Source of the DNA: Rhodoferax sp. WC2427
GTDB taxonomy: Bacteria > Pseudomonadota > Gammaproteobacteria > Burkholderiales > Burkholderiaceae_C
Reading direction: 5' to 3'
Assembly (NCBI RefSeq): GCF_040822085.1
Contig: NZ_CP162006.1
Span: forward strand, 558,001 to 622,000
Length of the DNA stretch: 64,000 nucleotides
Positions 1 through 64,000 of the stretch are shown here, one piece after another. The notes under the pieces were generated by a model. It searched no databases. It had not been told where the DNA came from and was given only the letters and a program-made list of their open reading frames with translations. Numbering within the stretch: position 1 is the stretch's first letter; each line of letters opens with the position of its first letter. Made by a program: the position numbers and the translations under genes.

Positions 1-300
1 CTCCGCCATCCGGGCGGCGACCGGGCCATGGACCAGGTGTTGGCAGCCGTGCCACAGGCAGGATTGGAGGCTGTTCTGGTGGCCGTCGAACTGGTGCTTG
101 AAGGTATGGCGCCCAGCGGCAGCATCAGCGTCGAGCATGTGCGCAACGTGCTAGCTCGGTTGAAAAACCCCATCACCCCGGAGCAGGCGCAGACCTCGCT
201 GCGACTCAGCCAGGTGCCGATTGCCGACACGGCACGCTACGACCGGCTGCGACCGACCCATCTGGATCGTCTGGACGGACAGGAGGTCGGCCATGCGTGA
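1..300 (+). CDS. istA: IS21 transposase IstA, C-terminal end (partial)
   Basis: Only the last 99 codons are present; the reading frame is open from base 1 to the TGA at 298-300. IstA is the DDE transposase that cuts and joins the element ends with help from IstB. The catalytic core is outside the window. This tail resembles the C-terminal region of IstA proteins, including a segment reading [11 protein letters not shown]. It overlaps istB by 8 nt (ATGCGTGA), the usual coupled arrangement. The assignment rests mainly on the adjoining istB and the overlap. An upstream frameshift cannot be excluded. Confidence 0.75.
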
Positions 301-1198
301 CACCACCACCGATGTGCAGGCGCAACTGAAGGCGCTGCGGCTCAACGGAATGGCCGCGGCCTGGGCCGACCTGACCGAGCAAGGGGGCGATACCACCCTG
401 GCCGCTTCCCGCTGGCTGGTGGAACACCTGCTACAGGCCGAGGATGCTGACCGGGCCATGCGTTCGATTACCCACCAGATGAAGTCGGTCCGCTTCCCCA
501 TACACCGTGACCTAGCCGGGTTCGACTTCGCCGTCTCGCAGGTCGACCAGAGGTTGGTTCAAAAGCTGGCCGACCTGGCGTTCACCCAGGATGCGCAGAA
601 CGTGGTGCTGGTCGGTGGGCCGGGCACCGGCAAGACCCATCTGGCCACAGCGTTGGGCATCTCGGGATTGACCCGGCACGGCAAGCGGGTGCGCTTCTAC
701 TCGACGGTCGACCTGGTCAATGCCCTGGAGCAGGAGAAGTCCCAGGGACGCGCTGGGCGCATTGCCATGAGTCTGGTGCGCATGGACCTGGTGGTGCTGG
801 ATGAATTGGGTTACCTGCCGTTCAGCCAGGCTGGTGGAGTCCTCTTGTTCCACTTGTTGTCCAAGCTGTACGAACACACCAGCGTGATGATTACCACCAA
901 CCTGACGTTTGCCGAGTGGTCCAGTGTGTTCGGCGACGCCAAGATGACAACGGCCTTGCTCGACCGGCTGACTCACCACTGCCACATCATCGAGACCGGC
1001 AACGAGTCCTACCGGTTCCGGCACAGCACGCATGAAGCCAAGGGACGCATCAAGACGCGGGAGCAAGCCAGGAAGGAGGAGGCCAGTCGAGGAACACAAG
1101 CCCGCGATACCGTGGAGGAAGGGGCCTCGCCTGACGGCTCGGGAACAGAACAAACCAATGCAAGAAAAGGAGGCCCAACCGAGGCAGACAGCCTATAG
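293..1198 (+). CDS. istB: IS21 transposition helper ATPase IstB
   Basis: This 301-residue AAA+ ATPase is the transposition helper that assembles with IstA on target DNA. Walker A GGPGTGKT lies at residues 108-115 and a Walker B-like [11 protein letters not shown] follows near residue 170. I chose ATG 293 because it overlaps the istA stop by 8 nt; an ATG at 221 is open but lies inside istA. The protein is about 50 residues longer than common IstB proteins, the excess being a charged, Ala/Arg/Glu-rich tail after the conserved STHEAKGR region. The gene appears intact, so the helper could be functional. Confidence 0.9.
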
Positions 1199-1238
1199 TT
1201 ATCCACAGTCGGCCTTCACGGAGGCCGTTCTAGCACCT

Positions 1239-1277
1239 GGTCAAAATTCGATTGACACTGGTGGTCAAGATTGGATC
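1239..1277 (+). repeat. IS21 terminal tandem repeats
   Basis: Two similar 15-mers, GGTCAAAATTCGATT (1239-1253) and GGTCAAGATTGGATC (1263-1277), lie in direct orientation about 40-80 bp after istB. IS21 elements carry such repeats at both ends as transposase binding sites. From 1293 to the hairpin at 1414 I see no gene or other clear feature. Confidence 0.6.
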
Positions 1278-1413
1278 GGCTCTAACAACATCGCCTTGAT
1301 GGCTAGCCACGATGTCCAAGTCCTTGAGGTGGACTTGGACGCAATGACGCAATCAACGGCCATCCTGGCGCAGTGGACTTCTGACACGGGAGCCAGAAAC
1401 TACGCCAGAAAAC

Positions 1414-1446
1414 AAAAAAGCAGCCTGTTTTACGGGCCGCTTTTTT
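1414..1446 (-). terminator. Bidirectional terminator after tRNA-Phe
   Basis: The inverted repeat AAAAAAGC/GCTTTTTT has an inner GCC/GGC pairing and an 8 nt loop. It lies about 40 nt beyond the 3' end of tRNA-Phe. On the minus strand the hairpin is followed by a run of six T, so it fits as the tRNA-Phe terminator; the A/T symmetry would also stop transcription leaving the IS element. Confidence 0.7.
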
Positions 1447-1487
1447 GACTACTCCCTGCTAACCTGTTGATTAGTAAGAAGATTTTT

Positions 1488-1563
1488 TGGTGGCCTGGGG
1501 CGGAATCGAACCACCGACACAAGGATTTTCAATCCTCTGCTCTACCGACTGAGCTACCGGGCC
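1488..1563 (-). tRNA. tRNA-Phe (GAA)
   Basis: This 76-nt cloverleaf has anticodon GAA in the loop TTGAAAA, the T-loop TTCGATT and an encoded 3' CCA. The acceptor strands are 5' GGCCCGG and 3' CCAGGCC, leaving a C5-A68 mismatch where C-G would be expected. The rest folds normally. It lies between the IS21 element and the REC-Fis regulator, reading away from the latter. Confidence 0.93.
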
Positions 1564-1572
1564 AAGACTTAA

Positions 1573-1578
1573 ATTATA
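1573..1578 (-). promoter_or_regulatory. -10 box of the tRNA-Phe promoter
   Basis: On the minus strand a perfect TATAAT lies 10 nt before the tRNA 5' end. No good -35 hexamer is visible 16-18 nt upstream, where the sequence is the 3' end of the regulator gene. Confidence 0.5.
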
Positions 1579-1586
1579 TACCGAAA

Positions 1587-2270
1587 TTACCCCCGTTTTC
1601 CACGGGCGAGATCAACTCCGAGTTGTTTTAATTTGCGATATAGATGTGTGCGCTCCAGGCCGGTTTGTTCTGCAACACGGGTCATGGATCCACCTTCTTG
1701 GGCAAGATGAAATTCGAAGTAGGCCTTTTCAAAACCATCGCGTGCTTCCCTTAGCGGTTTGTCCAAGTCAAAGGTCTGCTGTGACTGGGGGCCAAGGAGG
1801 CTGGTGCTGGAGAGGGCACCAGGCATGCTGCTGAGCATTTCCAAGGGGACGACCCGGTTGTCCGAATGGGCTTGCAAGACAGGTACCGGCGCGGCTTTGC
1901 GTGTGGCGTTGCGCGTCAGCGCTTGCTCGACTGCTTTCAACAGCTTTTGCAGGGTAATGGGCTTTTCCAAAAACGAGAAGGCCCCGATACGTGTGGCTTC
2001 TACCGCAGTGTCGATGGTGGCATGGCCACTCATCATGATGACGGGCATCGTCAAGGCACCTGCGGCGGCCCATTCCTTGAGCAGGGAGACACCATCGGTG
2101 TCGGGCATCCAAATGTCTAGCAGCACCAAGTCAGGGCGGGATTGCAACCGGGCGATACGTGCCTCTGCCGCATTTTCTGCCAGTTCGACGTTGTGCCCTT
2201 CATCATTCAGGATTTCAGAAAGCAGGTCGCGAATACCGAGTTCATCGTCAACTACCAGAATGTTTGCCAT
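1587..2270 (-). CDS. REC-Fis response regulator, NtrX-like, lacking AAA+ domain
   Basis: This 227-residue DNA-binding response regulator is partner of the NtrY-like kinase immediately upstream. The N-terminal receiver (about 1-120) has the DD acidic pair at 8-9, the phospho-acceptor Asp52 in LLDIWMPD and the conserved Lys in LEKPI. A low-complexity linker leads to a C-terminal Fis-type helix-turn-helix (RVAEQTGLERTHLYRKLKQLG). Unlike classical NtrX there is no sigma-54 AAA+ domain, so it cannot act as a standard sigma-54 activator and probably works like RegA/ActR regulators. It is the last gene of the rsmB-DUF4390-kinase group. Confidence 0.88.
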   Translation of the reverse strand: MANILVVDDELGIRDLLSEILNDEGHNVELAENAAEARIARLQSRPDLVLLDIWMPDTDGVSLLKEWAAAGALTMPVIMMSGHATIDTAVEATRIGAFSFLEKPITLQKLLKAVEQALTRNATRKAAPVPVLQAHSDNRVVPLEMLSSMPGALSSTSLLGPQSQQTFDLDKPLREARDGFEKAYFEFHLAQEGGSMTRVAEQTGLERTHLYRKLKQLGVDLARGKRG

Positions 2271-2317
2271 GATTGAAGCGCGGGTCCCCGGATGAAAATA
2301 CAGCGGTGTGGCCGTTG

Positions 2318-4606
2318 TTAAGTTGCCACTTTAAGGTGGATGCTGAATGATAACGATACTTGCGCACCATCCACCACGCCATTGACGATACGGTTTGATA
2401 AGTCGATGCGCGCACCGTGCTCATCTGCGATTTTTTTCACCACAGCCAGCCCCAATCCCGTGCCGCGGCTCTTGGTGGTGACGTACGGTTCAAATGCACG
2501 CTTGAGGATATGCTCGGGAAAGCCTGTACCTTGGTCTAGCACCACGAGTCGCACACGCTGTGACGCTGAGGCCCATTGGGTGCGTACGACGACACTCGGA
2601 GTCGTACCGGGCCGGTGGGCTGCTTCAGTAGCATCCTGTGCGTTTTGCAGAAGGTTATGAATGACTTGGCGTAACTGCTCCGCATCCCCCAGAATCCACG
2701 GGCAGCCGCTTTCGAGTTGCGCAACCACAGTGATCGGTGCAGTTTCGTGCTCATAGAGCTGCAGCACGTCCTGGACGAGTGAGTTGAGATCCAAAGGCTT
2801 GAGGTCTGCGGCTGGAAGACGGGCATAGTCACGGAATTCATTGACCAGGCGCTTCATGGCATCGACCTGGTCTACGATGGTTTTCACAGACTTTTTAAGC
2901 AGTATCTGCTCGGGCTCGCCGACTTTATTCAAAAGCTTCATTTCCAGCCGTTCCGCAGAAAGCTGGATGGGTGTCAGTGGATTTTTAATCTCATGCGCCA
3001 GACGACGCGCTACTTCACCCCATGCCTGGGCCCGCTGGGCCGATACGATCTCAGAAATATCATCAAAGACCAATAGGCGGTTGCTGCCGGGCAGTTCAGC
3101 ACCTCTAGCTACCAAAGTAATAGCATCTTGGGAGAAAGGTGATGGGGTGGCGTTCAGCTCGAAAGATTGCTGCCAATGGTCGAGTCCATGGTGGATCTGC
3201 TCACTCAAAAATGCCGAAAATTGCGCGTGCACACCTTTGGCGAATTCGCCCATGCCGTCAATGTCGGCCAGCGCTTTGCCTTCAAGAGCCGCCAGGGGGA
3301 CGCGCAAAATACGGGTGGCACCGGGATTGCTGGATTGGATGGTGCCCTTGGCATCCAGAACGATGACGCCGGAGGTCAGGTTGTCCAAAATTGTCTGAAG
3401 GTTGGCCCGGGCGGCGCTGACCTGCGACATGCTTTGGTCTACGGCCGAGCGGGCATCGGATAGCTGCTGGGTCATGTCGGCGAAAGAGCGGGTGAGGCCA
3501 CCCAATTCATCGCGACCCTGCCATACGGCTTTTGGTGTCAAGTCACCGGCAGCGACCTGGCGCACGCCTTCGGCCAGCAGCAGCAGCGGTCGAGCGAGCT
3601 GGTTGCCCAGTAGCACGGCCAGCAGCACGGCCCCGAAGACAGCAAGAAACAGGCTTAAAGTCAGCGTGCCGATATACATGCGCTTCAGTCCCGTGCGGGC
3701 CAGCGCCCGTTCCTGGTATTCCCGGTTGGCGGTTTGTACCGCCATGGCATTGGCCACAAGGGGTGCGGGCAGGCTTTGCACGACTTGCAAAAAACGCGGC
3801 TCGGCCAGCAAGCCTACGCCTTTGCTGGACACCAGTGCCAGGGCCTTGATGTGGGCCATGGGCGGCTCCGCCCCAGGGGTAAGACCCAGATCATCCAGGC
3901 CTTCGATGACCGCTACCGCACGCTGTGTGCGCACATTGCGCAACTGCTGGGGACTGGGCCGCTCAGGGTTGAGCAGGAAGCGTGATTGGCCGACGCTGGC
4001 AATCAGCTGTCCACCTGCGCTCCACAACATCACATCGCTCACATCCAACTGGTCCCGAATGTGTTCCAGGGTGAGGCCGGAAGCCGCATCAGGCACTCCG
4101 GACAACTGCCCGCTGGCGTTGCGGGCTTTGTCCGCCAGGTCATTGGCCAGGATATCGAGCGTCGCGCGACCCAGGTTGACCCCCGCGTCCAGGGCGGTTT
4201 CCACTTTGACATCGAACCAACTCTCGATGGACCGGGATACGAATTGGTACGACACCACATAGATTAGCAAGCCCGGCATCAAGCCGACCAACGCGAAAAT
4301 AGTGGCCAATTTCACCAGCAAACGGCTGCCGAACTTGCCGCGCCGCAAGCGCATCCATAGCCGCACTGCCATCCAGGAGATCACTGCCAGCAACACGCCG
4401 GCCACCACCACGTTCACCGCAAACAGGCGTGCATAGTTGCGTTCGTACATCTCTCGGTTGTTGGTGGACTGGGTCAGCAGTAGCAGCAGAATCAGGCCAA
4501 TCGCCATGACCACCACTGCTCCGACAATCCAGGCCCAGCGCAATGCCCGCGGGTTGGCAAAGGTTCGGTACCTGGATGCCGGCGCCTCAGCAGGTTGTTG
4601 GCTCAC
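2318..4606 (-). CDS. NtrY-like sensor histidine kinase
   Basis: This 762-residue membrane kinase phosphorylates the downstream REC-Fis regulator. Visible parts in order: two N-terminal membrane segments (about 28-50 and 65-85), another near 105-125, a periplasmic sensing region, a membrane helix near 330, HAMP, a PAS region (about 405-510), the H-box AHEIKNPLTPIQLSAERL with its phospho-accepting His, and a HATPase with the G-box GTGLGLAVVKKI. The start is GTG at 4606, overlapping the TGA of the DUF4390 gene (GTGA), which implies translational coupling. The signal sensed is not evident. A stretch in the PAS region coincides with a possible half copy of the dispersed repeat. Confidence 0.9.
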   Translation of the reverse strand: MSQQPAEAPASRYRTFANPRALRWAWIVGAVVVMAIGLILLLLLTQSTNNREMYERNYARLFAVNVVVAGVLLAVISWMAVRLWMRLRRGKFGSRLLVKLATIFALVGLMPGLLIYVVSYQFVSRSIESWFDVKVETALDAGVNLGRATLDILANDLADKARNASGQLSGVPDAASGLTLEHIRDQLDVSDVMLWSAGGQLIASVGQSRFLLNPERPSPQQLRNVRTQRAVAVIEGLDDLGLTPGAEPPMAHIKALALVSSKGVGLLAEPRFLQVVQSLPAPLVANAMAVQTANREYQERALARTGLKRMYIGTLTLSLFLAVFGAVLLAVLLGNQLARPLLLLAEGVRQVAAGDLTPKAVWQGRDELGGLTRSFADMTQQLSDARSAVDQSMSQVSAARANLQTILDNLTSGVIVLDAKGTIQSSNPGATRILRVPLAALEGKALADIDGMGEFAKGVHAQFSAFLSEQIHHGLDHWQQSFELNATPSPFSQDAITLVARGAELPGSNRLLVFDDISEIVSAQRAQAWGEVARRLAHEIKNPLTPIQLSAERLEMKLLNKVGEPEQILLKKSVKTIVDQVDAMKRLVNEFRDYARLPAADLKPLDLNSLVQDVLQLYEHETAPITVVAQLESGCPWILGDAEQLRQVIHNLLQNAQDATEAAHRPGTTPSVVVRTQWASASQRVRLVVLDQGTGFPEHILKRAFEPYVTTKSRGTGLGLAVVKKIADEHGARIDLSNRIVNGVVDGAQVSLSFSIHLKVAT
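3101..3127. repeat. Possible half copy of the dispersed repeat inside the kinase gene
   Basis: The minus strand reads GATGCTATTACTTTGGTAGC, matching the first arm (GCTAT...GTAGC) of the dispersed element described at 35025-35080. It encodes DAITLVA in frame. Only this arm is present, so coincidence is possible. Confidence 0.3.
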
Positions 4607-5205
4607 TTGGCTGCATCCGGTGAGAGGCGCAGGTTGCGGCTGCCGGACAGGCTCCAGTCGGATTGGCCCATGGCGCCAATCTGGAAAGGGCGTGGGAGCT
4701 GCGATACGTCGAGTCGAAAGCTGAATTCGGCGTGGGTCTTGCCGTCAAAGTCGACATCGGTGGCATCGGCGATGCGCCAGCGTGAAAACCGCTGTATGTT
4801 GGCCAGGGCGTCGGCGAGCGACTCGAAGTTCTGGTTCAGCACCACACCCAAGCCGCTATTGCCCATGGCGGAGGGGCCGACATTCAGGCGCCAGCGCCGG
4901 GTTAGCGGTTGGTAGGCCAGTCGCATGTAGCGGGCCTGGCTGGCCACGGCTTTGTCCGACCAGTACCAGCGGTCTCGTAGCACCTCGATCTCGGCCACGA
5001 AAAACATCGGAATGCCTTTGTGCAGCGCATCTTCCACCAGGCTGGGGAGTTCGAACTTCAAATTGGCAGAAAAAAACACCCCTGAATCATTGCGCTCGAT
5101 TTGCATCTGGTTGATTTCCACCAGTGTGCTCTGCGCCCGAGCAAAGGGCAAATAGCACAATAAAAGGTAGACGCACCAGCGCACCACGGCCCATTTAGGT
5201 CGCAT
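4603..5205 (-). CDS. DUF4390 secreted protein
   Basis: This protein of about 200 residues has an N-terminal signal peptide (hydrophobic WCVYLLLCYLPFA, cleavage probably after ARA) and a conserved DUF4390 body with VEINQMQIERND near its start. Family members sit between rsmB and an ntrY-like kinase in many Betaproteobacteria; the role is unknown, and a periplasmic function connected to the kinase is only a guess. I chose ATG 5205 because the signal peptide begins right after it; it overlaps rsmB by 11 nt. A start at 5235 is also open. The stop overlaps the kinase GTG. Confidence 0.8.
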   Translation of the reverse strand: MRPKWAVVRWCVYLLLCYLPFARAQSTLVEINQMQIERNDSGVFFSANLKFELPSLVEDALHKGIPMFFVAEIEVLRDRWYWSDKAVASQARYMRLAYQPLTRRWRLNVGPSAMGNSGLGVVLNQNFESLADALANIQRFSRWRIADATDVDFDGKTHAEFSFRLDVSQLPRPFQIGAMGQSDWSLSGSRNLRLSPDAAK

Positions 5206-6505
5206 TTTTTTCCAGTAGGGCGTAAAAGAATCCATCGTTGTCACGGATACGATTGTCCGGGACTGCTTCGTCCAAATCCCATGTACGGGGCAGTAAATGG
5301 CCGGGAGACGGTAGCAAACGGGCATCGGTGTGGTGTGCAAGAAACGTTTCGATCTGGTCTTGCCCCTCGGCACGGAATACCGAGCAGGTGCAATACAGCA
5401 AACGACCACCGGAACGTACCAGCGGCCAGAGTTGTCGCAAGAGGCTCGCCTGCAGGCGGGCCAATTGGGCAATATCGGTTTCGCGGCGCAGCCAGCGTAC
5501 ATCGGGATGGCGGCGCACGATGCCCGATGCCGTGCACGGTGCGTCGAGCAAAATGGCATCAAAGGGGCGTCCATCCCACCAGGTTGCAGGCTGGTTGGCA
5601 TCGGCCACCAGTACCGTGGCCTGTAGGCCCTGTCGCTCCAGATTGCGCTGGACGCGCTCGCAACGGATGGGGTCGATGTCGAGCGCCGTCACCTCGGCCG
5701 GGACTATTTCAAGCAGATGGACCGTTTTACCGCCAGGAGCGGCGCAGGCATCCAGAATACGCAAGGGCTGGCGCGTGTCCATACCGTCGAGAAGCAGCGG
5801 CGCCGCCATTTGGGCGGCTGCATCCTGGACCGATATAGCACCGTCGGAAAATCCTGGAATGTCTTGTACCGATCTGGCGCGGGCCAAGGCCAAACCCGAG
5901 TCTCCCACCAAGCTTGCTTCAATATTGATAGCTGCTAGCGCTGATTGAATAAGCGCAGGAGTCGTTTTTCTTACATTAACCCGTAACGTCATAGGCGCAT
6001 GCTGGTTGTTTGCCTGCAGGATCTCCTGCCAGCGTTGCGGCTGTTCATTTTTCAGCCGCTGTATCCACCACCGGGGGTGGTTCCACACAGCGACCGGGTC
6101 GCGGTCGGTGGCCGCCACCAGCGCTTCGCGTTCCCGCAAAAATCGGCGCAGGCAGGCATTGATAAAACTCGCTTGGGCTTTGGCTGGGCCCCGGTTGGCG
6201 GCTTCCACGGTTTGGTCCACCAGGGTGAATGCTTCGTAGGGTGCATCGGACTCTTGCCATGCCAGAGCCAGAGCCGTGCACAGCAACGCGTCGGCAGCGG
6301 GCGGGGGCGGGCGCTTGGCCAACTGCGCGCGCAAGGCTTCGGCGCGGCCGAGGTTGCGCAAACTATGGAATACCAGGGACTGCACACCTGGACGCAACGG
6401 ACCTTCTACAGCCGCCAACGCCGGTGTGGCGGAGGCTCCGTTGCGGATGGCATGCAAAACCTCTGCTGTTGCCAGTAGCTGACGCCAAAGGGGGATCTGC
6501 GCCAT
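5195..6505 (-). CDS. rsmB: 16S rRNA m5C967 methyltransferase RsmB
   Basis: This 436-residue S-adenosylmethionine-dependent enzyme methylates C967 of 16S rRNA. The N-terminal third is a NusB-like RNA-binding domain; the rest is a Rossmann methyltransferase with the SAM-binding DACAAPGGKT and the two catalytic cysteines in LLDAPCTASG and LLYCTCSVF. It is first in a tight group with DUF4390 and the two-component pair. The segment PALIQSALAAIN, in the linker before the methyltransferase core, is encoded by an antisense copy of the dispersed repeat (5921-5970), apparently read through without loss of frame. Confidence 0.95.
   Translation of the reverse strand: MAQIPLWRQLLATAEVLHAIRNGASATPALAAVEGPLRPGVQSLVFHSLRNLGRAEALRAQLAKRPPPPAADALLCTALALAWQESDAPYEAFTLVDQTVEAANRGPAKAQASFINACLRRFLREREALVAATDRDPVAVWNHPRWWIQRLKNEQPQRWQEILQANNQHAPMTLRVNVRKTTPALIQSALAAINIEASLVGDSGLALARARSVQDIPGFSDGAISVQDAAAQMAAPLLLDGMDTRQPLRILDACAAPGGKTVHLLEIVPAEVTALDIDPIRCERVQRNLERQGLQATVLVADANQPATWWDGRPFDAILLDAPCTASGIVRRHPDVRWLRRETDIAQLARLQASLLRQLWPLVRSGGRLLYCTCSVFRAEGQDQIETFLAHHTDARLLPSPGHLLPRTWDLDEAVPDNRIRDNDGFFYALLEKNAT
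5921..5970 (+). repeat. Dispersed three-part repeat, copy inside rsmB
   Basis: Plus-strand copy: ATAGCTGCT arm, GCGCTGATTGAATAAGCGC hairpin, then GGAGTCGTTTTT tail. It lies antisense to rsmB, where it translates as part of an extra-looking linker segment, and it is notably AT-richer than the flanking gene. Confidence 0.65.
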
Positions 6506-6550
6506 GTGACCGCTGGGGAAGGGCGCGCTTGGGCGGGGGACGGGTCATAT

Positions 6551-7153
6551 TCAGGGGTCGGTAGGAAGTGATGTTGCAGTGCGAAAGCCGAACAGCCAGG
6601 CCAGCAGCATGGCGGGAAATTGGTTGATGGCGGCGTTGTAGCTGTGGACGGCCTGTGCAAAGCTCTGGGCGGCCGGGCGGATCTGTTGGCGCGCCTCATT
6701 CCATTGGGCTTGCGCAGTATCGGGCAAAACAGGCCCGGTGCCGGTAGCTCCTTCGGTCGCAACCCGCAACCAGGCCATTTGCAGCACCGTGTCGGCCGCC
6801 GCCAAAGCGTTGATAGCGGCACCATCCAACGGTCGGCTGCGTGCCACCGCCAACGAGGCGGAAAACTGGGCCTGGGCACCTTGCAGTCCCGCCCATGCTT
6901 GTGTGGGCGCTATGAACGCGGTGTCTGCAGGGCTCACCGGGATGGCAGAACCGAACTGCACGATTTCAGCATAGCGCTGCATGGGCGTGGCCAGAGCGGA
7001 GAAGCTGCGCAAAGCAAGAGAACGTAGCCGCACCAGCCGGTTATAGGCGCCCACCGACCAGAACAGCAATACCGCAGCCAAGCTCCACCACAGAAAGGAT
7101 TCGGAGATCACAGGTAATCTTGTAGAAAGCGATTTGCCCCATGGGGCACACAT
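6551..7153 (-). CDS. LemA family protein
   Basis: This protein of about 200 residues is of the LemA type: one N-terminal membrane helix (SFLWWSLAAVLLFWSVGAYNRLV) followed by a long helical region, with YNAAINQFPAMLLAWLFGF near the C-terminus, the family signature. LemA proteins are membrane-anchored with an unclear role. The open frame reaches 7174, but that start lies inside the rpoC terminator, so ATG 7153 or GTG 7111 is more likely. It lies 45 nt before rsmB and shares its direction, so it may lead that operon. Confidence 0.82.
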   Translation of the reverse strand: MCAPWGKSLSTRLPVISESFLWWSLAAVLLFWSVGAYNRLVRLRSLALRSFSALATPMQRYAEIVQFGSAIPVSPADTAFIAPTQAWAGLQGAQAQFSASLAVARSRPLDGAAINALAAADTVLQMAWLRVATEGATGTGPVLPDTAQAQWNEARQQIRPAAQSFAQAVHSYNAAINQFPAMLLAWLFGFRTATSLPTDP

Positions 7154-7193
7154 AAAAAAACACCCCAAGTCCACCAGCGATGGACTTGGGGTG
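7154..7193 (-). terminator. Terminator of the rpoBC operon
   Basis: A perfect 13-bp inverted repeat (CACCCCAAGTCCA / TGGACTTGGGGTG, loop of 7 nt at 7174-7180) is followed on the minus strand by seven T. It lies 53 nt beyond the rpoC stop, a strong intrinsic terminator. Confidence 0.93.
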
Positions 7194-7245
7194 CCTGTGT
7201 CACCTAAGGAGTTTATGTGACATGACGCAGCGCTCGCGGCCTGCG

Positions 7246-11469
<4,224 letters not shown>

Positions 11470-11495
11470 GTGTTAAATCCTTTTCTTGTCCGCAA

Positions 11496-15609
<4,114 letters not shown>

Positions 15610-15829
15610 GAGATCTCCGGGGGCAAGGACTTGGGAATCCTGGGGGGCCTGTCAACTGTCGTGTTGCACATCATGCGCAACGAACTTGGCGGTTGGCCAC
15701 TACCAACCATGGCGGACGATTGCGCATTGCACGCAATCCGAACCAAGGCATCTTCTGCAGTCGGGGCCAGAAGACACTGAAAAGGAGGTAATGCGACCTG
15801 CTTTTCAGTGTGCTCTTACAAGCACGAAA

Positions 15830-15859
15830 GGCTGGGAGCTCCTTTAGGAGTTCCCAGCC
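15830..15859 (-). terminator. Hairpin between rplL and rpoB
   Basis: A 13-bp inverted repeat with one mismatch and a 4-nt loop (GGCTGGGA...TCCCAGCC) lies 17 nt after rplL. There is no long T-run, so it may be a partial terminator or an RNA-processing site that lowers rpoBC expression relative to the ribosomal proteins, as in E. coli. The remaining 220 bp to rpoB holds no gene I can support. Confidence 0.6.
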
Positions 15860-15875
15860 CTCGTTTGCGATTGAA

Positions 15876-16247
15876 TTACTTCAGTTCGACTTTAGCGCCA
15901 GCATCAACCAGCTTCTTCATGGCTGCATCAGCATCAGCCTTGGAGATGCCTTCCTTGACTGCCTTAGGAGCACCGTCCACCAGGTCCTTGGCTTCTTTCA
16001 AGCCCAGGCCGGTGATTTCGCGAACTGCCTTAATGACCGACACCTTTTGGGCGCCAGCTTCAACCAGAACGACGTTGAATTCCGTCTTTTCTTCGGCAGC
16101 GGCGGCAGGGCCAGCAGCAGCGGCAGGGCCAGCCATTGCAGCTGCGCTTACGCCAAATTTCTCTTCGATGGCTTTCACCAGGTCGTTGAGTTCCAGGACC
16201 GTCATGCTGTCAAGCGCGGTCAAAAATGCGTCTTTATCGAATGCCAT
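15876..16247 (-). CDS. rplL: Ribosomal protein L7/L12
   Basis: This 123-residue stalk protein of the 50S subunit recruits translation GTPases. It has the N-terminal dimerisation region ([33 protein letters not shown], in parts), an Ala/Gly-rich hinge, and the globular C-terminal domain with [21 protein letters not shown]. It is 92 nt downstream of rplJ and shares the rplJ leader control. Confidence 0.98.
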
Positions 16248-16339
16248 TTTGATTTCCAGTTTTTTCAGTTGGGGACAGACCGAGCATATGCAAGCGACTG
16301 TCCAACAAAGTTTTTGTCAATACCGACCGTAACCTGTGG

Positions 16340-16888
16340 TTACGCCGGAGCAACTTCGGCAGCCGCTTCCGGGGCCGCTTCGGCTGCTGGTTCGGTAGAA
16401 CCTGCGCCCTTTTGTGTCGCCAATGCGGCCAGCACACGTGCCGTACGCGAAATCGGGGACTGCATCAAGCCCAGCAACTGCGCCAACAAAACTTCCTTGG
16501 AAGGGATGCTTGCCAGTTGCTTAACGCCGTTCACGTCCAGAACTTTTCCACCGAATGCGCCACCGCGAATCACCAACTTGTCGTTGGTTTTCGAGAATTC
16601 AGCTACTACCTTGGCAGCAGCTACGGCATCCACAGAAAAGCCATAGATCAGCGGACCGGTCATCTGGTCGGACACGATTTCAAAAGCACTGCCTGCGACA
16701 GCACGGCGGGCCAAGGTGTTTTTCAACACGCTTAAGGTCACGCCATTGCTACGCGCTGCTGAGCGCAATTTGGTCATGTCAGCGACCGTGATACCACGGT
16801 ATTCCGCCATCACGAGCGTTTGAGCTTTAGCGGCGAGGCTGGTCACATCGGTAATGACCGCTTCTTTCTCACTGCGATTAAGACTCAA
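16340..16888 (-). CDS. rplJ: Ribosomal protein L10
   Basis: This 182-residue protein forms the base of the L7/L12 stalk. It begins [12 protein letters not shown]; the start codon is TTG at 16888, with AAGGAG about 7 nt upstream, and no better ATG is in place. The C-terminus is an Ala/Glu-rich extension ([15 protein letters not shown]) beyond the E. coli length of 165. L10, with L12, represses its own operon by binding the leader upstream. Confidence 0.96.
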
Positions 16889-16954
16889 GGTCTACTCCTT
16901 AAAATGTGTTGTCCGGCTCACGGCCATTCAACACGCCACTTTGCAGCGACCAAC

Positions 16955-17065
16955 TGTTTCGGGAAACTTATTCCATCTGCAGCGGGATCGCCATCTGCGT
17001 TGGTTTTCACTGATTAAGTGCAGACAAGCTGCACACCAACGGTCTTGGATGGCTCGCTAAAGTTT
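16955..17065 (-). promoter_or_regulatory. L10 leader (rplJL autoregulatory RNA)
   Basis: The 235-bp gap between rplA and rplJ is long and structured. On the minus strand it reads CAAGACCGTTGGTG and, further on, CCAACGCAGATGGCG; GTTGG pairs with CCAAC to close a stem with an inner TGCAG/CTGCA hairpin. Position and the conserved ACCG..GGTG element fit the L10(L12)4-binding leader known upstream of rplJ. Boundaries are approximate. Confidence 0.6.
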
Positions 17066-17123
17066 TGAGACTCCAGCGACCCACCACGTTAAAGCCTCAT
17101 GATCGAAGCTTCAAATTTTGCAA

Positions 17124-17819
17124 TTACGCTGCGATGGTTTGCGTATCGACGCGAACGCCCACACCCATCGTGCTCGAAACCGCGACTTTACGTAAATACA
17201 GACCTTTGCTCGAAGCGGGCTTGGCTTTGGCCAAGGCATCGATCAAGGCTGCCAAGTTGCCTTGCAACTTGTCAGAGTCGAACGAGCGACGACCAATCGT
17301 GCTGTGCACGATACCGGCCTTGTCCACACGGAACTGCACCTGACCTGCTTTGGCGTTCTTAACAGCCGTAGCAACATCGGGAGTGACCGTGCCAACTTTT
17401 GGGTTAGGCATCAGGCCGCGCGGGCCCAGAATCTGACCCAAAGTACCCACAACGCGCATGGCGTCGGGAGCGGCGATCACGATGTCAAATGGCATATCGC
17501 CTGCTTTGATCATGGCTGCCAGATCGTCCATGCCGACGATGTCTGCACCAGCGGCCTTGGCTTCTTCAGCCTTGGCACCTTGGGCAAATACCGCAACACG
17601 CTTGGTCTTGCCGGTGCCGTTAGGCAATACGACAGCGCCACGGACCACTTGGTCCGACTTCTTAGCATCGATACCGAGCTGCACAGCCACGTCGATGGAC
17701 TCATCGAACTTGGCGTTGGCGCACTCTTTAATGATTACCAAGGCATCAGCCAATGGATACAGCTTGTTGCTGTCAATCTTGCCAGCAAAGGCTTTCTGTT
17801 TTTTGGTCAGCTTGGACAT
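17124..17819 (-). CDS. rplA: Ribosomal protein L1
   Basis: This 231-residue 50S protein forms the L1 arm near the E site and, in E. coli, represses the L11 operon. The family signature around [17 protein letters not shown] is present, and length matches E. coli. It starts one nucleotide after the rplK stop, so the two are translationally linked. Confidence 0.98.
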
Positions 17820-18251
17820 TTACACGCCCTCCACATTCACACCCATAGACCGGGCAGTACCAGCAATCGTACGGACGGCAGCATCCAGATCGGCGGCCGT
17901 CATGTCTTTCATCTTGGTCTTTGCAATTTCTTCGAGCTGGGCACGGGTGATCTTGCCGACTTTCGCGCTGTGCGGTGTCGAAGAACCCTTGTCGAGCTTG
18001 ATGGCTTTCTTGATCAAAACGGTCGCTGGAGGCGTTTTGATAATGAAGGTAAAGCTTTTATCTGCAAATGCAGTGATCACCACTGGCAATGGCAGACCTG
18101 GCTCAACACCTTGGGTCTGCGCATTGAATGCCTTGCAGAACTCCATGATGTTCAAACCACGTTGACCCAATGCAGGGCCGATCGGGGGGGATGGATTGGC
18201 TTTACCGGCTGGTACTTGCAGCTTGATAAACCCGACGATTTTTTTCGCCAT
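17820..18251 (-). CDS. rplK: Ribosomal protein L11
   Basis: This 143-residue protein of the GTPase centre starts [24 protein letters not shown] chose ATG 18251, preceded by AAGGAG at 7-8 nt; an open start 42 nt earlier would add residues absent from the family. The 142 nt to nusG hold short hairpins but no gene. Confidence 0.98.
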
Positions 18252-18393
18252 TATTAGCTCCTTGCGGGTCTTAACGCTTGCGTCTGCCGACATTGGCGGA
18301 CGTTTGCTCCCCGGGGTTGCGACTCACTGACAACATCCACGCTGAGTCGAAAAACGTGGAATTTACTCAATATAGAAATTAGGTCTTTAAGAC

Positions 18394-18981
18394 TTATGTC
18401 TTTTCGATCTGGCTAAATTCCAGCTCGACAGGTGTGGCGCGGCCAAAAATAGTGACCGAAACACGCACTTTGCTTTTTTCGTAGTTCACTTCTTCTACAG
18501 AGCCATTGAAGTCTGTAAATGGACCTTCTTTAACCCGGACAAATTCGCCCACCAAGAATTCAACCTTATGGCGCGGCTTGTCGGTGCCTTCTTGCATTTG
18601 GCTCACGATTTTCTGCACTTCTGCTTCTGAAATCGGAGCAGGGCGATTCTTTGCGCCACCTACAAATCCGGTGACCTTATTGGTGTGCTTCACCAAATGC
18701 CAGGACTCATCGTCCATCACCATTTCGACAAACACATAGCCAGGGAAAAGACGACGCTCGGTTGTCTTGCGTTGGCCATTTTTGATTTCAACAACTTCTT
18801 CGGTAGGCACCAGGATGCGGGCAAATTTTTGCTGCATGCCGGACTGAAGAATCCGTTCGGTAATATTGCGCTCGACTGCTTTTTCCATTCCGGAATAAGC
18901 GTGCACGATGTACCAACGCAAATCAGGATTCACAGGAGTCGCCGACGGTTCCGCCGCGCTCATTTCTACAACATCAGTCAT
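18394..18981 (-). CDS. nusG: Transcription elongation factor NusG
   Basis: This 195-residue factor binds RNA polymerase and couples it to ribosomes or Rho. The NGN domain ([18 protein letters not shown]...) and the C-terminal KOW motif ([18 protein letters not shown]) are both clear. The start overlaps the secE stop by one base (TAATG). A short N-terminal extension (about 20 residues) precedes the NGN domain. Confidence 0.97.
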
Positions 18982-19364
18982 TACTTTTTCCAGCCCAGAA
19001 TCAAGTCATAAAAAACCCATTCCAGCGTCTTGTCAGTGAGCCAGAGGAACAAGGCCATAAGTACTACGAAGCCGAAGACGTACAAAGTCATCTGTGTGGC
19101 TTCCTTGCGTGTGGGCCAAACAACTTTTTTGACTTCACGCCAGGCATCTCGACCAAAAGCGACCAGTTGCTTGCCGGGCTCGGAGGACAAAAACACCACG
19201 ACTGCTGCGGCTACGCCCACAATCAAGGCCGCCCATTGGGCAATCTGCCCTTGCTTGCTCAGCAGATAAAAGGCGGCTAACGCACCCACCACCAAAACAG
19301 CAGACAAACCCAATTTGGCTTTGTCTGCGTTGGTGTTGATCGTCTCAACTTGTGAAGTGGCCAT
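18981..19364 (-). CDS. secE: Preprotein translocase subunit SecE
   Basis: This 127-residue inner-membrane subunit of SecYEG has three predicted membrane helices, as in E. coli SecE, and the conserved amphipathic stretch [19 protein letters not shown] before the last helix. It is directly upstream of nusG with a one-base overlap. Confidence 0.96.
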
Positions 19365-19393
19365 TTTTGGCGGTTTCCTGCTTCAAATACATG

Positions 19394-19436
19394 GTGTCTC
19401 TTGAGACACAGAAGCCCGTCAGGTCATGACGGGCTT
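19394..19436 (-). terminator. Two adjacent hairpins between tRNA-Trp and secE
   Basis: GTGTCTC-TT-GAGACAC (19394-19409) and AAGCCCGTCA-GGTCA-TGACGGGCTT (19412-19436) are two perfect inverted repeats. On the minus strand the second is not followed by a T-run before secE, so it may process the tRNA-Trp transcript or partly terminate it rather than act as a full terminator. Confidence 0.5.
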
Positions 19437-19473
19437 GTTTGGACTAACTATGTGCCACCTTGAACTTATCAGG

Positions 19474-19549
19474 TGGCAGGGGCGGAAGGAATCGAACCAT
19501 CAACCTTCGGTTTTGGAGACCGACGCTCTGCCAATTGAGCTACGCCCCT
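19474..19549 (-). tRNA. tRNA-Trp (CCA)
   Basis: This 76-nt cloverleaf has anticodon CCA, the seven-pair acceptor stem AGGGGCG/CGCCCCT, discriminator G and an encoded CCA end. It follows tuf by six bases and is probably cut from the tuf transcript. Confidence 0.96.
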
Positions 19550-19555
19550 ACAAAA

Positions 19556-20746
19556 TTAAGCAATGATCTTGGCAACCACACCGGCGCCGACGGTCTTGCC
19601 GCCTTCGCGGATAGCGAAGCGCAGACCTTCTTCCATGGCGATGGGGTTGATCAGCTTGACGGTGATCGACACGTTATCGCCAGGCATGACCATTTCCTTG
19701 CCTTCTGGCAACTCGATCGCACCGGTCACGTCCGTGGTACGGAAGTAGAACTGGGGACGGTAGTTGTTGAAGAAAGGTGTGTGGCGGCCGCCTTCGTCTT
19801 TGCTCAGCACGTAGATTTCGGAGGTGAAATGCGTGTGTGGCTTGATCGAGTTGGGCTTGCACAGCACTTGGCCGCGCTGCACGTCTTCACGCTTGGTGCC
19901 GCGCAGCAAGATGCCGACGTTGTCGCCAGCCTGGCCTTGGTCCAGCAGCTTGCGGAACATTTCCACGCCGGTGCAGGTGGTCTTCTGGGTCACGGTGATA
20001 CCGACGATTTCGATTTCTTCACCGACCTTGACGATACCGCGCTCCACGCGACCGGTCACCACGGTACCGCGGCCAGAGATCGAGAACACGTCTTCCACGG
20101 GCATCAGGAATGCGCCGTCAACTGCACGCTCAGGCATGGGGATGTAGGTGTCGAGTGCTTCGGCCAGCTTGATGATGGCTTCTTCGCCCAGGGGACCCTT
20201 GTCGCCTTCCATGGCCAGCTTCGCCGAACCGTGGATGATGGGGGTGGTGTCGCCAGGGAAATCGTATTTGTCGAGCAGCTCGCGCACTTCCATTTCAACG
20301 AGTTCGAGCAGTTCGGCGTCGTCGACCATGTCGCACTTGTTCAGGAACACGATGATGTAAGGCACGCCCACCTGGCGGGCCAACAGGATGTGTTCGCGGG
20401 TCTGGGGCATGGGGCCGTCAGCAGCCGAGCACACCAGAATCGCGCCGTCCATCTGGGCCGCACCCGTGATCATGTTCTTCACATAGTCAGCGTGGCCTGG
20501 GCAGTCGACGTGGGCGTAATGGCGGTTGGCGGTTTCGTATTCGACGTGGGCGGTATTAATGGTAATACCGCGCGCTTTTTCTTCGGGCGCTGCGTCGATC
20601 TGGTCGTACGCCTTGGCTTGGCCGCCGAACTTGGCTGCCAGCACGGTGGTGATGGCGGCGGTCAGCGTGGTTTTGCCATGGTCAACGTGGCCGATCGTGC
20701 CCACATTGACGTGGGGCTTGGTACGTGTGAACTTTTCTTTTCCCAT
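19556..20746 (-). CDS. tuf: Elongation factor Tu
   Basis: This 396-residue GTPase delivers aminoacyl-tRNA to the ribosome. GTP-binding elements [15 protein letters not shown] and NKCDMVD are all present, followed by the two beta-barrel domains. It is embedded in a tRNA-Tyr-Gly-Thr-tuf-Trp transcription unit. Betaproteobacteria usually carry a second copy near fusA, so this may be one of two. Confidence 0.99.
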
Positions 20747-20834
20747 TTTTCAACTCTCCAAGGAGCTCCGAAAAAAATAAACCAAATTTACCCAACCATC
20801 GGCACCTACTGGATTCGGCGCACTTTCAAAATAC

Positions 20835-20909
20835 TGGTGCCCATTCCGGGAATCGGACCCGGGACCTCTCCCTTACCAAGGGAGTGCTCTGCCACTGAGC
20901 CAAATGGGC
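20835..20909 (-). tRNA. tRNA-Thr (GGT)
   Basis: This 75-nt cloverleaf has anticodon GGT, acceptor GCCCATT/AATGGGC and an encoded CCA. It lies about 90 nt upstream of tuf in the same transcription unit. Confidence 0.95.
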
Positions 20910-20974
20910 ACTTGTTACATTGCTGCGGAAGACCCGAAGCAACACAACCTAAACTTGCTACTGACAAACGCCTT

Positions 20975-21048
20975 TGGAGCGGGAGACGGGAATCGAACCC
21001 GCGTCATTAGCTTGGAAGGCTAGGGTTCTACCATTGAACTACTCCCGC
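20975..21048 (-). tRNA. tRNA-Gly (TCC)
   Basis: This 74-nt cloverleaf has anticodon loop CTTCCAA, hence anticodon TCC, acceptor GCGGGAG/CTCCCGC, discriminator T and an encoded CCA. It sits between tRNA-Tyr and tRNA-Thr. Confidence 0.95.
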
Positions 21049-21146
21049 ATTCTGGTGCCGAGGCACCCGAGGCGAAACATTCACGCCAAACCCAAAACCC
21101 GCTTGTCAATACTTTCAAAAACTGGCTGTCATTGCTGACGTTTCGC

Positions 21147-21232
21147 TGGTGGAGAGGGCTGGATTCGAACCAGCGTACTCGTAAGAGGGCAGATTTACAG
21201 TCTGCTGCCATTAACCACTCGGCCACCTCTCC
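21147..21232 (-). tRNA. tRNA-Tyr (GTA)
   Basis: This 86-nt class II tRNA with a long variable arm has anticodon GTA, acceptor GGAGAGG/CCTCTCC and an encoded CCA. It is first in the tRNA-tuf transcription unit. Confidence 0.95.
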
Positions 21233-21245
21233 GGCGAAGCCTTAA

Positions 21246-21274
21246 ATTATAGCACAGAGTTTTTTGCTCAGTGC
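21246..21274 (-). promoter_or_regulatory. Promoter of the tRNA-Tyr/Gly/Thr-tuf unit
   Basis: A perfect TATAAT (revcomp of 21246-21251) lies 13 nt before the 5' end of tRNA-Tyr. The region 17 nt further upstream (GCACTG) is a poor -35. Position and quality of the -10 fit a strong stable-RNA promoter. Confidence 0.55.
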
Positions 21275-21359
21275 CTAGGCTGTACGTTAACAGCTTTTGA
21301 TCATACCGCGTAATGGTGGCACTTGCCTTCGCGGTGGTGAAAATTTCCTACGTCGCGGG

Positions 21360-22100
21360 TTAGGCCGTACGGGACCAGTCGATGGCGGTAGCGCCTGACC
21401 GGGCCAGGAAGTCGTTGGCACGTTGGAAGTGCCTGTTTCCTATGAACGGGTTGGGTGGGCGCAATGCCGAGAGCGGGGAGGGATGGTTGGACTGCAGCAC
21501 CAGAATGCTGCGGCCATGGGCCGCAGCGACTTGCTGAATCAACGGCGCTTTGCTCTGGGCATGGGCCCCCCACAGCAGGTAGGCGCACACCGGAGCGGTT
21601 TGTGCGACCTGCATGACGACCGCGTCCGTCAAGGATTCCCAGCCGCGTTTGGCGTGGCTGGCGGGGAGTCCGTCCTCGACGGTTAGACAGGTGTTGAGCA
21701 GCAACACGCCTTGTTCGGCCCAGCCCACCAGCGACCCACCCTGGGCGCGCGCTGGCATGCCTTCTTGCTGGAGTTCTTTGAAGATGTTGCGTAGCGAGGG
21801 GGGCGGCTGGATGCCGGGCGCCACGGAAAACGCCAGCCCCTCAGCCTGACCGGGGCCGTGGTAGGGGTCTTGGCCCAGGATGACAACCTTGACCGTGCCC
21901 AGCGGCGTGAGGGCCAAGGCGCGTAATGGCTGAGGGGGGTAAATCGTAACTTTTTGCGCCAGGCGCTGGTTCAGAAACTGGCTGAGTCGTTGGCCATGCG
22001 CCGAAGCCAGAAAGTCCGCCGCGCATGGCTGCCAGTCGGGTGCAACACTGGCGACAAGCGGTGGCCAGCCTTGCAGGCAGTCCGCTTGAAAAAGAGCCAT
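21360..22100 (-). CDS. ung: Uracil-DNA glycosylase
   Basis: This 246-residue enzyme removes uracil from DNA in base excision repair. The water-activating loop GQDPYHGPGQAEGLAFS and the C-terminal HPSPLSALR loop carry the catalytic Asp and His of family 1 enzymes. I chose ATG 22100, 10 nt after the trpC stop; an open frame to 22220 lies inside trpC. It is the last gene of the trpC/mtgA/aroE group. Confidence 0.96.
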   Translation of the reverse strand: MALFQADCLQGWPPLVASVAPDWQPCAADFLASAHGQRLSQFLNQRLAQKVTIYPPQPLRALALTPLGTVKVVILGQDPYHGPGQAEGLAFSVAPGIQPPPSLRNIFKELQQEGMPARAQGGSLVGWAEQGVLLLNTCLTVEDGLPASHAKRGWESLTDAVVMQVAQTAPVCAYLLWGAHAQSKAPLIQQVAAAHGRSILVLQSNHPSPLSALRPPNPFIGNRHFQRANDFLARSGATAIDWSRTA

Positions 22101-22110
22101 GGCGGGTGTT

Positions 22111-22905
22111 TTACGGAGTGGCAAACAGGCTGGCCAGCGCCACGCCGGGGTCGGCGGCCCGCATGAAGGCTTCGCCGACCAGGAACGCGTGGATGTTGGC
22201 GTCCCGCATGCGCTGCACATCGGCCGTGGTCAGGATGCCGCTTTCGGTGACCAGAAGACGGTCCACGGGCACATCTTTTTGCAGCGCCAGTGTGGTGTCC
22301 AGGCTGACTTCGAAGGTGCGCAGGTTGCGGTTGTTGATGCCGATCAGCGGGGTTTTGAGTTTCAGGCCGCGTTGCAACTCGGCGGCATCGTGCACTTCCA
22401 CCAGTACCGCCATGTCCAGTGAATGGGCGATGGCCTCCAGCTCGACCATGTGGCTATCCTCCAGGGCCGCGGCGATCAGCAGGATGCAGTCGGCACCCAT
22501 GGCCCGCGACTCATAGACCTGGTAGGCGTCGACGATGAAGTCTTTGCGCAACACTGGCAGCTGGCAGGAGGCGCGTGCCTGTTTCAGGTAGTCCACCTGG
22601 CCTTGGAAGAACTGTTTGTCGGTAAGTACTGACAAACAGGCTGCGCCGTATTCGGCATAGCTTTGGGCGATGTCGGCGGGAATGAAATCGGCGCGCAGCA
22701 CACCTTTGGAGGGGCTGGCTTTTTTGATCTCGGCGATGACGGCAGCCTGTCCGGCGGCGATTTTCTTGCGCATGGCGCCTACAAAATCGCGGGTGAGTAC
22801 GCGGGATTCCGCGTCGGCGCGCATGTCTGCGAGGGAGGTGCGGCGCATCGCGGTGGCGATTTCGGTGCGCTTGACTGTGATGATTTGTTCGAGGATGTCA
22901 GACAT
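22111..22905 (-). CDS. trpC: Indole-3-glycerol phosphate synthase
   Basis: This 264-residue TIM-barrel enzyme closes the indole ring in tryptophan synthesis. The signature [10 protein letters not shown] and the later [15 protein letters not shown] and LIGINNRNL segments are present. ATG 22905 (MSDILEQI) is chosen over an in-frame ATG 39 nt earlier because it aligns with family N-termini. The other trp genes (trpE, trpG, trpD) are not adjacent here; it sits between ung and mtgA. Confidence 0.95.
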
Positions 22906-22959
22906 GGAGGGGCTCAGGCGGTTTCGGCAGGAATGCCCCTGCATTATCCATCTCGCCCA

Positions 22960-23715
22960 TCAAGGTAGCTCGGCGCTGGGCATGCGGGCCACGATGGTGG
23001 CGGCGCGGCTGCCCAGGTAGCCGGAATTGGGCAGTTTTTCGAAATACTTGGGCCGGGGCAGCATCACGGCTAGCCGGGCGGCCTCGAACGCGCTGAGGCG
23101 GGACGCGGGTTTGCGGAAGTAATGCTGGGCGGCCGCCTCGGCACCGAACACGCCTTCGCCCCATTCCACGTTGTTCAGGTAGATCTCGAGGATGCGCTGC
23201 TTGCCCAGCAGGTGCTCCAGCAGCATGGTCAGCACGAATTCCTGGCCCTTGCGCAGCAGCGTGCGTTCGCCCGACAGCAGCAGGTTTTTCGCCAGCTGCT
23301 GGGTGATGGTGGAGCCGCCGATGACTTTGGGTGGTTTGACCGGCTTGGCCGGGGCGGTCGCCTTGGCTTTGGCGGGCGCGGCCAGTTTGGCGGCGCGTTC
23401 CTGGGCTTTTTCGTTCTTGTCCCAGGCTTTTTCCAGGGCTTCCCAGTCCACACCGTCGTGGTTGGAGAAGCTGCTGTCTTCCGAGGCGATGACGGCGCGT
23501 TTGAGGTTGTCCGAAATCTGGCTGTAGGGCACCCATTCCTGCCGCCAGCGCAACGGGGTGTCGGCACCGGTCAGCAGCCGCCAGGCTTCCGAGCGTTCAA
23601 ACGCCGTGGATTGCGGCGCCAGCACCAGCATCAGGGCGATGCGGCCCACAAAAAACAGTTGCAGCGCCAGCGTGGCGAACGCCACCAGCACCAGCCAGCG
23701 CAGCATGGAACGCAT
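22960..23715 (-). CDS. mtgA: Monofunctional peptidoglycan glycosyltransferase MtgA
   Basis: This 251-residue inner-membrane enzyme polymerises lipid II into glycan strands. It has an N-terminal membrane anchor, then the GT51 motifs AVIASEDSSFSNHDGVDW (catalytic Glu), GGSTITQQLAKNLLLSGERT and the IYLNNVEWGEGVFGAEAAAQHYF motif. Between the first two motifs is an insertion of about 30 residues rich in Ala, Lys and Pro (AAKLAAPAKAKATAPAKPVK), longer than in E. coli. It lies 4 nt after aroE. Confidence 0.93.
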   Translation of the reverse strand: MRSMLRWLVLVAFATLALQLFFVGRIALMLVLAPQSTAFERSEAWRLLTGADTPLRWRQEWVPYSQISDNLKRAVIASEDSSFSNHDGVDWEALEKAWDKNEKAQERAAKLAAPAKAKATAPAKPVKPPKVIGGSTITQQLAKNLLLSGERTLLRKGQEFVLTMLLEHLLGKQRILEIYLNNVEWGEGVFGAEAAAQHYFRKPASRLSAFEAARLAVMLPRPKYFEKLPNSGYLGSRAATIVARMPSAELP

Positions 23716-23719
23716 GCTG

Positions 23720-24544
23720 TCAACCCAGGCTGGCGCGCAACTCGGCCAACACCTGTGCGGACGGGGGGCGCACGCCGCGCCAGAGCAAGAAGGCCTCTGC
23801 CGCCTGCTCGACGAGCATGCCCAGGCCGTCGCGCGGCGTGGCTTGGTGCGTGCGGGCCCAGTCCATGAAGCCCGCCGCTGCAGGTCCGTACATCATGTCC
23901 AGTGCCAGCGCACCGGGTTTGAGTACGCTGGGTGACACGGGCACGCCCGCACCGCTGAGGCTGCTGGCGGTGGCGTTGACCACGATGTCATACGGCATTT
24001 GCACTGCGGCCAGCTCGGCGCTGTCTACCTGCACGCCGTGTGACTGCGCCAGCGCTGCGTGGCGCGCCACCAGCGCTTCGGCTTTGCCCAGCGTGCGGTT
24101 GGCCACGGTGATGCGGCGGGCCTGGGCGGCGATCAGCGGACCCAGTACCCCGGCGGATGCACCCCCGGCACCGATCAGCAGCACGTCGCACCCGGCCAGG
24201 GCCACCCCGGCGTTGTTCTGGATGTCGTTGACCAGGCCGGCGCCGTCGGTGTTGTCGGCATGGATGCCGTCGGCGCGAAAATGCAGGAAATTGCTGGCCC
24301 CGGCCAGTTGGGCGCGCGGGGACTGGTGATTGGCCAGTTGGGCGGCCTCAAACTTGAAGGGCACGGTGATGTTGCAGCCCAGCCCGCCCTCGGCGCGAAA
24401 GGCGGCCACCGCCTGCGCAAAGCCATCCAGCGGCACCAGGCGCTTGTCGTACTGCAGGTTGTGGCCTGACAGGGCAAACCGGGCATGTATCCACGGCGAC
24501 CGGCTGTGTTCTATCGGGTTGCCCATCACGCAATAGCGGTCCAT
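23720..24544 (-). CDS. aroE: Shikimate dehydrogenase
   Basis: This 274-residue NADP-dependent enzyme reduces 3-dehydroshikimate in the common aromatic pathway. Substrate-binding NPIEHSRSPWIH, the catalytic Lys in NITVPFKFEA, NTDGAG and the nucleotide-binding GAGGASAG are all visible. It lies between a TonB-like protein and mtgA, a frequent aroE-mtgA pairing in Proteobacteria. Confidence 0.96.
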   Translation of the reverse strand: MDRYCVMGNPIEHSRSPWIHARFALSGHNLQYDKRLVPLDGFAQAVAAFRAEGGLGCNITVPFKFEAAQLANHQSPRAQLAGASNFLHFRADGIHADNTDGAGLVNDIQNNAGVALAGCDVLLIGAGGASAGVLGPLIAAQARRITVANRTLGKAEALVARHAALAQSHGVQVDSAELAAVQMPYDIVVNATASSLSGAGVPVSPSVLKPGALALDMMYGPAAAGFMDWARTHQATPRDGLGMLVEQAAEAFLLWRGVRPPSAQVLAELRASLG

Positions 24545-24582
24545 ACACGTACTTTCTGTGTCAAAAAAAGGAGGGGCGGGGG

Positions 24583-25449
24583 TCAGGGGGAAGTGCCGCC
24601 TTTGGTTTCCAGCGTCTGGTCGCGGGTGAAGCGAAAGCGCGACACCACCACCAGCTGGTCGACTTTAGCCCGCATCGCATCGCTGAACAGGCCAAACGGA
24701 CCGGCATTGCGCACGATGGCCTCGGCCCGCCGGTCCAGCGTGCGGTTGCCCGAACTTTCGGCGATTTGGGTGGCCAGCACCTGGCCGTCGAAGTTGACGG
24801 TGACGATCATGGTCAGCGCGCCATAGAGTTTTTTGCCTGCCAGTTCGGGGAAGTTTTCGGTGCCCCGGTCTTCCACCCGGCGGCGCAGGTTGTCGTAGTA
24901 CACCGCATACACCTCTTCGCGGGTGGCGGGGCTGACGTAGCGGCGCTTGGGGCGGGCGTTTTCCTGGTTGATGCGCCGTTCGATCTCGGCCAGCAGGTTG
25001 AGCAACTGGCGGCGTTTTTCTTCCTGCGCAGCGGCTTCGGGGGAGTTACTGGCCTTCTTGGGGTCTGGAATGGGCAGGCTCGCCAGCTGCTGGGTGACCT
25101 GCGCCAGCAGCATGGTTTGCTGCTGCTGCATCGCGTCCATCTTGCGCTGCGTGGCCTCCATGGTTTCACCCAGATCGGTGATGGCCGAAGGCGGCAGCGG
25201 CGTGGTGGCGCGGCCCGCATTGGCCTCGCCGCCCCCGGCCAGCGATGCCTGGGCGATGGCCGTGGCGCGCTCGGGCGGGGTGGTGGACTTGGCGTTGACC
25301 AAAATCACCTCCAGCGGCGTGTCCTGGAACACCCGATTGAAGGACTCGGGGTCGATGAAGCGCAGCGTCAGCAGCACCGCGTGCAGGGTGATGGACACCC
25401 CGAGTGCGATCTGCAGGGCGGTGAAGTTGCGTAGGAAGCGCCAGGTCAC
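24583..25449 (-). CDS. TonB-like energy transducer family protein
   Basis: This 288-residue protein has an N-terminal membrane helix (ALQIALGVSITLHAVLLTLRF), a long Gln/Glu-rich probable coiled coil (about 95-160) and a C-terminal TonB-like fold (YGALTMIVTVNFDGQVLATQIAESSGNRTLDRRAEAIV, in parts). Lack of the Pro-rich spacer and a missing exbBD neighbourhood argue for a TonB/TolA-like protein of unknown partner. The start is GTG at 25449, overlapping the TGA of the exoribonuclease gene (GTGA). Confidence 0.8.
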   Translation of the reverse strand: MTWRFLRNFTALQIALGVSITLHAVLLTLRFIDPESFNRVFQDTPLEVILVNAKSTTPPERATAIAQASLAGGGEANAGRATTPLPPSAITDLGETMEATQRKMDAMQQQQTMLLAQVTQQLASLPIPDPKKASNSPEAAAQEEKRRQLLNLLAEIERRINQENARPKRRYVSPATREEVYAVYYDNLRRRVEDRGTENFPELAGKKLYGALTMIVTVNFDGQVLATQIAESSGNRTLDRRAEAIVRNAGPFGLFSDAMRAKVDQLVVVSRFRFTRDQTLETKGGTSP

Positions 25450-27512
25450 GGTGCGGGTTCGACGGCGGATGCGGCGGCGGCTTCGGGCTCGTCCATATCG
25501 ACGGCGATGGCGATCGGCCCGGCGGCGGTGTCGTCCTCGTCGTCTTCGGTTTCTTCTTCGGCGGCTGCGTCCGATGCCACTTCGACCGGCGTGTCCAGCC
25601 GCTCGACCACGGTACCGTGCACATCCAGGGTAATTTCGTCGATGTCGCCCAGCTTGACCCGCACCTTGGCGCCGCGTGGCGCATCGCCCATCACCGGCAG
25701 TACCAGCGGTAAATCGTCCGCGCGGACCATGCCGTCCTTGAAGACGGTGCCGACGATTTCGGTGATGCCGTTTTGCTGCAGGTACTTGAGCGTCCAGAAG
25801 CGCTCCATCGCGCCCTGGTAGCCGTTGTAGGTGGCGTAGGCCGCGTCAAACATCGAGATGATGGAGAACAGGTCGGCATCCTTGGGCTTGAACGGCGCGG
25901 CCAGGGCGGCGGTCTTGCCGTGCCGCGCGCAGGCGATGATCTGCCACTGGTTGACCAGGTCGGTGTAGCGGCGCAGGGGCGAGGTGCTCCAGGCATAGCT
26001 TTTCACCCCGATGCCCGCGTGCGGCAGCGCCTTGGTGCCCATGCGCACCTTCACGCCGGGCAGCAGGCTGGCCTGGCTGCGGTAGATGCCGGGCACACCG
26101 TTCTCGGCCATCCACTGGCCCCAGGTACTGTTGGCCAGGATCATGGCCTCGGCCACCATCAGGTCCAGGGGCGCGCCACGTTGGCGGGTGGTGATTTGCA
26201 CCTGCTCGTCGCCCACCGGCTCGTCGGCGGTCTTGCCCAGCAGCTTGAAGTTGTAGTCGGGCCGGTTGAAGTTCTCGGGCTTGCCCCGCACCACTTCGCG
26301 CTGGGCTTTCAGGTGTTTCGCCAGTTTATACAAAAATGATAGCTGCTCACGCTCAATGGATAAGCGTGGAATGCCAATTTCATGCTCAAATCAGGGTTCT
26401 CCAGCCACTCTGCCGTGACCAGCGTATCGAGCTGGTCGTGGCGCAGATTGGCGGCAATGTGCACCCGCTCCAGCTTCGTCTCGGTGGCGGTGATCTCCAG
26501 CGTGGCCTCATCCAGCGTGGCGTACAGCGACACGGCGGGGCAGTCGCGGCCCTCTTGCAGGGTGTAGTTTTGCACCACCGCGTCGGGCAGCATGGTCAGC
26601 TTGTAGCCGGGCATGTAAACGGTGGACAGGCGGGCACGGCCCAACTGGTCGATGGCGCTGCCCGGCGTGATGGCCAGGCCGGGCGCGGCAATGTGGATGC
26701 CCAGCGTCACCGTGCCCGTACCCAGGCCCTGCACCGACAGCGCATCGTCGATTTCGGTGGTTTGCGAATCGTCGATGGAAAACGCCTGCGCGGTCGACAG
26801 CGGCAGGTCGTCGTTGATGAGCGGTGCGTCCAGGTTCTGGAAGCCCGTGCCCTTGGGGAAGTTTTCCAGCAAAAACCGCCGCCAGTGGAACTGGTAGGGC
26901 GAGTCGATGGCACCGGCGTGCTGCAGCAGTACCAGCGGCGCCTTGTGGGTGGCACGCGAGGCCTCCACCACGGCCTTGTATTCGGGGCCGTTTTTATCGG
27001 GTTTGAACAGTATTTTGTATAGCTGCTCACGCACAGCTGGCGGGCATGAGCCCTGGCTGAGCTCCTTCTGCCCAACGTGCAATTTGGATAGCAAGCTGCT
27101 GCTTCTTCTCGATGGCGGCCAGCGCCAGTTGCAGGATCTCGGCCGAGGCCTTGCGAAACCGCCCCTTGCCCGCGCGGCGGAAGTAATGCGGTGCGTCAAA
27201 CAGGCGCAGCAGCATGGCGGTTTGCTGCTCCAGCGTAGCGTTAACGCTGAAATAGTCGCGCGCCAGGTCGGCAAAGCCAAAGTCTTCCTCGGGGGCGAAC
27301 TCCCAGGCCATCTCCAGCTCGATGTCGGCGGCGACCAACTGGGCACCCTGCAACAAAATGGCGGGCGTGGGCTTGTCGAACTTCAGCAGCAGGTTGGCGG
27401 CCTTGACCTTGACCCGCTTGCCACTGTCGAGCTCGACCTGCGCGGAGGACTCCGCTTCGGACAAGATGCGTCCGGCCATGAATTTTCCGGCTTCTTCAAA
27501 TAATGCAAACAT
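25446..27512 (-). CDS. RNB-domain exoribonuclease (RNase II family), two compensating frameshifts
   Basis: 3'-to-5' exoribonuclease. As written the gene lies in three pieces. Residues from MFALFEEAGKFMAG to IARWAE are in one frame; ELSQGSCPPAV...EWLENPD, including the RNB metal-site region SIDDSQTTEIDDAL, is in a second; FEHEIGIPRL...YKLAKHLKAQRE to the C-terminus returns to the first. An extra G near 27065 and a missing T near 26388 explain both shifts; they cancel, giving 688 residues. Protein sequence is conserved on both sides of each break, so sequencing error or very recent decay is likely. A dispersed-repeat copy encodes IPRLSIEREQLSF. The C-terminal tail is very acidic. Confidence 0.85.
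26331..26380 (+). repeat. Dispersed three-part repeat, copy inside the RNB gene
   Basis: Plus-strand copy: GATAGCTGCT arm, CACGCTCAATGGATAAGCGTG hairpin, then GAATGCCAATTT tail. It is antisense to the host gene, read through in frame once the nearby one-base deletion (about 26388) is corrected. Confidence 0.65.
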
Positions 27513-27543
27513 GGGCTGAATTCTCCCATGCTGGGCGGCCTGT

Positions 27544-28158
27544 TTATTTGGGCGATGGGCCAGGCAATAGGTTGAGAAAGCGAAACACGCCGTCGATGTG
27601 CGCATCGAAGTCGCTCAGGGCGTGGTCGCCGCCCTCCAGCAGCGTGGGCTGGGCGCTGGCGTAGCGGGCCGCCATCTCGCGCCAGTCCAGCACCTCGTCG
27701 CCCTTGGCGATCAGCACCCGGTAGCGCTCGGGCGGGGGCTGGTTATGCAAGGTCAGGGCCTGCAATTCGCCGACGAAGGCGGGTTCAAAATAAAAGCGCT
27801 CCTGCGGGTTTTGCCAACTGGTTTGCTCACCGATGTACTGGGCCAGGTCCCGCGCCGGGTCTACCGCGGGGTTCAGCAGCACCGCTTTGCAGCCAGTGTG
27901 CTCGGCAATCCAGGTGGCGTAAAAACCGCCCAGCGACGAGCCCACCACGGCCATCGTCGTCCAGGGCCAGTCGGCAATGCCCTGGCGCAGCAGCGCGATG
28001 GCTTCCCGCGGCGAGGGCGGCAGCTGCGGGCACCACCAGGTTACTCCAGGGTGCTGTGCGTGCACACGGGCAGCCACCTGCTGCGCTTTGGCCGACTGCG
28101 GCGACGAGCGAAAGCCATGGAGATACAGCAGATGGGTAGCAAAATGGGGCGTAAGCAT
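27544..28158 (-). CDS. YqiA-like alpha/beta hydrolase
   Basis: This 204-residue UPF0227/YqiA-type esterase begins LLYLHGFRSSPQSAKA and has the nucleophile elbow GSSLGGFYA, a later acidic residue in AKGDEVLDW and the His in GGDHALSDF. These give a plausible Ser-Asp-His triad. E. coli YqiA has esterase activity on short acyl esters; the physiological substrate is unknown. It lies 31 nt upstream of the RNB exonuclease. Confidence 0.85.
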   Translation of the reverse strand: MLTPHFATHLLYLHGFRSSPQSAKAQQVAARVHAQHPGVTWWCPQLPPSPREAIALLRQGIADWPWTTMAVVGSSLGGFYATWIAEHTGCKAVLLNPAVDPARDLAQYIGEQTSWQNPQERFYFEPAFVGELQALTLHNQPPPERYRVLIAKGDEVLDWREMAARYASAQPTLLEGGDHALSDFDAHIDGVFRFLNLLPGPSPK

Positions 28159-28270
28159 GCGAAGATGCTATCAAATCCGTATGCACTCGCGGCTTGGAAA
28201 TAGCGGGTTGAGCCATTACGATAGCCGTTTTTGGGGGACACACGTCCCAACAGATTAACTACAGAGCTCC

Positions 28271-29845
28271 ATGGCTGAACGATCCCCTGCCGAAATCGCC
28301 CGTGAAACCTTTAGGCTGCTCAGCGTCAAAAAGCTGGCCCCCACGCCTGAAAACTACCAGATTCTGTACCACGAGGTAGCGGGCACCATGGTGCCTGCGC
28401 ACTTCCCGTTTGAGCGCTTGCGGCTGATTGCGGCAGCCTTGCCTGCAAAAAACCCCGGCCAGCAAAAACAGTGCGGTCTGCTCGAATCGGCCATCACCCA
28501 GCGCAGCTGGGACGGCGTACAAAATGCTTTGGTGGGCTATGCCGGATTTGGCATGCTCGGCGCGTCCTCCAGTGGTAACTCGGGTTTTGGAGAGAGTGGC
28601 TTTGGGGCTCCGGCCAGCGCAACAGGCTCGGCCAGCGGTCAAGGCAACCCGGCGCTGACCCCCGAGTTCATGGAGCAAATCGCCCGCCTGATCGACAACT
28701 CCTTGCCCGCCCTGGGTAACGATGATCCCCGATTTCTGGAGCAGGCCCGCGAGCTGTTGGGGTTTATCCGCCAGCCGGTGCCGGACCTGCCGCGCGCCAA
28801 AACCATGCTGGCCAATTTCACCCACCGGCTGTCGTTCACGGCCGAAGACCAGTTCGAGATCAAAAATGCCTTGCTGCAGTTGCTGCACCTGGTGTTCACC
28901 AATATTGGCGAGCTGTGCCTGGACGACCAATGGCTGCGCGGCCAGATTGATGCGCTGGTGCTGGCATCCACCCCGCCGCTGAGCCTGCGCCGCCTGGATG
29001 ATGTGCAGCGGCGGCTGGTGGACGTGATTTCCAAGCAGTCCGAAGCCAAGGCCCGGGCTTTTGAGGCGCAGACGCAAATGCGCCAACTGCTGGCCGCATT
29101 TGTGGACCGGCTGTCGCTGATGGGCGAATCCAGCGGTGTGTACCACAGCAAAATTGAGGAGTGCGCGCGCAAGATCGAGCAGGTACAGACCATCGAAGAG
29201 CTCGGCCCGGTGCTGCAGTCCGCCCTCAGCGCGACCCGCAGCATGGCCTTGGACACGCAGAATTCGCGCGACCAGCTGCAGGCCATGCGTGCAAAAACCG
29301 AGCAGGCCGAGGCCGAAATCAGCAAGCTGCACCTGGAGCTGGACCGGGTCAGTGCCCAGGCTCGGCACGATCCGCTGACCGGCGCACTCAATCGGCGGGG
29401 CATGGACGAAGCTATCCAGCGTGAAATCGCCAACGCCCGGCGCAAGGGCACGCCGCTGTGCCTGGCGCTGTTGGACATCGACAACTTCAAAAAGCTCAAC
29501 GACGACCTGGGCCACGAGGCCGGGGACGAGGCTCTGGCCCACCTGGCCACCGTCACCCGCGAATCCATGCGGCCCCAGGACACCCTGGCCCGCTACGGCG
29601 GCGAAGAATTTGTCATTGTGCTGCCCGACACCCTGCTCGATCTGGGCGTGGGGGCCCTCACCCGGCTGCAGCGCGAGCTGACCAAGAAGTTCTTTTTGCG
29701 CGACAACCAGAAGGTGCTGATCACCTTCAGTGCCGGGGTGGCGCAACTCGCCGAAAGCGAGTCGGGTACCGACTGCATCAAACGCGCCGACCAGGCCATG
29801 TACCTGGCCAAGCGCAACGGCAAGAACCGCGTCCTGGCGGGCTAG
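28271..29845 (+). CDS. GGDEF-domain diguanylate cyclase
   Basis: This 524-residue cytoplasmic protein probably makes cyclic di-GMP. The C-terminal GGDEF domain (about 365-520) has DPLTGALNRRGMDEAI and the active loop RYGGEEF. The RPQD motif five residues before the loop matches the product-inhibition I-site. The first 350 residues are mostly helical with a probable coiled coil (about 255-360), no membrane helices and no sensor domain I recognise; one stretch near 90-125 is Gly/Ser-rich. The 112 bp before it, divergent from the esterase, holds a candidate promoter region only. Confidence 0.9.
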   Translation: MAERSPAEIARETFRLLSVKKLAPTPENYQILYHEVAGTMVPAHFPFERLRLIAAALPAKNPGQQKQCGLLESAITQRSWDGVQNALVGYAGFGMLGASSSGNSGFGESGFGAPASATGSASGQGNPALTPEFMEQIARLIDNSLPALGNDDPRFLEQARELLGFIRQPVPDLPRAKTMLANFTHRLSFTAEDQFEIKNALLQLLHLVFTNIGELCLDDQWLRGQIDALVLASTPPLSLRRLDDVQRRLVDVISKQSEAKARAFEAQTQMRQLLAAFVDRLSLMGESSGVYHSKIEECARKIEQVQTIEELGPVLQSALSATRSMALDTQNSRDQLQAMRAKTEQAEAEISKLHLELDRVSAQARHDPLTGALNRRGMDEAIQREIANARRKGTPLCLALLDIDNFKKLNDDLGHEAGDEALAHLATVTRESMRPQDTLARYGGEEFVIVLPDTLLDLGVGALTRLQRELTKKFFLRDNQKVLITFSAGVAQLAESESGTDCIKRADQAMYLAKRNGKNRVLAG

Positions 29846-29881
29846 CCCAGACCAACCCCTTGCAGCCGCGATAATCGCGGG

Positions 29882-31036
29882 ATGTCTGTTGTTTTTGAAA
29901 AACCCCCGCTGTGGCAGCGCATTGGGCCGCTGTTTCGCGGCTTTGACGGCCCTCTGGCATTTGCTGTTTTCATGCTGGTCTGCGCGGGCCTGCTGACCAT
30001 GTATTCCTCGGGTTTCGACCACGGCACACGCTTTGTGGACCATGGCCGCAACATGCTCTTGGCGGGGACCATCCTGTTTGTGGTGGCGCAAATCCCGCCG
30101 CAGCGGCTGATGGCGTTTGCCGTGCCGCTCTATACCGTGGGCGTGGCCTTGCTGATCGCGGTGGCCATTTTTGGCGTGACCAAAAAAGGGGCCCGGCGCT
30201 GGCTCAACCTGGGCATCACCATCCAGCCCAGTGAAATTCTCAAAATTGCCATGCCGCTGATGCTGTCTTGGTGGTTCCAGCGGCGCGAAGGGCAGTTGCG
30301 GCCACTCGACTTTCTGGTCGGCGGCCTGTTGCTGGCGGTGCCGGTAGGGCTGATCGTCAAGCAACCGGACCTGGGCACCGCCATTTTGGTGATGACCACC
30401 GGCCTGTCGGTGCTGTTTTTTGCCGGTCTGAGCTGGAAACTCATCGTGCCACCGGTGCTGCTGGGGCTGGTGGCGATTGGCCTGGTGGTGTGGAACGAAC
30501 CTGCGCTATGCGCCGACGGCGTGCGCTGGGTGGTGCTGCACGACTACCAGCAGCAGCGCATCTGCACCCTGATGGACCCCAGCCGCGACCCGCTAGGCAA
30601 AGGCTTTCACATCATCCAGGGCATGATCGCCATTGGCTCGGGCGGGGTGTTGGGCAAGGGCTTCATGCAGGGCACCCAGACCCACCTGGAATTCATTCCC
30701 GAGCGCACCACCGACTTTATTTTTGCGGCGTTTTCCGAAGAGTTTGGCCTGATCGGCAACCTGCTGCTGATTTCCGGCTTTCTGTTTCTGATATTGCGCG
30801 GCCTGGTGATCGCCATGGACGCGCCGACCCTGTTCTCGCGCCTGCTGGCGGGCAGCGTGACACTGATTTTCTTTACCTACGCCTTTGTCAATATGGGCAT
30901 GGTCAGCGGCATCTTGCCAGTGGTCGGCGTGCCGCTGCCTTTTATCAGCTACGGCGGCACGGCCATGGTCACGCTGGGGTTGGGGCTGGGCATTCTGATG
31001 TCGATCGCCAAATCCCGCCGGCTGGTGCAGTCTTGA
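29882..31036 (+). CDS. rodA: Rod-shape determining glycosyltransferase RodA
   Basis: This 384-residue multi-span SEDS protein polymerises peptidoglycan for cell elongation with PBP2. Family features: the run of about ten membrane helices, GARRWLNLGITIQPSE, LLSGFLFLILRGL and the C-terminal GVPLPFISYGGTAMVTLGLGLGIL. The usual partners mreBCD and mrdA are not adjacent; any on the other side lie outside this region. A CCGCGAT/ATCGCGG inverted repeat precedes the ATG. Confidence 0.95.
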   Translation: MSVVFEKPPLWQRIGPLFRGFDGPLAFAVFMLVCAGLLTMYSSGFDHGTRFVDHGRNMLLAGTILFVVAQIPPQRLMAFAVPLYTVGVALLIAVAIFGVTKKGARRWLNLGITIQPSEILKIAMPLMLSWWFQRREGQLRPLDFLVGGLLLAVPVGLIVKQPDLGTAILVMTTGLSVLFFAGLSWKLIVPPVLLGLVAIGLVVWNEPALCADGVRWVVLHDYQQQRICTLMDPSRDPLGKGFHIIQGMIAIGSGGVLGKGFMQGTQTHLEFIPERTTDFIFAAFSEEFGLIGNLLLISGFLFLILRGLVIAMDAPTLFSRLLAGSVTLIFFTYAFVNMGMVSGILPVVGVPLPFISYGGTAMVTLGLGLGILMSIAKSRRLVQS

Positions 31037-31097
31037 CGCGGGCAGGGGGATCGGCGACAGCCCGGCGGGCCCTGTGATCCAAGCCTAAAATGGCCCG

Positions 31098-32570
31098 ATG
31101 ATCTCTCGCGAACCCACCCTCGAACGCCTCGCCATTGCCCAATCGCTCTTGCTGGAGCCTTTTGGCCTCACCCCCGCTCACCTGGGCCGGGCGCTAGCCG
31201 AAATCACCGCGCACAAAGTGGACGATGCCGACCTGTACTTCCAGTACACCCGCAGCGAGGGCTGGAGCCTGGAGGAGGGCATCGTCAAAACCGGCTCCTT
31301 CAGCATTGACCAGGGCGTGGGCGTTCGCGCAGTAAGTGGCGAGAAAACCGCCTTTGCCTACTCTGACGACATCTCCGAAGCGGCGCTGCTTGACGCGGCA
31401 CGCACTGTGCGGTCCATTTCGGCTGCTGCGCAGAACAGACGGGCGAAAGTAGCTACACAAAAAGTAGCAAAAAGCCGCAGCCTGTACCTGGGCGTAGACC
31501 CCATCGCCACGCTGGACAGCACCGCCAAAGTCAAGCTGCTGGAACGGGTGGAAAAGCTGGCCCGTGCCAAAGACCCGCGTGTGGCGCAGGTCATGGCCGG
31601 TTTGGCGGCTGAATATGACGTGGTGATGGTTGCCCGTGCCGACGGCACCCTGGCCGCCGACGTGCGCCCGCTGGTGCGTTTGAGCGTCACAGTGATCGCC
31701 GAGGCCACCGTCAAAGGCGTGGTGCGCCGCGAAATGGGTTCGGGCGGCGGTGGCGGGCGTTTCGGCCTGGCCTACTTCGACGATGCCATGCTCAATGAAT
31801 ACGTGGATGCGGCCGTGCACGCCGCCTTGACCAACCTCGAATCCCGCCCCGCCCCGGCCGGTGTGATGACCGTAGTGCTGGGTTCCGGCTGGCCCGGCAT
31901 CCTGCTGCACGAAGCCATCGGCCACGGGCTGGAAGGCGACTTCAACCGCAAGGGCTCCAGCGCCTTCAGTGGCCGCATCGGCCAGCGCGTGGCCGCCAAG
32001 GGCGTGACCGTGCTGGACGACGGCACCCTCAGCGACCGCCGTGGCTCGCTGAATGTGGACGACGAAGGCTGTGCCAGCCAACGCAATGTGCTGATCGAAG
32101 ACGGCATCCTGAAAGGCTACATCCAGGATGCCATGAATGCCCGCCTGATGGGTGTCAAGCCCACTGGCAATGGCCGCCGCGAGAGCTACGCCCACATCCC
32201 CATGCCGCGCATGACCAACACCTACATGCTGGGTGGCGACAAAGACCCGCAGGAAATCATCGGCAGCATCAAAAAAGGCCTGTACGCCAGCAACTTTGGC
32301 GGTGGCCAGGTGGACATCACCTCGGGCAAGTTTGTGTTCTCGGCCAGCGAAGCCTACTGGGTGGAAAACGGCAAGATCCAGTACCCGGTCAAGGGCGCGA
32401 CCATCGTGGGCAGCGGCCCCGAGTGCCTGAAGAAGGTCAGCATGATCGGCAACGACATGAAGCTCGACCCCGGTGTCGGCACCTGCGGCAAAGAGGGCCA
32501 GAGCGTGCCGGTCGGCGTGGGGCAGCCCACCTTGCGCATCGACGGCCTGACGGTCGGCGGTACGGCCTGA
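31098..32570 (+). CDS. tldD: Metalloprotease TldD
   Basis: This 490-residue subunit of the TldD/TldE (PmbA) cytosolic metalloprotease degrades unfolded peptides. The zinc motif HEAIGHGLEGD (HExxxH) is near residue 270, and the C-terminal GQPTLRIDGLTVGGTA is typical. The partner pmbA is not nearby. Residues around QNRRAKVATQKVAKSRS, in a linker after the first domain, are encoded by a possible half copy of the dispersed repeat. Confidence 0.95.
   Translation: MISREPTLERLAIAQSLLLEPFGLTPAHLGRALAEITAHKVDDADLYFQYTRSEGWSLEEGIVKTGSFSIDQGVGVRAVSGEKTAFAYSDDISEAALLDAARTVRSISAAAQNRRAKVATQKVAKSRSLYLGVDPIATLDSTAKVKLLERVEKLARAKDPRVAQVMAGLAAEYDVVMVARADGTLAADVRPLVRLSVTVIAEATVKGVVRREMGSGGGGGRFGLAYFDDAMLNEYVDAAVHAALTNLESRPAPAGVMTVVLGSGWPGILLHEAIGHGLEGDFNRKGSSAFSGRIGQRVAAKGVTVLDDGTLSDRRGSLNVDDEGCASQRNVLIEDGILKGYIQDAMNARLMGVKPTGNGRRESYAHIPMPRMTNTYMLGGDKDPQEIIGSIKKGLYASNFGGGQVDITSGKFVFSASEAYWVENGKIQYPVKGATIVGSGPECLKKVSMIGNDMKLDPGVGTCGKEGQSVPVGVGQPTLRIDGLTVGGTA
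31446..31470. repeat. Possible half copy of the dispersed repeat inside tldD
   Basis: GTAGCTACACAAAAAGTAGC matches the first arm GCTAC...AAAA..AGTAGC of the family but lacks the hairpin and tail. It is read in frame as VATQKVA. Chance similarity is possible. Confidence 0.35.
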
Positions 32571-32606
32571 CTTTCTAGTTCGGTGCCTGTGGTACATTGA
32601 GCCGCT

Positions 32607-32663
32607 ATGCATCAAAGCGTGTTTGCCTACTTTTACTTTTGGTTCTCGGTCCCCGGCGGATGA
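32607..32663 (+). CDS. Aromatic leader peptide of the DAHP synthase gene
   Basis: A short open frame encodes MHQSVFAYFYFWFSVPGG, 18 residues with four Phe, two Tyr and one Trp, seven aromatics packed into residues 6-13. It lies 36 nt after tldD and 133 nt before the DAHP synthase start, and it is followed by a strong terminator. This is the layout of amino-acid attenuators such as pheL in E. coli: stalling at Phe/Tyr/Trp codons would prevent terminator formation. I see no good Shine-Dalgarno; TACATT at 32593-32598 could be a -10 making a near-leaderless transcript. Confidence 0.7.
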   Translation: MHQSVFAYFYFWFSVPGG

Positions 32664-32734
32664 GAGGCTAAGTTGTAGACAAGCAAGCCCTTCATGAAAA
32701 CCGCCGGAGCCTCAGCTCTCAGGCGGTTTTTTTT
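32655..32734 (+). promoter_or_regulatory. Transcription attenuator before DAHP synthase
   Basis: The terminator stem is CCGCC (32701-32705) with GAGC inside, loop CTCA, then GCTC and GGCGG (32722-32726), followed by eight T (32727-32734). Competing pairings exist upstream: GAGGCT (32664-32669) is complementary to AGCCTC (32708-32713), and GGCGG (32655-32659) to CCGCC. GGCT/AGCC around 32666 and 32686 could form a pause hairpin. With the leader peptide this supports regulation of aromatic synthesis by attenuation. Confidence 0.7.
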
Positions 32735-32796
32735 CGTCCTTTTTCGATCCCTTTCCGTTGCCTTTCCCTCATTTATAAAACCCACAGGAGCAGCCC

Positions 32797-33918
32797 ATGA
32801 ATGCCAAACCCCACCCTGCCAGCGACAACTGGTATGCGAGCGTCGAAAAAACCAGCAAAACCGACGACGAACGCATCAAGGACATCACCGTGCTACCCCC
32901 TCCAGAACACCTCATCCGCTTCTTCCCGATCAACGGCACCCCGGTCGAGACGCTGATTTCCACCACCCGTAAAAACATCCACAACATCATGGCGGGCACC
33001 GACGACCGCCTGCTGGTGGTGATCGGCCCCTGCTCCATCCACGACCCAGCCGCCGCCATGGACTACGCCCGCCAACTGATGGTGCAGCGCGAAAAGTACG
33101 CCGACACGCTGGAGATCGTGATGCGCGTGTACTTCGAGAAGCCCCGCACCACCGTGGGCTGGAAGGGCCTGATCAACGACCCCTACCTCGATGAAACCTA
33201 CCGCATCGACGAAGGCCTGCGCATCGCCCGCCAGTTGCTGATCGACATCAACCGCCTGGGCCTGCCCGCCGGGAGCGAGTTCCTGGACGTGATCTCGCCC
33301 CAGTACATCGGCGACCTGATCGCCTGGGGTGCCATCGGCGCGCGCACCACCGAAAGCCAGGTCCACCGCGAACTGGCCTCCGGCCTGTCGGCGCCCATCG
33401 GCTTCAAGAACGGCACCGACGGCAACATCCGCATCGCCACCGACGCAATTCAGGCGGCGGCACGCGGGCACCATTTCCTGTCGGTGCATAAAAACGGCCA
33501 GGTCGCTATCGTGCAGACGAACGGCAACAAAGACTGCCACGTCATTCTGCGTGGCGGTAAAGCACCCAACTACGACGCCGCCAGCGTGGCCGCAGCCTGT
33601 GCCGAACTCAGTGCCGCCCAGATGCCCGCCACCCTGATGGTCGATTGCAGCCACGCCAACAGCAGCAAAAAGCACGAAAAGCAAATCGAAGTGGCCCGTG
33701 ATATCGCTGGCCAAGTGGCCGGTGGCTCGCGCCAAGTGTTCGGCCTGATGGTCGAAAGCCACCTGGTCGAGGGCGCACAAAAGTTCACCCCCGGCAAGAC
33801 CGACCAGAAGTCGCTGGCCTATGGCCAAAGCATCACCGATGCCTGCCTGGGCTGGGACCAATCTTTGCAGACGCTGGAAATTTTGTCTGCCGCAGTCCAG
33901 TCCCGTCGGGTAAGCTGA
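32797..33918 (+). CDS. aroG: DAHP synthase, class I (aromatic pathway entry)
   Basis: This 373-residue enzyme condenses phosphoenolpyruvate with erythrose 4-phosphate, the first step to aromatic amino acids. Conserved elements: VIGPCSIHDPAAAMDYA, KPRTTVGWKGLINDP, GAIGARTTESQVHRELASG and the metal/substrate site DCSHANS. Length fits the AroF/G/H family. The sequence does not tell me which amino acid inhibits it; the leader rich in Phe and Tyr suggests Phe or Tyr control. ATG 32797 has CAGGAG upstream. The aroG symbol is family-level. Confidence 0.93.
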   Translation: MNAKPHPASDNWYASVEKTSKTDDERIKDITVLPPPEHLIRFFPINGTPVETLISTTRKNIHNIMAGTDDRLLVVIGPCSIHDPAAAMDYARQLMVQREKYADTLEIVMRVYFEKPRTTVGWKGLINDPYLDETYRIDEGLRIARQLLIDINRLGLPAGSEFLDVISPQYIGDLIAWGAIGARTTESQVHRELASGLSAPIGFKNGTDGNIRIATDAIQAAARGHHFLSVHKNGQVAIVQTNGNKDCHVILRGGKAPNYDAASVAAACAELSAAQMPATLMVDCSHANSSKKHEKQIEVARDIAGQVAGGSRQVFGLMVESHLVEGAQKFTPGKTDQKSLAYGQSITDACLGWDQSLQTLEILSAAVQSRRVS

Positions 33919-33984
33919 TGCTGCATGAGCGTGCCCGCGCCCACCGCGGTGCAGGCACGTTGTTTTTGTCAATGGAGCAGCAGC

Positions 33985-34995
33985 ATGGCACTGGAGCGAC
34001 CTATTTTCTGGCTGGGTTTGGCGGGTCTGTCGCCGCAGCAGCGGGCCGCTTTGGTGGCCGTCTTGCCCTACCAGCCCACCAGTCTGCCTGCCTGGCGGGT
34101 GGCCAAATTCTCTGAAGCCGACGCCTGGTGCATCAGCGGTGGTGCCGCCCGGTTGCACGACGACGGCACCCTGACCGTTCCCGACAGCCGCAGCGCTGAA
34201 TCGGAAATGCTGCTCCATCTGGACCAGGTAGACCGGCCACTGGCCTTCACCAGGCCTCTGTCGGCCCCCGAGATCGAGCCCTTGACCACTTTCGAGCCCG
34301 AGTCGGAGCGCGCGGTGCGCATGGTGCTGAAAAAATTTGAAACCTGGCTGCAGCCGTTACGGGCGCAGTATTTTCTGGGGGCTTTGCTGCACCAGCGGTT
34401 GGGCAGTTTGCCGCTCGTGGCCTACGATCTGACGCACCAGGGCGTTCTGTTGGCAGTGGTGGATATTCCCAAGCGCCGTATCGATTATTTGGGAGATGCC
34501 AGCCCGGTGCAGTTGGAGCAGGCGGTGTGGGAGGTGCGTGGGCCCAGCGCGGAGCCCCTGCCATCCCGGTTCCAGAAAGTGGGTTTGCGGGAGGTGATGT
34601 GGCAGTTTGCCCAGCACTCTGCGGCCGATCTGCTGCCCGCCGTGTTCAAAACCGAGGCCCTGCGGCGGCTGCGCCAGCCCCTGGTGCCCGAGGCCTGGCT
34701 CAAGGACTCTCAGCGCACCGTCTTGCGCGCCCTGGAAATCGGCCCCTGCAGTCTGGAGCACTTGCTGCAAAGCGGCCTGAACCCAGAGCAACTGGGCCGG
34801 GACCTGGTCAGCCTGTATTTTGACGGGGCGCTGTCCACGGTTTCGGGCGAAGTGAACTGGCTATCGTCGGCCAACCAGAGGCCCTCGGTGTTCGACCCGT
34901 CATCACTGACCGAGGCCACCGCCAGCGCCCGCCTCGCAGCGGGTTCGCGTTACTCAGCGCCTTTTGCCGGGGGTGATACCACCATTCCGGAATAG
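33985..34995 (+). CDS. Conserved protein of unknown function
   Basis: I do not recognise this 336-residue protein. It has no signal peptide, membrane helix or metal motif; composition is Leu/Ala/Pro-rich. A possible helix-turn-helix lies near residues 265-300 (RTVLRALEIGPCSLEHLLQSGLNPEQLGRDLVSLYFDGAL, in parts), suggesting a winged-helix tail. The start ATG 33985 (MALERPIFW) is preferred; an open frame extends 60 nt earlier. It follows the DAHP synthase by 66 nt and may share its transcript. Confidence 0.65.
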   Translation: MALERPIFWLGLAGLSPQQRAALVAVLPYQPTSLPAWRVAKFSEADAWCISGGAARLHDDGTLTVPDSRSAESEMLLHLDQVDRPLAFTRPLSAPEIEPLTTFEPESERAVRMVLKKFETWLQPLRAQYFLGALLHQRLGSLPLVAYDLTHQGVLLAVVDIPKRRIDYLGDASPVQLEQAVWEVRGPSAEPLPSRFQKVGLREVMWQFAQHSAADLLPAVFKTEALRRLRQPLVPEAWLKDSQRTVLRALEIGPCSLEHLLQSGLNPEQLGRDLVSLYFDGALSTVSGEVNWLSSANQRPSVFDPSSLTEATASARLAAGSRYSAPFAGGDTTIPE

Positions 34996-35024
34996 GCATC
35001 TCGGGCGTATTTGGATTTATGGGT

Positions 35025-35080
35025 AAAAAGTGGCTCTCACGCTTATGGAATAAGCGTGAGAAGCTACTAATTTTGTAGCG
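35025..35080 (-). repeat. Dispersed three-part repeat at the mpl 3' end
   Basis: Best-preserved copy. Read on the minus strand: GCTACAAAATTAGTAGC arm, CTCACGCTTA-TTCCA-TAAGCGTGAG hairpin (10-11 perfect pairs), AGAGCCACTTTTT tail. It supplies the last codons (SLQN) and the TAG stop of mpl, and may act as its terminator. Confidence 0.8.
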
Positions 35081-36437
35081 ATCTCAAAAGTTTGGCGTGG
35101 ATACCGCCAAAGCCGCCGTTGCTCATGCACAGGATATGGTCGCCCGGCTGGGCGGCTGCCACCACCTGCGCCACCAATGCATCCACCGTGTCGGCCACCT
35201 GGGCCCGCGCGCCCATGGGCTCCAGCGCGCTATGGGCATCCCAGCCCAAGCCGCCACTGTGGCAAAACGCCAGGTCGGCATCTTCCAGGCTCCACGGCAA
35301 CTGGGCCTTCATGGCGCCCAGCTTCATGGTGTTGCTGCGCGGCTCGAACACCGCCAGGATACGCTGGTCGGGCCCAATACGGCGGCGCAGGCCGTCCACC
35401 GTGGTACGGATGGCGGTGGGGTGGTGGGCAAAGTCGTCGTACACGGTGATGCCGCGCACGCTGCCAATCACTTCCATGCGCCGCTTCACATTCTGGAACC
35501 CGCCCAGCGCCCGCGCTGCCACGTCGGCGGGAACGCCCACATGGTCGGCGGCAGCGATGGCCGCCAGCGCATTGAGCTGGTTGTGCACGCCCCCCAGCGC
35601 CCATTCCACCGTGGCCACCGGCTTGCCGTGCTGCAGCACCTGGAAGTGGTGCGGTTCGCCCTGGGCGGTGAAGTCGCTCACCGCTGCGCCAAAGCTGCGC
35701 ACTTCGCTCCAGCAGCCCTGGTGGAGTACGCGGGCCAGGCTTTCTTCCAGCCCGTTGGTGACCACCCGGCCGGTGCTGGGCACAGTGCGCAGCAGGTGGT
35801 GGAACTGGCGCTCGATGGCGGGCAGGTCGTCAAAAATATCGGCGTGGTCGAATTCCAGGTTGTTCAGCACCGCCGTGCGCGGGCGGTAGTGGACAAACTT
35901 GCTGCGCTTGTCGAAGAAGGCGGTGTCGTACTCGTCGGCCTCGATCACAAAGGTCTTTCCCGCACCCAAACGGGCCGATACCCCGAAATTCAGCGGCACG
36001 CCACCGACCAGAAAGCCCGGCTGCAGCCCGGCGTGTTCCAAAATCCACGCCAGCATCGCCGTGGTGGTGGTCTTGCCGTGCGTGCCCGCCACCGCCAGCA
36101 CATGGCGCCCTTGCAACACGTGCTCGGCCAGCCACTGCGGCCCGCTGGTGTAGGGCAGGCCTGCGTCCAAAATGGCCTCCATCAGCGGAAATTTCGGCGC
36201 GCCATCGGCGGCGCGGGCGCGCGACACCACGTTGCCGACCACGAACATGTCCGGCTCCAGTGCCAACTGGTCGGCCGAGAAGCCTTCGATGAGCCCGATG
36301 TCCAGTGCGCGCAACTGGTCGCTCATGGGGGGGTAGACCCCCGCATCGCAGCCCGTCACCCGGTGCCCAGCCTCCCGCGCCAAAGCGGCCAAACCTCCCA
36401 TGAAGGTGCCGCAAATACCCAAAATATGAATGTGCAT
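35067..36437 (-). CDS. mpl: UDP-N-acetylmuramate:L-Ala-gamma-D-Glu-meso-DAP ligase
   Basis: This 456-residue Mur ligase recycles cell-wall tripeptide by joining it to UDP-MurNAc. Visible parts: N-terminal HILGICGTFMGGLAALAR nucleotide site, AVAGTHGKTTTTAMLAWIL P-loop, EADEYDTAFFDKRSKFVHY, and the C-terminal FAHHPTAI domain. The stop and last few residues come from the dispersed repeat. With ampD further along, this marks peptidoglycan recycling capacity. Confidence 0.95.
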   Translation of the reverse strand: MHIHILGICGTFMGGLAALAREAGHRVTGCDAGVYPPMSDQLRALDIGLIEGFSADQLALEPDMFVVGNVVSRARAADGAPKFPLMEAILDAGLPYTSGPQWLAEHVLQGRHVLAVAGTHGKTTTTAMLAWILEHAGLQPGFLVGGVPLNFGVSARLGAGKTFVIEADEYDTAFFDKRSKFVHYRPRTAVLNNLEFDHADIFDDLPAIERQFHHLLRTVPSTGRVVTNGLEESLARVLHQGCWSEVRSFGAAVSDFTAQGEPHHFQVLQHGKPVATVEWALGGVHNQLNALAAIAAADHVGVPADVAARALGGFQNVKRRMEVIGSVRGITVYDDFAHHPTAIRTTVDGLRRRIGPDQRILAVFEPRSNTMKLGAMKAQLPWSLEDADLAFCHSGGLGWDAHSALEPMGARAQVADTVDALVAQVVAAAQPGDHILCMSNGGFGGIHAKLLRSLQN

Positions 36438-36500
36438 GCGGGGATTTTAGGGGTGCCCTTGTTTCTAACCTGGATCGGCAAAAAGGGCAGAATCACAGGC

Positions 36501-37091
36501 ATGGACGCATTGACCTTAGAGATCGCCGAGACCGCCGCCCGCATGGTGGTCGAAGAAGGCCTGGAATACGGCCCGGCCAAGCGCCGCGCCGCCGCGCAAC
36601 TGGGCGCTGGCCGCGCGGCTTTGCCTGGTAACGACGCCGTGGAAGACGCCGTGCGGGTCTATCTTGACCTGTTTTGTGGCGACACCCAACCCAGTGAGCT
36701 GCGCGCCTTGCGCCAACTGGCCCTGACCTGGATGGAGCGCATGGACCGGTTCCGGCCGCATTTGTGTGGCGCAGTGTGGCAGGGCACGGCGACGCGTCTG
36801 TCCGACATCGCGATCCAGCTGTTCTGCGACGACTCCAAGTCTGCAGAAATTGCGCTCATCGACCACCGCGTGCCCTACACCCCGGCCACCGTGACCGGGT
36901 TTCGCGGTGAAGCGGTCGAGGCGCTGAGTTTTGCTTGTCTGAGCCCTGAGTTGGGCGAGACGGTGGGTGTGCATCTGATGGTTTATGACTTGGACGACCT
37001 GCGCGGGGCCCTGAAGCCCGACTCCAAAGGCCGCACCCCCCGGGGCGACGCTGCCGCCGTGCGCCGCTTGCTGGCAGAGGATGCGCCATGA
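36501..37091 (+). CDS. Conserved protein of unknown function
   Basis: This 196-residue soluble protein is not assigned by any motif I trust. Its middle, HLCGAVWQGTATRLSDIAIQLFCDDSKSAEIALIDH, has the look of a nucleotidyltransferase-type fold (sensing acidic strands), but the usual GS and paired Asp are not clear. ATG 36501 lies 63 nt from the divergent mpl start, and the stop overlaps tlpA by 4 nt (ATGA), so the two are probably co-translated. Confidence 0.6.
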   Translation: MDALTLEIAETAARMVVEEGLEYGPAKRRAAAQLGAGRAALPGNDAVEDAVRVYLDLFCGDTQPSELRALRQLALTWMERMDRFRPHLCGAVWQGTATRLSDIAIQLFCDDSKSAEIALIDHRVPYTPATVTGFRGEAVEALSFACLSPELGETVGVHLMVYDLDDLRGALKPDSKGRTPRGDAAAVRRLLAEDAP

Positions 37092-37618
37092 GGGCGGCCA
37101 CTTCGCGCCGTCGGCTCATGGCCGGGGTGGCGGCGGCGGCCGGACTGGCGGGCGCGGGTGTGGCCTGGTGGCAGTACCAGCCCGCGCCTATGTTGTCGGG
37201 GGTGGAGGACGCGCTGTGGCGGCTCAGTTTTGACACGCCGCAAGGAACCCCTCTGGCCATGCAGAATTTGCGGGGCCACCCCGTGCTGCTGAACTTCTGG
37301 GCTACCTGGTGCCCGCCCTGCGTGGAAGAAATGCCCATGATCAACCGCTTCTTTCAAGAAAATGCCTCTAACGGCTGGCAAGTGCTGGGCTTGGCGGTCG
37401 ACCAGCCCAGCTCTGTTCGTACGTTTTTGCAGAAGACACCGGTGACCTACCCCATCGGGATGGCCGGTTTGGGCGGCACGGAGCTGGGTCGCTCGCTAGG
37501 TAATCTGGCCGGTGGATTGCCTTTCACGGTGGTGCTAGGATCCGCCGGGACCGTGCTTCGCCGTAAAATGGGTAGGGTTAGCCCTGCTGATTTACAGGAG
37601 TGGGCGGGGTTGAAATAG
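37088..37618 (+). CDS. TlpA-like thioredoxin-family protein
   Basis: This 176-residue exported thioredoxin-fold protein has an N-terminal hydrophobic helix (LMAGVAAAAGLAGAGVAWW) with an Arg-rich start, a periplasmic thioredoxin domain with the redox motif WCPPC in LLNFWATWCPPCVEEMPMI, and the cis-Pro region LPFTVVLG. It probably acts as a periplasmic disulfide reductant. It overlaps the preceding gene by 4 nt. Confidence 0.9.
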   Translation: MRAATSRRRLMAGVAAAAGLAGAGVAWWQYQPAPMLSGVEDALWRLSFDTPQGTPLAMQNLRGHPVLLNFWATWCPPCVEEMPMINRFFQENASNGWQVLGLAVDQPSSVRTFLQKTPVTYPIGMAGLGGTELGRSLGNLAGGLPFTVVLGSAGTVLRRKMGRVSPADLQEWAGLK

Positions 37619-37755
37619 CGCATTCGGTGGCAGACTTGCCCCATGTGGACTGTGTTTTACGGCAGTCTGTCTCACGTAATTAAAAGAAATAAACGATCGT
37701 TGTGTGAAATTAGGGTAGATTCCACCCCTTTTCGTACATCGTGGCTGGAGGTTTT

Positions 37756-38208
37756 ATGGATTTGCGCAAACTCAAAACGTTGATCGACTTGGTGTCTGAT
37801 TCCAACGTGTCAGAACTTGAAATTACCGAAGCCGAGGGCAAGGTCCGCATCGTCAAGGGTGGCGGTGCGATGGTGTACCAAGCTGCCCAGCCCGCCATGG
37901 TGGCCGCTCCGGTGGTCGATGTCACGCCAGCGCCGATTGTTGCGGCGGCACCGGCTGCCCCTGCGGCCCCAACAGGCCATGTGGTCAAGTCGCCGATGGT
38001 GGGTACTTTTTACCGTTCGTCCAGCCCTGGTGCCAAGTCCTTTGTGGAAGTGGGCAGCCAGGTCAAGGAAGGCGACACCATCTGCATCATCGAAGCGATG
38101 AAGATATTGAACGAAATCGAAGCCGATAAAGCGGGCACCGTGGTGCAAATGCTGTGCGAAAACGGCCAGGCCGTCGAATACGGCCAGCCTTTGTACGTGA
38201 TCGAGTAA
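37756..38208 (+). CDS. accB: Biotin carboxyl carrier protein of acetyl-CoA carboxylase
   Basis: This 150-residue carrier has the biotinylation site [12 protein letters not shown] near the C-terminus, an Ala/Pro-rich linker and an N-terminal dimerisation region. ATG 37756 has GGAGG nearby; an in-frame ATG 15 nt earlier is less likely. In many Betaproteobacteria aroQ lies between a tlpA-like gene and accB, but here only 137 bp separate them and no aroQ is present. That gap holds a candidate promoter only. Confidence 0.96.
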
Positions 38209-38229
38209 ACCCACGGAGTTTGGTGGCGC

Positions 38230-39579
38230 ATGTTTAAAAAAATATTGATTGCAAATCGGGGGGAGATCGCCCTTCGCATCCAGCGTGCTTGCCGTGAAAT
38301 GGGCATCAAGGCCGTCATGGTGTATTCCGAGGCCGACCGGGACGCCAAATACGTCAAATTGGCCGACGAAGCCGTGTGCATCGGGCCTGCGGCTTCGGCC
38401 TTGAGCTACCTGAACATGCCCGCGCTGATTTCGGCGGCGGAAGTGACCGATGCCGAGGCGATCCACCCCGGCTACGGCTTCCTCAGCGAAAACGCCGACT
38501 TTGCCGAGCGCGTGGAAAAAAGCGGTTTCCAGTTCATCGGGCCCACGCCTGAGAACATCCGCATGATGGGTGACAAGGTATCGGCCAAGCAGGCCATGAT
38601 CAAAGCCGGCGTGCCCTGCGTGCCTGGCTCCGAAGGCGAGTTGTCGGACGACCCAGTGGTGATCAAGCGCACGGCCAAAGCAGTGGGCTATCCGGTCATC
38701 ATCAAGGCCGCAGGCGGAGGCGGTGGCCGTGGCATGCGCGTGGTGCATACCGAGGCGGCGCTGATCAATGCGGTGCAAATGACCAAGGCAGAGGCCCTGG
38801 CGGCCTTCAGCAACGGCGCGGTGTACATGGAGAAATACCTCCAGAACCCCCGCCACATCGAAATCCAGATCCTCGCCGACAAATTTCGCAATGTGGTGTA
38901 CCTGGGCGAGCGCGATTGCTCCATGCAGCGCCGCCACCAAAAGGTGCTGGAAGAAGCGCCCGCGCCCGGTATCCCGCGCAAACTGATCGAGCGCATTGGC
39001 GAACGCTGTGCGGCCGCCTGCAAGAAAATTGGCTACCGAGGCGCCGGTACGTTTGAGTTCCTGTACGAAAACGGAGAGTTTTATTTCATCGAAATGAACA
39101 CCCGCGTGCAGGTCGAGCATCCTGTGACCGAGCTGATTACAGGTGTGGATATTGTGCGCACCCAGATCATGGTGGCAGCGGGCGAAAAGCTGCCCTTTGC
39201 CCAGCGCCAGATCAGCATCCATGGCCATGCCATCGAGTGCCGGGTGAATGCCGAAGATCCGTACAAATTTACGCCTTCGCCTGGTCGCATCACCATGTGG
39301 CACCCGCCCGGTGGTCCGGGTGTGCGCGTCGATTCGCACGTCTACACCAATTACTACGTGCCGCCGAACTACGACTCCATGGTCGGCAAGATCATCGTGC
39401 ACGGCGACACGCGGGAACAGGCGATGGCGCGCATGCGTACGGCCTTGCTGGAAACCGTGATCGAAGGCATCAACACCAACATCCCGCTGCACCGCGAGTT
39501 GATGGTGGATGCCAAGTTCATGGCCGGTGGGACCAATATCCATTACCTGGAAGAGTGGCTCTCGCAGCACAAGCGCTAA
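38230..39579 (+). CDS. accC: Biotin carboxylase subunit of acetyl-CoA carboxylase
   Basis: This 449-residue ATP-grasp enzyme carboxylates the biotin on AccB, the first step of fatty acid synthesis. The N-terminal [14 protein letters not shown], the glycine-rich ATP loop [22 protein letters not shown] and the conserved RxxQ-containing region are all present. It follows accB by 21 nt. Confidence 0.98.
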
Positions 39580-39590
39580 ATATTTGAATA

Positions 39591-40475
39591 ATGTTTGAAA
39601 TCAGTTTGATGTGCCCGCAAGACCGGGTCGAGATGGTCAGCGACGCGCTGGATGCCCTGGATGCCCTGAGCGTGAGCGTGGAAGACGCAGACGCGCAGAC
39701 CGATGCCGAGCAAGCGCTGTTTGGCGAACCCGGCATGCCACCACCCAAAGACGGCTGGCAGCGGTCCCGCATCCAGGCCCTGTTTGCCACCGAGGCCTTG
39801 GCGCGCGATGCGGCAGGTGTTTTGGCGGTGCAGGATTTTTTTGCGGGTTGCGACCTGCTGGGCATCGTTCCAGTGCCGGAGCAAGACTGGGTCCGTCTGA
39901 CCCAGTCGCAGTTTGCGCCGGTGGACATCACCTCGGATTTCTGGATTGTGCCCACCTGGCACGAACCACCGGCCCAGGCGACACGGGTGATCCGCCTGGA
40001 CCCGGGTCTGGCCTTTGGTACCGGTACCCATCCCACCACCCGCATGTGCCTGCGCTGGATTGCCCGGCAGGATGCGGGCGCATTGGCGCGGGTGCTGGAC
40101 TACGGCTGTGGTTCGGGTATTTTGGCGATTGGTGCGGCCAAGTTCGGTGCGACCGATATCGATGCGGTGGACATCGACGACGCAGCGGTGCAGTCCACCG
40201 TGCTCAACGCCCATGCCAACCATGTGCAGCTCAAGGCTGGTTTGCCGGACCAGGCGCAAGGCCTCTACGGCACCGTGCTGGCAAATATTCTGGCCACGCC
40301 GCTGAAGGTGCTGGCCCCGCTGCTGTGCGCCCATGTGGCCCCTGGTGGCTCCCTGGTATTGGCCGGTATTCTGGAGCGCCAGACCGACGAATTGAAAGAG
40401 GCTTACGCCCCCTACGCCGCACTGGAAGTATCGGATACGCAAGACGGCTGGGTCTTGATGACCGCCCGGCTTTAG
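39591..40475 (+). CDS. prmA: Ribosomal protein L11 methyltransferase
   Basis: This 294-residue SAM-dependent enzyme trimethylates L11 (rplK is in this window, in a separate operon). It has an N-terminal substrate-binding domain, the SAM motif VLDYGCGSGILAIGAAKFGA with the acidic DIDDAA, and the NILATPL motif of this family. It follows accC by 11 nt, the standard order. Confidence 0.96.
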   Translation: MFEISLMCPQDRVEMVSDALDALDALSVSVEDADAQTDAEQALFGEPGMPPPKDGWQRSRIQALFATEALARDAAGVLAVQDFFAGCDLLGIVPVPEQDWVRLTQSQFAPVDITSDFWIVPTWHEPPAQATRVIRLDPGLAFGTGTHPTTRMCLRWIARQDAGALARVLDYGCGSGILAIGAAKFGATDIDAVDIDDAAVQSTVLNAHANHVQLKAGLPDQAQGLYGTVLANILATPLKVLAPLLCAHVAPGGSLVLAGILERQTDELKEAYAPYAALEVSDTQDGWVLMTARL

Positions 40476-40528
40476 GCCGCTGCTCTTACGCTCCGTCTTG
40501 TTAGGCCCGTGTACGAAACCCGCAGACC

Positions 40529-41476
40529 ATGGCATTGATCACGCGTTGCCCGGTATGCGGAACCCTGTTCAAGGTGGTTCCTGACCAGCTTCGCATCTCT
40601 GAAGGCTGGGTGCGTTGCGGCCATTGTGCGGAAATATTCGACGCATCCGGTGATTTGCAGCAAAGCGATGCAGTGCATCTGGAGGTGCAGTTGGTGGGTG
40701 CCTTGCCCGACATACCGCCGCCGCAGCCTGCTCCGCCAGTGGTAGAGCCGGCTCCAGAGCCCGTCAGCATGCCTGAACTGGTGCCAGATGCTCCGGAGCC
40801 AGCCCCACTCGCCGAGGTCGAACCCGAGGTGGTACCACTTTCGGAGCCTGAGATACGGGAGCAGCCGCTTGCCTTGCCCGTGCCTGTGCTTACGGTCGAC
40901 GATGTACCGGACAGCCTGCCTGCCCAACCGCCCGAACCGGTGGCGGACGGTGGTTATTCTTTTACCCATGAGCCGCTCTCCCAGGGTGTGCCACCGCACC
41001 CTGCACTGCGAAGAGTGTGGGTGGCTTCGGCGGTGCTGCTTGTCGTGGCCCTGGGCCTGCAAGGGATTTTCCAGGGACGCGACCGACTGGCGGCCACCTG
41101 GCCAGAGACCCGGCCCTGGTTGCAGGCCGCTTGTGCCCGGCTGGGGTGCACGGTCCAGGCTTTGCGGTACATCGAGGCCATCGTCATCGACAGCTCCACC
41201 TTGAGCGCCCTGCCAAACGAGGATGCCTACCGGCTGAACCTGGTGCTCAAAAACCAGGCAACGCTGGATCTGGCGATGCCCGCGATCGAATTTGTGCTGA
41301 CCGATACCGACGAGCAGGCGGTGTTTCGGCGGGTGCTGACCCCGGCCGAGCTGGGAGCGGCTTCCCGGGTGCTGTTTGCGGGGCGCGAATGGGCTACCTC
41401 GGTCGATCTGCGGGTCATCGACAACCCCAACAAGGGGCGTATCGTCGGCTACCGTCTGTTGGCTTTTTACCCATAA
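40529..41476 (+). CDS. Zinc-ribbon and DUF3426 protein
   Basis: This 315-residue membrane protein has an N-terminal zinc ribbon (CPVCGTLF..CGHCAEIFD), a Pro/Glu-rich spacer of about 110 residues, one membrane helix (SAVLLVVALGLQGIF) and a C-terminal DUF3426 domain. Such proteins commonly follow prmA in Burkholderiales; the role is unknown. The stop overlaps the A-run of the terminator. Confidence 0.85.
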   Translation: MALITRCPVCGTLFKVVPDQLRISEGWVRCGHCAEIFDASGDLQQSDAVHLEVQLVGALPDIPPPQPAPPVVEPAPEPVSMPELVPDAPEPAPLAEVEPEVVPLSEPEIREQPLALPVPVLTVDDVPDSLPAQPPEPVADGGYSFTHEPLSQGVPPHPALRRVWVASAVLLVVALGLQGIFQGRDRLAATWPETRPWLQAACARLGCTVQALRYIEAIVIDSSTLSALPNEDAYRLNLVLKNQATLDLAMPAIEFVLTDTDEQAVFRRVLTPAELGAASRVLFAGREWATSVDLRVIDNPNKGRIVGYRLLAFYP

Positions 41477-41508
41477 AAAAAGGCTCGGTACCTTGCGATA
41501 CCGAGCCT
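41475..41508 (-). terminator. Terminator of the H1-like gene
   Basis: A 10-bp inverted repeat AGGCTCGGTA/TACCGAGCCT with an 8-nt loop is followed on the minus strand by six or seven T. It lies 23 nt beyond the H1-like stop and touches the stop of the convergent zinc-ribbon gene. Confidence 0.85.
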
Positions 41509-41530
41509 GATGCGGATCAAACGTATCCGG

Positions 41531-42115
41531 TCAGGGCTTGTTGGCAGTTGGGAATGGCCAGGCAGCTTGCGGATTGAGGGTCGTTTGGGCTGACGCTGCA
41601 GCTGGTGCAGAGGCGGGCTTGGCTGCAGGTGCCTTGGCGGCGGTCTTCTTGGCTGCGGCTTTAGGGGCTGCGGCTTTCTTGGCGGGCTCTGCCTTGGCAA
41701 CGACCACTGCCTTCTTGGCTACAGCCGCTTTTTTGGCGGGTGCGGCGGCTTTGGTTGCTGCCTTCTTGGCGGCGGGAGCCGCTTTTACGGGCGCTGCTTT
41801 GGCCACAACAGCCTTGGCAGCCGCAACTTTTTTCGCGGGCGCGGCCTTTGCCGCGGCTTTGGCCGGTGCGGCCTTCACGGGAGCCGCTTTGGCAGGAGCT
41901 GCTTTGACTGCTGCTACTTTCTTGGCGGGTGCCGCCTTTTTAGCGGGAGCAGCAGCTTTCTTGGCCGGTGCCGCCTTGGCGGGCGCAGCCTTTACGGCGA
42001 CAGCTTTGGTCGCAGTTTTAGCGGGAGCTACTTTTTTCGCCGCGACGGCCTTGGTGGGGGTTGCCGCCTTTGCGGGGGAGGCCTTTTTTGCGGCCGGTTT
42101 TTTTGCAGTTGCCAT
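41531..42115 (-). CDS. Histone H1-like Ala/Lys-rich DNA-binding protein
   Basis: This 194-residue protein consists almost wholly of Ala, Lys, Pro and Val in short KAAPAKKAA-type repeats, like the C-terminal tails of bacterial H1 homologues (AlgP, BpH1). It should bind DNA non-specifically and help compact the nucleoid. A distinct non-repeat end (LNPQAAWPFPT) suggests a conserved tail function. AAGGAG precedes the start. Repeat number probably varies between strains. Confidence 0.88.
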   Translation of the reverse strand: MATAKKPAAKKASPAKAATPTKAVAAKKVAPAKTATKAVAVKAAPAKAAPAKKAAAPAKKAAPAKKVAAVKAAPAKAAPVKAAPAKAAAKAAPAKKVAAAKAVVAKAAPVKAAPAAKKAATKAAAPAKKAAVAKKAVVVAKAEPAKKAAAPKAAAKKTAAKAPAAKPASAPAAASAQTTLNPQAAWPFPTANKP

Positions 42116-42288
42116 TATTTTCTCCTTGATCTGTTTACAAAGAGCACTTTATACCGATTGTTAGGCATAGAGCGATGCATGGTGTTGGGCGGCTGCCCAG
42201 CACCATGGACTCGGGGGCGCAAAACTTGCCCGCACCTGCGTGCAGGTCGGGGTTTGCGCGGTATTTAAAAGCATGGACGTGATGGCGT

Positions 42289-43488
42289 TCAGTCCCAAGA
42301 AAGCGCACCGCCCGATTGGTATTCAATCACGCGGGTTTCGAAGAAATTGCGCTCTTTCTTCAGGTCAATCATTTCGCTCATCCACGGGAACGGATTCTCT
42401 TCGTGCGGGAAGCAGGCTTCCAGGCCGATCTGGGTGGCGCGGCGGTTGGCGATGTAGCGCAGATAGCCCTTGAACATGGATGCGTTCATGCCCAGCACGC
42501 CACGCGGCATGGTGTCTTCTGCGTACTGGTATTCCAGTTCGACGGCCCGCATGAACAGGTCTTTGATCTCGGCCTTGAAGTCGGCTGTCCACAGGTGCGG
42601 ATTTTCCAGTTTGAGCTGGTTGATCAGGTCGATGCCGAAGTTGCAGTGCATGGACTCGTCGCGCAGGATGTACTGGTACTGCTCTGCCGCACCGGTCATC
42701 TTGTTTTGGCGGCCCAGGGCCAGGATCTGCGTGAAGCCCACGTAGAAGAACAGGCCTTCCATCAGGCAGGCAAACACGATCAGCGACTTGAGCAGTGTCT
42801 GGTCGGTCTCCGTGGTGCCGGTGTGGAAGTTGGGGTCCATGATCGCTTCGATAAAAGGGATCAGGAACTGGTCTTTGTTGCGGATCGACGCGACTTCGTT
42901 GTAGGCGTTGAAGATCTCGCTCTCGTCCAGACCCAGTGACTCCACGATGTACTGGTACGCGTGGGTGTGGATGGCTTCTTCAAACGCCTGACGCAGCAGG
43001 AACTGGCGGCATTCGGGAGCGGTGATGTGGCGGTAGGTGCCCAGCACGATGTTGTTGGCGGCCAGCGAGTCGGCGGTGACGAAGAAGCCGAGGTTGCGCT
43101 TGACGATGCGGCGCTCGTCTTCGGTCAGGCCGTTCGGGTCTTTCCACAGGGCGATGTCGCGGGTCATGTTGACCTCTTGCGGCATCCAGTGGTTGGCGCA
43201 GGAGGCCAGGTACTTTTCCCATGCCCATTTGTACTTGAATGGCACCAACTGGTTGACGTCGGTCTGGCCGTTGATGATGCGCTTGTCGGCAGCGTTGACG
43301 CGGCGCGCTGCGGTGGCTTGCACAGCCACGTGGGCGGTGGCCGTGTCCATCGCCGAGGGGGCTGCGGAAGGGGGCGCCGAGGGTGTTTCTGCCGGAAAAA
43401 CTGCGTGGGGTTCCACACGGCTGGTGGGTAAACCGAGGGGAGCTGCAGATAGCGGAGAGGGCTTGACTTCTTCGTCCCAGGTCAACAT
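42289..43488 (-). CDS. nrdB: Class Ia ribonucleotide reductase, beta subunit
   Basis: This 399-residue subunit carries the di-iron/tyrosyl radical used by NrdA. Metal ligands occur in helices such as [16 protein letters not shown] and [13 protein letters not shown]. The first 60-65 residues are a Pro/Ala-rich extension not needed for the fold. It follows nrdA after 145 bp containing a 14-bp palindrome. Confidence 0.96.
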
Positions 43489-43580
43489 AAATTTTCCAAT
43501 GCTAGGATTATGAGAGCAGCACTGAAAAATGAAAAGTATTCATTTCCAATGCGGCTATTTTCAGGGGGTTTGTTGCTCAA

Positions 43581-43613
43581 TCGCATCGTAAAAACAGGCT
43601 TTTTACGATGCGA
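43581..43613. terminator. 14-bp palindrome between nrdA and nrdB
   Basis: TCGCATCGTAAAAA and TTTTTACGATGCGA form a perfect 14-bp stem with the 5-nt loop CAGGC, 21 nt after the nrdA stop. With only five T and A/T symmetry in the stem base, it may attenuate read-through or set the nrdA:nrdB ratio. Confidence 0.75.
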
Positions 43614-43633
43614 TGGCCGATCGACCAACAGGC

Positions 43634-46558
43634 TTACTGGCAGGCTTCGCAACCCGGGTCATCGATCGCACAAAACTTGATGTCCGTGGCGGGGTTGGCG
43701 CTGAGGGTATCGGCGTTCATTTGCTGGCGGGCGGCCATGGCGGCGGTGTCAATGGTGCTCATTTTTTGGCCGGGTGCCTGCCCCGATGACACGGCGTTCA
43801 TGCGGCCTGCAGCCACGGTCGATTTCTCGACGTGGGTGGCGCTGCGGGTGCGCAGGTAGTAGGTGGTTTTCAGGCCACGCGTCCAGGCCAGTTTGTAGGT
43901 GTCGTCGAGCTTCTTGCCCGAGGCACCGGCCATGTAGATGTTCAGCGACTGGGCCTGGTCGATCCACTTCTGGCGGCGCGACGCGGCTTCCACCAGCCAG
44001 GTGGTTTCCACTTCGAATGCGGTGCGGTACAGCGCCTTGATTTCATTGGGCACGCGGTCGATGGACTGCAGCGAACCGTCAAAGTGCTTCAGGTCCATCA
44101 GCATCACGTTGTCCCACAGGCCCAGGCGTTTCAGGTCGTGCACCAGATAGCTGTTGATGACGGTGAATTCACCCGACAAATTGGACTTGACCGACAGGTT
44201 GCCGAAGCAGGGTTCGATCGACGCATCCACGCCAATGATGTTGGAAATGGTGGCGGTGGGGGCAATGGCCACGCAGTTGGAGTTGCGCATGCCGTCCGCC
44301 TGGATTTTCTGGCGCAGGCTGCCCCAGTCCAGGGTGGACGAGCGGTCCACATCCACATAGCCACCACGGGCCTGCGACAGCAGGTCCAGGGTGTCCAGCG
44401 GCAGGATGCCCTGGTCCCACAGCGAACCCTTGTAGCTGGAGTACTGGCCGCGTTCTTTGGCCAACTCGCTGGAGGCCCAGTAGGCGTAGTAGCAGATGGC
44501 TTCCATCGAGGTGTCGGCAAAGGCCACGGCGGCCTCGCTGGCGTAGGCGATACGCAGCGCGTACAGGCTGTCCTGGAAGCCCATCAAACCCAGGCCAACC
44601 GGGCGGTGCAGCATATTGGAGGTGCGGGCCTTGGTGACGGCGTAGTAGTTGATGTCGATCACGTTGTCCAGCATGCGCATGGCCGTGGTGATGGTCTTTT
44701 GCAGCTTGGCATGGTCGAGCGCGCCATTGGCAATGTGTTGCAGCAAGTTGACCGAGCCCAGGTTGCAGACGGCCGTTTCGGTGTCGCTGGTGTTCAGCGT
44801 GATTTCCGTGCACAGGTTGCTGGAGTGCACCACACCCACGTGCTGTTGGGGGCTGCGCACGTTGCAGGCATCCTTGAATGTGATCCAGGGGTGGCCGGTT
44901 TCGAACAGCATGGTCAGCATCTTGCGCCACAGGTCGCTGGCGGGCAGGGTGCGCGAAGGCTTGATTTCACCGCGCTGGGCACGGGCTTCGTAGGTCACGT
45001 AGGCGGCTTCGAATTCGGCACCGAACTTGTCGTGCAGGTCGGGCACGTTGTTAGGCGAGAACAGGGTCCAGCTACCGCCTTCCATGACGCGACGCATGAA
45101 CAGGTCGGGCACCCAGTTGGCGGTGTTCATGTCGTGGGTGCGGCGGCGGTCGTCGCCGGTGTTCTTGCGCAGCTCCAGGAACTCTTCGATGTCCAGGTGC
45201 CAGGTTTCCAGGTAGGTGCAGACTGCACCCTTGCGCTTGCCGCCCTGGTTCACGGCCACGGCGGTGTCGTTGACGACCTTCAGGAACGGCACCACGCCTT
45301 GGGATTCGCCGTTGGTGCCCTTGATGTGGCTGCCCAGGGCGCGCACACGGGTCCAGTCGTTGCCCAGGCCGCCGGCAAACTTCGACAGCAGCGCGTTTTC
45401 CTTGATGGATTCGTAGATGCCGTCCAGGTCGTCGGGCACAGTGGTCAGGTAGCAGCTGGAGAGCTGGGGCCGCAGCGTGCCGCTATTGAACAGCGTGGGC
45501 GTGCTGGACATGAAGTCGAACGACGACATCACTTCGTAGAACTCGATGGCGCGGGCTTCGCGGTTCGTCTCATTGAGCGCCAGGCCCATGGCCACGCGCA
45601 TGAAGAAGGCCTGGGGCAGCTCGATGCGGGTCTTGCGCACGTGCAGGAAGTAGCGGTCGTACAGGGTTTGCAGGCCGAGGTAGTCAAACTGCAGGTCGCG
45701 CTGGGGCTTCAGGGCGGCAGCCAACTGGGGCAGGTCGTAGGTCAGCAGGGCGGCATCCAGCAGCTCGTTGTCCACACCCTTCTGGATGTACTGGGGGAAG
45801 TAGTCCACATACTTCGCGGCCAGTTCGGCCTGCGTCAGGTCGGCACCCAGCACCTCTTTGGCGATGGTGTGCAGCAGCAGGCGGGCGGTGGCGTAGGTGT
45901 AGTCGGGATCGGTTTCGATCAGGGTGCGGGCGGCCAGGATGGCGGCCTTGTAGACCTCTTCCATGGGCACGCCGTCGTACAGGTTGCGCATGGTCTCGGC
46001 CACGATGGGCGCAGCGGTGACTTCGCTGCCCAGACCGGCGCAGGCCTGTTCGATCAGCTGTTGCAGGCGGGCGGTGTCCAGGGCTACACGTTGGCCGTCA
46101 TCCAGCACGTGCAGCACGGGGGCGGCAGGGGTCTGCTCGGCGACCTGCTTGGCGCGCTCTTGCGTGTGGCGCTCACGGTACAGCACATAGGCGCGGGCGA
46201 TTTCATGGTGGCCACCACGCATCAGGCCCAGTTCGACATTGTCTTGCACGTCTTCGATGTGGAAGGTGCCGCCACCGGGACGCGAGCGCACCAGCGCGCG
46301 CACCACGCCTTGCGTCAGCGTATCCACCACTTCGCGCACGCTGGCCGAAGCCGCGCCCTGCGTGCCATGCACGGCCAGGAAGGCTTTCATCATGGCGATG
46401 GCAATTTTGCCCGGCTCGAACGGCACCACGGCGCCGTTGCGGCGAATGATCTGGTAGTGCGCCAGCATTTCGGGGGCGCTGGTGTCACTGCGGTCGCCAG
46501 GGCGCAGGGTCGGTTGCAGCGGCGGGACGGCGGAGGGGGTGTTCAATGCAGGTTGCAT
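43634..46558 (-). CDS. nrdA: Class Ia ribonucleotide reductase, alpha subunit
   Basis: This 974-residue catalytic subunit reduces ribonucleotides. It has two N-terminal ATP-cone domains (about 35-130 and 145-240) for allosteric control, then the barrel with redox cysteines in LSSCYLTTV, SNLCTEI and TAVCNLGSVN, and the C-terminal relay pair CEACQ. I chose ATG 46558, with AAGGAAA upstream, over an open start 96 nt earlier. Paired NrdR boxes upstream fit repression at high dATP. Confidence 0.95.
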   Translation of the reverse strand: MQPALNTPSAVPPLQPTLRPGDRSDTSAPEMLAHYQIIRRNGAVVPFEPGKIAIAMMKAFLAVHGTQGAASASVREVVDTLTQGVVRALVRSRPGGGTFHIEDVQDNVELGLMRGGHHEIARAYVLYRERHTQERAKQVAEQTPAAPVLHVLDDGQRVALDTARLQQLIEQACAGLGSEVTAAPIVAETMRNLYDGVPMEEVYKAAILAARTLIETDPDYTYATARLLLHTIAKEVLGADLTQAELAAKYVDYFPQYIQKGVDNELLDAALLTYDLPQLAAALKPQRDLQFDYLGLQTLYDRYFLHVRKTRIELPQAFFMRVAMGLALNETNREARAIEFYEVMSSFDFMSSTPTLFNSGTLRPQLSSCYLTTVPDDLDGIYESIKENALLSKFAGGLGNDWTRVRALGSHIKGTNGESQGVVPFLKVVNDTAVAVNQGGKRKGAVCTYLETWHLDIEEFLELRKNTGDDRRRTHDMNTANWVPDLFMRRVMEGGSWTLFSPNNVPDLHDKFGAEFEAAYVTYEARAQRGEIKPSRTLPASDLWRKMLTMLFETGHPWITFKDACNVRSPQQHVGVVHSSNLCTEITLNTSDTETAVCNLGSVNLLQHIANGALDHAKLQKTITTAMRMLDNVIDINYYAVTKARTSNMLHRPVGLGLMGFQDSLYALRIAYASEAAVAFADTSMEAICYYAYWASSELAKERGQYSSYKGSLWDQGILPLDTLDLLSQARGGYVDVDRSSTLDWGSLRQKIQADGMRNSNCVAIAPTATISNIIGVDASIEPCFGNLSVKSNLSGEFTVINSYLVHDLKRLGLWDNVMLMDLKHFDGSLQSIDRVPNEIKALYRTAFEVETTWLVEAASRRQKWIDQAQSLNIYMAGASGKKLDDTYKLAWTRGLKTTYYLRTRSATHVEKSTVAAGRMNAVSSGQAPGQKMSTIDTAAMAARQQMNADTLSANPATDIKFCAIDDPGCEACQ

Positions 46559-46684
46559 GGTTTCCTTGGGGGGGCTGACGGTAGGAGTGAAATGGGCGGG
46601 CTGAAACTGGCGAGGGATCTCTGCAAAAAGCAAGAAAGAACCCCTCGATGCCATGGAATGGGGGGACTTTGCAATGCAAGTCAG

Positions 46685-46732
46685 ACACTATATATAGGGT
46701 CTGAACTCAATTCAAGCCACTACCGCTAGTGT
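46685..46732 (-). promoter_or_regulatory. Paired NrdR boxes before nrdA
   Basis: Two 16-bp sites match the NrdR box: ACACTATATATAGGGT at 46685-46700 and CCACTACCGCTAGTGT at 46717-46732, with starts 32 bp apart (three helical turns), the standard spacing. NrdR represses ribonucleotide reductase genes. The first site overlaps a TATA-rich probable -10. The rest of 46733-46934 up to the ampD stop holds nothing I can identify. Confidence 0.75.
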
Positions 46733-46934
46733 ATCTCGGCCTGGATGGCGACTGTGGCCGGGGGGCTTTGCAGACCAGGCGATGGCAATCGCCCGGTAAG
46801 CGTTGTCCCATCAGGCAGGCGGTATGCGCACCCAGTAAACAAGCGGCTTGGCGGGGCATTTGCCCTGCAAAACGGCGTAATGCCTGGCTTTTGCGTTGCG
46901 GGGGCTGCGCCAAAGGGCCTGCATTGTTACATTT

Positions 46935-47546
46935 TTATTTTTGGACTTCCGGTGGAAAGCAACGCGCGTCCCAGCCAGTGCCGCGCTGCACGGTCTGCCA
47001 GCTGAATCCGGCCCCTGGATCGTGCTTGCGGCCCGGCGCGATGTGCTCGTGGCCTGCCACATGGCGGATGGGGTAGGCGGGCACCAGCGCGGCCAGCAGG
47101 CTGACCAGGGTGTCGTACTGTTCCGGTTCAAAGGGCTGGCCCTCCAGGCCTTCGAGTTCGATGCCGATGGAGTCGTCGTTGCAGTTGCTGCGGCCCCGGT
47201 ACTGCGAGGCACCGGCATGCCAGGCCCGGTCGTCGGCACTGACGAACTGCCACAGCTCGCCCTGGCGGCGGATATAGAAGTGGGCCGATACTTGCAGGCC
47301 GCGGATGCTTTCAAAGTACGGGTGGGCGCTCCAGTCCAGGGTGTTGCCAAACAGGGCCTGCACCTGGTCACCGCCGTATTGGCCCGGCGGCAGGCTGATG
47401 GAATGCACCACCACCAGGTCGGTGCGCGCACCAGTGGGCCGGAGGCCGAAGTTGGGCGACGGCTGTGGGTGCGCAAACCGATACCAGCCATTGCGCCACA
47501 GCGGGGCTTGCGGTGTGCGCGGTGTCTCAGAGGTCTTGGGGTTCAT
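46935..47546 (-). CDS. ampD: 1,6-anhydro-N-acetylmuramyl-L-alanine amidase AmpD
   Basis: This 203-residue cytoplasmic zinc amidase frees the peptide from recycled anhydro-muropeptides. The N-terminal VVHSISLPP (first zinc His), AHFYI, and the C-terminal HVAGHEHIAPGRKHDPG (His and Asp) are conserved. It lies downstream of pilR, overlapping it by 20 nt. Confidence 0.93.
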   Translation of the reverse strand: MNPKTSETPRTPQAPLWRNGWYRFAHPQPSPNFGLRPTGARTDLVVVHSISLPPGQYGGDQVQALFGNTLDWSAHPYFESIRGLQVSAHFYIRRQGELWQFVSADDRAWHAGASQYRGRSNCNDDSIGIELEGLEGQPFEPEQYDTLVSLLAALVPAYPIRHVAGHEHIAPGRKHDPGAGFSWQTVQRGTGWDARCFPPEVQK

Positions 47547-48978
47547 TGTCTTGCGGGGTGGCGATGTTCAGGCGCTCAATGCGGTAGCGGATCTGGCGCA
47601 GGCTCAGGCCCAGGCGTTGGGCCGTGGCGGTGCGGTTGAAGCCGGTGTCCAGCAGCACCTTGACCAGAATCTCGCGCTCCTGCTGGTCCAGAAAGGCCTG
47701 CAGGTCGCTGGGGATCTCGGCGCAGGGCGCGGCAGCCGCCAGCAGGCTGCTCTGCGCCAGCGGTGTGGGCTCGGTGGCATCAAAGTCGGCATTGAAATCG
47801 ACGTGTAAGGCATCGCCGTCACCCATGGCCACGGCGCGGTGCAGCAGGTTTTCCAGCTCGCGCACATTGCCGCTCAGCGGATGGCTGGCCAGTTGCGCCA
47901 GCAGTTCGGGTGACAGCAGCGGCACCGGCATGCCGGACTCCAGGGCGATGCGGGCCAGCAGTGCCTCGCACAGCGCGGGCAGATCGCCCCGGCGCTCACG
48001 CAGCGGGGGCACGGCGATTTCAATCACATTCAGCCGGTAGTACAGGTCTTGCCGGAAGCGGCCGGCCTTCACATCGGCGGCCAGGTCCTTGTGGGTGGCG
48101 CTGACGATGCGCACGTCCACCGCGTCCTCCTGGGTGGAGCCCAGCGGGCGCACACTGCGCTCCTGGATGGCGCGCAGCAGCTTGGACTGCATGGCCAGCG
48201 GCAGGTCGCCAATCTCGTCCAGAAACAGCGTGCCGTCGCGGGCCGCCTGGAAGTAGCCCTGCCGGTCTTGCAGTGCGCCGGTGTACGAGCCCTTCTTGGC
48301 CCCAAAGAACTCCGCCTCCAGCAGGTTCTCGGGGATGGCGCTGCAGTTCACCGCCACCAGCGGCCCGGCGGCGCGGTGGCTGTTGGCGTGCAGGGCCTGG
48401 GCCACCAATTCCTTGCCGGTGCCCGATTCGCCGCGCACCAGCACCGGTGCCATGCTGCGCGCCACTTTCACGATGCGCTGCTTGACGCCTTGCATGGCCT
48501 CCGAGCTTCCTACCAATTTTTGTAGCGCTCCCTGCCCACCAGATAAGCGCAAGGAGGCTTTTTCGTTAGTAGTTGCGGCGCGTGCGGACTGGCTGGTGTC
48601 CTGGATGGCCGAGGCCACCACGGCACGGAATTGTTTCAAATCCACCGGCTTGGTCAGGTAGTCGAAGGCCCCGGCCTTCAGCGCCTCGACCGCGTTCTCG
48701 GCCGAGCCATAGGCGGTCATGACGATGACGCGCTCTGGCCGCTGCTGGGCTTTCAGGCCATGCAGCAGGGCCAGGCCCAGGCCGTCGGGCAGGCGCATGT
48801 CGGTGATCACCACGTCAAACCGCTTGCGCTCCAGCAGTGCGCGGGCTTCCTGCAGGTCGGCGGCGGTGTCGATGCGGTAGCCCTCGCGCAGCAAGGTCAG
48901 CTCGTACAGCATGCGCAGGTCGGGCTCGTCGTCCACCACCAGGACGGATGCTGCCAAGATTGAAGGGGGCTGGGCCAT
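47527..48978 (-). CDS. pilR: Sigma-54-dependent response regulator PilR
   Basis: This 483-residue regulator, paired with PilS, activates type IV pilus genes in related bacteria. It has a receiver (Asp in VVITDMRLPDG), an AAA+ sigma-54 domain with GESGTGKELVAQA and a GSYTGA loop (a Tyr variant of GAFTGA), and a Fis-type C-terminus (NRTATAQRLGLSLRQIRYRI). A segment of about 17 residues between receiver and AAA+ (NEKASLRLSGGQGALQK) is encoded by a dispersed-repeat copy. The stop overlaps ampD. Confidence 0.9.
   Translation of the reverse strand: MAQPPSILAASVLVVDDEPDLRMLYELTLLREGYRIDTAADLQEARALLERKRFDVVITDMRLPDGLGLALLHGLKAQQRPERVIVMTAYGSAENAVEALKAGAFDYLTKPVDLKQFRAVVASAIQDTSQSARAATTNEKASLRLSGGQGALQKLVGSSEAMQGVKQRIVKVARSMAPVLVRGESGTGKELVAQALHANSHRAAGPLVAVNCSAIPENLLEAEFFGAKKGSYTGALQDRQGYFQAARDGTLFLDEIGDLPLAMQSKLLRAIQERSVRPLGSTQEDAVDVRIVSATHKDLAADVKAGRFRQDLYYRLNVIEIAVPPLRERRGDLPALCEALLARIALESGMPVPLLSPELLAQLASHPLSGNVRELENLLHRAVAMGDGDALHVDFNADFDATEPTPLAQSSLLAAAAPCAEIPSDLQAFLDQQEREILVKVLLDTGFNRTATAQRLGLSLRQIRYRIERLNIATPQDNEPQDL
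48514..48577 (+). repeat. Dispersed three-part repeat, copy inside pilR
   Basis: Plus-strand copy: AATTTTTGTAGC arm, a diverged CCC...GATAAGCGC hairpin, AAGGAGGCTTTTT tail. It is antisense to pilR and translated in frame within the inter-domain linker. Confidence 0.55.
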
Positions 48979-48989
48979 AGGTAGATGGG

Positions 48990-50696
48990 TCAGACCGGTT
49001 GGATGTCAAAAGGGCGCGCCACCAGGGTGCTCGGCTTGGGCGGACGAAACTGCACAAAAAACTCGTTGCCCTGCACCGCCAGGCCGCCGCGCTCGCGGCT
49101 GGTGCGCTGGTAGCCGATGCTGGCGCGGTGGCGTTCGCACAGTTCCCGGCAAATATACAGACCCAAACCGCTGGATCGGCTCTCTGAGCTGAAAAAAGGC
49201 TCGAACAGGTGCTGCTCCACCGTGTGCTCCATCGGCGGGCCATCGCTCCATACCAGCAGGCTGGATTGGCGGCTGGGCAGCAGCCGGGTGCCAACCTGGA
49301 CGGCCCCCACCTGCCCGCTCTCGTAGCGCAGGGCGTTGTCGAGCAGATTGACCAGCACGCGGCGCAGGTGGTCGGGATCAAAGTCCACCGGCAAACCCAG
49401 GGTGCCCAGCACCACCTGCACCTTGCGCCGGGCCGGGTCCTGTTGCAACCAGTCGCGGCAGATGCTGTCCACCGCCTCGTCCAGCTTGATTTGCAAGGGC
49501 GCGCTGTGGAGCCCGGAGCGCACCGGCACCCGGGCAATCTCCAGCACCTCGTCGACAATTTTGGCCAGGCGCTGGGCGTTGTGCCGCACCATGGTGGTCA
49601 GCCGCTGCTGCGCCGGGTCGCTAAGTTCCTCTTCCAGCAGGGCGTTGGCCTGGGTGATGGCCGCCAGCGGGTTGCGGATTTCATGGGCCACGGCGGCCGA
49701 CATGCGGCCCATGGCGGCCATTTTTTCGGTGCGCAGCCGGGCCTCCATTTCGCGCAGATCGTGCAGAAACATCACGCACAGGCTGTCGGTCTGCCCCTCG
49801 ATGGCCTCCGTCATGCGGGTGCGCACCCGCACCCGGCGCGGGCTGCGGCCGGTGTGCTGGATGCGGATGTCGGCCTGCTGCGGGTTGTCTTCGGCAAAGG
49901 TCTTTTGCGCCAGCGCCAGCAGCGCCTGCCAACCGGGCTGGCTACCCAGCTGCAACGGTGCCAGACCCTGGCGGCTGTCGGTGCCCAGCAGCAGACGGGC
50001 CGCCGGGTTGGCCGCACGGGTGCTGCCGCTGGCATCGACCACCAGCACGCCATCGGTCAGGGTTTCGATCACCAGCTCGTTGACCCGGGTTTGCAGCTGC
50101 GCGTCTTGCTGGCTGCGCTGCGCCAGCTGCTCTTCGCGCTCCAGCCGGGCGGCCAGCTGGTTGACCAGAAAAGCCGCCACAAAATAGCCCATGCCGGTCA
50201 GGCCGCTTTGCATGAAAAGGGCGGCTTCGTCACCCGCCTGGCGGGTGTACAGCTTCCAGATGTCCAGCAGCAGCAGCAGCAGGGTCATGCCGGCCGCCGT
50301 GCCCAGGGCGATGGCGCGCCGGCCCAGCACGGCGGCCAGCAGCACCGGCAGGCCCAGCAGCGGGCTGTAATTGACGCTGCCACCCGACTGCATGAGCTGC
50401 AGGGTGGAGAACACCAGGGCGTCCACCCCCACCGTGCCGATCCAGAAGCGTTTGGCGGGTTGCTCGGAGTGGCTGGGCCGCCCGGTCAGGCGCAGTGTCA
50501 GGGCGCTGGCCAGGTAGCCGCTGCAAAACAGCAGCAGCCAGGGCGACACGGCCTGGCCCAATGCCAGCAGCGCGCCATGCCAGACCAGAATGGCCAGGGC
50601 AATCGTCACCCGGGCCGTCATGAAGCCGTACCAAATCCGCGCCAGGGCGAGCGGGTCGGGCTCTGCCAAGTGCGCGGCGGGGCTGGCGGGCGTCAC
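48990..50696 (-). CDS. pilS: Sensor histidine kinase PilS
   Basis: This 568-residue membrane kinase phosphorylates PilR. The N-terminal 200 residues hold five or six membrane helices (such as ARVTIALAILVWHGALLAL), followed by a PAS-like region, an H-box VAHEIRNPLAAITQANALLEE and a HATPase with NLLDNALRY and SSGLGLYICREL. I chose GTG 50696, overlapping the PP0621 stop (GTGA); an open frame extends upstream only through that gene. Confidence 0.88.
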   Translation of the reverse strand: MTPASPAAHLAEPDPLALARIWYGFMTARVTIALAILVWHGALLALGQAVSPWLLLFCSGYLASALTLRLTGRPSHSEQPAKRFWIGTVGVDALVFSTLQLMQSGGSVNYSPLLGLPVLLAAVLGRRAIALGTAAGMTLLLLLLDIWKLYTRQAGDEAALFMQSGLTGMGYFVAAFLVNQLAARLEREEQLAQRSQQDAQLQTRVNELVIETLTDGVLVVDASGSTRAANPAARLLLGTDSRQGLAPLQLGSQPGWQALLALAQKTFAEDNPQQADIRIQHTGRSPRRVRVRTRMTEAIEGQTDSLCVMFLHDLREMEARLRTEKMAAMGRMSAAVAHEIRNPLAAITQANALLEEELSDPAQQRLTTMVRHNAQRLAKIVDEVLEIARVPVRSGLHSAPLQIKLDEAVDSICRDWLQQDPARRKVQVVLGTLGLPVDFDPDHLRRVLVNLLDNALRYESGQVGAVQVGTRLLPSRQSSLLVWSDGPPMEHTVEQHLFEPFFSSESRSSGLGLYICRELCERHRASIGYQRTSRERGGLAVQGNEFFVQFRPPKPSTLVARPFDIQPV

Positions 50697-50914
50697 CGTG
50701 GGGCCTGCTCCGCCTGCGCGCGGTGGGCCGGGCTGCAGTAGACGCCATGCGCAGTGGTCAGGGCCTCGGTTTGCGGCAACAGCAGGCCGCACACCTTGCA
50801 GGGCACCATTTCCTGCAATGCCTGGGTGGGCTTGGAGGGTTTGGCGGGGGGCCGCCGCGAGCGCCACAGCCACACGCCCAGCAACACGGCCAGCAAGACG
50901 ATCAGCAACTTCAT
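50693..50914 (-). CDS. PP0621-family small membrane protein
   Basis: This 73-residue protein has one N-terminal membrane helix (LLIVLLAVLLGVWLW), a basic Pro-rich linker and a C-terminal CKVCGLLLPQTEAL...YCSPAH segment that may bind zinc. It sits between ccsA and pilS with 4-nt overlaps at both ends (ATGA and GTGA). Function is unknown. Confidence 0.85.
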   Translation of the reverse strand: MKLLIVLLAVLLGVWLWRSRRPPAKPSKPTQALQEMVPCKVCGLLLPQTEALTTAHGVYCSPAHRAQAEQAPR

Positions 50915-51711
50915 GTGACCCGCCCCAGCACCACTTCCAGCACAAAACGCGAGCCCACATAGCCCAGCAGCAGCAGCCCGGCCCCGGCATACAGCACCCG
51001 CACGGCCTTGCGGCCACGCCACCCAAAGCGGCTGCGGCCCAGCAGCAGCACCGCAAAGGTCAGCCAGGACAGCACCGAAAACACGGTTTTGTGGCTCCAC
51101 TTCCAGCCGTGGATGCCGTAGAGCTGTTCGCCAAACAGCCAGCCCACCAGCAGCGTGGCCGACAGCAGCACAAAGCCCGCGCTCACCAGCCGAAACGTCA
51201 GCCGCTCCAGCGTCAGCAGCGGGATGCCACTGGGCGAGTCGGCCGCCAGGCGCATCTGGCGTTCGGCCCGGGTCATCAGCCAGGCATGCAGTACCGCCGC
51301 CGCAAACAGTCCATACGAGGCAATGCCCAGCGCCCAGTGCAGCGGCAGCCAGGGCGAGGCCATCTCGTGCAGCGGCGTGCCCGGAAACAGCAGCGCCAGC
51401 AGCACCGCCACCGCACCCAGCCCGGCCAGTGCCCAGCGGGCCCGCAGTTGCGGGAACACATGGCTTTCCACTGCGTACACCGTCAGTACGAGCCAGGCCG
51501 TGACCGACAGCGCCGGGGCAAAGCCAAACCGTGGCGGCGTGCCAAACAGGCCCAGGCTCAGCACCAGGGCGTGCAGCAACCAGGCCAGCCACAGGGCCCC
51601 CCGGCTGGCGCGCATGCTCAGGGCACCGGCGCCCACGGCAGGCACGGCATAGGCCAGTGCCGTGGCGGCAAACAGCAGCACGGTGGCCAGGGGCGCGGTC
51701 GTTAAAATCAT
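50911..51711 (-). CDS. Cytochrome c assembly (CcsA/YpjD-like) membrane protein
   Basis: This 266-residue integral membrane protein has about eight helices and the CcsA-type segments LPLHWALGIASYGLFAAAVLHAW and SHKTVFSVLSWLTFAVLL, with conserved His in LHWAL and WSHKT. The YpjD subgroup usually lies beside ffh as here; its precise role is unclear. It is divergent from ffh. Confidence 0.85.
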   Translation of the reverse strand: MILTTAPLATVLLFAATALAYAVPAVGAGALSMRASRGALWLAWLLHALVLSLGLFGTPPRFGFAPALSVTAWLVLTVYAVESHVFPQLRARWALAGLGAVAVLLALLFPGTPLHEMASPWLPLHWALGIASYGLFAAAVLHAWLMTRAERQMRLAADSPSGIPLLTLERLTFRLVSAGFVLLSATLLVGWLFGEQLYGIHGWKWSHKTVFSVLSWLTFAVLLLGRSRFGWRGRKAVRVLYAGAGLLLLGYVGSRFVLEVVLGRVT

Positions 51712-51834
51712 GGGCGAAGTTTAGCGTTTCACCCTTTCCCCTTTTTTCGCCCACCTAACTTTCATGGACTCGGGTGCAGGGCACCCCGAGCCACGACAGT
51801 CGTTTCACGTTAACCCTCCCCGGACACTTCTTTT

Positions 51835-53208
51835 ATGGCCTCCGCTCTTACCGACAAACTCTCCCGCCTGGTCAAGGAAATCCGGGGCCAGGCCCGCATC
51901 ACCGAGTCCAACGTGGCCGACATGCTGCGCGAAGTGCGCATGGCCCTGCTGGAGGCCGACGTGGCCCTGCCGGTGGTGCGCGACTTCATTGCGCGGGTGA
52001 AAGAAAAAGCCCTGGGCCAGGAGGTGATGGGTTCGCTGTCGCCCGGCCAGGCGCTGGTGGGCATCGTCAACCGCGAACTCAGCCGCACCATGGGCGAAGG
52101 CGTCAGCGACATCAACCTGGCCACCCAGCCGCCCGCCGTGATCCTGATGGCCGGTCTGCAGGGCGCGGGTAAAACCACCACCACCGCCAAGCTGGCCAAG
52201 CACCTGATCGAGAAGCGCAAGAAGAAGGTGCTCACCGTGTCGGGCGACGTGTACCGCCCGGCCGCCATCGAGCAGCTGAAGATGGTTACCAAGCAGGCCG
52301 GGGCCGAGTGGTTCCCCAGCACGCCCGACCAGAAGCCGCTGGACATTGCCGCCGCCGCCATCGACTACGCCCGCAAACACTATTTTGATGTGCTGCTGGT
52401 CGACACCGCGGGCCGCCTGGCCATTGACGAAGTGCTGATGCGCGAAATCAAGGACCTGCACGCCTTCCTCAAACCCGTCGAAACCCTGTTCGTGGTCGAT
52501 GCCATGCAGGGCCAGGACGCGATCAACACCGCCAAGGCCTTCTCCGATGCGCTGCCGCTCACCGGCATCATCCTCACCAAGACCGACGGCGACTCGCGCG
52601 GCGGTGCGGCCCTGTCGGTGCGCCACGTCACCGGCGTGCCCATCAAGTTTGCCGGTACCAGCGAAAAGATCGACGGCCTGGAGGTGTTCGATGCCGAACG
52701 CCACGCCGGGCGGGTGCTGGGCATGGGCGACATCCTGGCCCTGGTCGAGCAGGTCACCGCCGGTGTCGACATGGCGGCGGCGCAAAAGCTGGCCGCTAAG
52801 GTCAAAAGCGGCGAAAGCTTCGACCTGAACGACTTCCTCAGCCAGATCCAGCAGATGAAGCAAATGGGCGGCCTGTCCAGCCTGATGGACAAACTGCCCG
52901 CCCAGATGGCCGCCAAGGCCGGCTCCATGGACATGGACAAGGCCGAGCGCGACATCCGCCGCAAGGAAGGCATCATCTACAGCATGACCCCGCTGGAGCG
53001 CCGCAAGCCCGACCTCATCAAAGCCACCCGCAAACGGCGCATCGCCGCCGGTGCCGGCGTCCAGGTGCAAGAGGTCAACCGCATGCTCAACGAGTTCAGC
53101 CAGATGCAGGACATGATGAAGAAGATGAAGGGCGGCGGCATGATGAAGATGATCAAGCGCATGGGCGGCATGAAGGGCCTGGGTGGCGGCGGCATGCCCA
53201 AGTTCTAG
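51835..53208 (+). CDS. ffh: Signal recognition particle protein Ffh
   Basis: This 457-residue SRP GTPase binds signal peptides and 4.5S RNA. It has N and G domains (GLQGAGKTTTTAKLAKHL, DTAGRL, TKTDGDSRGGAA) and the methionine-rich M domain (QIQQMKQMGGLSSLMDKL...RRKEGIIYSMTPLERRKP). Length and end match Ffh. The next 420 bp contain no complete gene. Confidence 0.98.
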   Translation: MASALTDKLSRLVKEIRGQARITESNVADMLREVRMALLEADVALPVVRDFIARVKEKALGQEVMGSLSPGQALVGIVNRELSRTMGEGVSDINLATQPPAVILMAGLQGAGKTTTTAKLAKHLIEKRKKKVLTVSGDVYRPAAIEQLKMVTKQAGAEWFPSTPDQKPLDIAAAAIDYARKHYFDVLLVDTAGRLAIDEVLMREIKDLHAFLKPVETLFVVDAMQGQDAINTAKAFSDALPLTGIILTKTDGDSRGGAALSVRHVTGVPIKFAGTSEKIDGLEVFDAERHAGRVLGMGDILALVEQVTAGVDMAAAQKLAAKVKSGESFDLNDFLSQIQQMKQMGGLSSLMDKLPAQMAAKAGSMDMDKAERDIRRKEGIIYSMTPLERRKPDLIKATRKRRIAAGAGVQVQEVNRMLNEFSQMQDMMKKMKGGGMMKMIKRMGGMKGLGGGGMPKF

Positions 53209-53223
53209 GCATCTCTTCTTACT

Positions 53224-53286
53224 AATAAATTAGGCTGCCAGCGCTTATTCCATCAGCACGAGCAGCTACTTATTCGATAGCATTTC
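53224..53286 (-). repeat. Dispersed three-part repeat downstream of ffh
   Basis: Minus-strand copy: ATGCTATCGAATAAGTAGC arm, hairpin with GTGCTGATGGAATAAGCGC, GGCAGCC tail. Its arm supplies the last residues and stop of the glycosyltransferase fragment at 53266-53400. Confidence 0.7.
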
Positions 53287-53400
53287 GGTATTTTTCAGCC
53301 ACCGGGCAAACACCGCCCGGTAGGCCTGTTCCACCGCGCGGGCAAAGCCGGGCTCGTCCACCCGGGGGCTGGCCTGCATTGGGCGGCGTAGCCCGGGCGG
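53266..53400 (-). pseudogene. Fragment of an O-GlcNAc-transferase-like (GT41) gene
   Basis: The minus strand encodes MQASPRVDEPGFARAVEQAY and RAVFARWLKN, which matches the C-terminal end of SPINDLY/GT41 glycosyltransferases (ASPL.D...FARALE.AYR..W..W). No upstream part is present, so this is a remnant lying between two copies of the dispersed repeat; the stop is given by the repeat (NTEMLSNK). Identification rests on about 30 residues. Confidence 0.5.
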
Positions 53401-53438
53401 CCTATGCCGGGGCCTTTCGTGCGCAAAACCCGCCCCAT

Positions 53439-53512
53439 TGAAAATAGTAGATATTTTCAGCCATTCGCGCTTATTCCATCGGCACAAAAAGCTATCTTTT
53501 GCATAGCAAATT
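53439..53512 (-). repeat. Dispersed three-part repeat, second copy after ffh
   Basis: Minus-strand copy: TTGCTATGCAAAAGATAGC arm, GTGCCGATGGAATAAGCGC hairpin, ATGGCTGAAAA tail. It flanks the GT41 fragment on the other side. From 53513 to the first chemoreceptor I see nothing definite. Confidence 0.6.
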
Positions 53513-53627
53513 CCAGAGGCCGGTCGGGCATCCGGTTAAACCCTAGGCGGGCAGCTTTACCCGGTTGTAGCGGGGATATTGGGTTATTCTTAACAATTAC
53601 TTACATTTTGCGGCAGAGACCCAGCTC

Positions 53628-55169
53628 ATGAAAAACCTGAAAATTTCGACCCGGCTGCTGGTGCTGGTGGGGGTGTTGTCGGCTTTGCTGGTGGCGGTGG
53701 GGGCGCTGGGGTTGCTGGGCATTGCCAAATCCAATGCGGCCATGGAGTCGATGTACCGCAACCGCATGCAGACCCAGAGCGCGGTGGCCGAATTCCAGTT
53801 TTTGACCATGCGCAACCGGCAACTGATCTCCAACGCCTTGCTGTCGCCGGTGCCCGAGAAGATTGCCAAGGCCACGGCCGAGGCCGAGGCCAATATCCTC
53901 CGGGTGAATAAGGTCTGGGCCGCGCTGGAGGCGACCCCCATGGGCCCGGGCGGCGATACCCTCGTCAAAGCCATTGCCGCCAAACAGCAAAAAATCATGC
54001 AGGAGGGTCTGCGCCCCGCGCTGCAGGCCCTGGCCGATGAAGACGTCGCCACGGCGCGCGTGCTGGCGGTGCGCAAGTTTGGCGATTTGTTCGACCCCAT
54101 CTTTATCGATATCAGCGGCCTGCTGGGGCTGGCCCAGGCCGATAGCCAGCGCGACTTCGAAGATGCCGTGGCCCGCTATGCCGCCATCCGCGCCACCTCG
54201 ATTGCGTCCATCCTGGCGGGTATCGTGTTTGCAGCCCTGTTTGGCTACACCCTGATGCGCGGCATCACCGGGCCGCTGTTGCGGGCGGGCGAAGTGGCCA
54301 ACGCGGTGGCGCAGGGGCATTTGAACCAGGCCATCGACACCTCGGGCAAAGACGAAGTCGCGGTGGTGATGCAGGCCCTGGCCGCCATGCAGGCCAGCCT
54401 GTCGCAGGTGGTGGCCACGGTGCGACAGGGTTCGGAGAGCGTGTCCACCGCCAGCGCCGAAATTGCCCAGGGCAACCACGACCTGAGCGCCCGCACCGAA
54501 CACCAGGCCAGCGCGCTGGAGCAAACTGCAGCCAGCATGGAAGAGCTGGGCTCTACCGTGCGGCAAAACGCCGACAGCGCGGCCCAGGCCAACCAGCTGG
54601 CCCAGCGCGCCAGCACCGTGGCGGTACAGGGCGGCGCGGTGGTGGCCGAGGTGGTGACCACCATGCGGGGCATCAACGACAGCTCGAAAAAGATCTCGGA
54701 CATCATCGGCGTGATCGACGGCATCGCCTTCCAGACCAACATCCTGGCCCTGAACGCCGCCGTGGAAGCCGCCCGGGCGGGCGAGCAGGGCCGGGGCTTT
54801 GCGGTGGTGGCCAGCGAGGTGCGCTCCCTGGCCGGGCGCAGCGCCGATGCGGCCAAGGAAATCAAGCTGCTGATCAGCGCCAGCGTGGACCGGGTGGCCC
54901 AGGGCACGGTGCTGGTGGACAAGGCGGGCACCACCATGGCCGAGGTGGTGTCTGCCATCCGCAGTGCCACCGACATCATGGGCGAGATCAGTGCCGCCAG
55001 CCGCGAGCAAAGCCTGGGGGTGTCCCAGGTGGGCGAGGCCGTGACCCAGATGGACCAGGCCACCCAGCAAAACGCCGCGCTGGTGGAAGAAATGGCGGCC
55101 GCCGCCAGCAGCATGCGGGGCCAGGCGCAAGACCTGGTGGACGCGGTGGCGGTGTTTGTACTGAAGTAA
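53628..55169 (+). CDS. Methyl-accepting chemotaxis protein
   Basis: This 513-residue chemoreceptor has two membrane helices (about 8-30 and 190-212) around a four-helix-bundle-type periplasmic domain, HAMP, and a long cytoplasmic signalling domain with the hairpin tip [30 protein letters not shown] that binds CheA/CheW. There is no NWETF-type C-terminal pentapeptide. The signalling half is nearly identical in DNA to the next chemoreceptor. Confidence 0.93.
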
Positions 55170-55292
55170 AGGCACAACGCCAGGCTCAGCGCTGCGCATG
55201 TCTATCTGCCCACCTTGCAGGCGCAATGCCTGCGGTTTGGCCGCGCTGGCATCCTGGTGCCGCAGGAAGCACCGTCTTTGCGTCTGGAGTGC

Positions 55293-55352
55293 CTTTTAGG
55301 CATCTAGCGCTTATCCAAAGGGCGTAACCAGCTATTTTTTATATAGCTTTTG
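55293..55352 (-). repeat. Dispersed three-part repeat between chemoreceptor genes
   Basis: Minus-strand copy: AAGCTATATAAAAAATAGC arm, TTACGCCCTTTGGATAAGCGC hairpin region, TAGATGCCTAAAA tail. It lies about 125 bp after the first chemoreceptor. The rest of 55170-55522 holds only a possible promoter. Confidence 0.65.
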
Positions 55353-55381
55353 GGTGGCTGGCATGGGATGAAAAATTGGTG

Positions 55382-55409
55382 TAAAAAGACACCATTCCGT
55401 AGCCAAAGC
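55382..55409 (+). promoter_or_regulatory. Possible sigma-28 promoter of the second chemoreceptor
   Basis: TAAAAAGA, 12 nt, GCCAAAGC resembles the FliA consensus TAAAGTTT-N11-GCCGATAA, 114 nt before the ATG. The match is loose. Confidence 0.3.
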
Positions 55410-55522
55410 TACCCACAAAATAGTTACTATCAGTTACGGGTCGCAGATGGGGAGTTACAGGCTGGGCCTGTGCCGCACATCTTTGCGGACGGCTTCTGCC
55501 CCGATTGAAAGGACTCTCTGCC

Positions 55523-57103
55523 ATGCAACTCTCCGCATTGAAGGTCAGCACCCGCTTGAACCTCGGTTTCAGTCTGGTGGTGGTGCTGTCGCTGCTGTCG
55601 GCGGGGCTGGCCCTGTACAAGCTGTCCGCCGTGGCGAGCGACCTGGAGACCGTGGTCACGGTCAACAACGCCAAGATTGCGTTCAACACCAGTTTGTCGC
55701 AGGACGTGCATGTCGTTGCCCGCGTCATCCGCACCATTGCGCTGCTGGACGACAAAGCCGCCAAAGACCGGGAGATGGGCAAGATCGCCGAGGCGCGTGA
55801 CGGCTACGACAAGGCCTGGCAGGCACTGCAAAAGTTTCCGCCCAGCGAAAGCGGCAAGGCCTTGCGCGCCAAGATTGCCCAGGTCGCCCAGACCGCCCGT
55901 GCGCTGAACAACCAGGTCCTCGCCCTGGGCATGGCCGACAAGCCTGCCGAGGCCACCGCGCTGCTGCTCAAGGAGGCGGGCCCGGCCACCACGCAGTGGC
56001 AGGAGGCGATTGCCGACAACATCCGCCTCCAGCAGGAGGACAACGACGCAGAATACCGCGGGGCGATGGACGACTACCACCAGGCGCGCAATCTGCTGAT
56101 CGGCTTTGGGCTCTTCAGTGTGCTGTTGGCCGCGGCGGTCGGCACGCTCATCAACCGCTCCATCTTGCGCCAATTGGGCGCCGAGCCCGCCACTGCCACC
56201 GCCCTGGCGCAGAGCGTGGCCGCGGGCGATCTGGGTGTGCAGATCCAACTGCGTGCGGGTGACGCCACCAGCCTGATGGCGCAATTGCAAAGCATGCAGG
56301 CCAGCCTGGTGCGGTTGGTTACCCAGGTGCGCGTGGGTTCGGAAAGTGTGGCCACCGCCAGCGCCGAAATTGCCCAGGGTAACCACGACCTCAGCGCCCG
56401 CACCGAGCAACAGGCCAGCGCACTGGAGGAAACCGCCGCTTCGATGGAGCAGCTCAGCGCCACCGTGCGGCAAAACGCCGACAGCGCGGTCCAGGCCAAC
56501 CAGCTGGCCCAGCGCGCCAGCACCGTGGCCGTGCAGGGCGGCGCCGTCGTGGCCGAGGTGGTGACCACCATGCAGGGCATCAACGCCAGCTCCCAAAAGA
56601 TTGCCGACATCATCGGCGTGATCGACGGCATCGCCTTCCAGACCAACATCCTGGCCCTGAACGCCGCGGTGGAAGCCGCCCGCGCGGGCGAGCAGGGCCG
56701 GGGCTTTGCGGTGGTGGCCAGCGAGGTGCGGTCGCTGGCCGGGCGCAGCGCCGATGCGGCCAAGGAAATCAAGCTGCTGATCAGCGCCAGCGTGGACCGG
56801 GTGGCCCAGGGCACGGTGCTGGTGGACAAGGCGGGCACCACCATGGCCGAGGTGGTATCTGCCATCCGCCGGGTCACCGACATCGTCGGTGAGATCAGCG
56901 CCGCCAGCAACGAACAAAGCGCAGGCGTTGCGCAGGTTGGCGAGGCGGTGGTCCAGATCGACCACGTGACCCAGCAAAACGCCGCCCTGGTGGAAGAAAT
57001 GGCTGCCGCGGCCGGCAGTATGAAGACGCAGGCAGAGGATCTGGTGGCCTCGGTGGCGGTGTTCACGCTGCCCCACGGCGTGGATCTGCCAAGGCTGCGA
57101 TAG
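55523..57103 (+). CDS. Methyl-accepting chemotaxis protein
   Basis: This 526-residue chemoreceptor of the same class as its upstream neighbour has an N-terminal helix ([18 protein letters not shown]), a four-helix-bundle ligand domain, a second helix ([19 protein letters not shown]), HAMP and the signalling hairpin [33 protein letters not shown] 55523 with AAAGGA upstream is preferred over one 18 nt earlier. The ligand domain differs from the first receptor while the signalling half is almost the same. Confidence 0.93.
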
Positions 57104-57181
57104 GCGGGAGATGCCAGGCCGGTGGGGCCTCAACACCACCACGGAACCAGCTTTACCGTTGACCAACCGATGAGGATCTTG

Positions 57182-58750
57182 ATGCGCAACAACCAACCCA
57201 TTCTGAACCAGGAATATCCCTTCCCCAGTGGGCAGACCTTGGTGTCTACGACCGATCTGCAGGGCAACATCCGCTACTGCAATCCGTACTTCATCGAGGT
57301 CAGCGGCTTCAGCCGCGACGAGTTGCTGGGGCAGCCGCACAACCTGATTCGCCACCCGGACATGCCCGAAGAGGCCTATCGGGACATGTGGGCCACCATC
57401 AAGAGCGGGCGGCCCTGGTCGGCGATGGTGAAGAACCGGCGCAAGGACGGCAGCTACTACTGGGTGCGGGCCAACGTCACGCCGCTGATGGAAGGCACCC
57501 AGCCCACCGGCTACATGTCGGTGCGCACCGAACCCCTGCGCGCCGACATCGACGCCGCCACCGCGCTGTACGCCCGCATGCGCGCCGAAAAGGCCCAGGG
57601 CCAGCGCATCACCTGCCTGGACGGCGGCCATGTGCGGGTCAACAGCCTGGCCGGGCGTATCGCCACGGCGCTGAGGCTGGGGCTGGCGGGCAAGCTGACC
57701 CTGGCTGCCGGGGCCCTGGCGGCCCTGGGCGTGGCCGCAGGGGTGGCCATCGGCGGGGCCTCGGTGGGCTCCATGGCGCTGGTGGCGGTACCCACGGTGC
57801 TGGTGTGCGGGCTGGTGGGCGGCTGGCTGCTGAAGACCTTGGCCATTGATCCGCTGCTGAGCCTGGTGGCTTTCTCCAACCGGATGGCCGCCGGGGACCT
57901 GACGCAGAGCCTGCAAAGCCAGGGCACCGATGCCATGGGCAGCCTGTCGGCGGCGCTGAACCAGCTCAACGTCAACCTGCTGTCCATCGTGCGCGATGCA
58001 CGCACCGGGGTGGAAAACATGTCGATTTCCACCCAGGAGATTGCGGCGGGCAACAACGATCTGTCGCAGCGCACCGAAAGCCAGGCCAGCAACCTGGAGC
58101 AAACCGCCGCCTCGATGGAGCAACTCACCGCCACCGTACGGCAGAACACCGACTCCGCCATCCAGGCGGCCCAACTGGCCGCGCAGGCCGATGCCGTCAC
58201 CCGCCGCGGCGGCGAGGCGGTGCAGGACGTCACCCGCACCATGCGCGAGATCAGTGCCTCGTCGGCCCGTATCGGCGAGATCATCCAGGTGATCGACAGC
58301 ATTGCTTTCCAGACCAACATTCTGGCCCTGAACGCCGCCGTGGAAGCGGCCCGTGCGGGCGACCAGGGGCGGGGTTTTGCGGTGGTGGCCTCGGAGGTGC
58401 GGGCGCTGTCGCAGCGCACGGCCTCGGCCGCGCGCGAGGTCAAGACCCTGATTGCCGAGTCTGCCGCCACGGTGGACAGCGGCAGCCGCCTGGCCGACGC
58501 CGCCCAGGTCACCATGGGCGACGCCCTGGCCTCGGTGAGCCGGGTGACTTTGCTGGTGAATGAAATCAGCGCCGCCTCGCGCGAGCAGCAGGAGGGCATT
58601 GCGCAGGTGAATGACGCCATCACCCAGATGGACAACATCACCCAGCAAAACGCCGCGTTGGTCGAGCAGATTGCCGCCGCGGCCACCGCGCTGCACGGGC
58701 AGTCGGAGGCGGTGTCGGAGAGCGTGCGGGTGTTCCGGCTACAGCGCTAA
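57182..58750 (+). CDS. PAS-domain chemoreceptor (Aer-like)
   Basis: This 522-residue receptor begins with a PAS domain (about 10-120: [38 protein letters not shown], in parts) like the FAD-binding energy sensor Aer, then two adjoining membrane helices (about 165-215), HAMP and a signalling domain with [30 protein letters not shown]. It probably senses redox state or oxygen. GAGGA lies 8 nt before ATG 57182; ATGs at 57122 and 57170 are less likely. Confidence 0.92.
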
Positions 58751-58802
58751 CCGCCCCAGGCGGCAGTCCAGCGGCGTTCCAACAGACTGGCGTGGCCGCT
58801 GG

Positions 58803-58870
58803 ATTTATAAGATTTAACGGGTTTGCGCCCATGGATAGGGCGTAAGCAGCTATTTTTTTTAATAGCAACT
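58803..58870 (-). repeat. Dispersed three-part repeat at the metalloprotease 3' end
   Basis: Minus-strand copy beginning one base after the metalloprotease TAG: TTGCTATTAAAAAAAATAGC arm, TTACGCCCTATCCATGGGCGC hairpin, AACCCGTTAAA tail. Confidence 0.7.
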
Positions 58871-61550
58871 AGCTGCTGGACCGGACCAGCTTGGCAGACA
58901 GGGCGTTGCGCAAGGTCAGGGCGTTGTCGGCCAAGTGCTGCTGGATATCGGCGTTGTTGCCACGGCGCTGCTGGGCGGCGCTGATGCGTGCCAGCAAGGC
59001 CATGGCCTGCCCGCGCACCATGCTGCGGGCGTCGGCGCGCGTGGCACCGGAGGGGCGCAGCACCAGGGCGGCCAGGCGCTCGGTGTAGGCGTGTTGCAGC
59101 TCGCGCTGTTCGGCGTTGGGGGCGGCGGTGTCGGTCCAGACCTCGGCTTCCACCCGGCGCACCAGCTCGGGCAAGCGCAGCGCGGCCTCCGAGGGGGCCA
59201 GGCGGCTGTCGTTGTCCAGCAGCTTGCCCGCCAGCGCATCGCCCATCAGGCTGTTGAGCACCAGCAGGCGCAGGCCAAACACCTCGCGTGCCAGGGGCAG
59301 GTCGCCCGCGCTGGCGGGGGCTTCGGCGCGGGCCAGGTAGTCGGGCACCAGGCGGCGTTGGAGCTGGGGCGAGACGGCAAAACTGCGGGTGGCCAACACC
59401 TCGTGCAGCAGCAGATCGAGCGCGGCGCGTTGGTCGGCGGCGGGGGTGTTTTGGGCCGGATCGCGCCCGGTGTTGGCAAAGTCACGCAGCATGCGCACCC
59501 CGCCCAGCTGGCGCAGCAGAATGCCGGTGGCCGCGCCTGCATCCGACAGCGATTCGCGCAGCAGGCGGCGCACGCGGCTCCAGTCCTGGTCGGGCAGGGG
59601 CTGCAGGGTTTCCAGCCGCTGGAACACGCCGTGGGCAATGGCGAAGCGCTGGCGGGCGTAGGCCACCGGGTTGTCGCCCAGGTCGCGCTGCAGGGTTTCG
59701 GGGTCGGCCCCAAGGTAGAAGTCTTCGTCGGTGCCAAAGGCCAGTGCAGGCTCGGCGCTGCGGCTGGCAATCTGCGCCAGCGTGGTGGCTTCCGCCGCGG
59801 GGGCAATGGGACGGTAGGCGTAGTCGATGGCCCAGTAGTCGTACGGGCCCAGCGTGGTCTGGACGGCCACCGGGCGCGGCTGGCCGGGCAGGCCCGGGCC
59901 GATGGGAAGGTTGATCGGCAGGTAGTCCATCACCGAGCCACTCAGGCCCTGCGCCTGGGTGAAGGCCGGGTCGGCCAGCTGCGCCTGGGTGAACAGCCGC
60001 GAGGCGCGGAAGTTGTGCCGCAGGCCCAGGGTGTGGCCCACCTCGTGCACTGTCAGGCTGGTGATGTAGTCGCGCACGAATTGCTCGGCTTGCGGGCTGT
60101 CCGGGGCCATGTCGCCCTGGGTGCTGAGCAGGTCCATCGCGTAGGCCAGCTGCTCGCCCGCTTCTGCGCCAATGTCGCAGTCCTGGCTGGCCTGCGAGGC
60201 TTCCAGGGCGGTGGGTTCCAGGCGGCGCACCGCGGAGGCGCGGGTGGCGCGCACGCTTTGGCTCTCGATGCGGATGTCGGCGTCCAGGATTTCACCGGTG
60301 CGCGGGTCCACGTGGCGCGGGCCGATGGCGGCAAAGCCGGTGCTGTTGTTGGTGGACCAGCGCACCGAGGCGCGGCCAAAGTCCAGGGTGTCGAAGTCCG
60401 CGTCGTCGGCCTGCTGCTCTACCCGGATCGCGTTGTGGAAGCCGATCCGCTCAAACGCCGGGTTCCACGCCAGGATGCCCGCGCGGATGGCGTCGCGGTA
60501 TTTCACCGGCACGCTGCGGTCGATCCAGTAGGTGATGGGTTTTACCGGCTCGGACAGCTCGGCCTGCGGGTCCTGCTTTTCCAGCCGCCAGCGGGCGATG
60601 AAGCGCTGCCGGGCAGTGGGGGCCAGGTCGTCGCCAAAGTTTTCCACCGACTCCACAAAGTGGCCGATGCGCGGGTCGGCCAGGCGCGGGGCCATGGTCT
60701 GCGCAGGCAGGCGCGCCAGCGAGTAGTTGATCTGGATGAACATGCTGCGCGGGTCCACCAGGTTCTGCGGCGTGCCGGGCAGGTTGCTGCCAGGCGCAGG
60801 CAGGGCGATACCGGCGGTGGCGTAGTGGTTCATCACCTCCAGCACCAGCAGGTCGGGCGTGCCGCGCACCTTCAGGATGGCCGAGTTGCGCATGTCCACG
60901 CCGTAGTTTTGCCGGTAGGTGTGGGCCAGCGTCTGGGCCACGCCGCCCATGTCGTTGATGAACAGCGCACCCGCATCCACCAGCACGCTCTGGCGGTTCG
61001 GGTGGGGCTGGCTGGCCACCGGGGTGCTGCCCAGCAGGCTGGGGGCGTAGGCGGCGGCCACGGCGCGGGCCTCGGGCGTGCCGGGCGGGGCCACGAAGTC
61101 GGTGTTGCGCGCCACCAGCTGCACCACGTTGTGCACGCGGCGAAATTCCACCAGGCGGGGCGCCAGCATGCGGCCACCATACAGCCCGCCTTCGCCAATG
61201 CCATTGGCCATCTTGGGCGATAAAAAGAAAGGCTTGCCAAAGTCGTCCGGCCCCAGCTCCAGCCAGAAACGCTCGTCGCGCTGGTACATCGAAAACAGCC
61301 CGATGCTGCGCTGGGTGCCCTGCAACACGCTGGCAAACAGCGGCAGGGGCGAGGGCGGCGCACCGGGGGCCCGGGGCGCGCTGGCGGCCGATTGCGCCGC
61401 CACTGCTGCGGTGGTGGCCACGGTGGCCGCCGCCTGTGCCGTCTGGGCCGCTGCCGCGGCCACTTCCAGGTTGATTTTGGTGGTGGGGGTGGCGCAACCT
61501 GACAGCACAAAGGCCAAGGTCAACGTGGCGCGGAGTCGATGCTGGGTCAT
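58869..61550 (-). CDS. Zinc metalloprotease, lipoprotein (DUF5117/DUF4953 type)
   Basis: This 893-residue protein has a lipoprotein signal peptide ending in LSGC (Cys about 19), an Ala-rich spacer, a beta-rich N-terminal domain (DUF5117-like), then a metzincin-type zinc motif HEVGHTLGLRHNF (HExxHxxGxxH) near residue 505 and a long C-terminal helical region. It is probably anchored to the outer membrane facing the periplasm; substrate unknown. The 3' end abuts a dispersed repeat. Confidence 0.87.
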   Translation of the reverse strand: MTQHRLRATLTLAFVLSGCATPTTKINLEVAAAAAQTAQAAATVATTAAVAAQSAASAPRAPGAPPSPLPLFASVLQGTQRSIGLFSMYQRDERFWLELGPDDFGKPFFLSPKMANGIGEGGLYGGRMLAPRLVEFRRVHNVVQLVARNTDFVAPPGTPEARAVAAAYAPSLLGSTPVASQPHPNRQSVLVDAGALFINDMGGVAQTLAHTYRQNYGVDMRNSAILKVRGTPDLLVLEVMNHYATAGIALPAPGSNLPGTPQNLVDPRSMFIQINYSLARLPAQTMAPRLADPRIGHFVESVENFGDDLAPTARQRFIARWRLEKQDPQAELSEPVKPITYWIDRSVPVKYRDAIRAGILAWNPAFERIGFHNAIRVEQQADDADFDTLDFGRASVRWSTNNSTGFAAIGPRHVDPRTGEILDADIRIESQSVRATRASAVRRLEPTALEASQASQDCDIGAEAGEQLAYAMDLLSTQGDMAPDSPQAEQFVRDYITSLTVHEVGHTLGLRHNFRASRLFTQAQLADPAFTQAQGLSGSVMDYLPINLPIGPGLPGQPRPVAVQTTLGPYDYWAIDYAYRPIAPAAEATTLAQIASRSAEPALAFGTDEDFYLGADPETLQRDLGDNPVAYARQRFAIAHGVFQRLETLQPLPDQDWSRVRRLLRESLSDAGAATGILLRQLGGVRMLRDFANTGRDPAQNTPAADQRAALDLLLHEVLATRSFAVSPQLQRRLVPDYLARAEAPASAGDLPLAREVFGLRLLVLNSLMGDALAGKLLDNDSRLAPSEAALRLPELVRRVEAEVWTDTAAPNAEQRELQHAYTERLAALVLRPSGATRADARSMVRGQAMALLARISAAQQRRGNNADIQQHLADNALTLRNALSAKLVRSSS

Positions 61551-61665
61551 TGCGCTTTGTCTCTATCTTTTATAAAAAAAGCGGCCTGGCGCAGATCCTG
61601 TTGGCGTCGGCGGCTATCCAAACCATCGTACCTGATGCGTGTGAAGTCGCTCCCTACAATGCCCC

Positions 61666-62271
61666 ATGGTTTTCGTCACCCATCGCCCCGTGTGTGGCCT
61701 GTGCCTGCGTCCGCACCGCACCTGCATCTGCCAGTGGGTGCGCCCCACGGCCCACGCGGTGGAGGTGCTGGTGCTGCAGCACCCGCTGGAAGTGCACCAG
61801 GCCAAGGGCAGTGCCCGCCTGCTGCACCTCAGCCTGCCGCACAGCCGGTTGCTGGTGGGCGAGGCGTTTGCCGCGCCGGTCTGGCCGGTAGATGGCAAAA
61901 ACACGCTGCTGCTGTACCCCGACACGCCGCTGGACACCGCCCCCGACCTGTTGCCCCCGCCCCCGCTACCGCCCGAATGGCTGCAAGACCCATCGCGCCT
62001 GCGCCTGGTGGTGCTGGACGGCACCTGGCGCAAAAGCCGCAAGATGCTGTACAGCAGCCCGCCGCTGCAAGCCTTGCCCCGCCTGGCCCTGCGCGGCCTG
62101 CCGCCGTCGCACTACCGCATCCGCAAGGCCCATCTGCCGGACCAGCTGTCTACGCTGGAGGCCACCTGCGCGGCGCTGGCGCAGCTGGAGGGGGATGCCG
62201 AGCGGTTTGCGCCCTTGCTGGCCGCGTTTGACGGGTTTGTGGGGCAGCAGGCGGGCTACCTGCCGGGCTAG
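61666..62271 (+). CDS. tapT: DTW-domain tRNA-uridine aminocarboxypropyltransferase
   Basis: This 201-residue DTW-domain protein has an N-terminal Cys cluster (CGLCLRPHRTCIC), QHPLEVHQAKGSARLL and the family motif VVLDGTWRKSRKM. E. coli TapT uses SAM to add the acp group to U47 of tRNAs. ATG 61666 lies 115 nt from the divergent metalloprotease. A dispersed repeat starts four bases after its stop. Confidence 0.87.
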   Translation: MVFVTHRPVCGLCLRPHRTCICQWVRPTAHAVEVLVLQHPLEVHQAKGSARLLHLSLPHSRLLVGEAFAAPVWPVDGKNTLLLYPDTPLDTAPDLLPPPPLPPEWLQDPSRLRLVVLDGTWRKSRKMLYSSPPLQALPRLALRGLPPSHYRIRKAHLPDQLSTLEATCAALAQLEGDAERFAPLLAAFDGFVGQQAGYLPG

Positions 62272-62274
62272 GGG

Positions 62275-62330
62275 TGCTACTTTTTCAATAGCTGCTTGCG
62301 CCGATGGAATGGGCGCTGGAGCCCGATTTC
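62275..62330 (+). repeat. Dispersed three-part repeat between tapT and priA
   Basis: Plus-strand copy: GTGCTACTTTTTCAATAGC arm, TTGCGCCGATGGAATGGGCGC hairpin, TGGAGCCCGATTT tail. It fills the whole space between the convergent tapT and priA genes. Confidence 0.75.
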
Positions 62331-62332
62331 TC

Positions 62333-64000
62333 TTAAATACCCAGTGGATCCACGTCGATGGCCCAGCGGATCAACCCCTTGGCCTCGGGCTGGCTGCGGG
62401 TGGCGCGCAGCACGGCTTGCCAGGCCAGCAGGAAGCGCTGCAGGGCCTGGCGGGACGGGCTTTCCACCAGCATCTGGGCGCGTTCGATGTTGGCCACGCG
62501 CTGCACGCCCATGGGTACGGCGGGGTAGAGGGTGACGCGGTCCACGTCGGGCACGTCGCAGGCGGCCGCACTGGCCAGCGTCAGAAAGGCCTGGGCGGCT
62601 TCTTGGGTGCGGGCCTCGGCGCGCACCAGGGCCTGGAAGCTGAACGGCGGCATGCCCGCAATGCGGCGCTCTTCGAGTTGGCTGGCGGCAAACGCCGGGT
62701 AGTCGTGCTGGCGCAGCGCGGCAAACAGCGGGTGCTGCGGGTGTTCGGTCTGCACCCACATCTCGCTGGCCGCGCTGTGGGCGGCATCGCGGCCTGCGCG
62801 GCCCCCGGCCTGCATCAGCAGGGCAAACAGGCGCTCGGGTGCGCGGAAGTCGCTGGAGAACAGCGCGCCGTCGGGCTGGATGGCGGCCACCAGGGTGATG
62901 CGGCGGAAGTCGTGGCCCTTGGCGATCATCTGCGTGCCCACCAGCACATCCACCGCGCCGGTGTGCACCTCGGCCAGCTGGGCTTCCAGCGCGCCCTTGG
63001 CCTTGGTGCTGTCGGCATCGATGCGGGCCACCACCACCGGGCCGCCGTCGGGGCGGCGCACGGTGGCGAGCAGCTCGGCCAGGTGTTCTTCCAACCGCTC
63101 GGTGCCGCGGCCCACGGGGGCAATGTCGGGGTTGCCGCAGCTGGGGCAGGCGCGCGGCACGGGTTCGGCGTAACCGCAGTGGTGGCAGCGCAGGCTGCGG
63201 TCGATCTTGTGGAACACGCGGTAGGCGCTGCAATGCGGGCATTCGCTCTTCCATTCGCAGCTGCCGCAGGCCAGCACCGGGGCGTAGCCGCGCCGATTCA
63301 AAAACACCATGCTTTGCTCGCCACGGGCGATGCGCTGCTGGATGGCGGCCAGCAGCTGGGGCGAGAACACGGTTTTCTTTTGCTGCAAGCCCATATCGAC
63401 CAGCCGCACCTTGGGCAGCGCGCCCGCGCCGATGCGGCTGGGCATGGCCAGGCGCACGTAGCGCCCACCCTCGGCAGCCGGGCGGCTGTGGTGCCAGCTC
63501 TCCAGCGACGGGGTGGCCGAGCCGAGCAGTACGCGGCAAGGTTCGGGGTCTGTGGATAAACGGGTTTCCAGCTGGCTGCGGTACACGGCCAGGTCGCGGG
63601 CCGAATAGCGTGCGCCTTCTTGCTGCTTGTAGCTGGGGTCGTGTTCTTCGTCGACCACGATGAGCTTGAGCCGCGGCATGGACGCAAACACCGCCATGCG
63701 CGTACCCAGCACGATGCGCGCTGTGCCCCCGTGGGCGGCCAGCCAGCTTTTCAGGCGCTGCGGGGCGGTCATGCCGCTGTGCATGGACACCACGGCCGCC
63801 GCGCCGAAGCGGGGCTCGAAGCGTGCGCGGAAGCGGGCTTCGAGCTGCGGCGTGAGGTTGATCTCGGGCACCATCACCAGCGCCTGGGCGGTGGGGTCGC
63901 GGGCCAGCAGGCGCTGCACCAGTTGCAAGTACACCTCGGTCTTGCCGCTGCCGGTGGAGCCAAACAGCAGAAACGGGCCATTTTGGGACTCAAAAGTGGC
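62333..64000 (-). CDS. priA: Primosomal replication helicase PriA (partial)
   Basis: This superfamily 2 helicase restarts stalled replication forks. The N-terminal part lies beyond the window; 555 codons remain, starting in the Walker A region GSTGSGKTEVYLQ. Further on come the Walker B DEEHDPSYKQ, the cysteine-rich zinc domain (CGSCEWKSECPHC...CHHCGYAEPVPRACPSCG), the helicase motif GRAGRD and the conserved C-terminus. The frame is open to the window edge. Confidence 0.95.
   Translation of the reverse strand, partial: ATFESQNGPFLLFGSTGSGKTEVYLQLVQRLLARDPTAQALVMVPEINLTPQLEARFRARFEPRFGAAAVVSMHSGMTAPQRLKSWLAAHGGTARIVLGTRMAVFASMPRLKLIVVDEEHDPSYKQQEGARYSARDLAVYRSQLETRLSTDPEPCRVLLGSATPSLESWHHSRPAAEGGRYVRLAMPSRIGAGALPKVRLVDMGLQQKKTVFSPQLLAAIQQRIARGEQSMVFLNRRGYAPVLACGSCEWKSECPHCSAYRVFHKIDRSLRCHHCGYAEPVPRACPSCGNPDIAPVGRGTERLEEHLAELLATVRRPDGGPVVVARIDADSTKAKGALEAQLAEVHTGAVDVLVGTQMIAKGHDFRRITLVAAIQPDGALFSSDFRAPERLFALLMQAGGRAGRDAAHSAASEMWVQTEHPQHPLFAALRQHDYPAFAASQLEERRIAGMPPFSFQALVRAEARTQEAAQAFLTLASAAACDVPDVDRVTLYPAVPMGVQRVANIERAQMLVESPSRQALQRFLLAWQAVLRATRSQPEAKGLIRWAIDVDPLGI

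Follow-up and report, generated by a model that had tools for sequence, protein, structure and literature searches.

A dispersed REP/MITE-like palindromic repeat at gene 3' ends in Rhodoferax sp. WC2427 and its possible role as a two-way gene-end signal

Introduction

Does a short palindrome that recurs along a bacterial chromosome survive only where it does little harm, or is it kept for what it does at the ends of neighbouring genes? A ~60-base element in Rhodoferax sp. WC2427 raises this question. In the 64,000-nucleotide stretch of this genome analysed here (the window), it had been predicted from the letters alone to occur in at least nine copies of three-part design, possibly as a repeat moved by a transposase. 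According to the accessible parts of two papers, REPs lie mainly in convergent and unidirectional gaps near 3' ends, with a few in genes (PMC3733652), and RAYTs are flanked by two inverted REPs, RAYT-REP pairs having been reported in gammaproteobacteria (PMC2817692). Below, G000 denotes the genome of the window, G007 a relative in the same genus, and other G numbers the further genomes compared.

Results

A three-part palindrome with several hundred predicted copies

A covariance model (R1; 65 positions, 17 pairs) trained on 35 copies (seven window copies among them) recognised eight of the nine predicted copies (hit starts 5914, 26325, 35017, 53219, 53445, 55285, 58803 and 62274; E 1e-22 to 5e-11), the stretch 48514-48577 not being a member. 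Since seven of these eight were training rows (58803 was not), their scores are partly built in. A position matrix of 54 positions, built from 30 G000 copies outside the window, also recovered all eight (scores 17.9-63.6) and added two window places, 31415 (19.1) and 61576 (12.6), while five Markov shuffles gave no matrix hit at 8 or above. The features of the window are as follows.

5914..5978, plus strand: copy within the reading frame (5195-6505, minus strand) of an RsmB/F-type rRNA methyltransferase (Pfam); R1 62.8 bits; kept in G007
26325..26389, plus strand: copy inside an RNB-domain ribonuclease coding region (Pfam halves); R1 53.1 bits
31407..31470, minus strand: predicted half copy, first dyad only, inside an ORF; weak R1 hit, 17.9 bits, E 0.0028; stretch conserved in G007
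35017..35081, minus strand: type copy; R1 69.6 bits; first dyad 35079-35063 (GCTAC-N7-GTAGC), main palindrome ~35064-35032, tail 35031-35017
35067..36437, minus strand: Mur-ligase gene (ORF list, Pfam Mur_ligase, sequence), its stop codon within the first dyad of the type copy
48514..48577, plus strand: predicted copy judged a non-member; within a gene similar to sigma-54 response regulators (NCBIfam); without R1 hit at E<=0.01
53219..53283, minus strand: copy just downstream of an SRP54-domain gene (51835-53208; Pfam); R1 68.2 bits
53445..53509, minus strand: another copy with the same orientation, 226 bp beyond the first in their shared gap (alignment); R1 53.5 bits
55285..55349, minus strand: copy downstream of a chemotaxis-receptor-like gene (53628-55169; Pfam) and before another same-direction ORF (context); R1 53.4 bits
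58803..58868, minus strand: copy in the convergent gap between 57182-58750 (plus) and 58869-61550 (minus), from context; R1 38.6 bits
62274..62338, plus strand: copy that takes up the convergent gap separating a DTW-domain gene with its end at 62271 from a PriA-like gene with its end at 62333 (Pfam); R1 67.1 bits

The type copy sits between convergent ORFs ending at 34995 (plus) and 35067 (minus). The candidate at 48514-48577 was excluded by the absence of both an R1 hit (E<=0.01) and a position-matrix hit; the likeness of its gene to sigma-54 response regulators is below curated cut-offs, and its sequence is mostly retained in G007 and G002, with mainly the first part present in G003 and G005. 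As for the two possible half copies, the one at 31446 coincides with the weak R1 hit (E 0.0028), while the one at 3101 has none but matches a looser pattern in its first dyad.

The high-scoring copy at 5914-5978 makes no obvious insertion relative to the methyltransferase Pfam domain. The RNB-domain ribonuclease region (25446-27346) comprises two ORFs near the inserted element, and G007 has a single called ORF spanning both. At 53178-53575 the window holds two direct copies where G007 holds one that resembles a recombinant of both, its two sides matching the two window copies.

The claimed three-part anatomy held up. The element is ~58-65 bp long, with two dyads and A/T-rich sides. On the forward strand, columns 3-19 form the first dyad (GCTAY-N7-RTAGC), whose nine inner bases are ~74% A/T; columns 20-50 form an imperfect palindrome, TGCT[T/C][G/A][C/T]GC-TTAT-NNN-ATAA-GC..; and columns 51-65 are an A/T-rich tail with frequent TTT or AAA, which takes the place of the fixed GGAGCC-like tail proposed originally. 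R1 hits reach 78 nt for some copies; in the two seen aligned, the first dyad is longer. The consensus carries TAG and TAA stops on both strands, and the element is ~40% G+C and occurs mostly as single copies.

An excess over background was evident across the genome, where TAGCTGCTNGCGCTT with at most one mismatch matched 175 times versus 7 in a reversed control, and GCTA-N9-TAGC-N-GCT-N3-GC-N11-GC matched 200 times versus 0. Within 424 kb of sampled chromosome, R1 found 59 hits at E<=0.001 (51 places once opposite-strand hits were merged) and the position matrix 64, with none in the reversed control of the scanned sequences; extrapolation gives ~575-720 copies per 4.78 Mb genome. The best 150 candidates scored in an R1 scan of the genome all had E below 4e-17. 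Rfam at its gathering score returned five tRNA matches only from the window, none to the element.

The element prefers convergent over divergent gaps in two of three samples

Copies were mapped against gene ends using gene calls made by our own script for the gap counts. Across positions 458001-722000 of G000 (264 kb), the element occupied 15 of 28 convergent gaps, 8 of 168 co-directional gaps and none of 28 divergent gaps (Fisher 4.6e-6 and 9.7e-10). The corresponding counts in 270 kb of G007 were 12/22, 11/164 and 1/21, and those in eight other G000 stretches (160 kb) 6/20, 7/101 and 2/15 (convergent versus divergent, P 0.42). The element thus lies at gene 3' ends, and in two of the three samples it favours 3'-to-3' gaps relative to divergent ones. 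In 60 kb from three other genera, convergent gaps hold 5 of 11 places, and no place was found in 5 divergent gaps.

Several occupied convergent gaps, 48-75 bp long, barely exceed the element itself, and called ORFs contain 7 of the 33 copies found along the 264 kb. Orientation bias relative to the replication strand gave P 0.075 for the 150 best hits, with the origin assumed at position 0. High copy number combined with 3'-end and convergent siting, as described for REPs of the GTAG type, is found for this element. Such siting alone would be equally expected of a harmless passenger.

Orthologous gaps are filled in some genera and free in others

We compared 40 genomes at a convergent gap between genes that we take, by recognition, to be mutY-like and rapZ-like (37 fetched genomes with both genes close together, plus G000, G007 and G002; copies judged by eye). 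Nine carry a clear copy (G000, G007, G002, G022, G011, G118, G102, G017 and G101) and two a doubtful one (G125 and G098), and the gap is element-free in the other 29, where its length ranges from -68 to 150 bp and is mostly below 60. The first dyad points toward mutY in G000, G007, G002 and G022, and toward rapZ in G102, G017, G101 and G118. The copies in G011, G118, G102 and G017 are longer forms of ~85-110 bp with an extra segment in the palindrome apex. At a second convergent gap, presumably between a cheB-like and an ABC-F-like gene, the element is present in 4 of 13 genomes, the copy of G102 being long. A regular expression for the long form, which also missed long forms read by eye, matched once in L118 and not in G000a, G007a or G002a. 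Long forms with an additional apex segment were also seen at L098, L145, L081, L095 and L101, from four other genera.

Orthologous gaps that are filled or unfilled, and that hold longer or reversed versions where filled, point to repeated colonisation. Between genera, these are the filled and unfilled sites that mobility of a MITE would leave, if the direction of change is as we infer; separate insertion in different genera is the simplest reading, the alternative being loss in many genera. We found no target-site duplication and no exact within-species empty site, and no autonomous parent transposon was seen in the sequence fetched, where the right arm is present in 131 of 144 half-element hits.

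A search of relatives returned R1 matches at E<=1e-4 in 44 of 120 sampled genomes of the family, scanned with stricter filters and with the best 43 candidates per genome scored. No R1 hit at E<=0.001 came from 24 genomes of 24 other families of the order. A long exact pattern matched two named contigs, a Giesbergeria and an Acidovorax MAG, both Comamonadaceae; one 91-base query found no match in plasmids and one exact pattern none in viral contigs. The dispersed ~60-base palindrome is a real, REP/MITE-like mobile repeat of the Rhodoferax genome, its dispersal being supported by the several hundred copies (extrapolated), the 3'-end siting, the filled and unfilled orthologous gaps and the opposite orientations among genera.

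Copies are retained and their core letters conserved

Within the genus, 26 of the 33 copies from the 264-kb stretch can be anchored in G007. R1 recognises a counterpart there for 24 of the 26, a single G007 copy serving for two of them. Among 13 orthologous pairs outside coding sequence, changes affected 4 of 156 positions in the dyad arms and GC core versus 41 of 156 in the loops, a contrast somewhat inflated by counting only pairs in which R1 recognised the copy in both genomes; it is still significant when the core is set against half the loop rate (P 4e-6). We read this as constraint acting mainly on the letters. Retention and core constraint together suggest a role at gene ends.

The same counts bear on the rival that we take most seriously even though we regard it as unlikely, namely that a REP/MITE-like repeat without host function survives as a pure passenger where it is least harmful, at gene 3' ends. 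The depletion of divergent gaps in two of three samples, the poor folding of most copies (below) and the 7 of 33 copies within called ORFs all fit a passenger, but core letters in place far better conserved than the loops, and the keeping of 24 of 26 anchored copies, argue against it.

A RAYT gene is a candidate mover

G000 contains one Y1 gene, which scores 80.1 with the NCBIfam model of the REP-associated tyrosine transposase (cut-off 80). The search for a transposase in the genome, which had been proposed with the element, thus yielded one RAYT, with an element copy abutting its 3' end, but two element-rich genomes gave no Y1 match. These are G027 and G125, both ~100% complete; across the family, 88 of 120 genomes have such a match, many of them element-less. 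Of the 31 genomes in which R1 gave 10 or more hits, 28 have Y1 genes, against 60 of the 89 others. The G000 gene (L031 1400-2270) is flanked by GGGGTCAGA and TCTGACCCC sequences and was considered together with L119-L138. The element-bearing genome G022 gave twenty Y1 transposase matches, several equal in score.

At the RAYT loci of other element-bearing genomes (~3.3 kb each), R1 found a hit in 5 of 20 at E<=0.002. With the RAYT frames located by tblastn in all 41 loci (a short motif placed 7/20), an element-like half, GCT[A/C]Y-N4..10-GAT, was found directly before TGTCCC on the 3' side of RAYT in 14 of 21 element-bearing genomes versus 0 of 20 element-less ones (Fisher 4e-6), a count that takes in G000, uses a motif written after viewing the element-bearing flanks and includes more distant RAYTs among the element-less loci. 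This half corresponds to half of the first dyad of the element, and shuffling the same bases gives 0.007 per locus. Among loci that carry the TGTCCC tag and reach 59% identity, the counts were 14/20 versus 0/7 (P 0.002). In 20 of 21 element-bearing genomes, the conserved TGTCCC is found no more than 150 nt 3' of RAYT. On the 5' side the half motif occurs in 1/21 element-bearing and 1/20 element-less loci, and a whole first dyad in 3/21, so that RAYT is accompanied by an element-like half at its 3' side only and not by two inverted copies. As an ordinary gap for comparison, the one between the mutY-like and rapZ-like genes holds the element in 9 of 21 element-rich genomes, and 14/21 at RAYT is not significantly higher (P 0.21). 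A GT(A/G)G head directly 5' of the palindrome was not found, the base before TAG being A in 17, G in 12 and C in 1 of 30 copies, and G in 56 and A in 44 of 100 copies.

RAYT was first set aside as the mover on account of the 5/20 loci and the Y1-less G027 and G125, and was reinstated as a rival after the comparison of 3' flanks; its standing rose from remote to still rather unlikely because the one-sided 3' half motif was found on recheck. The rival holds that the element is a true REP mobilised by the RAYT of the family, and it is compatible with either a gene-end or a passenger reading. It draws on the single G000 RAYT with a copy abutting its 3' end, the half motif before TGTCCC with its low chance expectation, the frequency of Y1 genes in genomes with at least 10 R1 hits and an RTAG ahead of the palindrome that recalls the GT(A/G)G head, but it must contend with a half motif that is one-sided, a 3' occupancy not significantly above that of an ordinary gap, R1 hits at few loci, element-rich genomes without a Y1 match and the lower similarity of the RAYTs at many of the 20 element-less loci, for which the matched contrast is 14/20 versus 0/7. 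What is seen at the 3' end of RAYT may be the mark of a genuine partnership or just another gene end occupied by the element.

Most copies fold poorly and covariation is confined to a few pairs

The stem covariation claimed at the outset is weakly supported: 1 of 19 pairs departs from expectation in one set and 2 of 4 inner pairs in another. The departing pair among 100 copies chosen by independent columns (position matrix) is 29-39 (P 0.006), with 22-46 and 24-44 borderline (0.052 and 0.059). Among 100 listed of the 200 core-pattern matches, which were unselected on the inner stem, pair 29-39 matched in 61 versus 51.2 expected (P 0.006) and 30-38 in 40 versus 29.2 (P 0.007), and the inner pairs 31-37 and 32-36 were not above expectation. 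The inner pairs of the first dyad showed no covariation. In 93 copies from five genomes, a set that includes orthologues and some chance matches, 29-39 stood at 52 versus 31.2, with weaker signals at 32-36 and 22-46. Strong RNA covariation was rejected, the paired cells and covariation score of the 35-row set lying within those of shuffles; pairs and cells changed on both sides were somewhat high there (59 and 30 of 500 shuffles as high; 27 and 22 in a second count). Compensated double changes between window and G007 orthologues numbered 8 versus 6.4 expected (P 0.27; 17 orthologous pairs counted and 3 of unequal length left out). In G002 and G003, the copies orthologous to the one at 62274 have inner stems that differ yet still pair, and G007 has other sequence at that place.

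Of 100 copies, 27 have a main hairpin that folds with z below -3 on the forward strand and 31 on the reverse. Among eight window folds, two are strong (both strands of 35017, z -8.4 and -7.4), two near -2.5 and four between 0 and -1. At least five T among the eight positions after the stem were found in 41 (forward), 23 (reverse) and 6 (both) of 100 copies, so U-tracts are poor, and the stable hairpin followed by a U-tract of a Rho-independent terminator is seen in a minority of copies only. The proposed selection on a folded RNA is, with such covariation and with most copies folding poorly, weakly supported at best.

It is very unlikely that the element is a bidirectional intrinsic terminator of the classical type, under selection as an RNA hairpin with a U-tract. 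Such a terminator would account for the 3'-3' siting, the strong hairpins of copies such as 35017, the differing yet pairing-competent inner stems of the 62274 orthologues and the covariation at 29-39, but poor U-tracts, z near 0 in several copies and the lack of covariation at most pairs speak against it, and a terminator needs no sequence shared across loci. Least likely of all is a binding site for a putative chromosome-organising or supercoil-relieving protein where converging transcription builds stress, which would suit the conserved letters, the little pairing constraint and the A/T tracts on either strand but has no candidate protein and does not require mobility among genera.

Discussion

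Like the present element, NEMIS/Correia and RUP are short, dispersed and mobile-looking; they differ from it in the target duplication and parent transposon, which were not found here. The available part of a paper on BRE (Beta-proteobacterial repeat element) names them as small repeats and describes BRE itself as ~90 bp long, 69% G+C in Bordetella, often tandem and present in at most 29 copies per genome (PMC3110155). BRE is likewise a small, mostly intergenic betaproteobacterial repeat that also occurs in Comamonadaceae, but the present element, at ~40% G+C and mostly single, is set apart from it by that description rather than by sequence (PMC3110155).

In the accessible parts of the work on GTAG/CGTC REP families, the shared traits are short palindromes in high copy near 3' ends, mainly in convergent and unidirectional gaps with few intragenic, and a RAYT with a related half in its 3' flank, here seen in most element-bearing genomes tested (PMC3733652, PMC2817692). 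Unlike these REPs as described there, the present element has no fixed GTAG head, carries an extra upstream dyad (GCTA..TAGC), is longer and has its RAYT flanked on one side (PMC3733652, PMC2817692). The accessible text of PMC3733652 makes no mention of Polaromonas, Rhodoferax, Acidovorax, Burkholderia or Betaproteobacteria.

No published name for the element was found in the literature searched, and TAGCTGCTTGCGC matched no paper. Two potential novel motifs appear in the accessible part of PMC5217627: GCTTAT(N)5AAGCG of Acidovorax ebreus (114 copies, 44 convergent, 4 divergent and 59 co-oriented) and ATAGCT(N)22CAAAAG of Polaromonas naphthalenivorans (125 copies, 34 convergent). The former equals the apex of the present element and agrees with its convergent bias, and the latter fits its left part (PMC5217627). 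From this match in sequence we infer that these motif pairs, printed in 2017, are the present element, unnamed there; in that part of the paper the motifs are statistical, with role unassigned and without anatomy, mobility, orthology or family-wide distribution (PMC5217627).

We favour, at a probability of about one half, the reading that the element is a short non-autonomous mobile repeat of REP/MITE-like kind, probably kept as a two-way gene-end signal. An enzyme for which the RAYT of the family is a candidate would insert copies right at stop codons or next to them; the two dyads and the A/T sides would then help to end or protect both converging transcripts, and copies would be kept for it. 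Such a signal would be read more through its conserved letters than through a stable RNA hairpin. A bolder form, which we hold to be improbable, is that this mobile gene-end signal moves among genomes and genera, plugs convergent gaps and gives stops on both strands, and is preserved since a putative protein reads GCTAY-N7-RTAGC and GC-N11-GC to end or insulate transcription on both sides without the classical hairpin and U-tract.

If the favoured reading of a mobile repeat kept as a gene-end signal is true, about half of the convergent gene pairs in 264 kb (15/28) carry one dispersed element, and the ends of many genes across a large environmental family would be shaped by a mobile repeat. 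With this element it can be tested directly whether REP-like repeats act as gene-end signals or ride along as passengers, and also whether a family-wide, mostly single-copy RAYT serves a repeat without the GTAG head.
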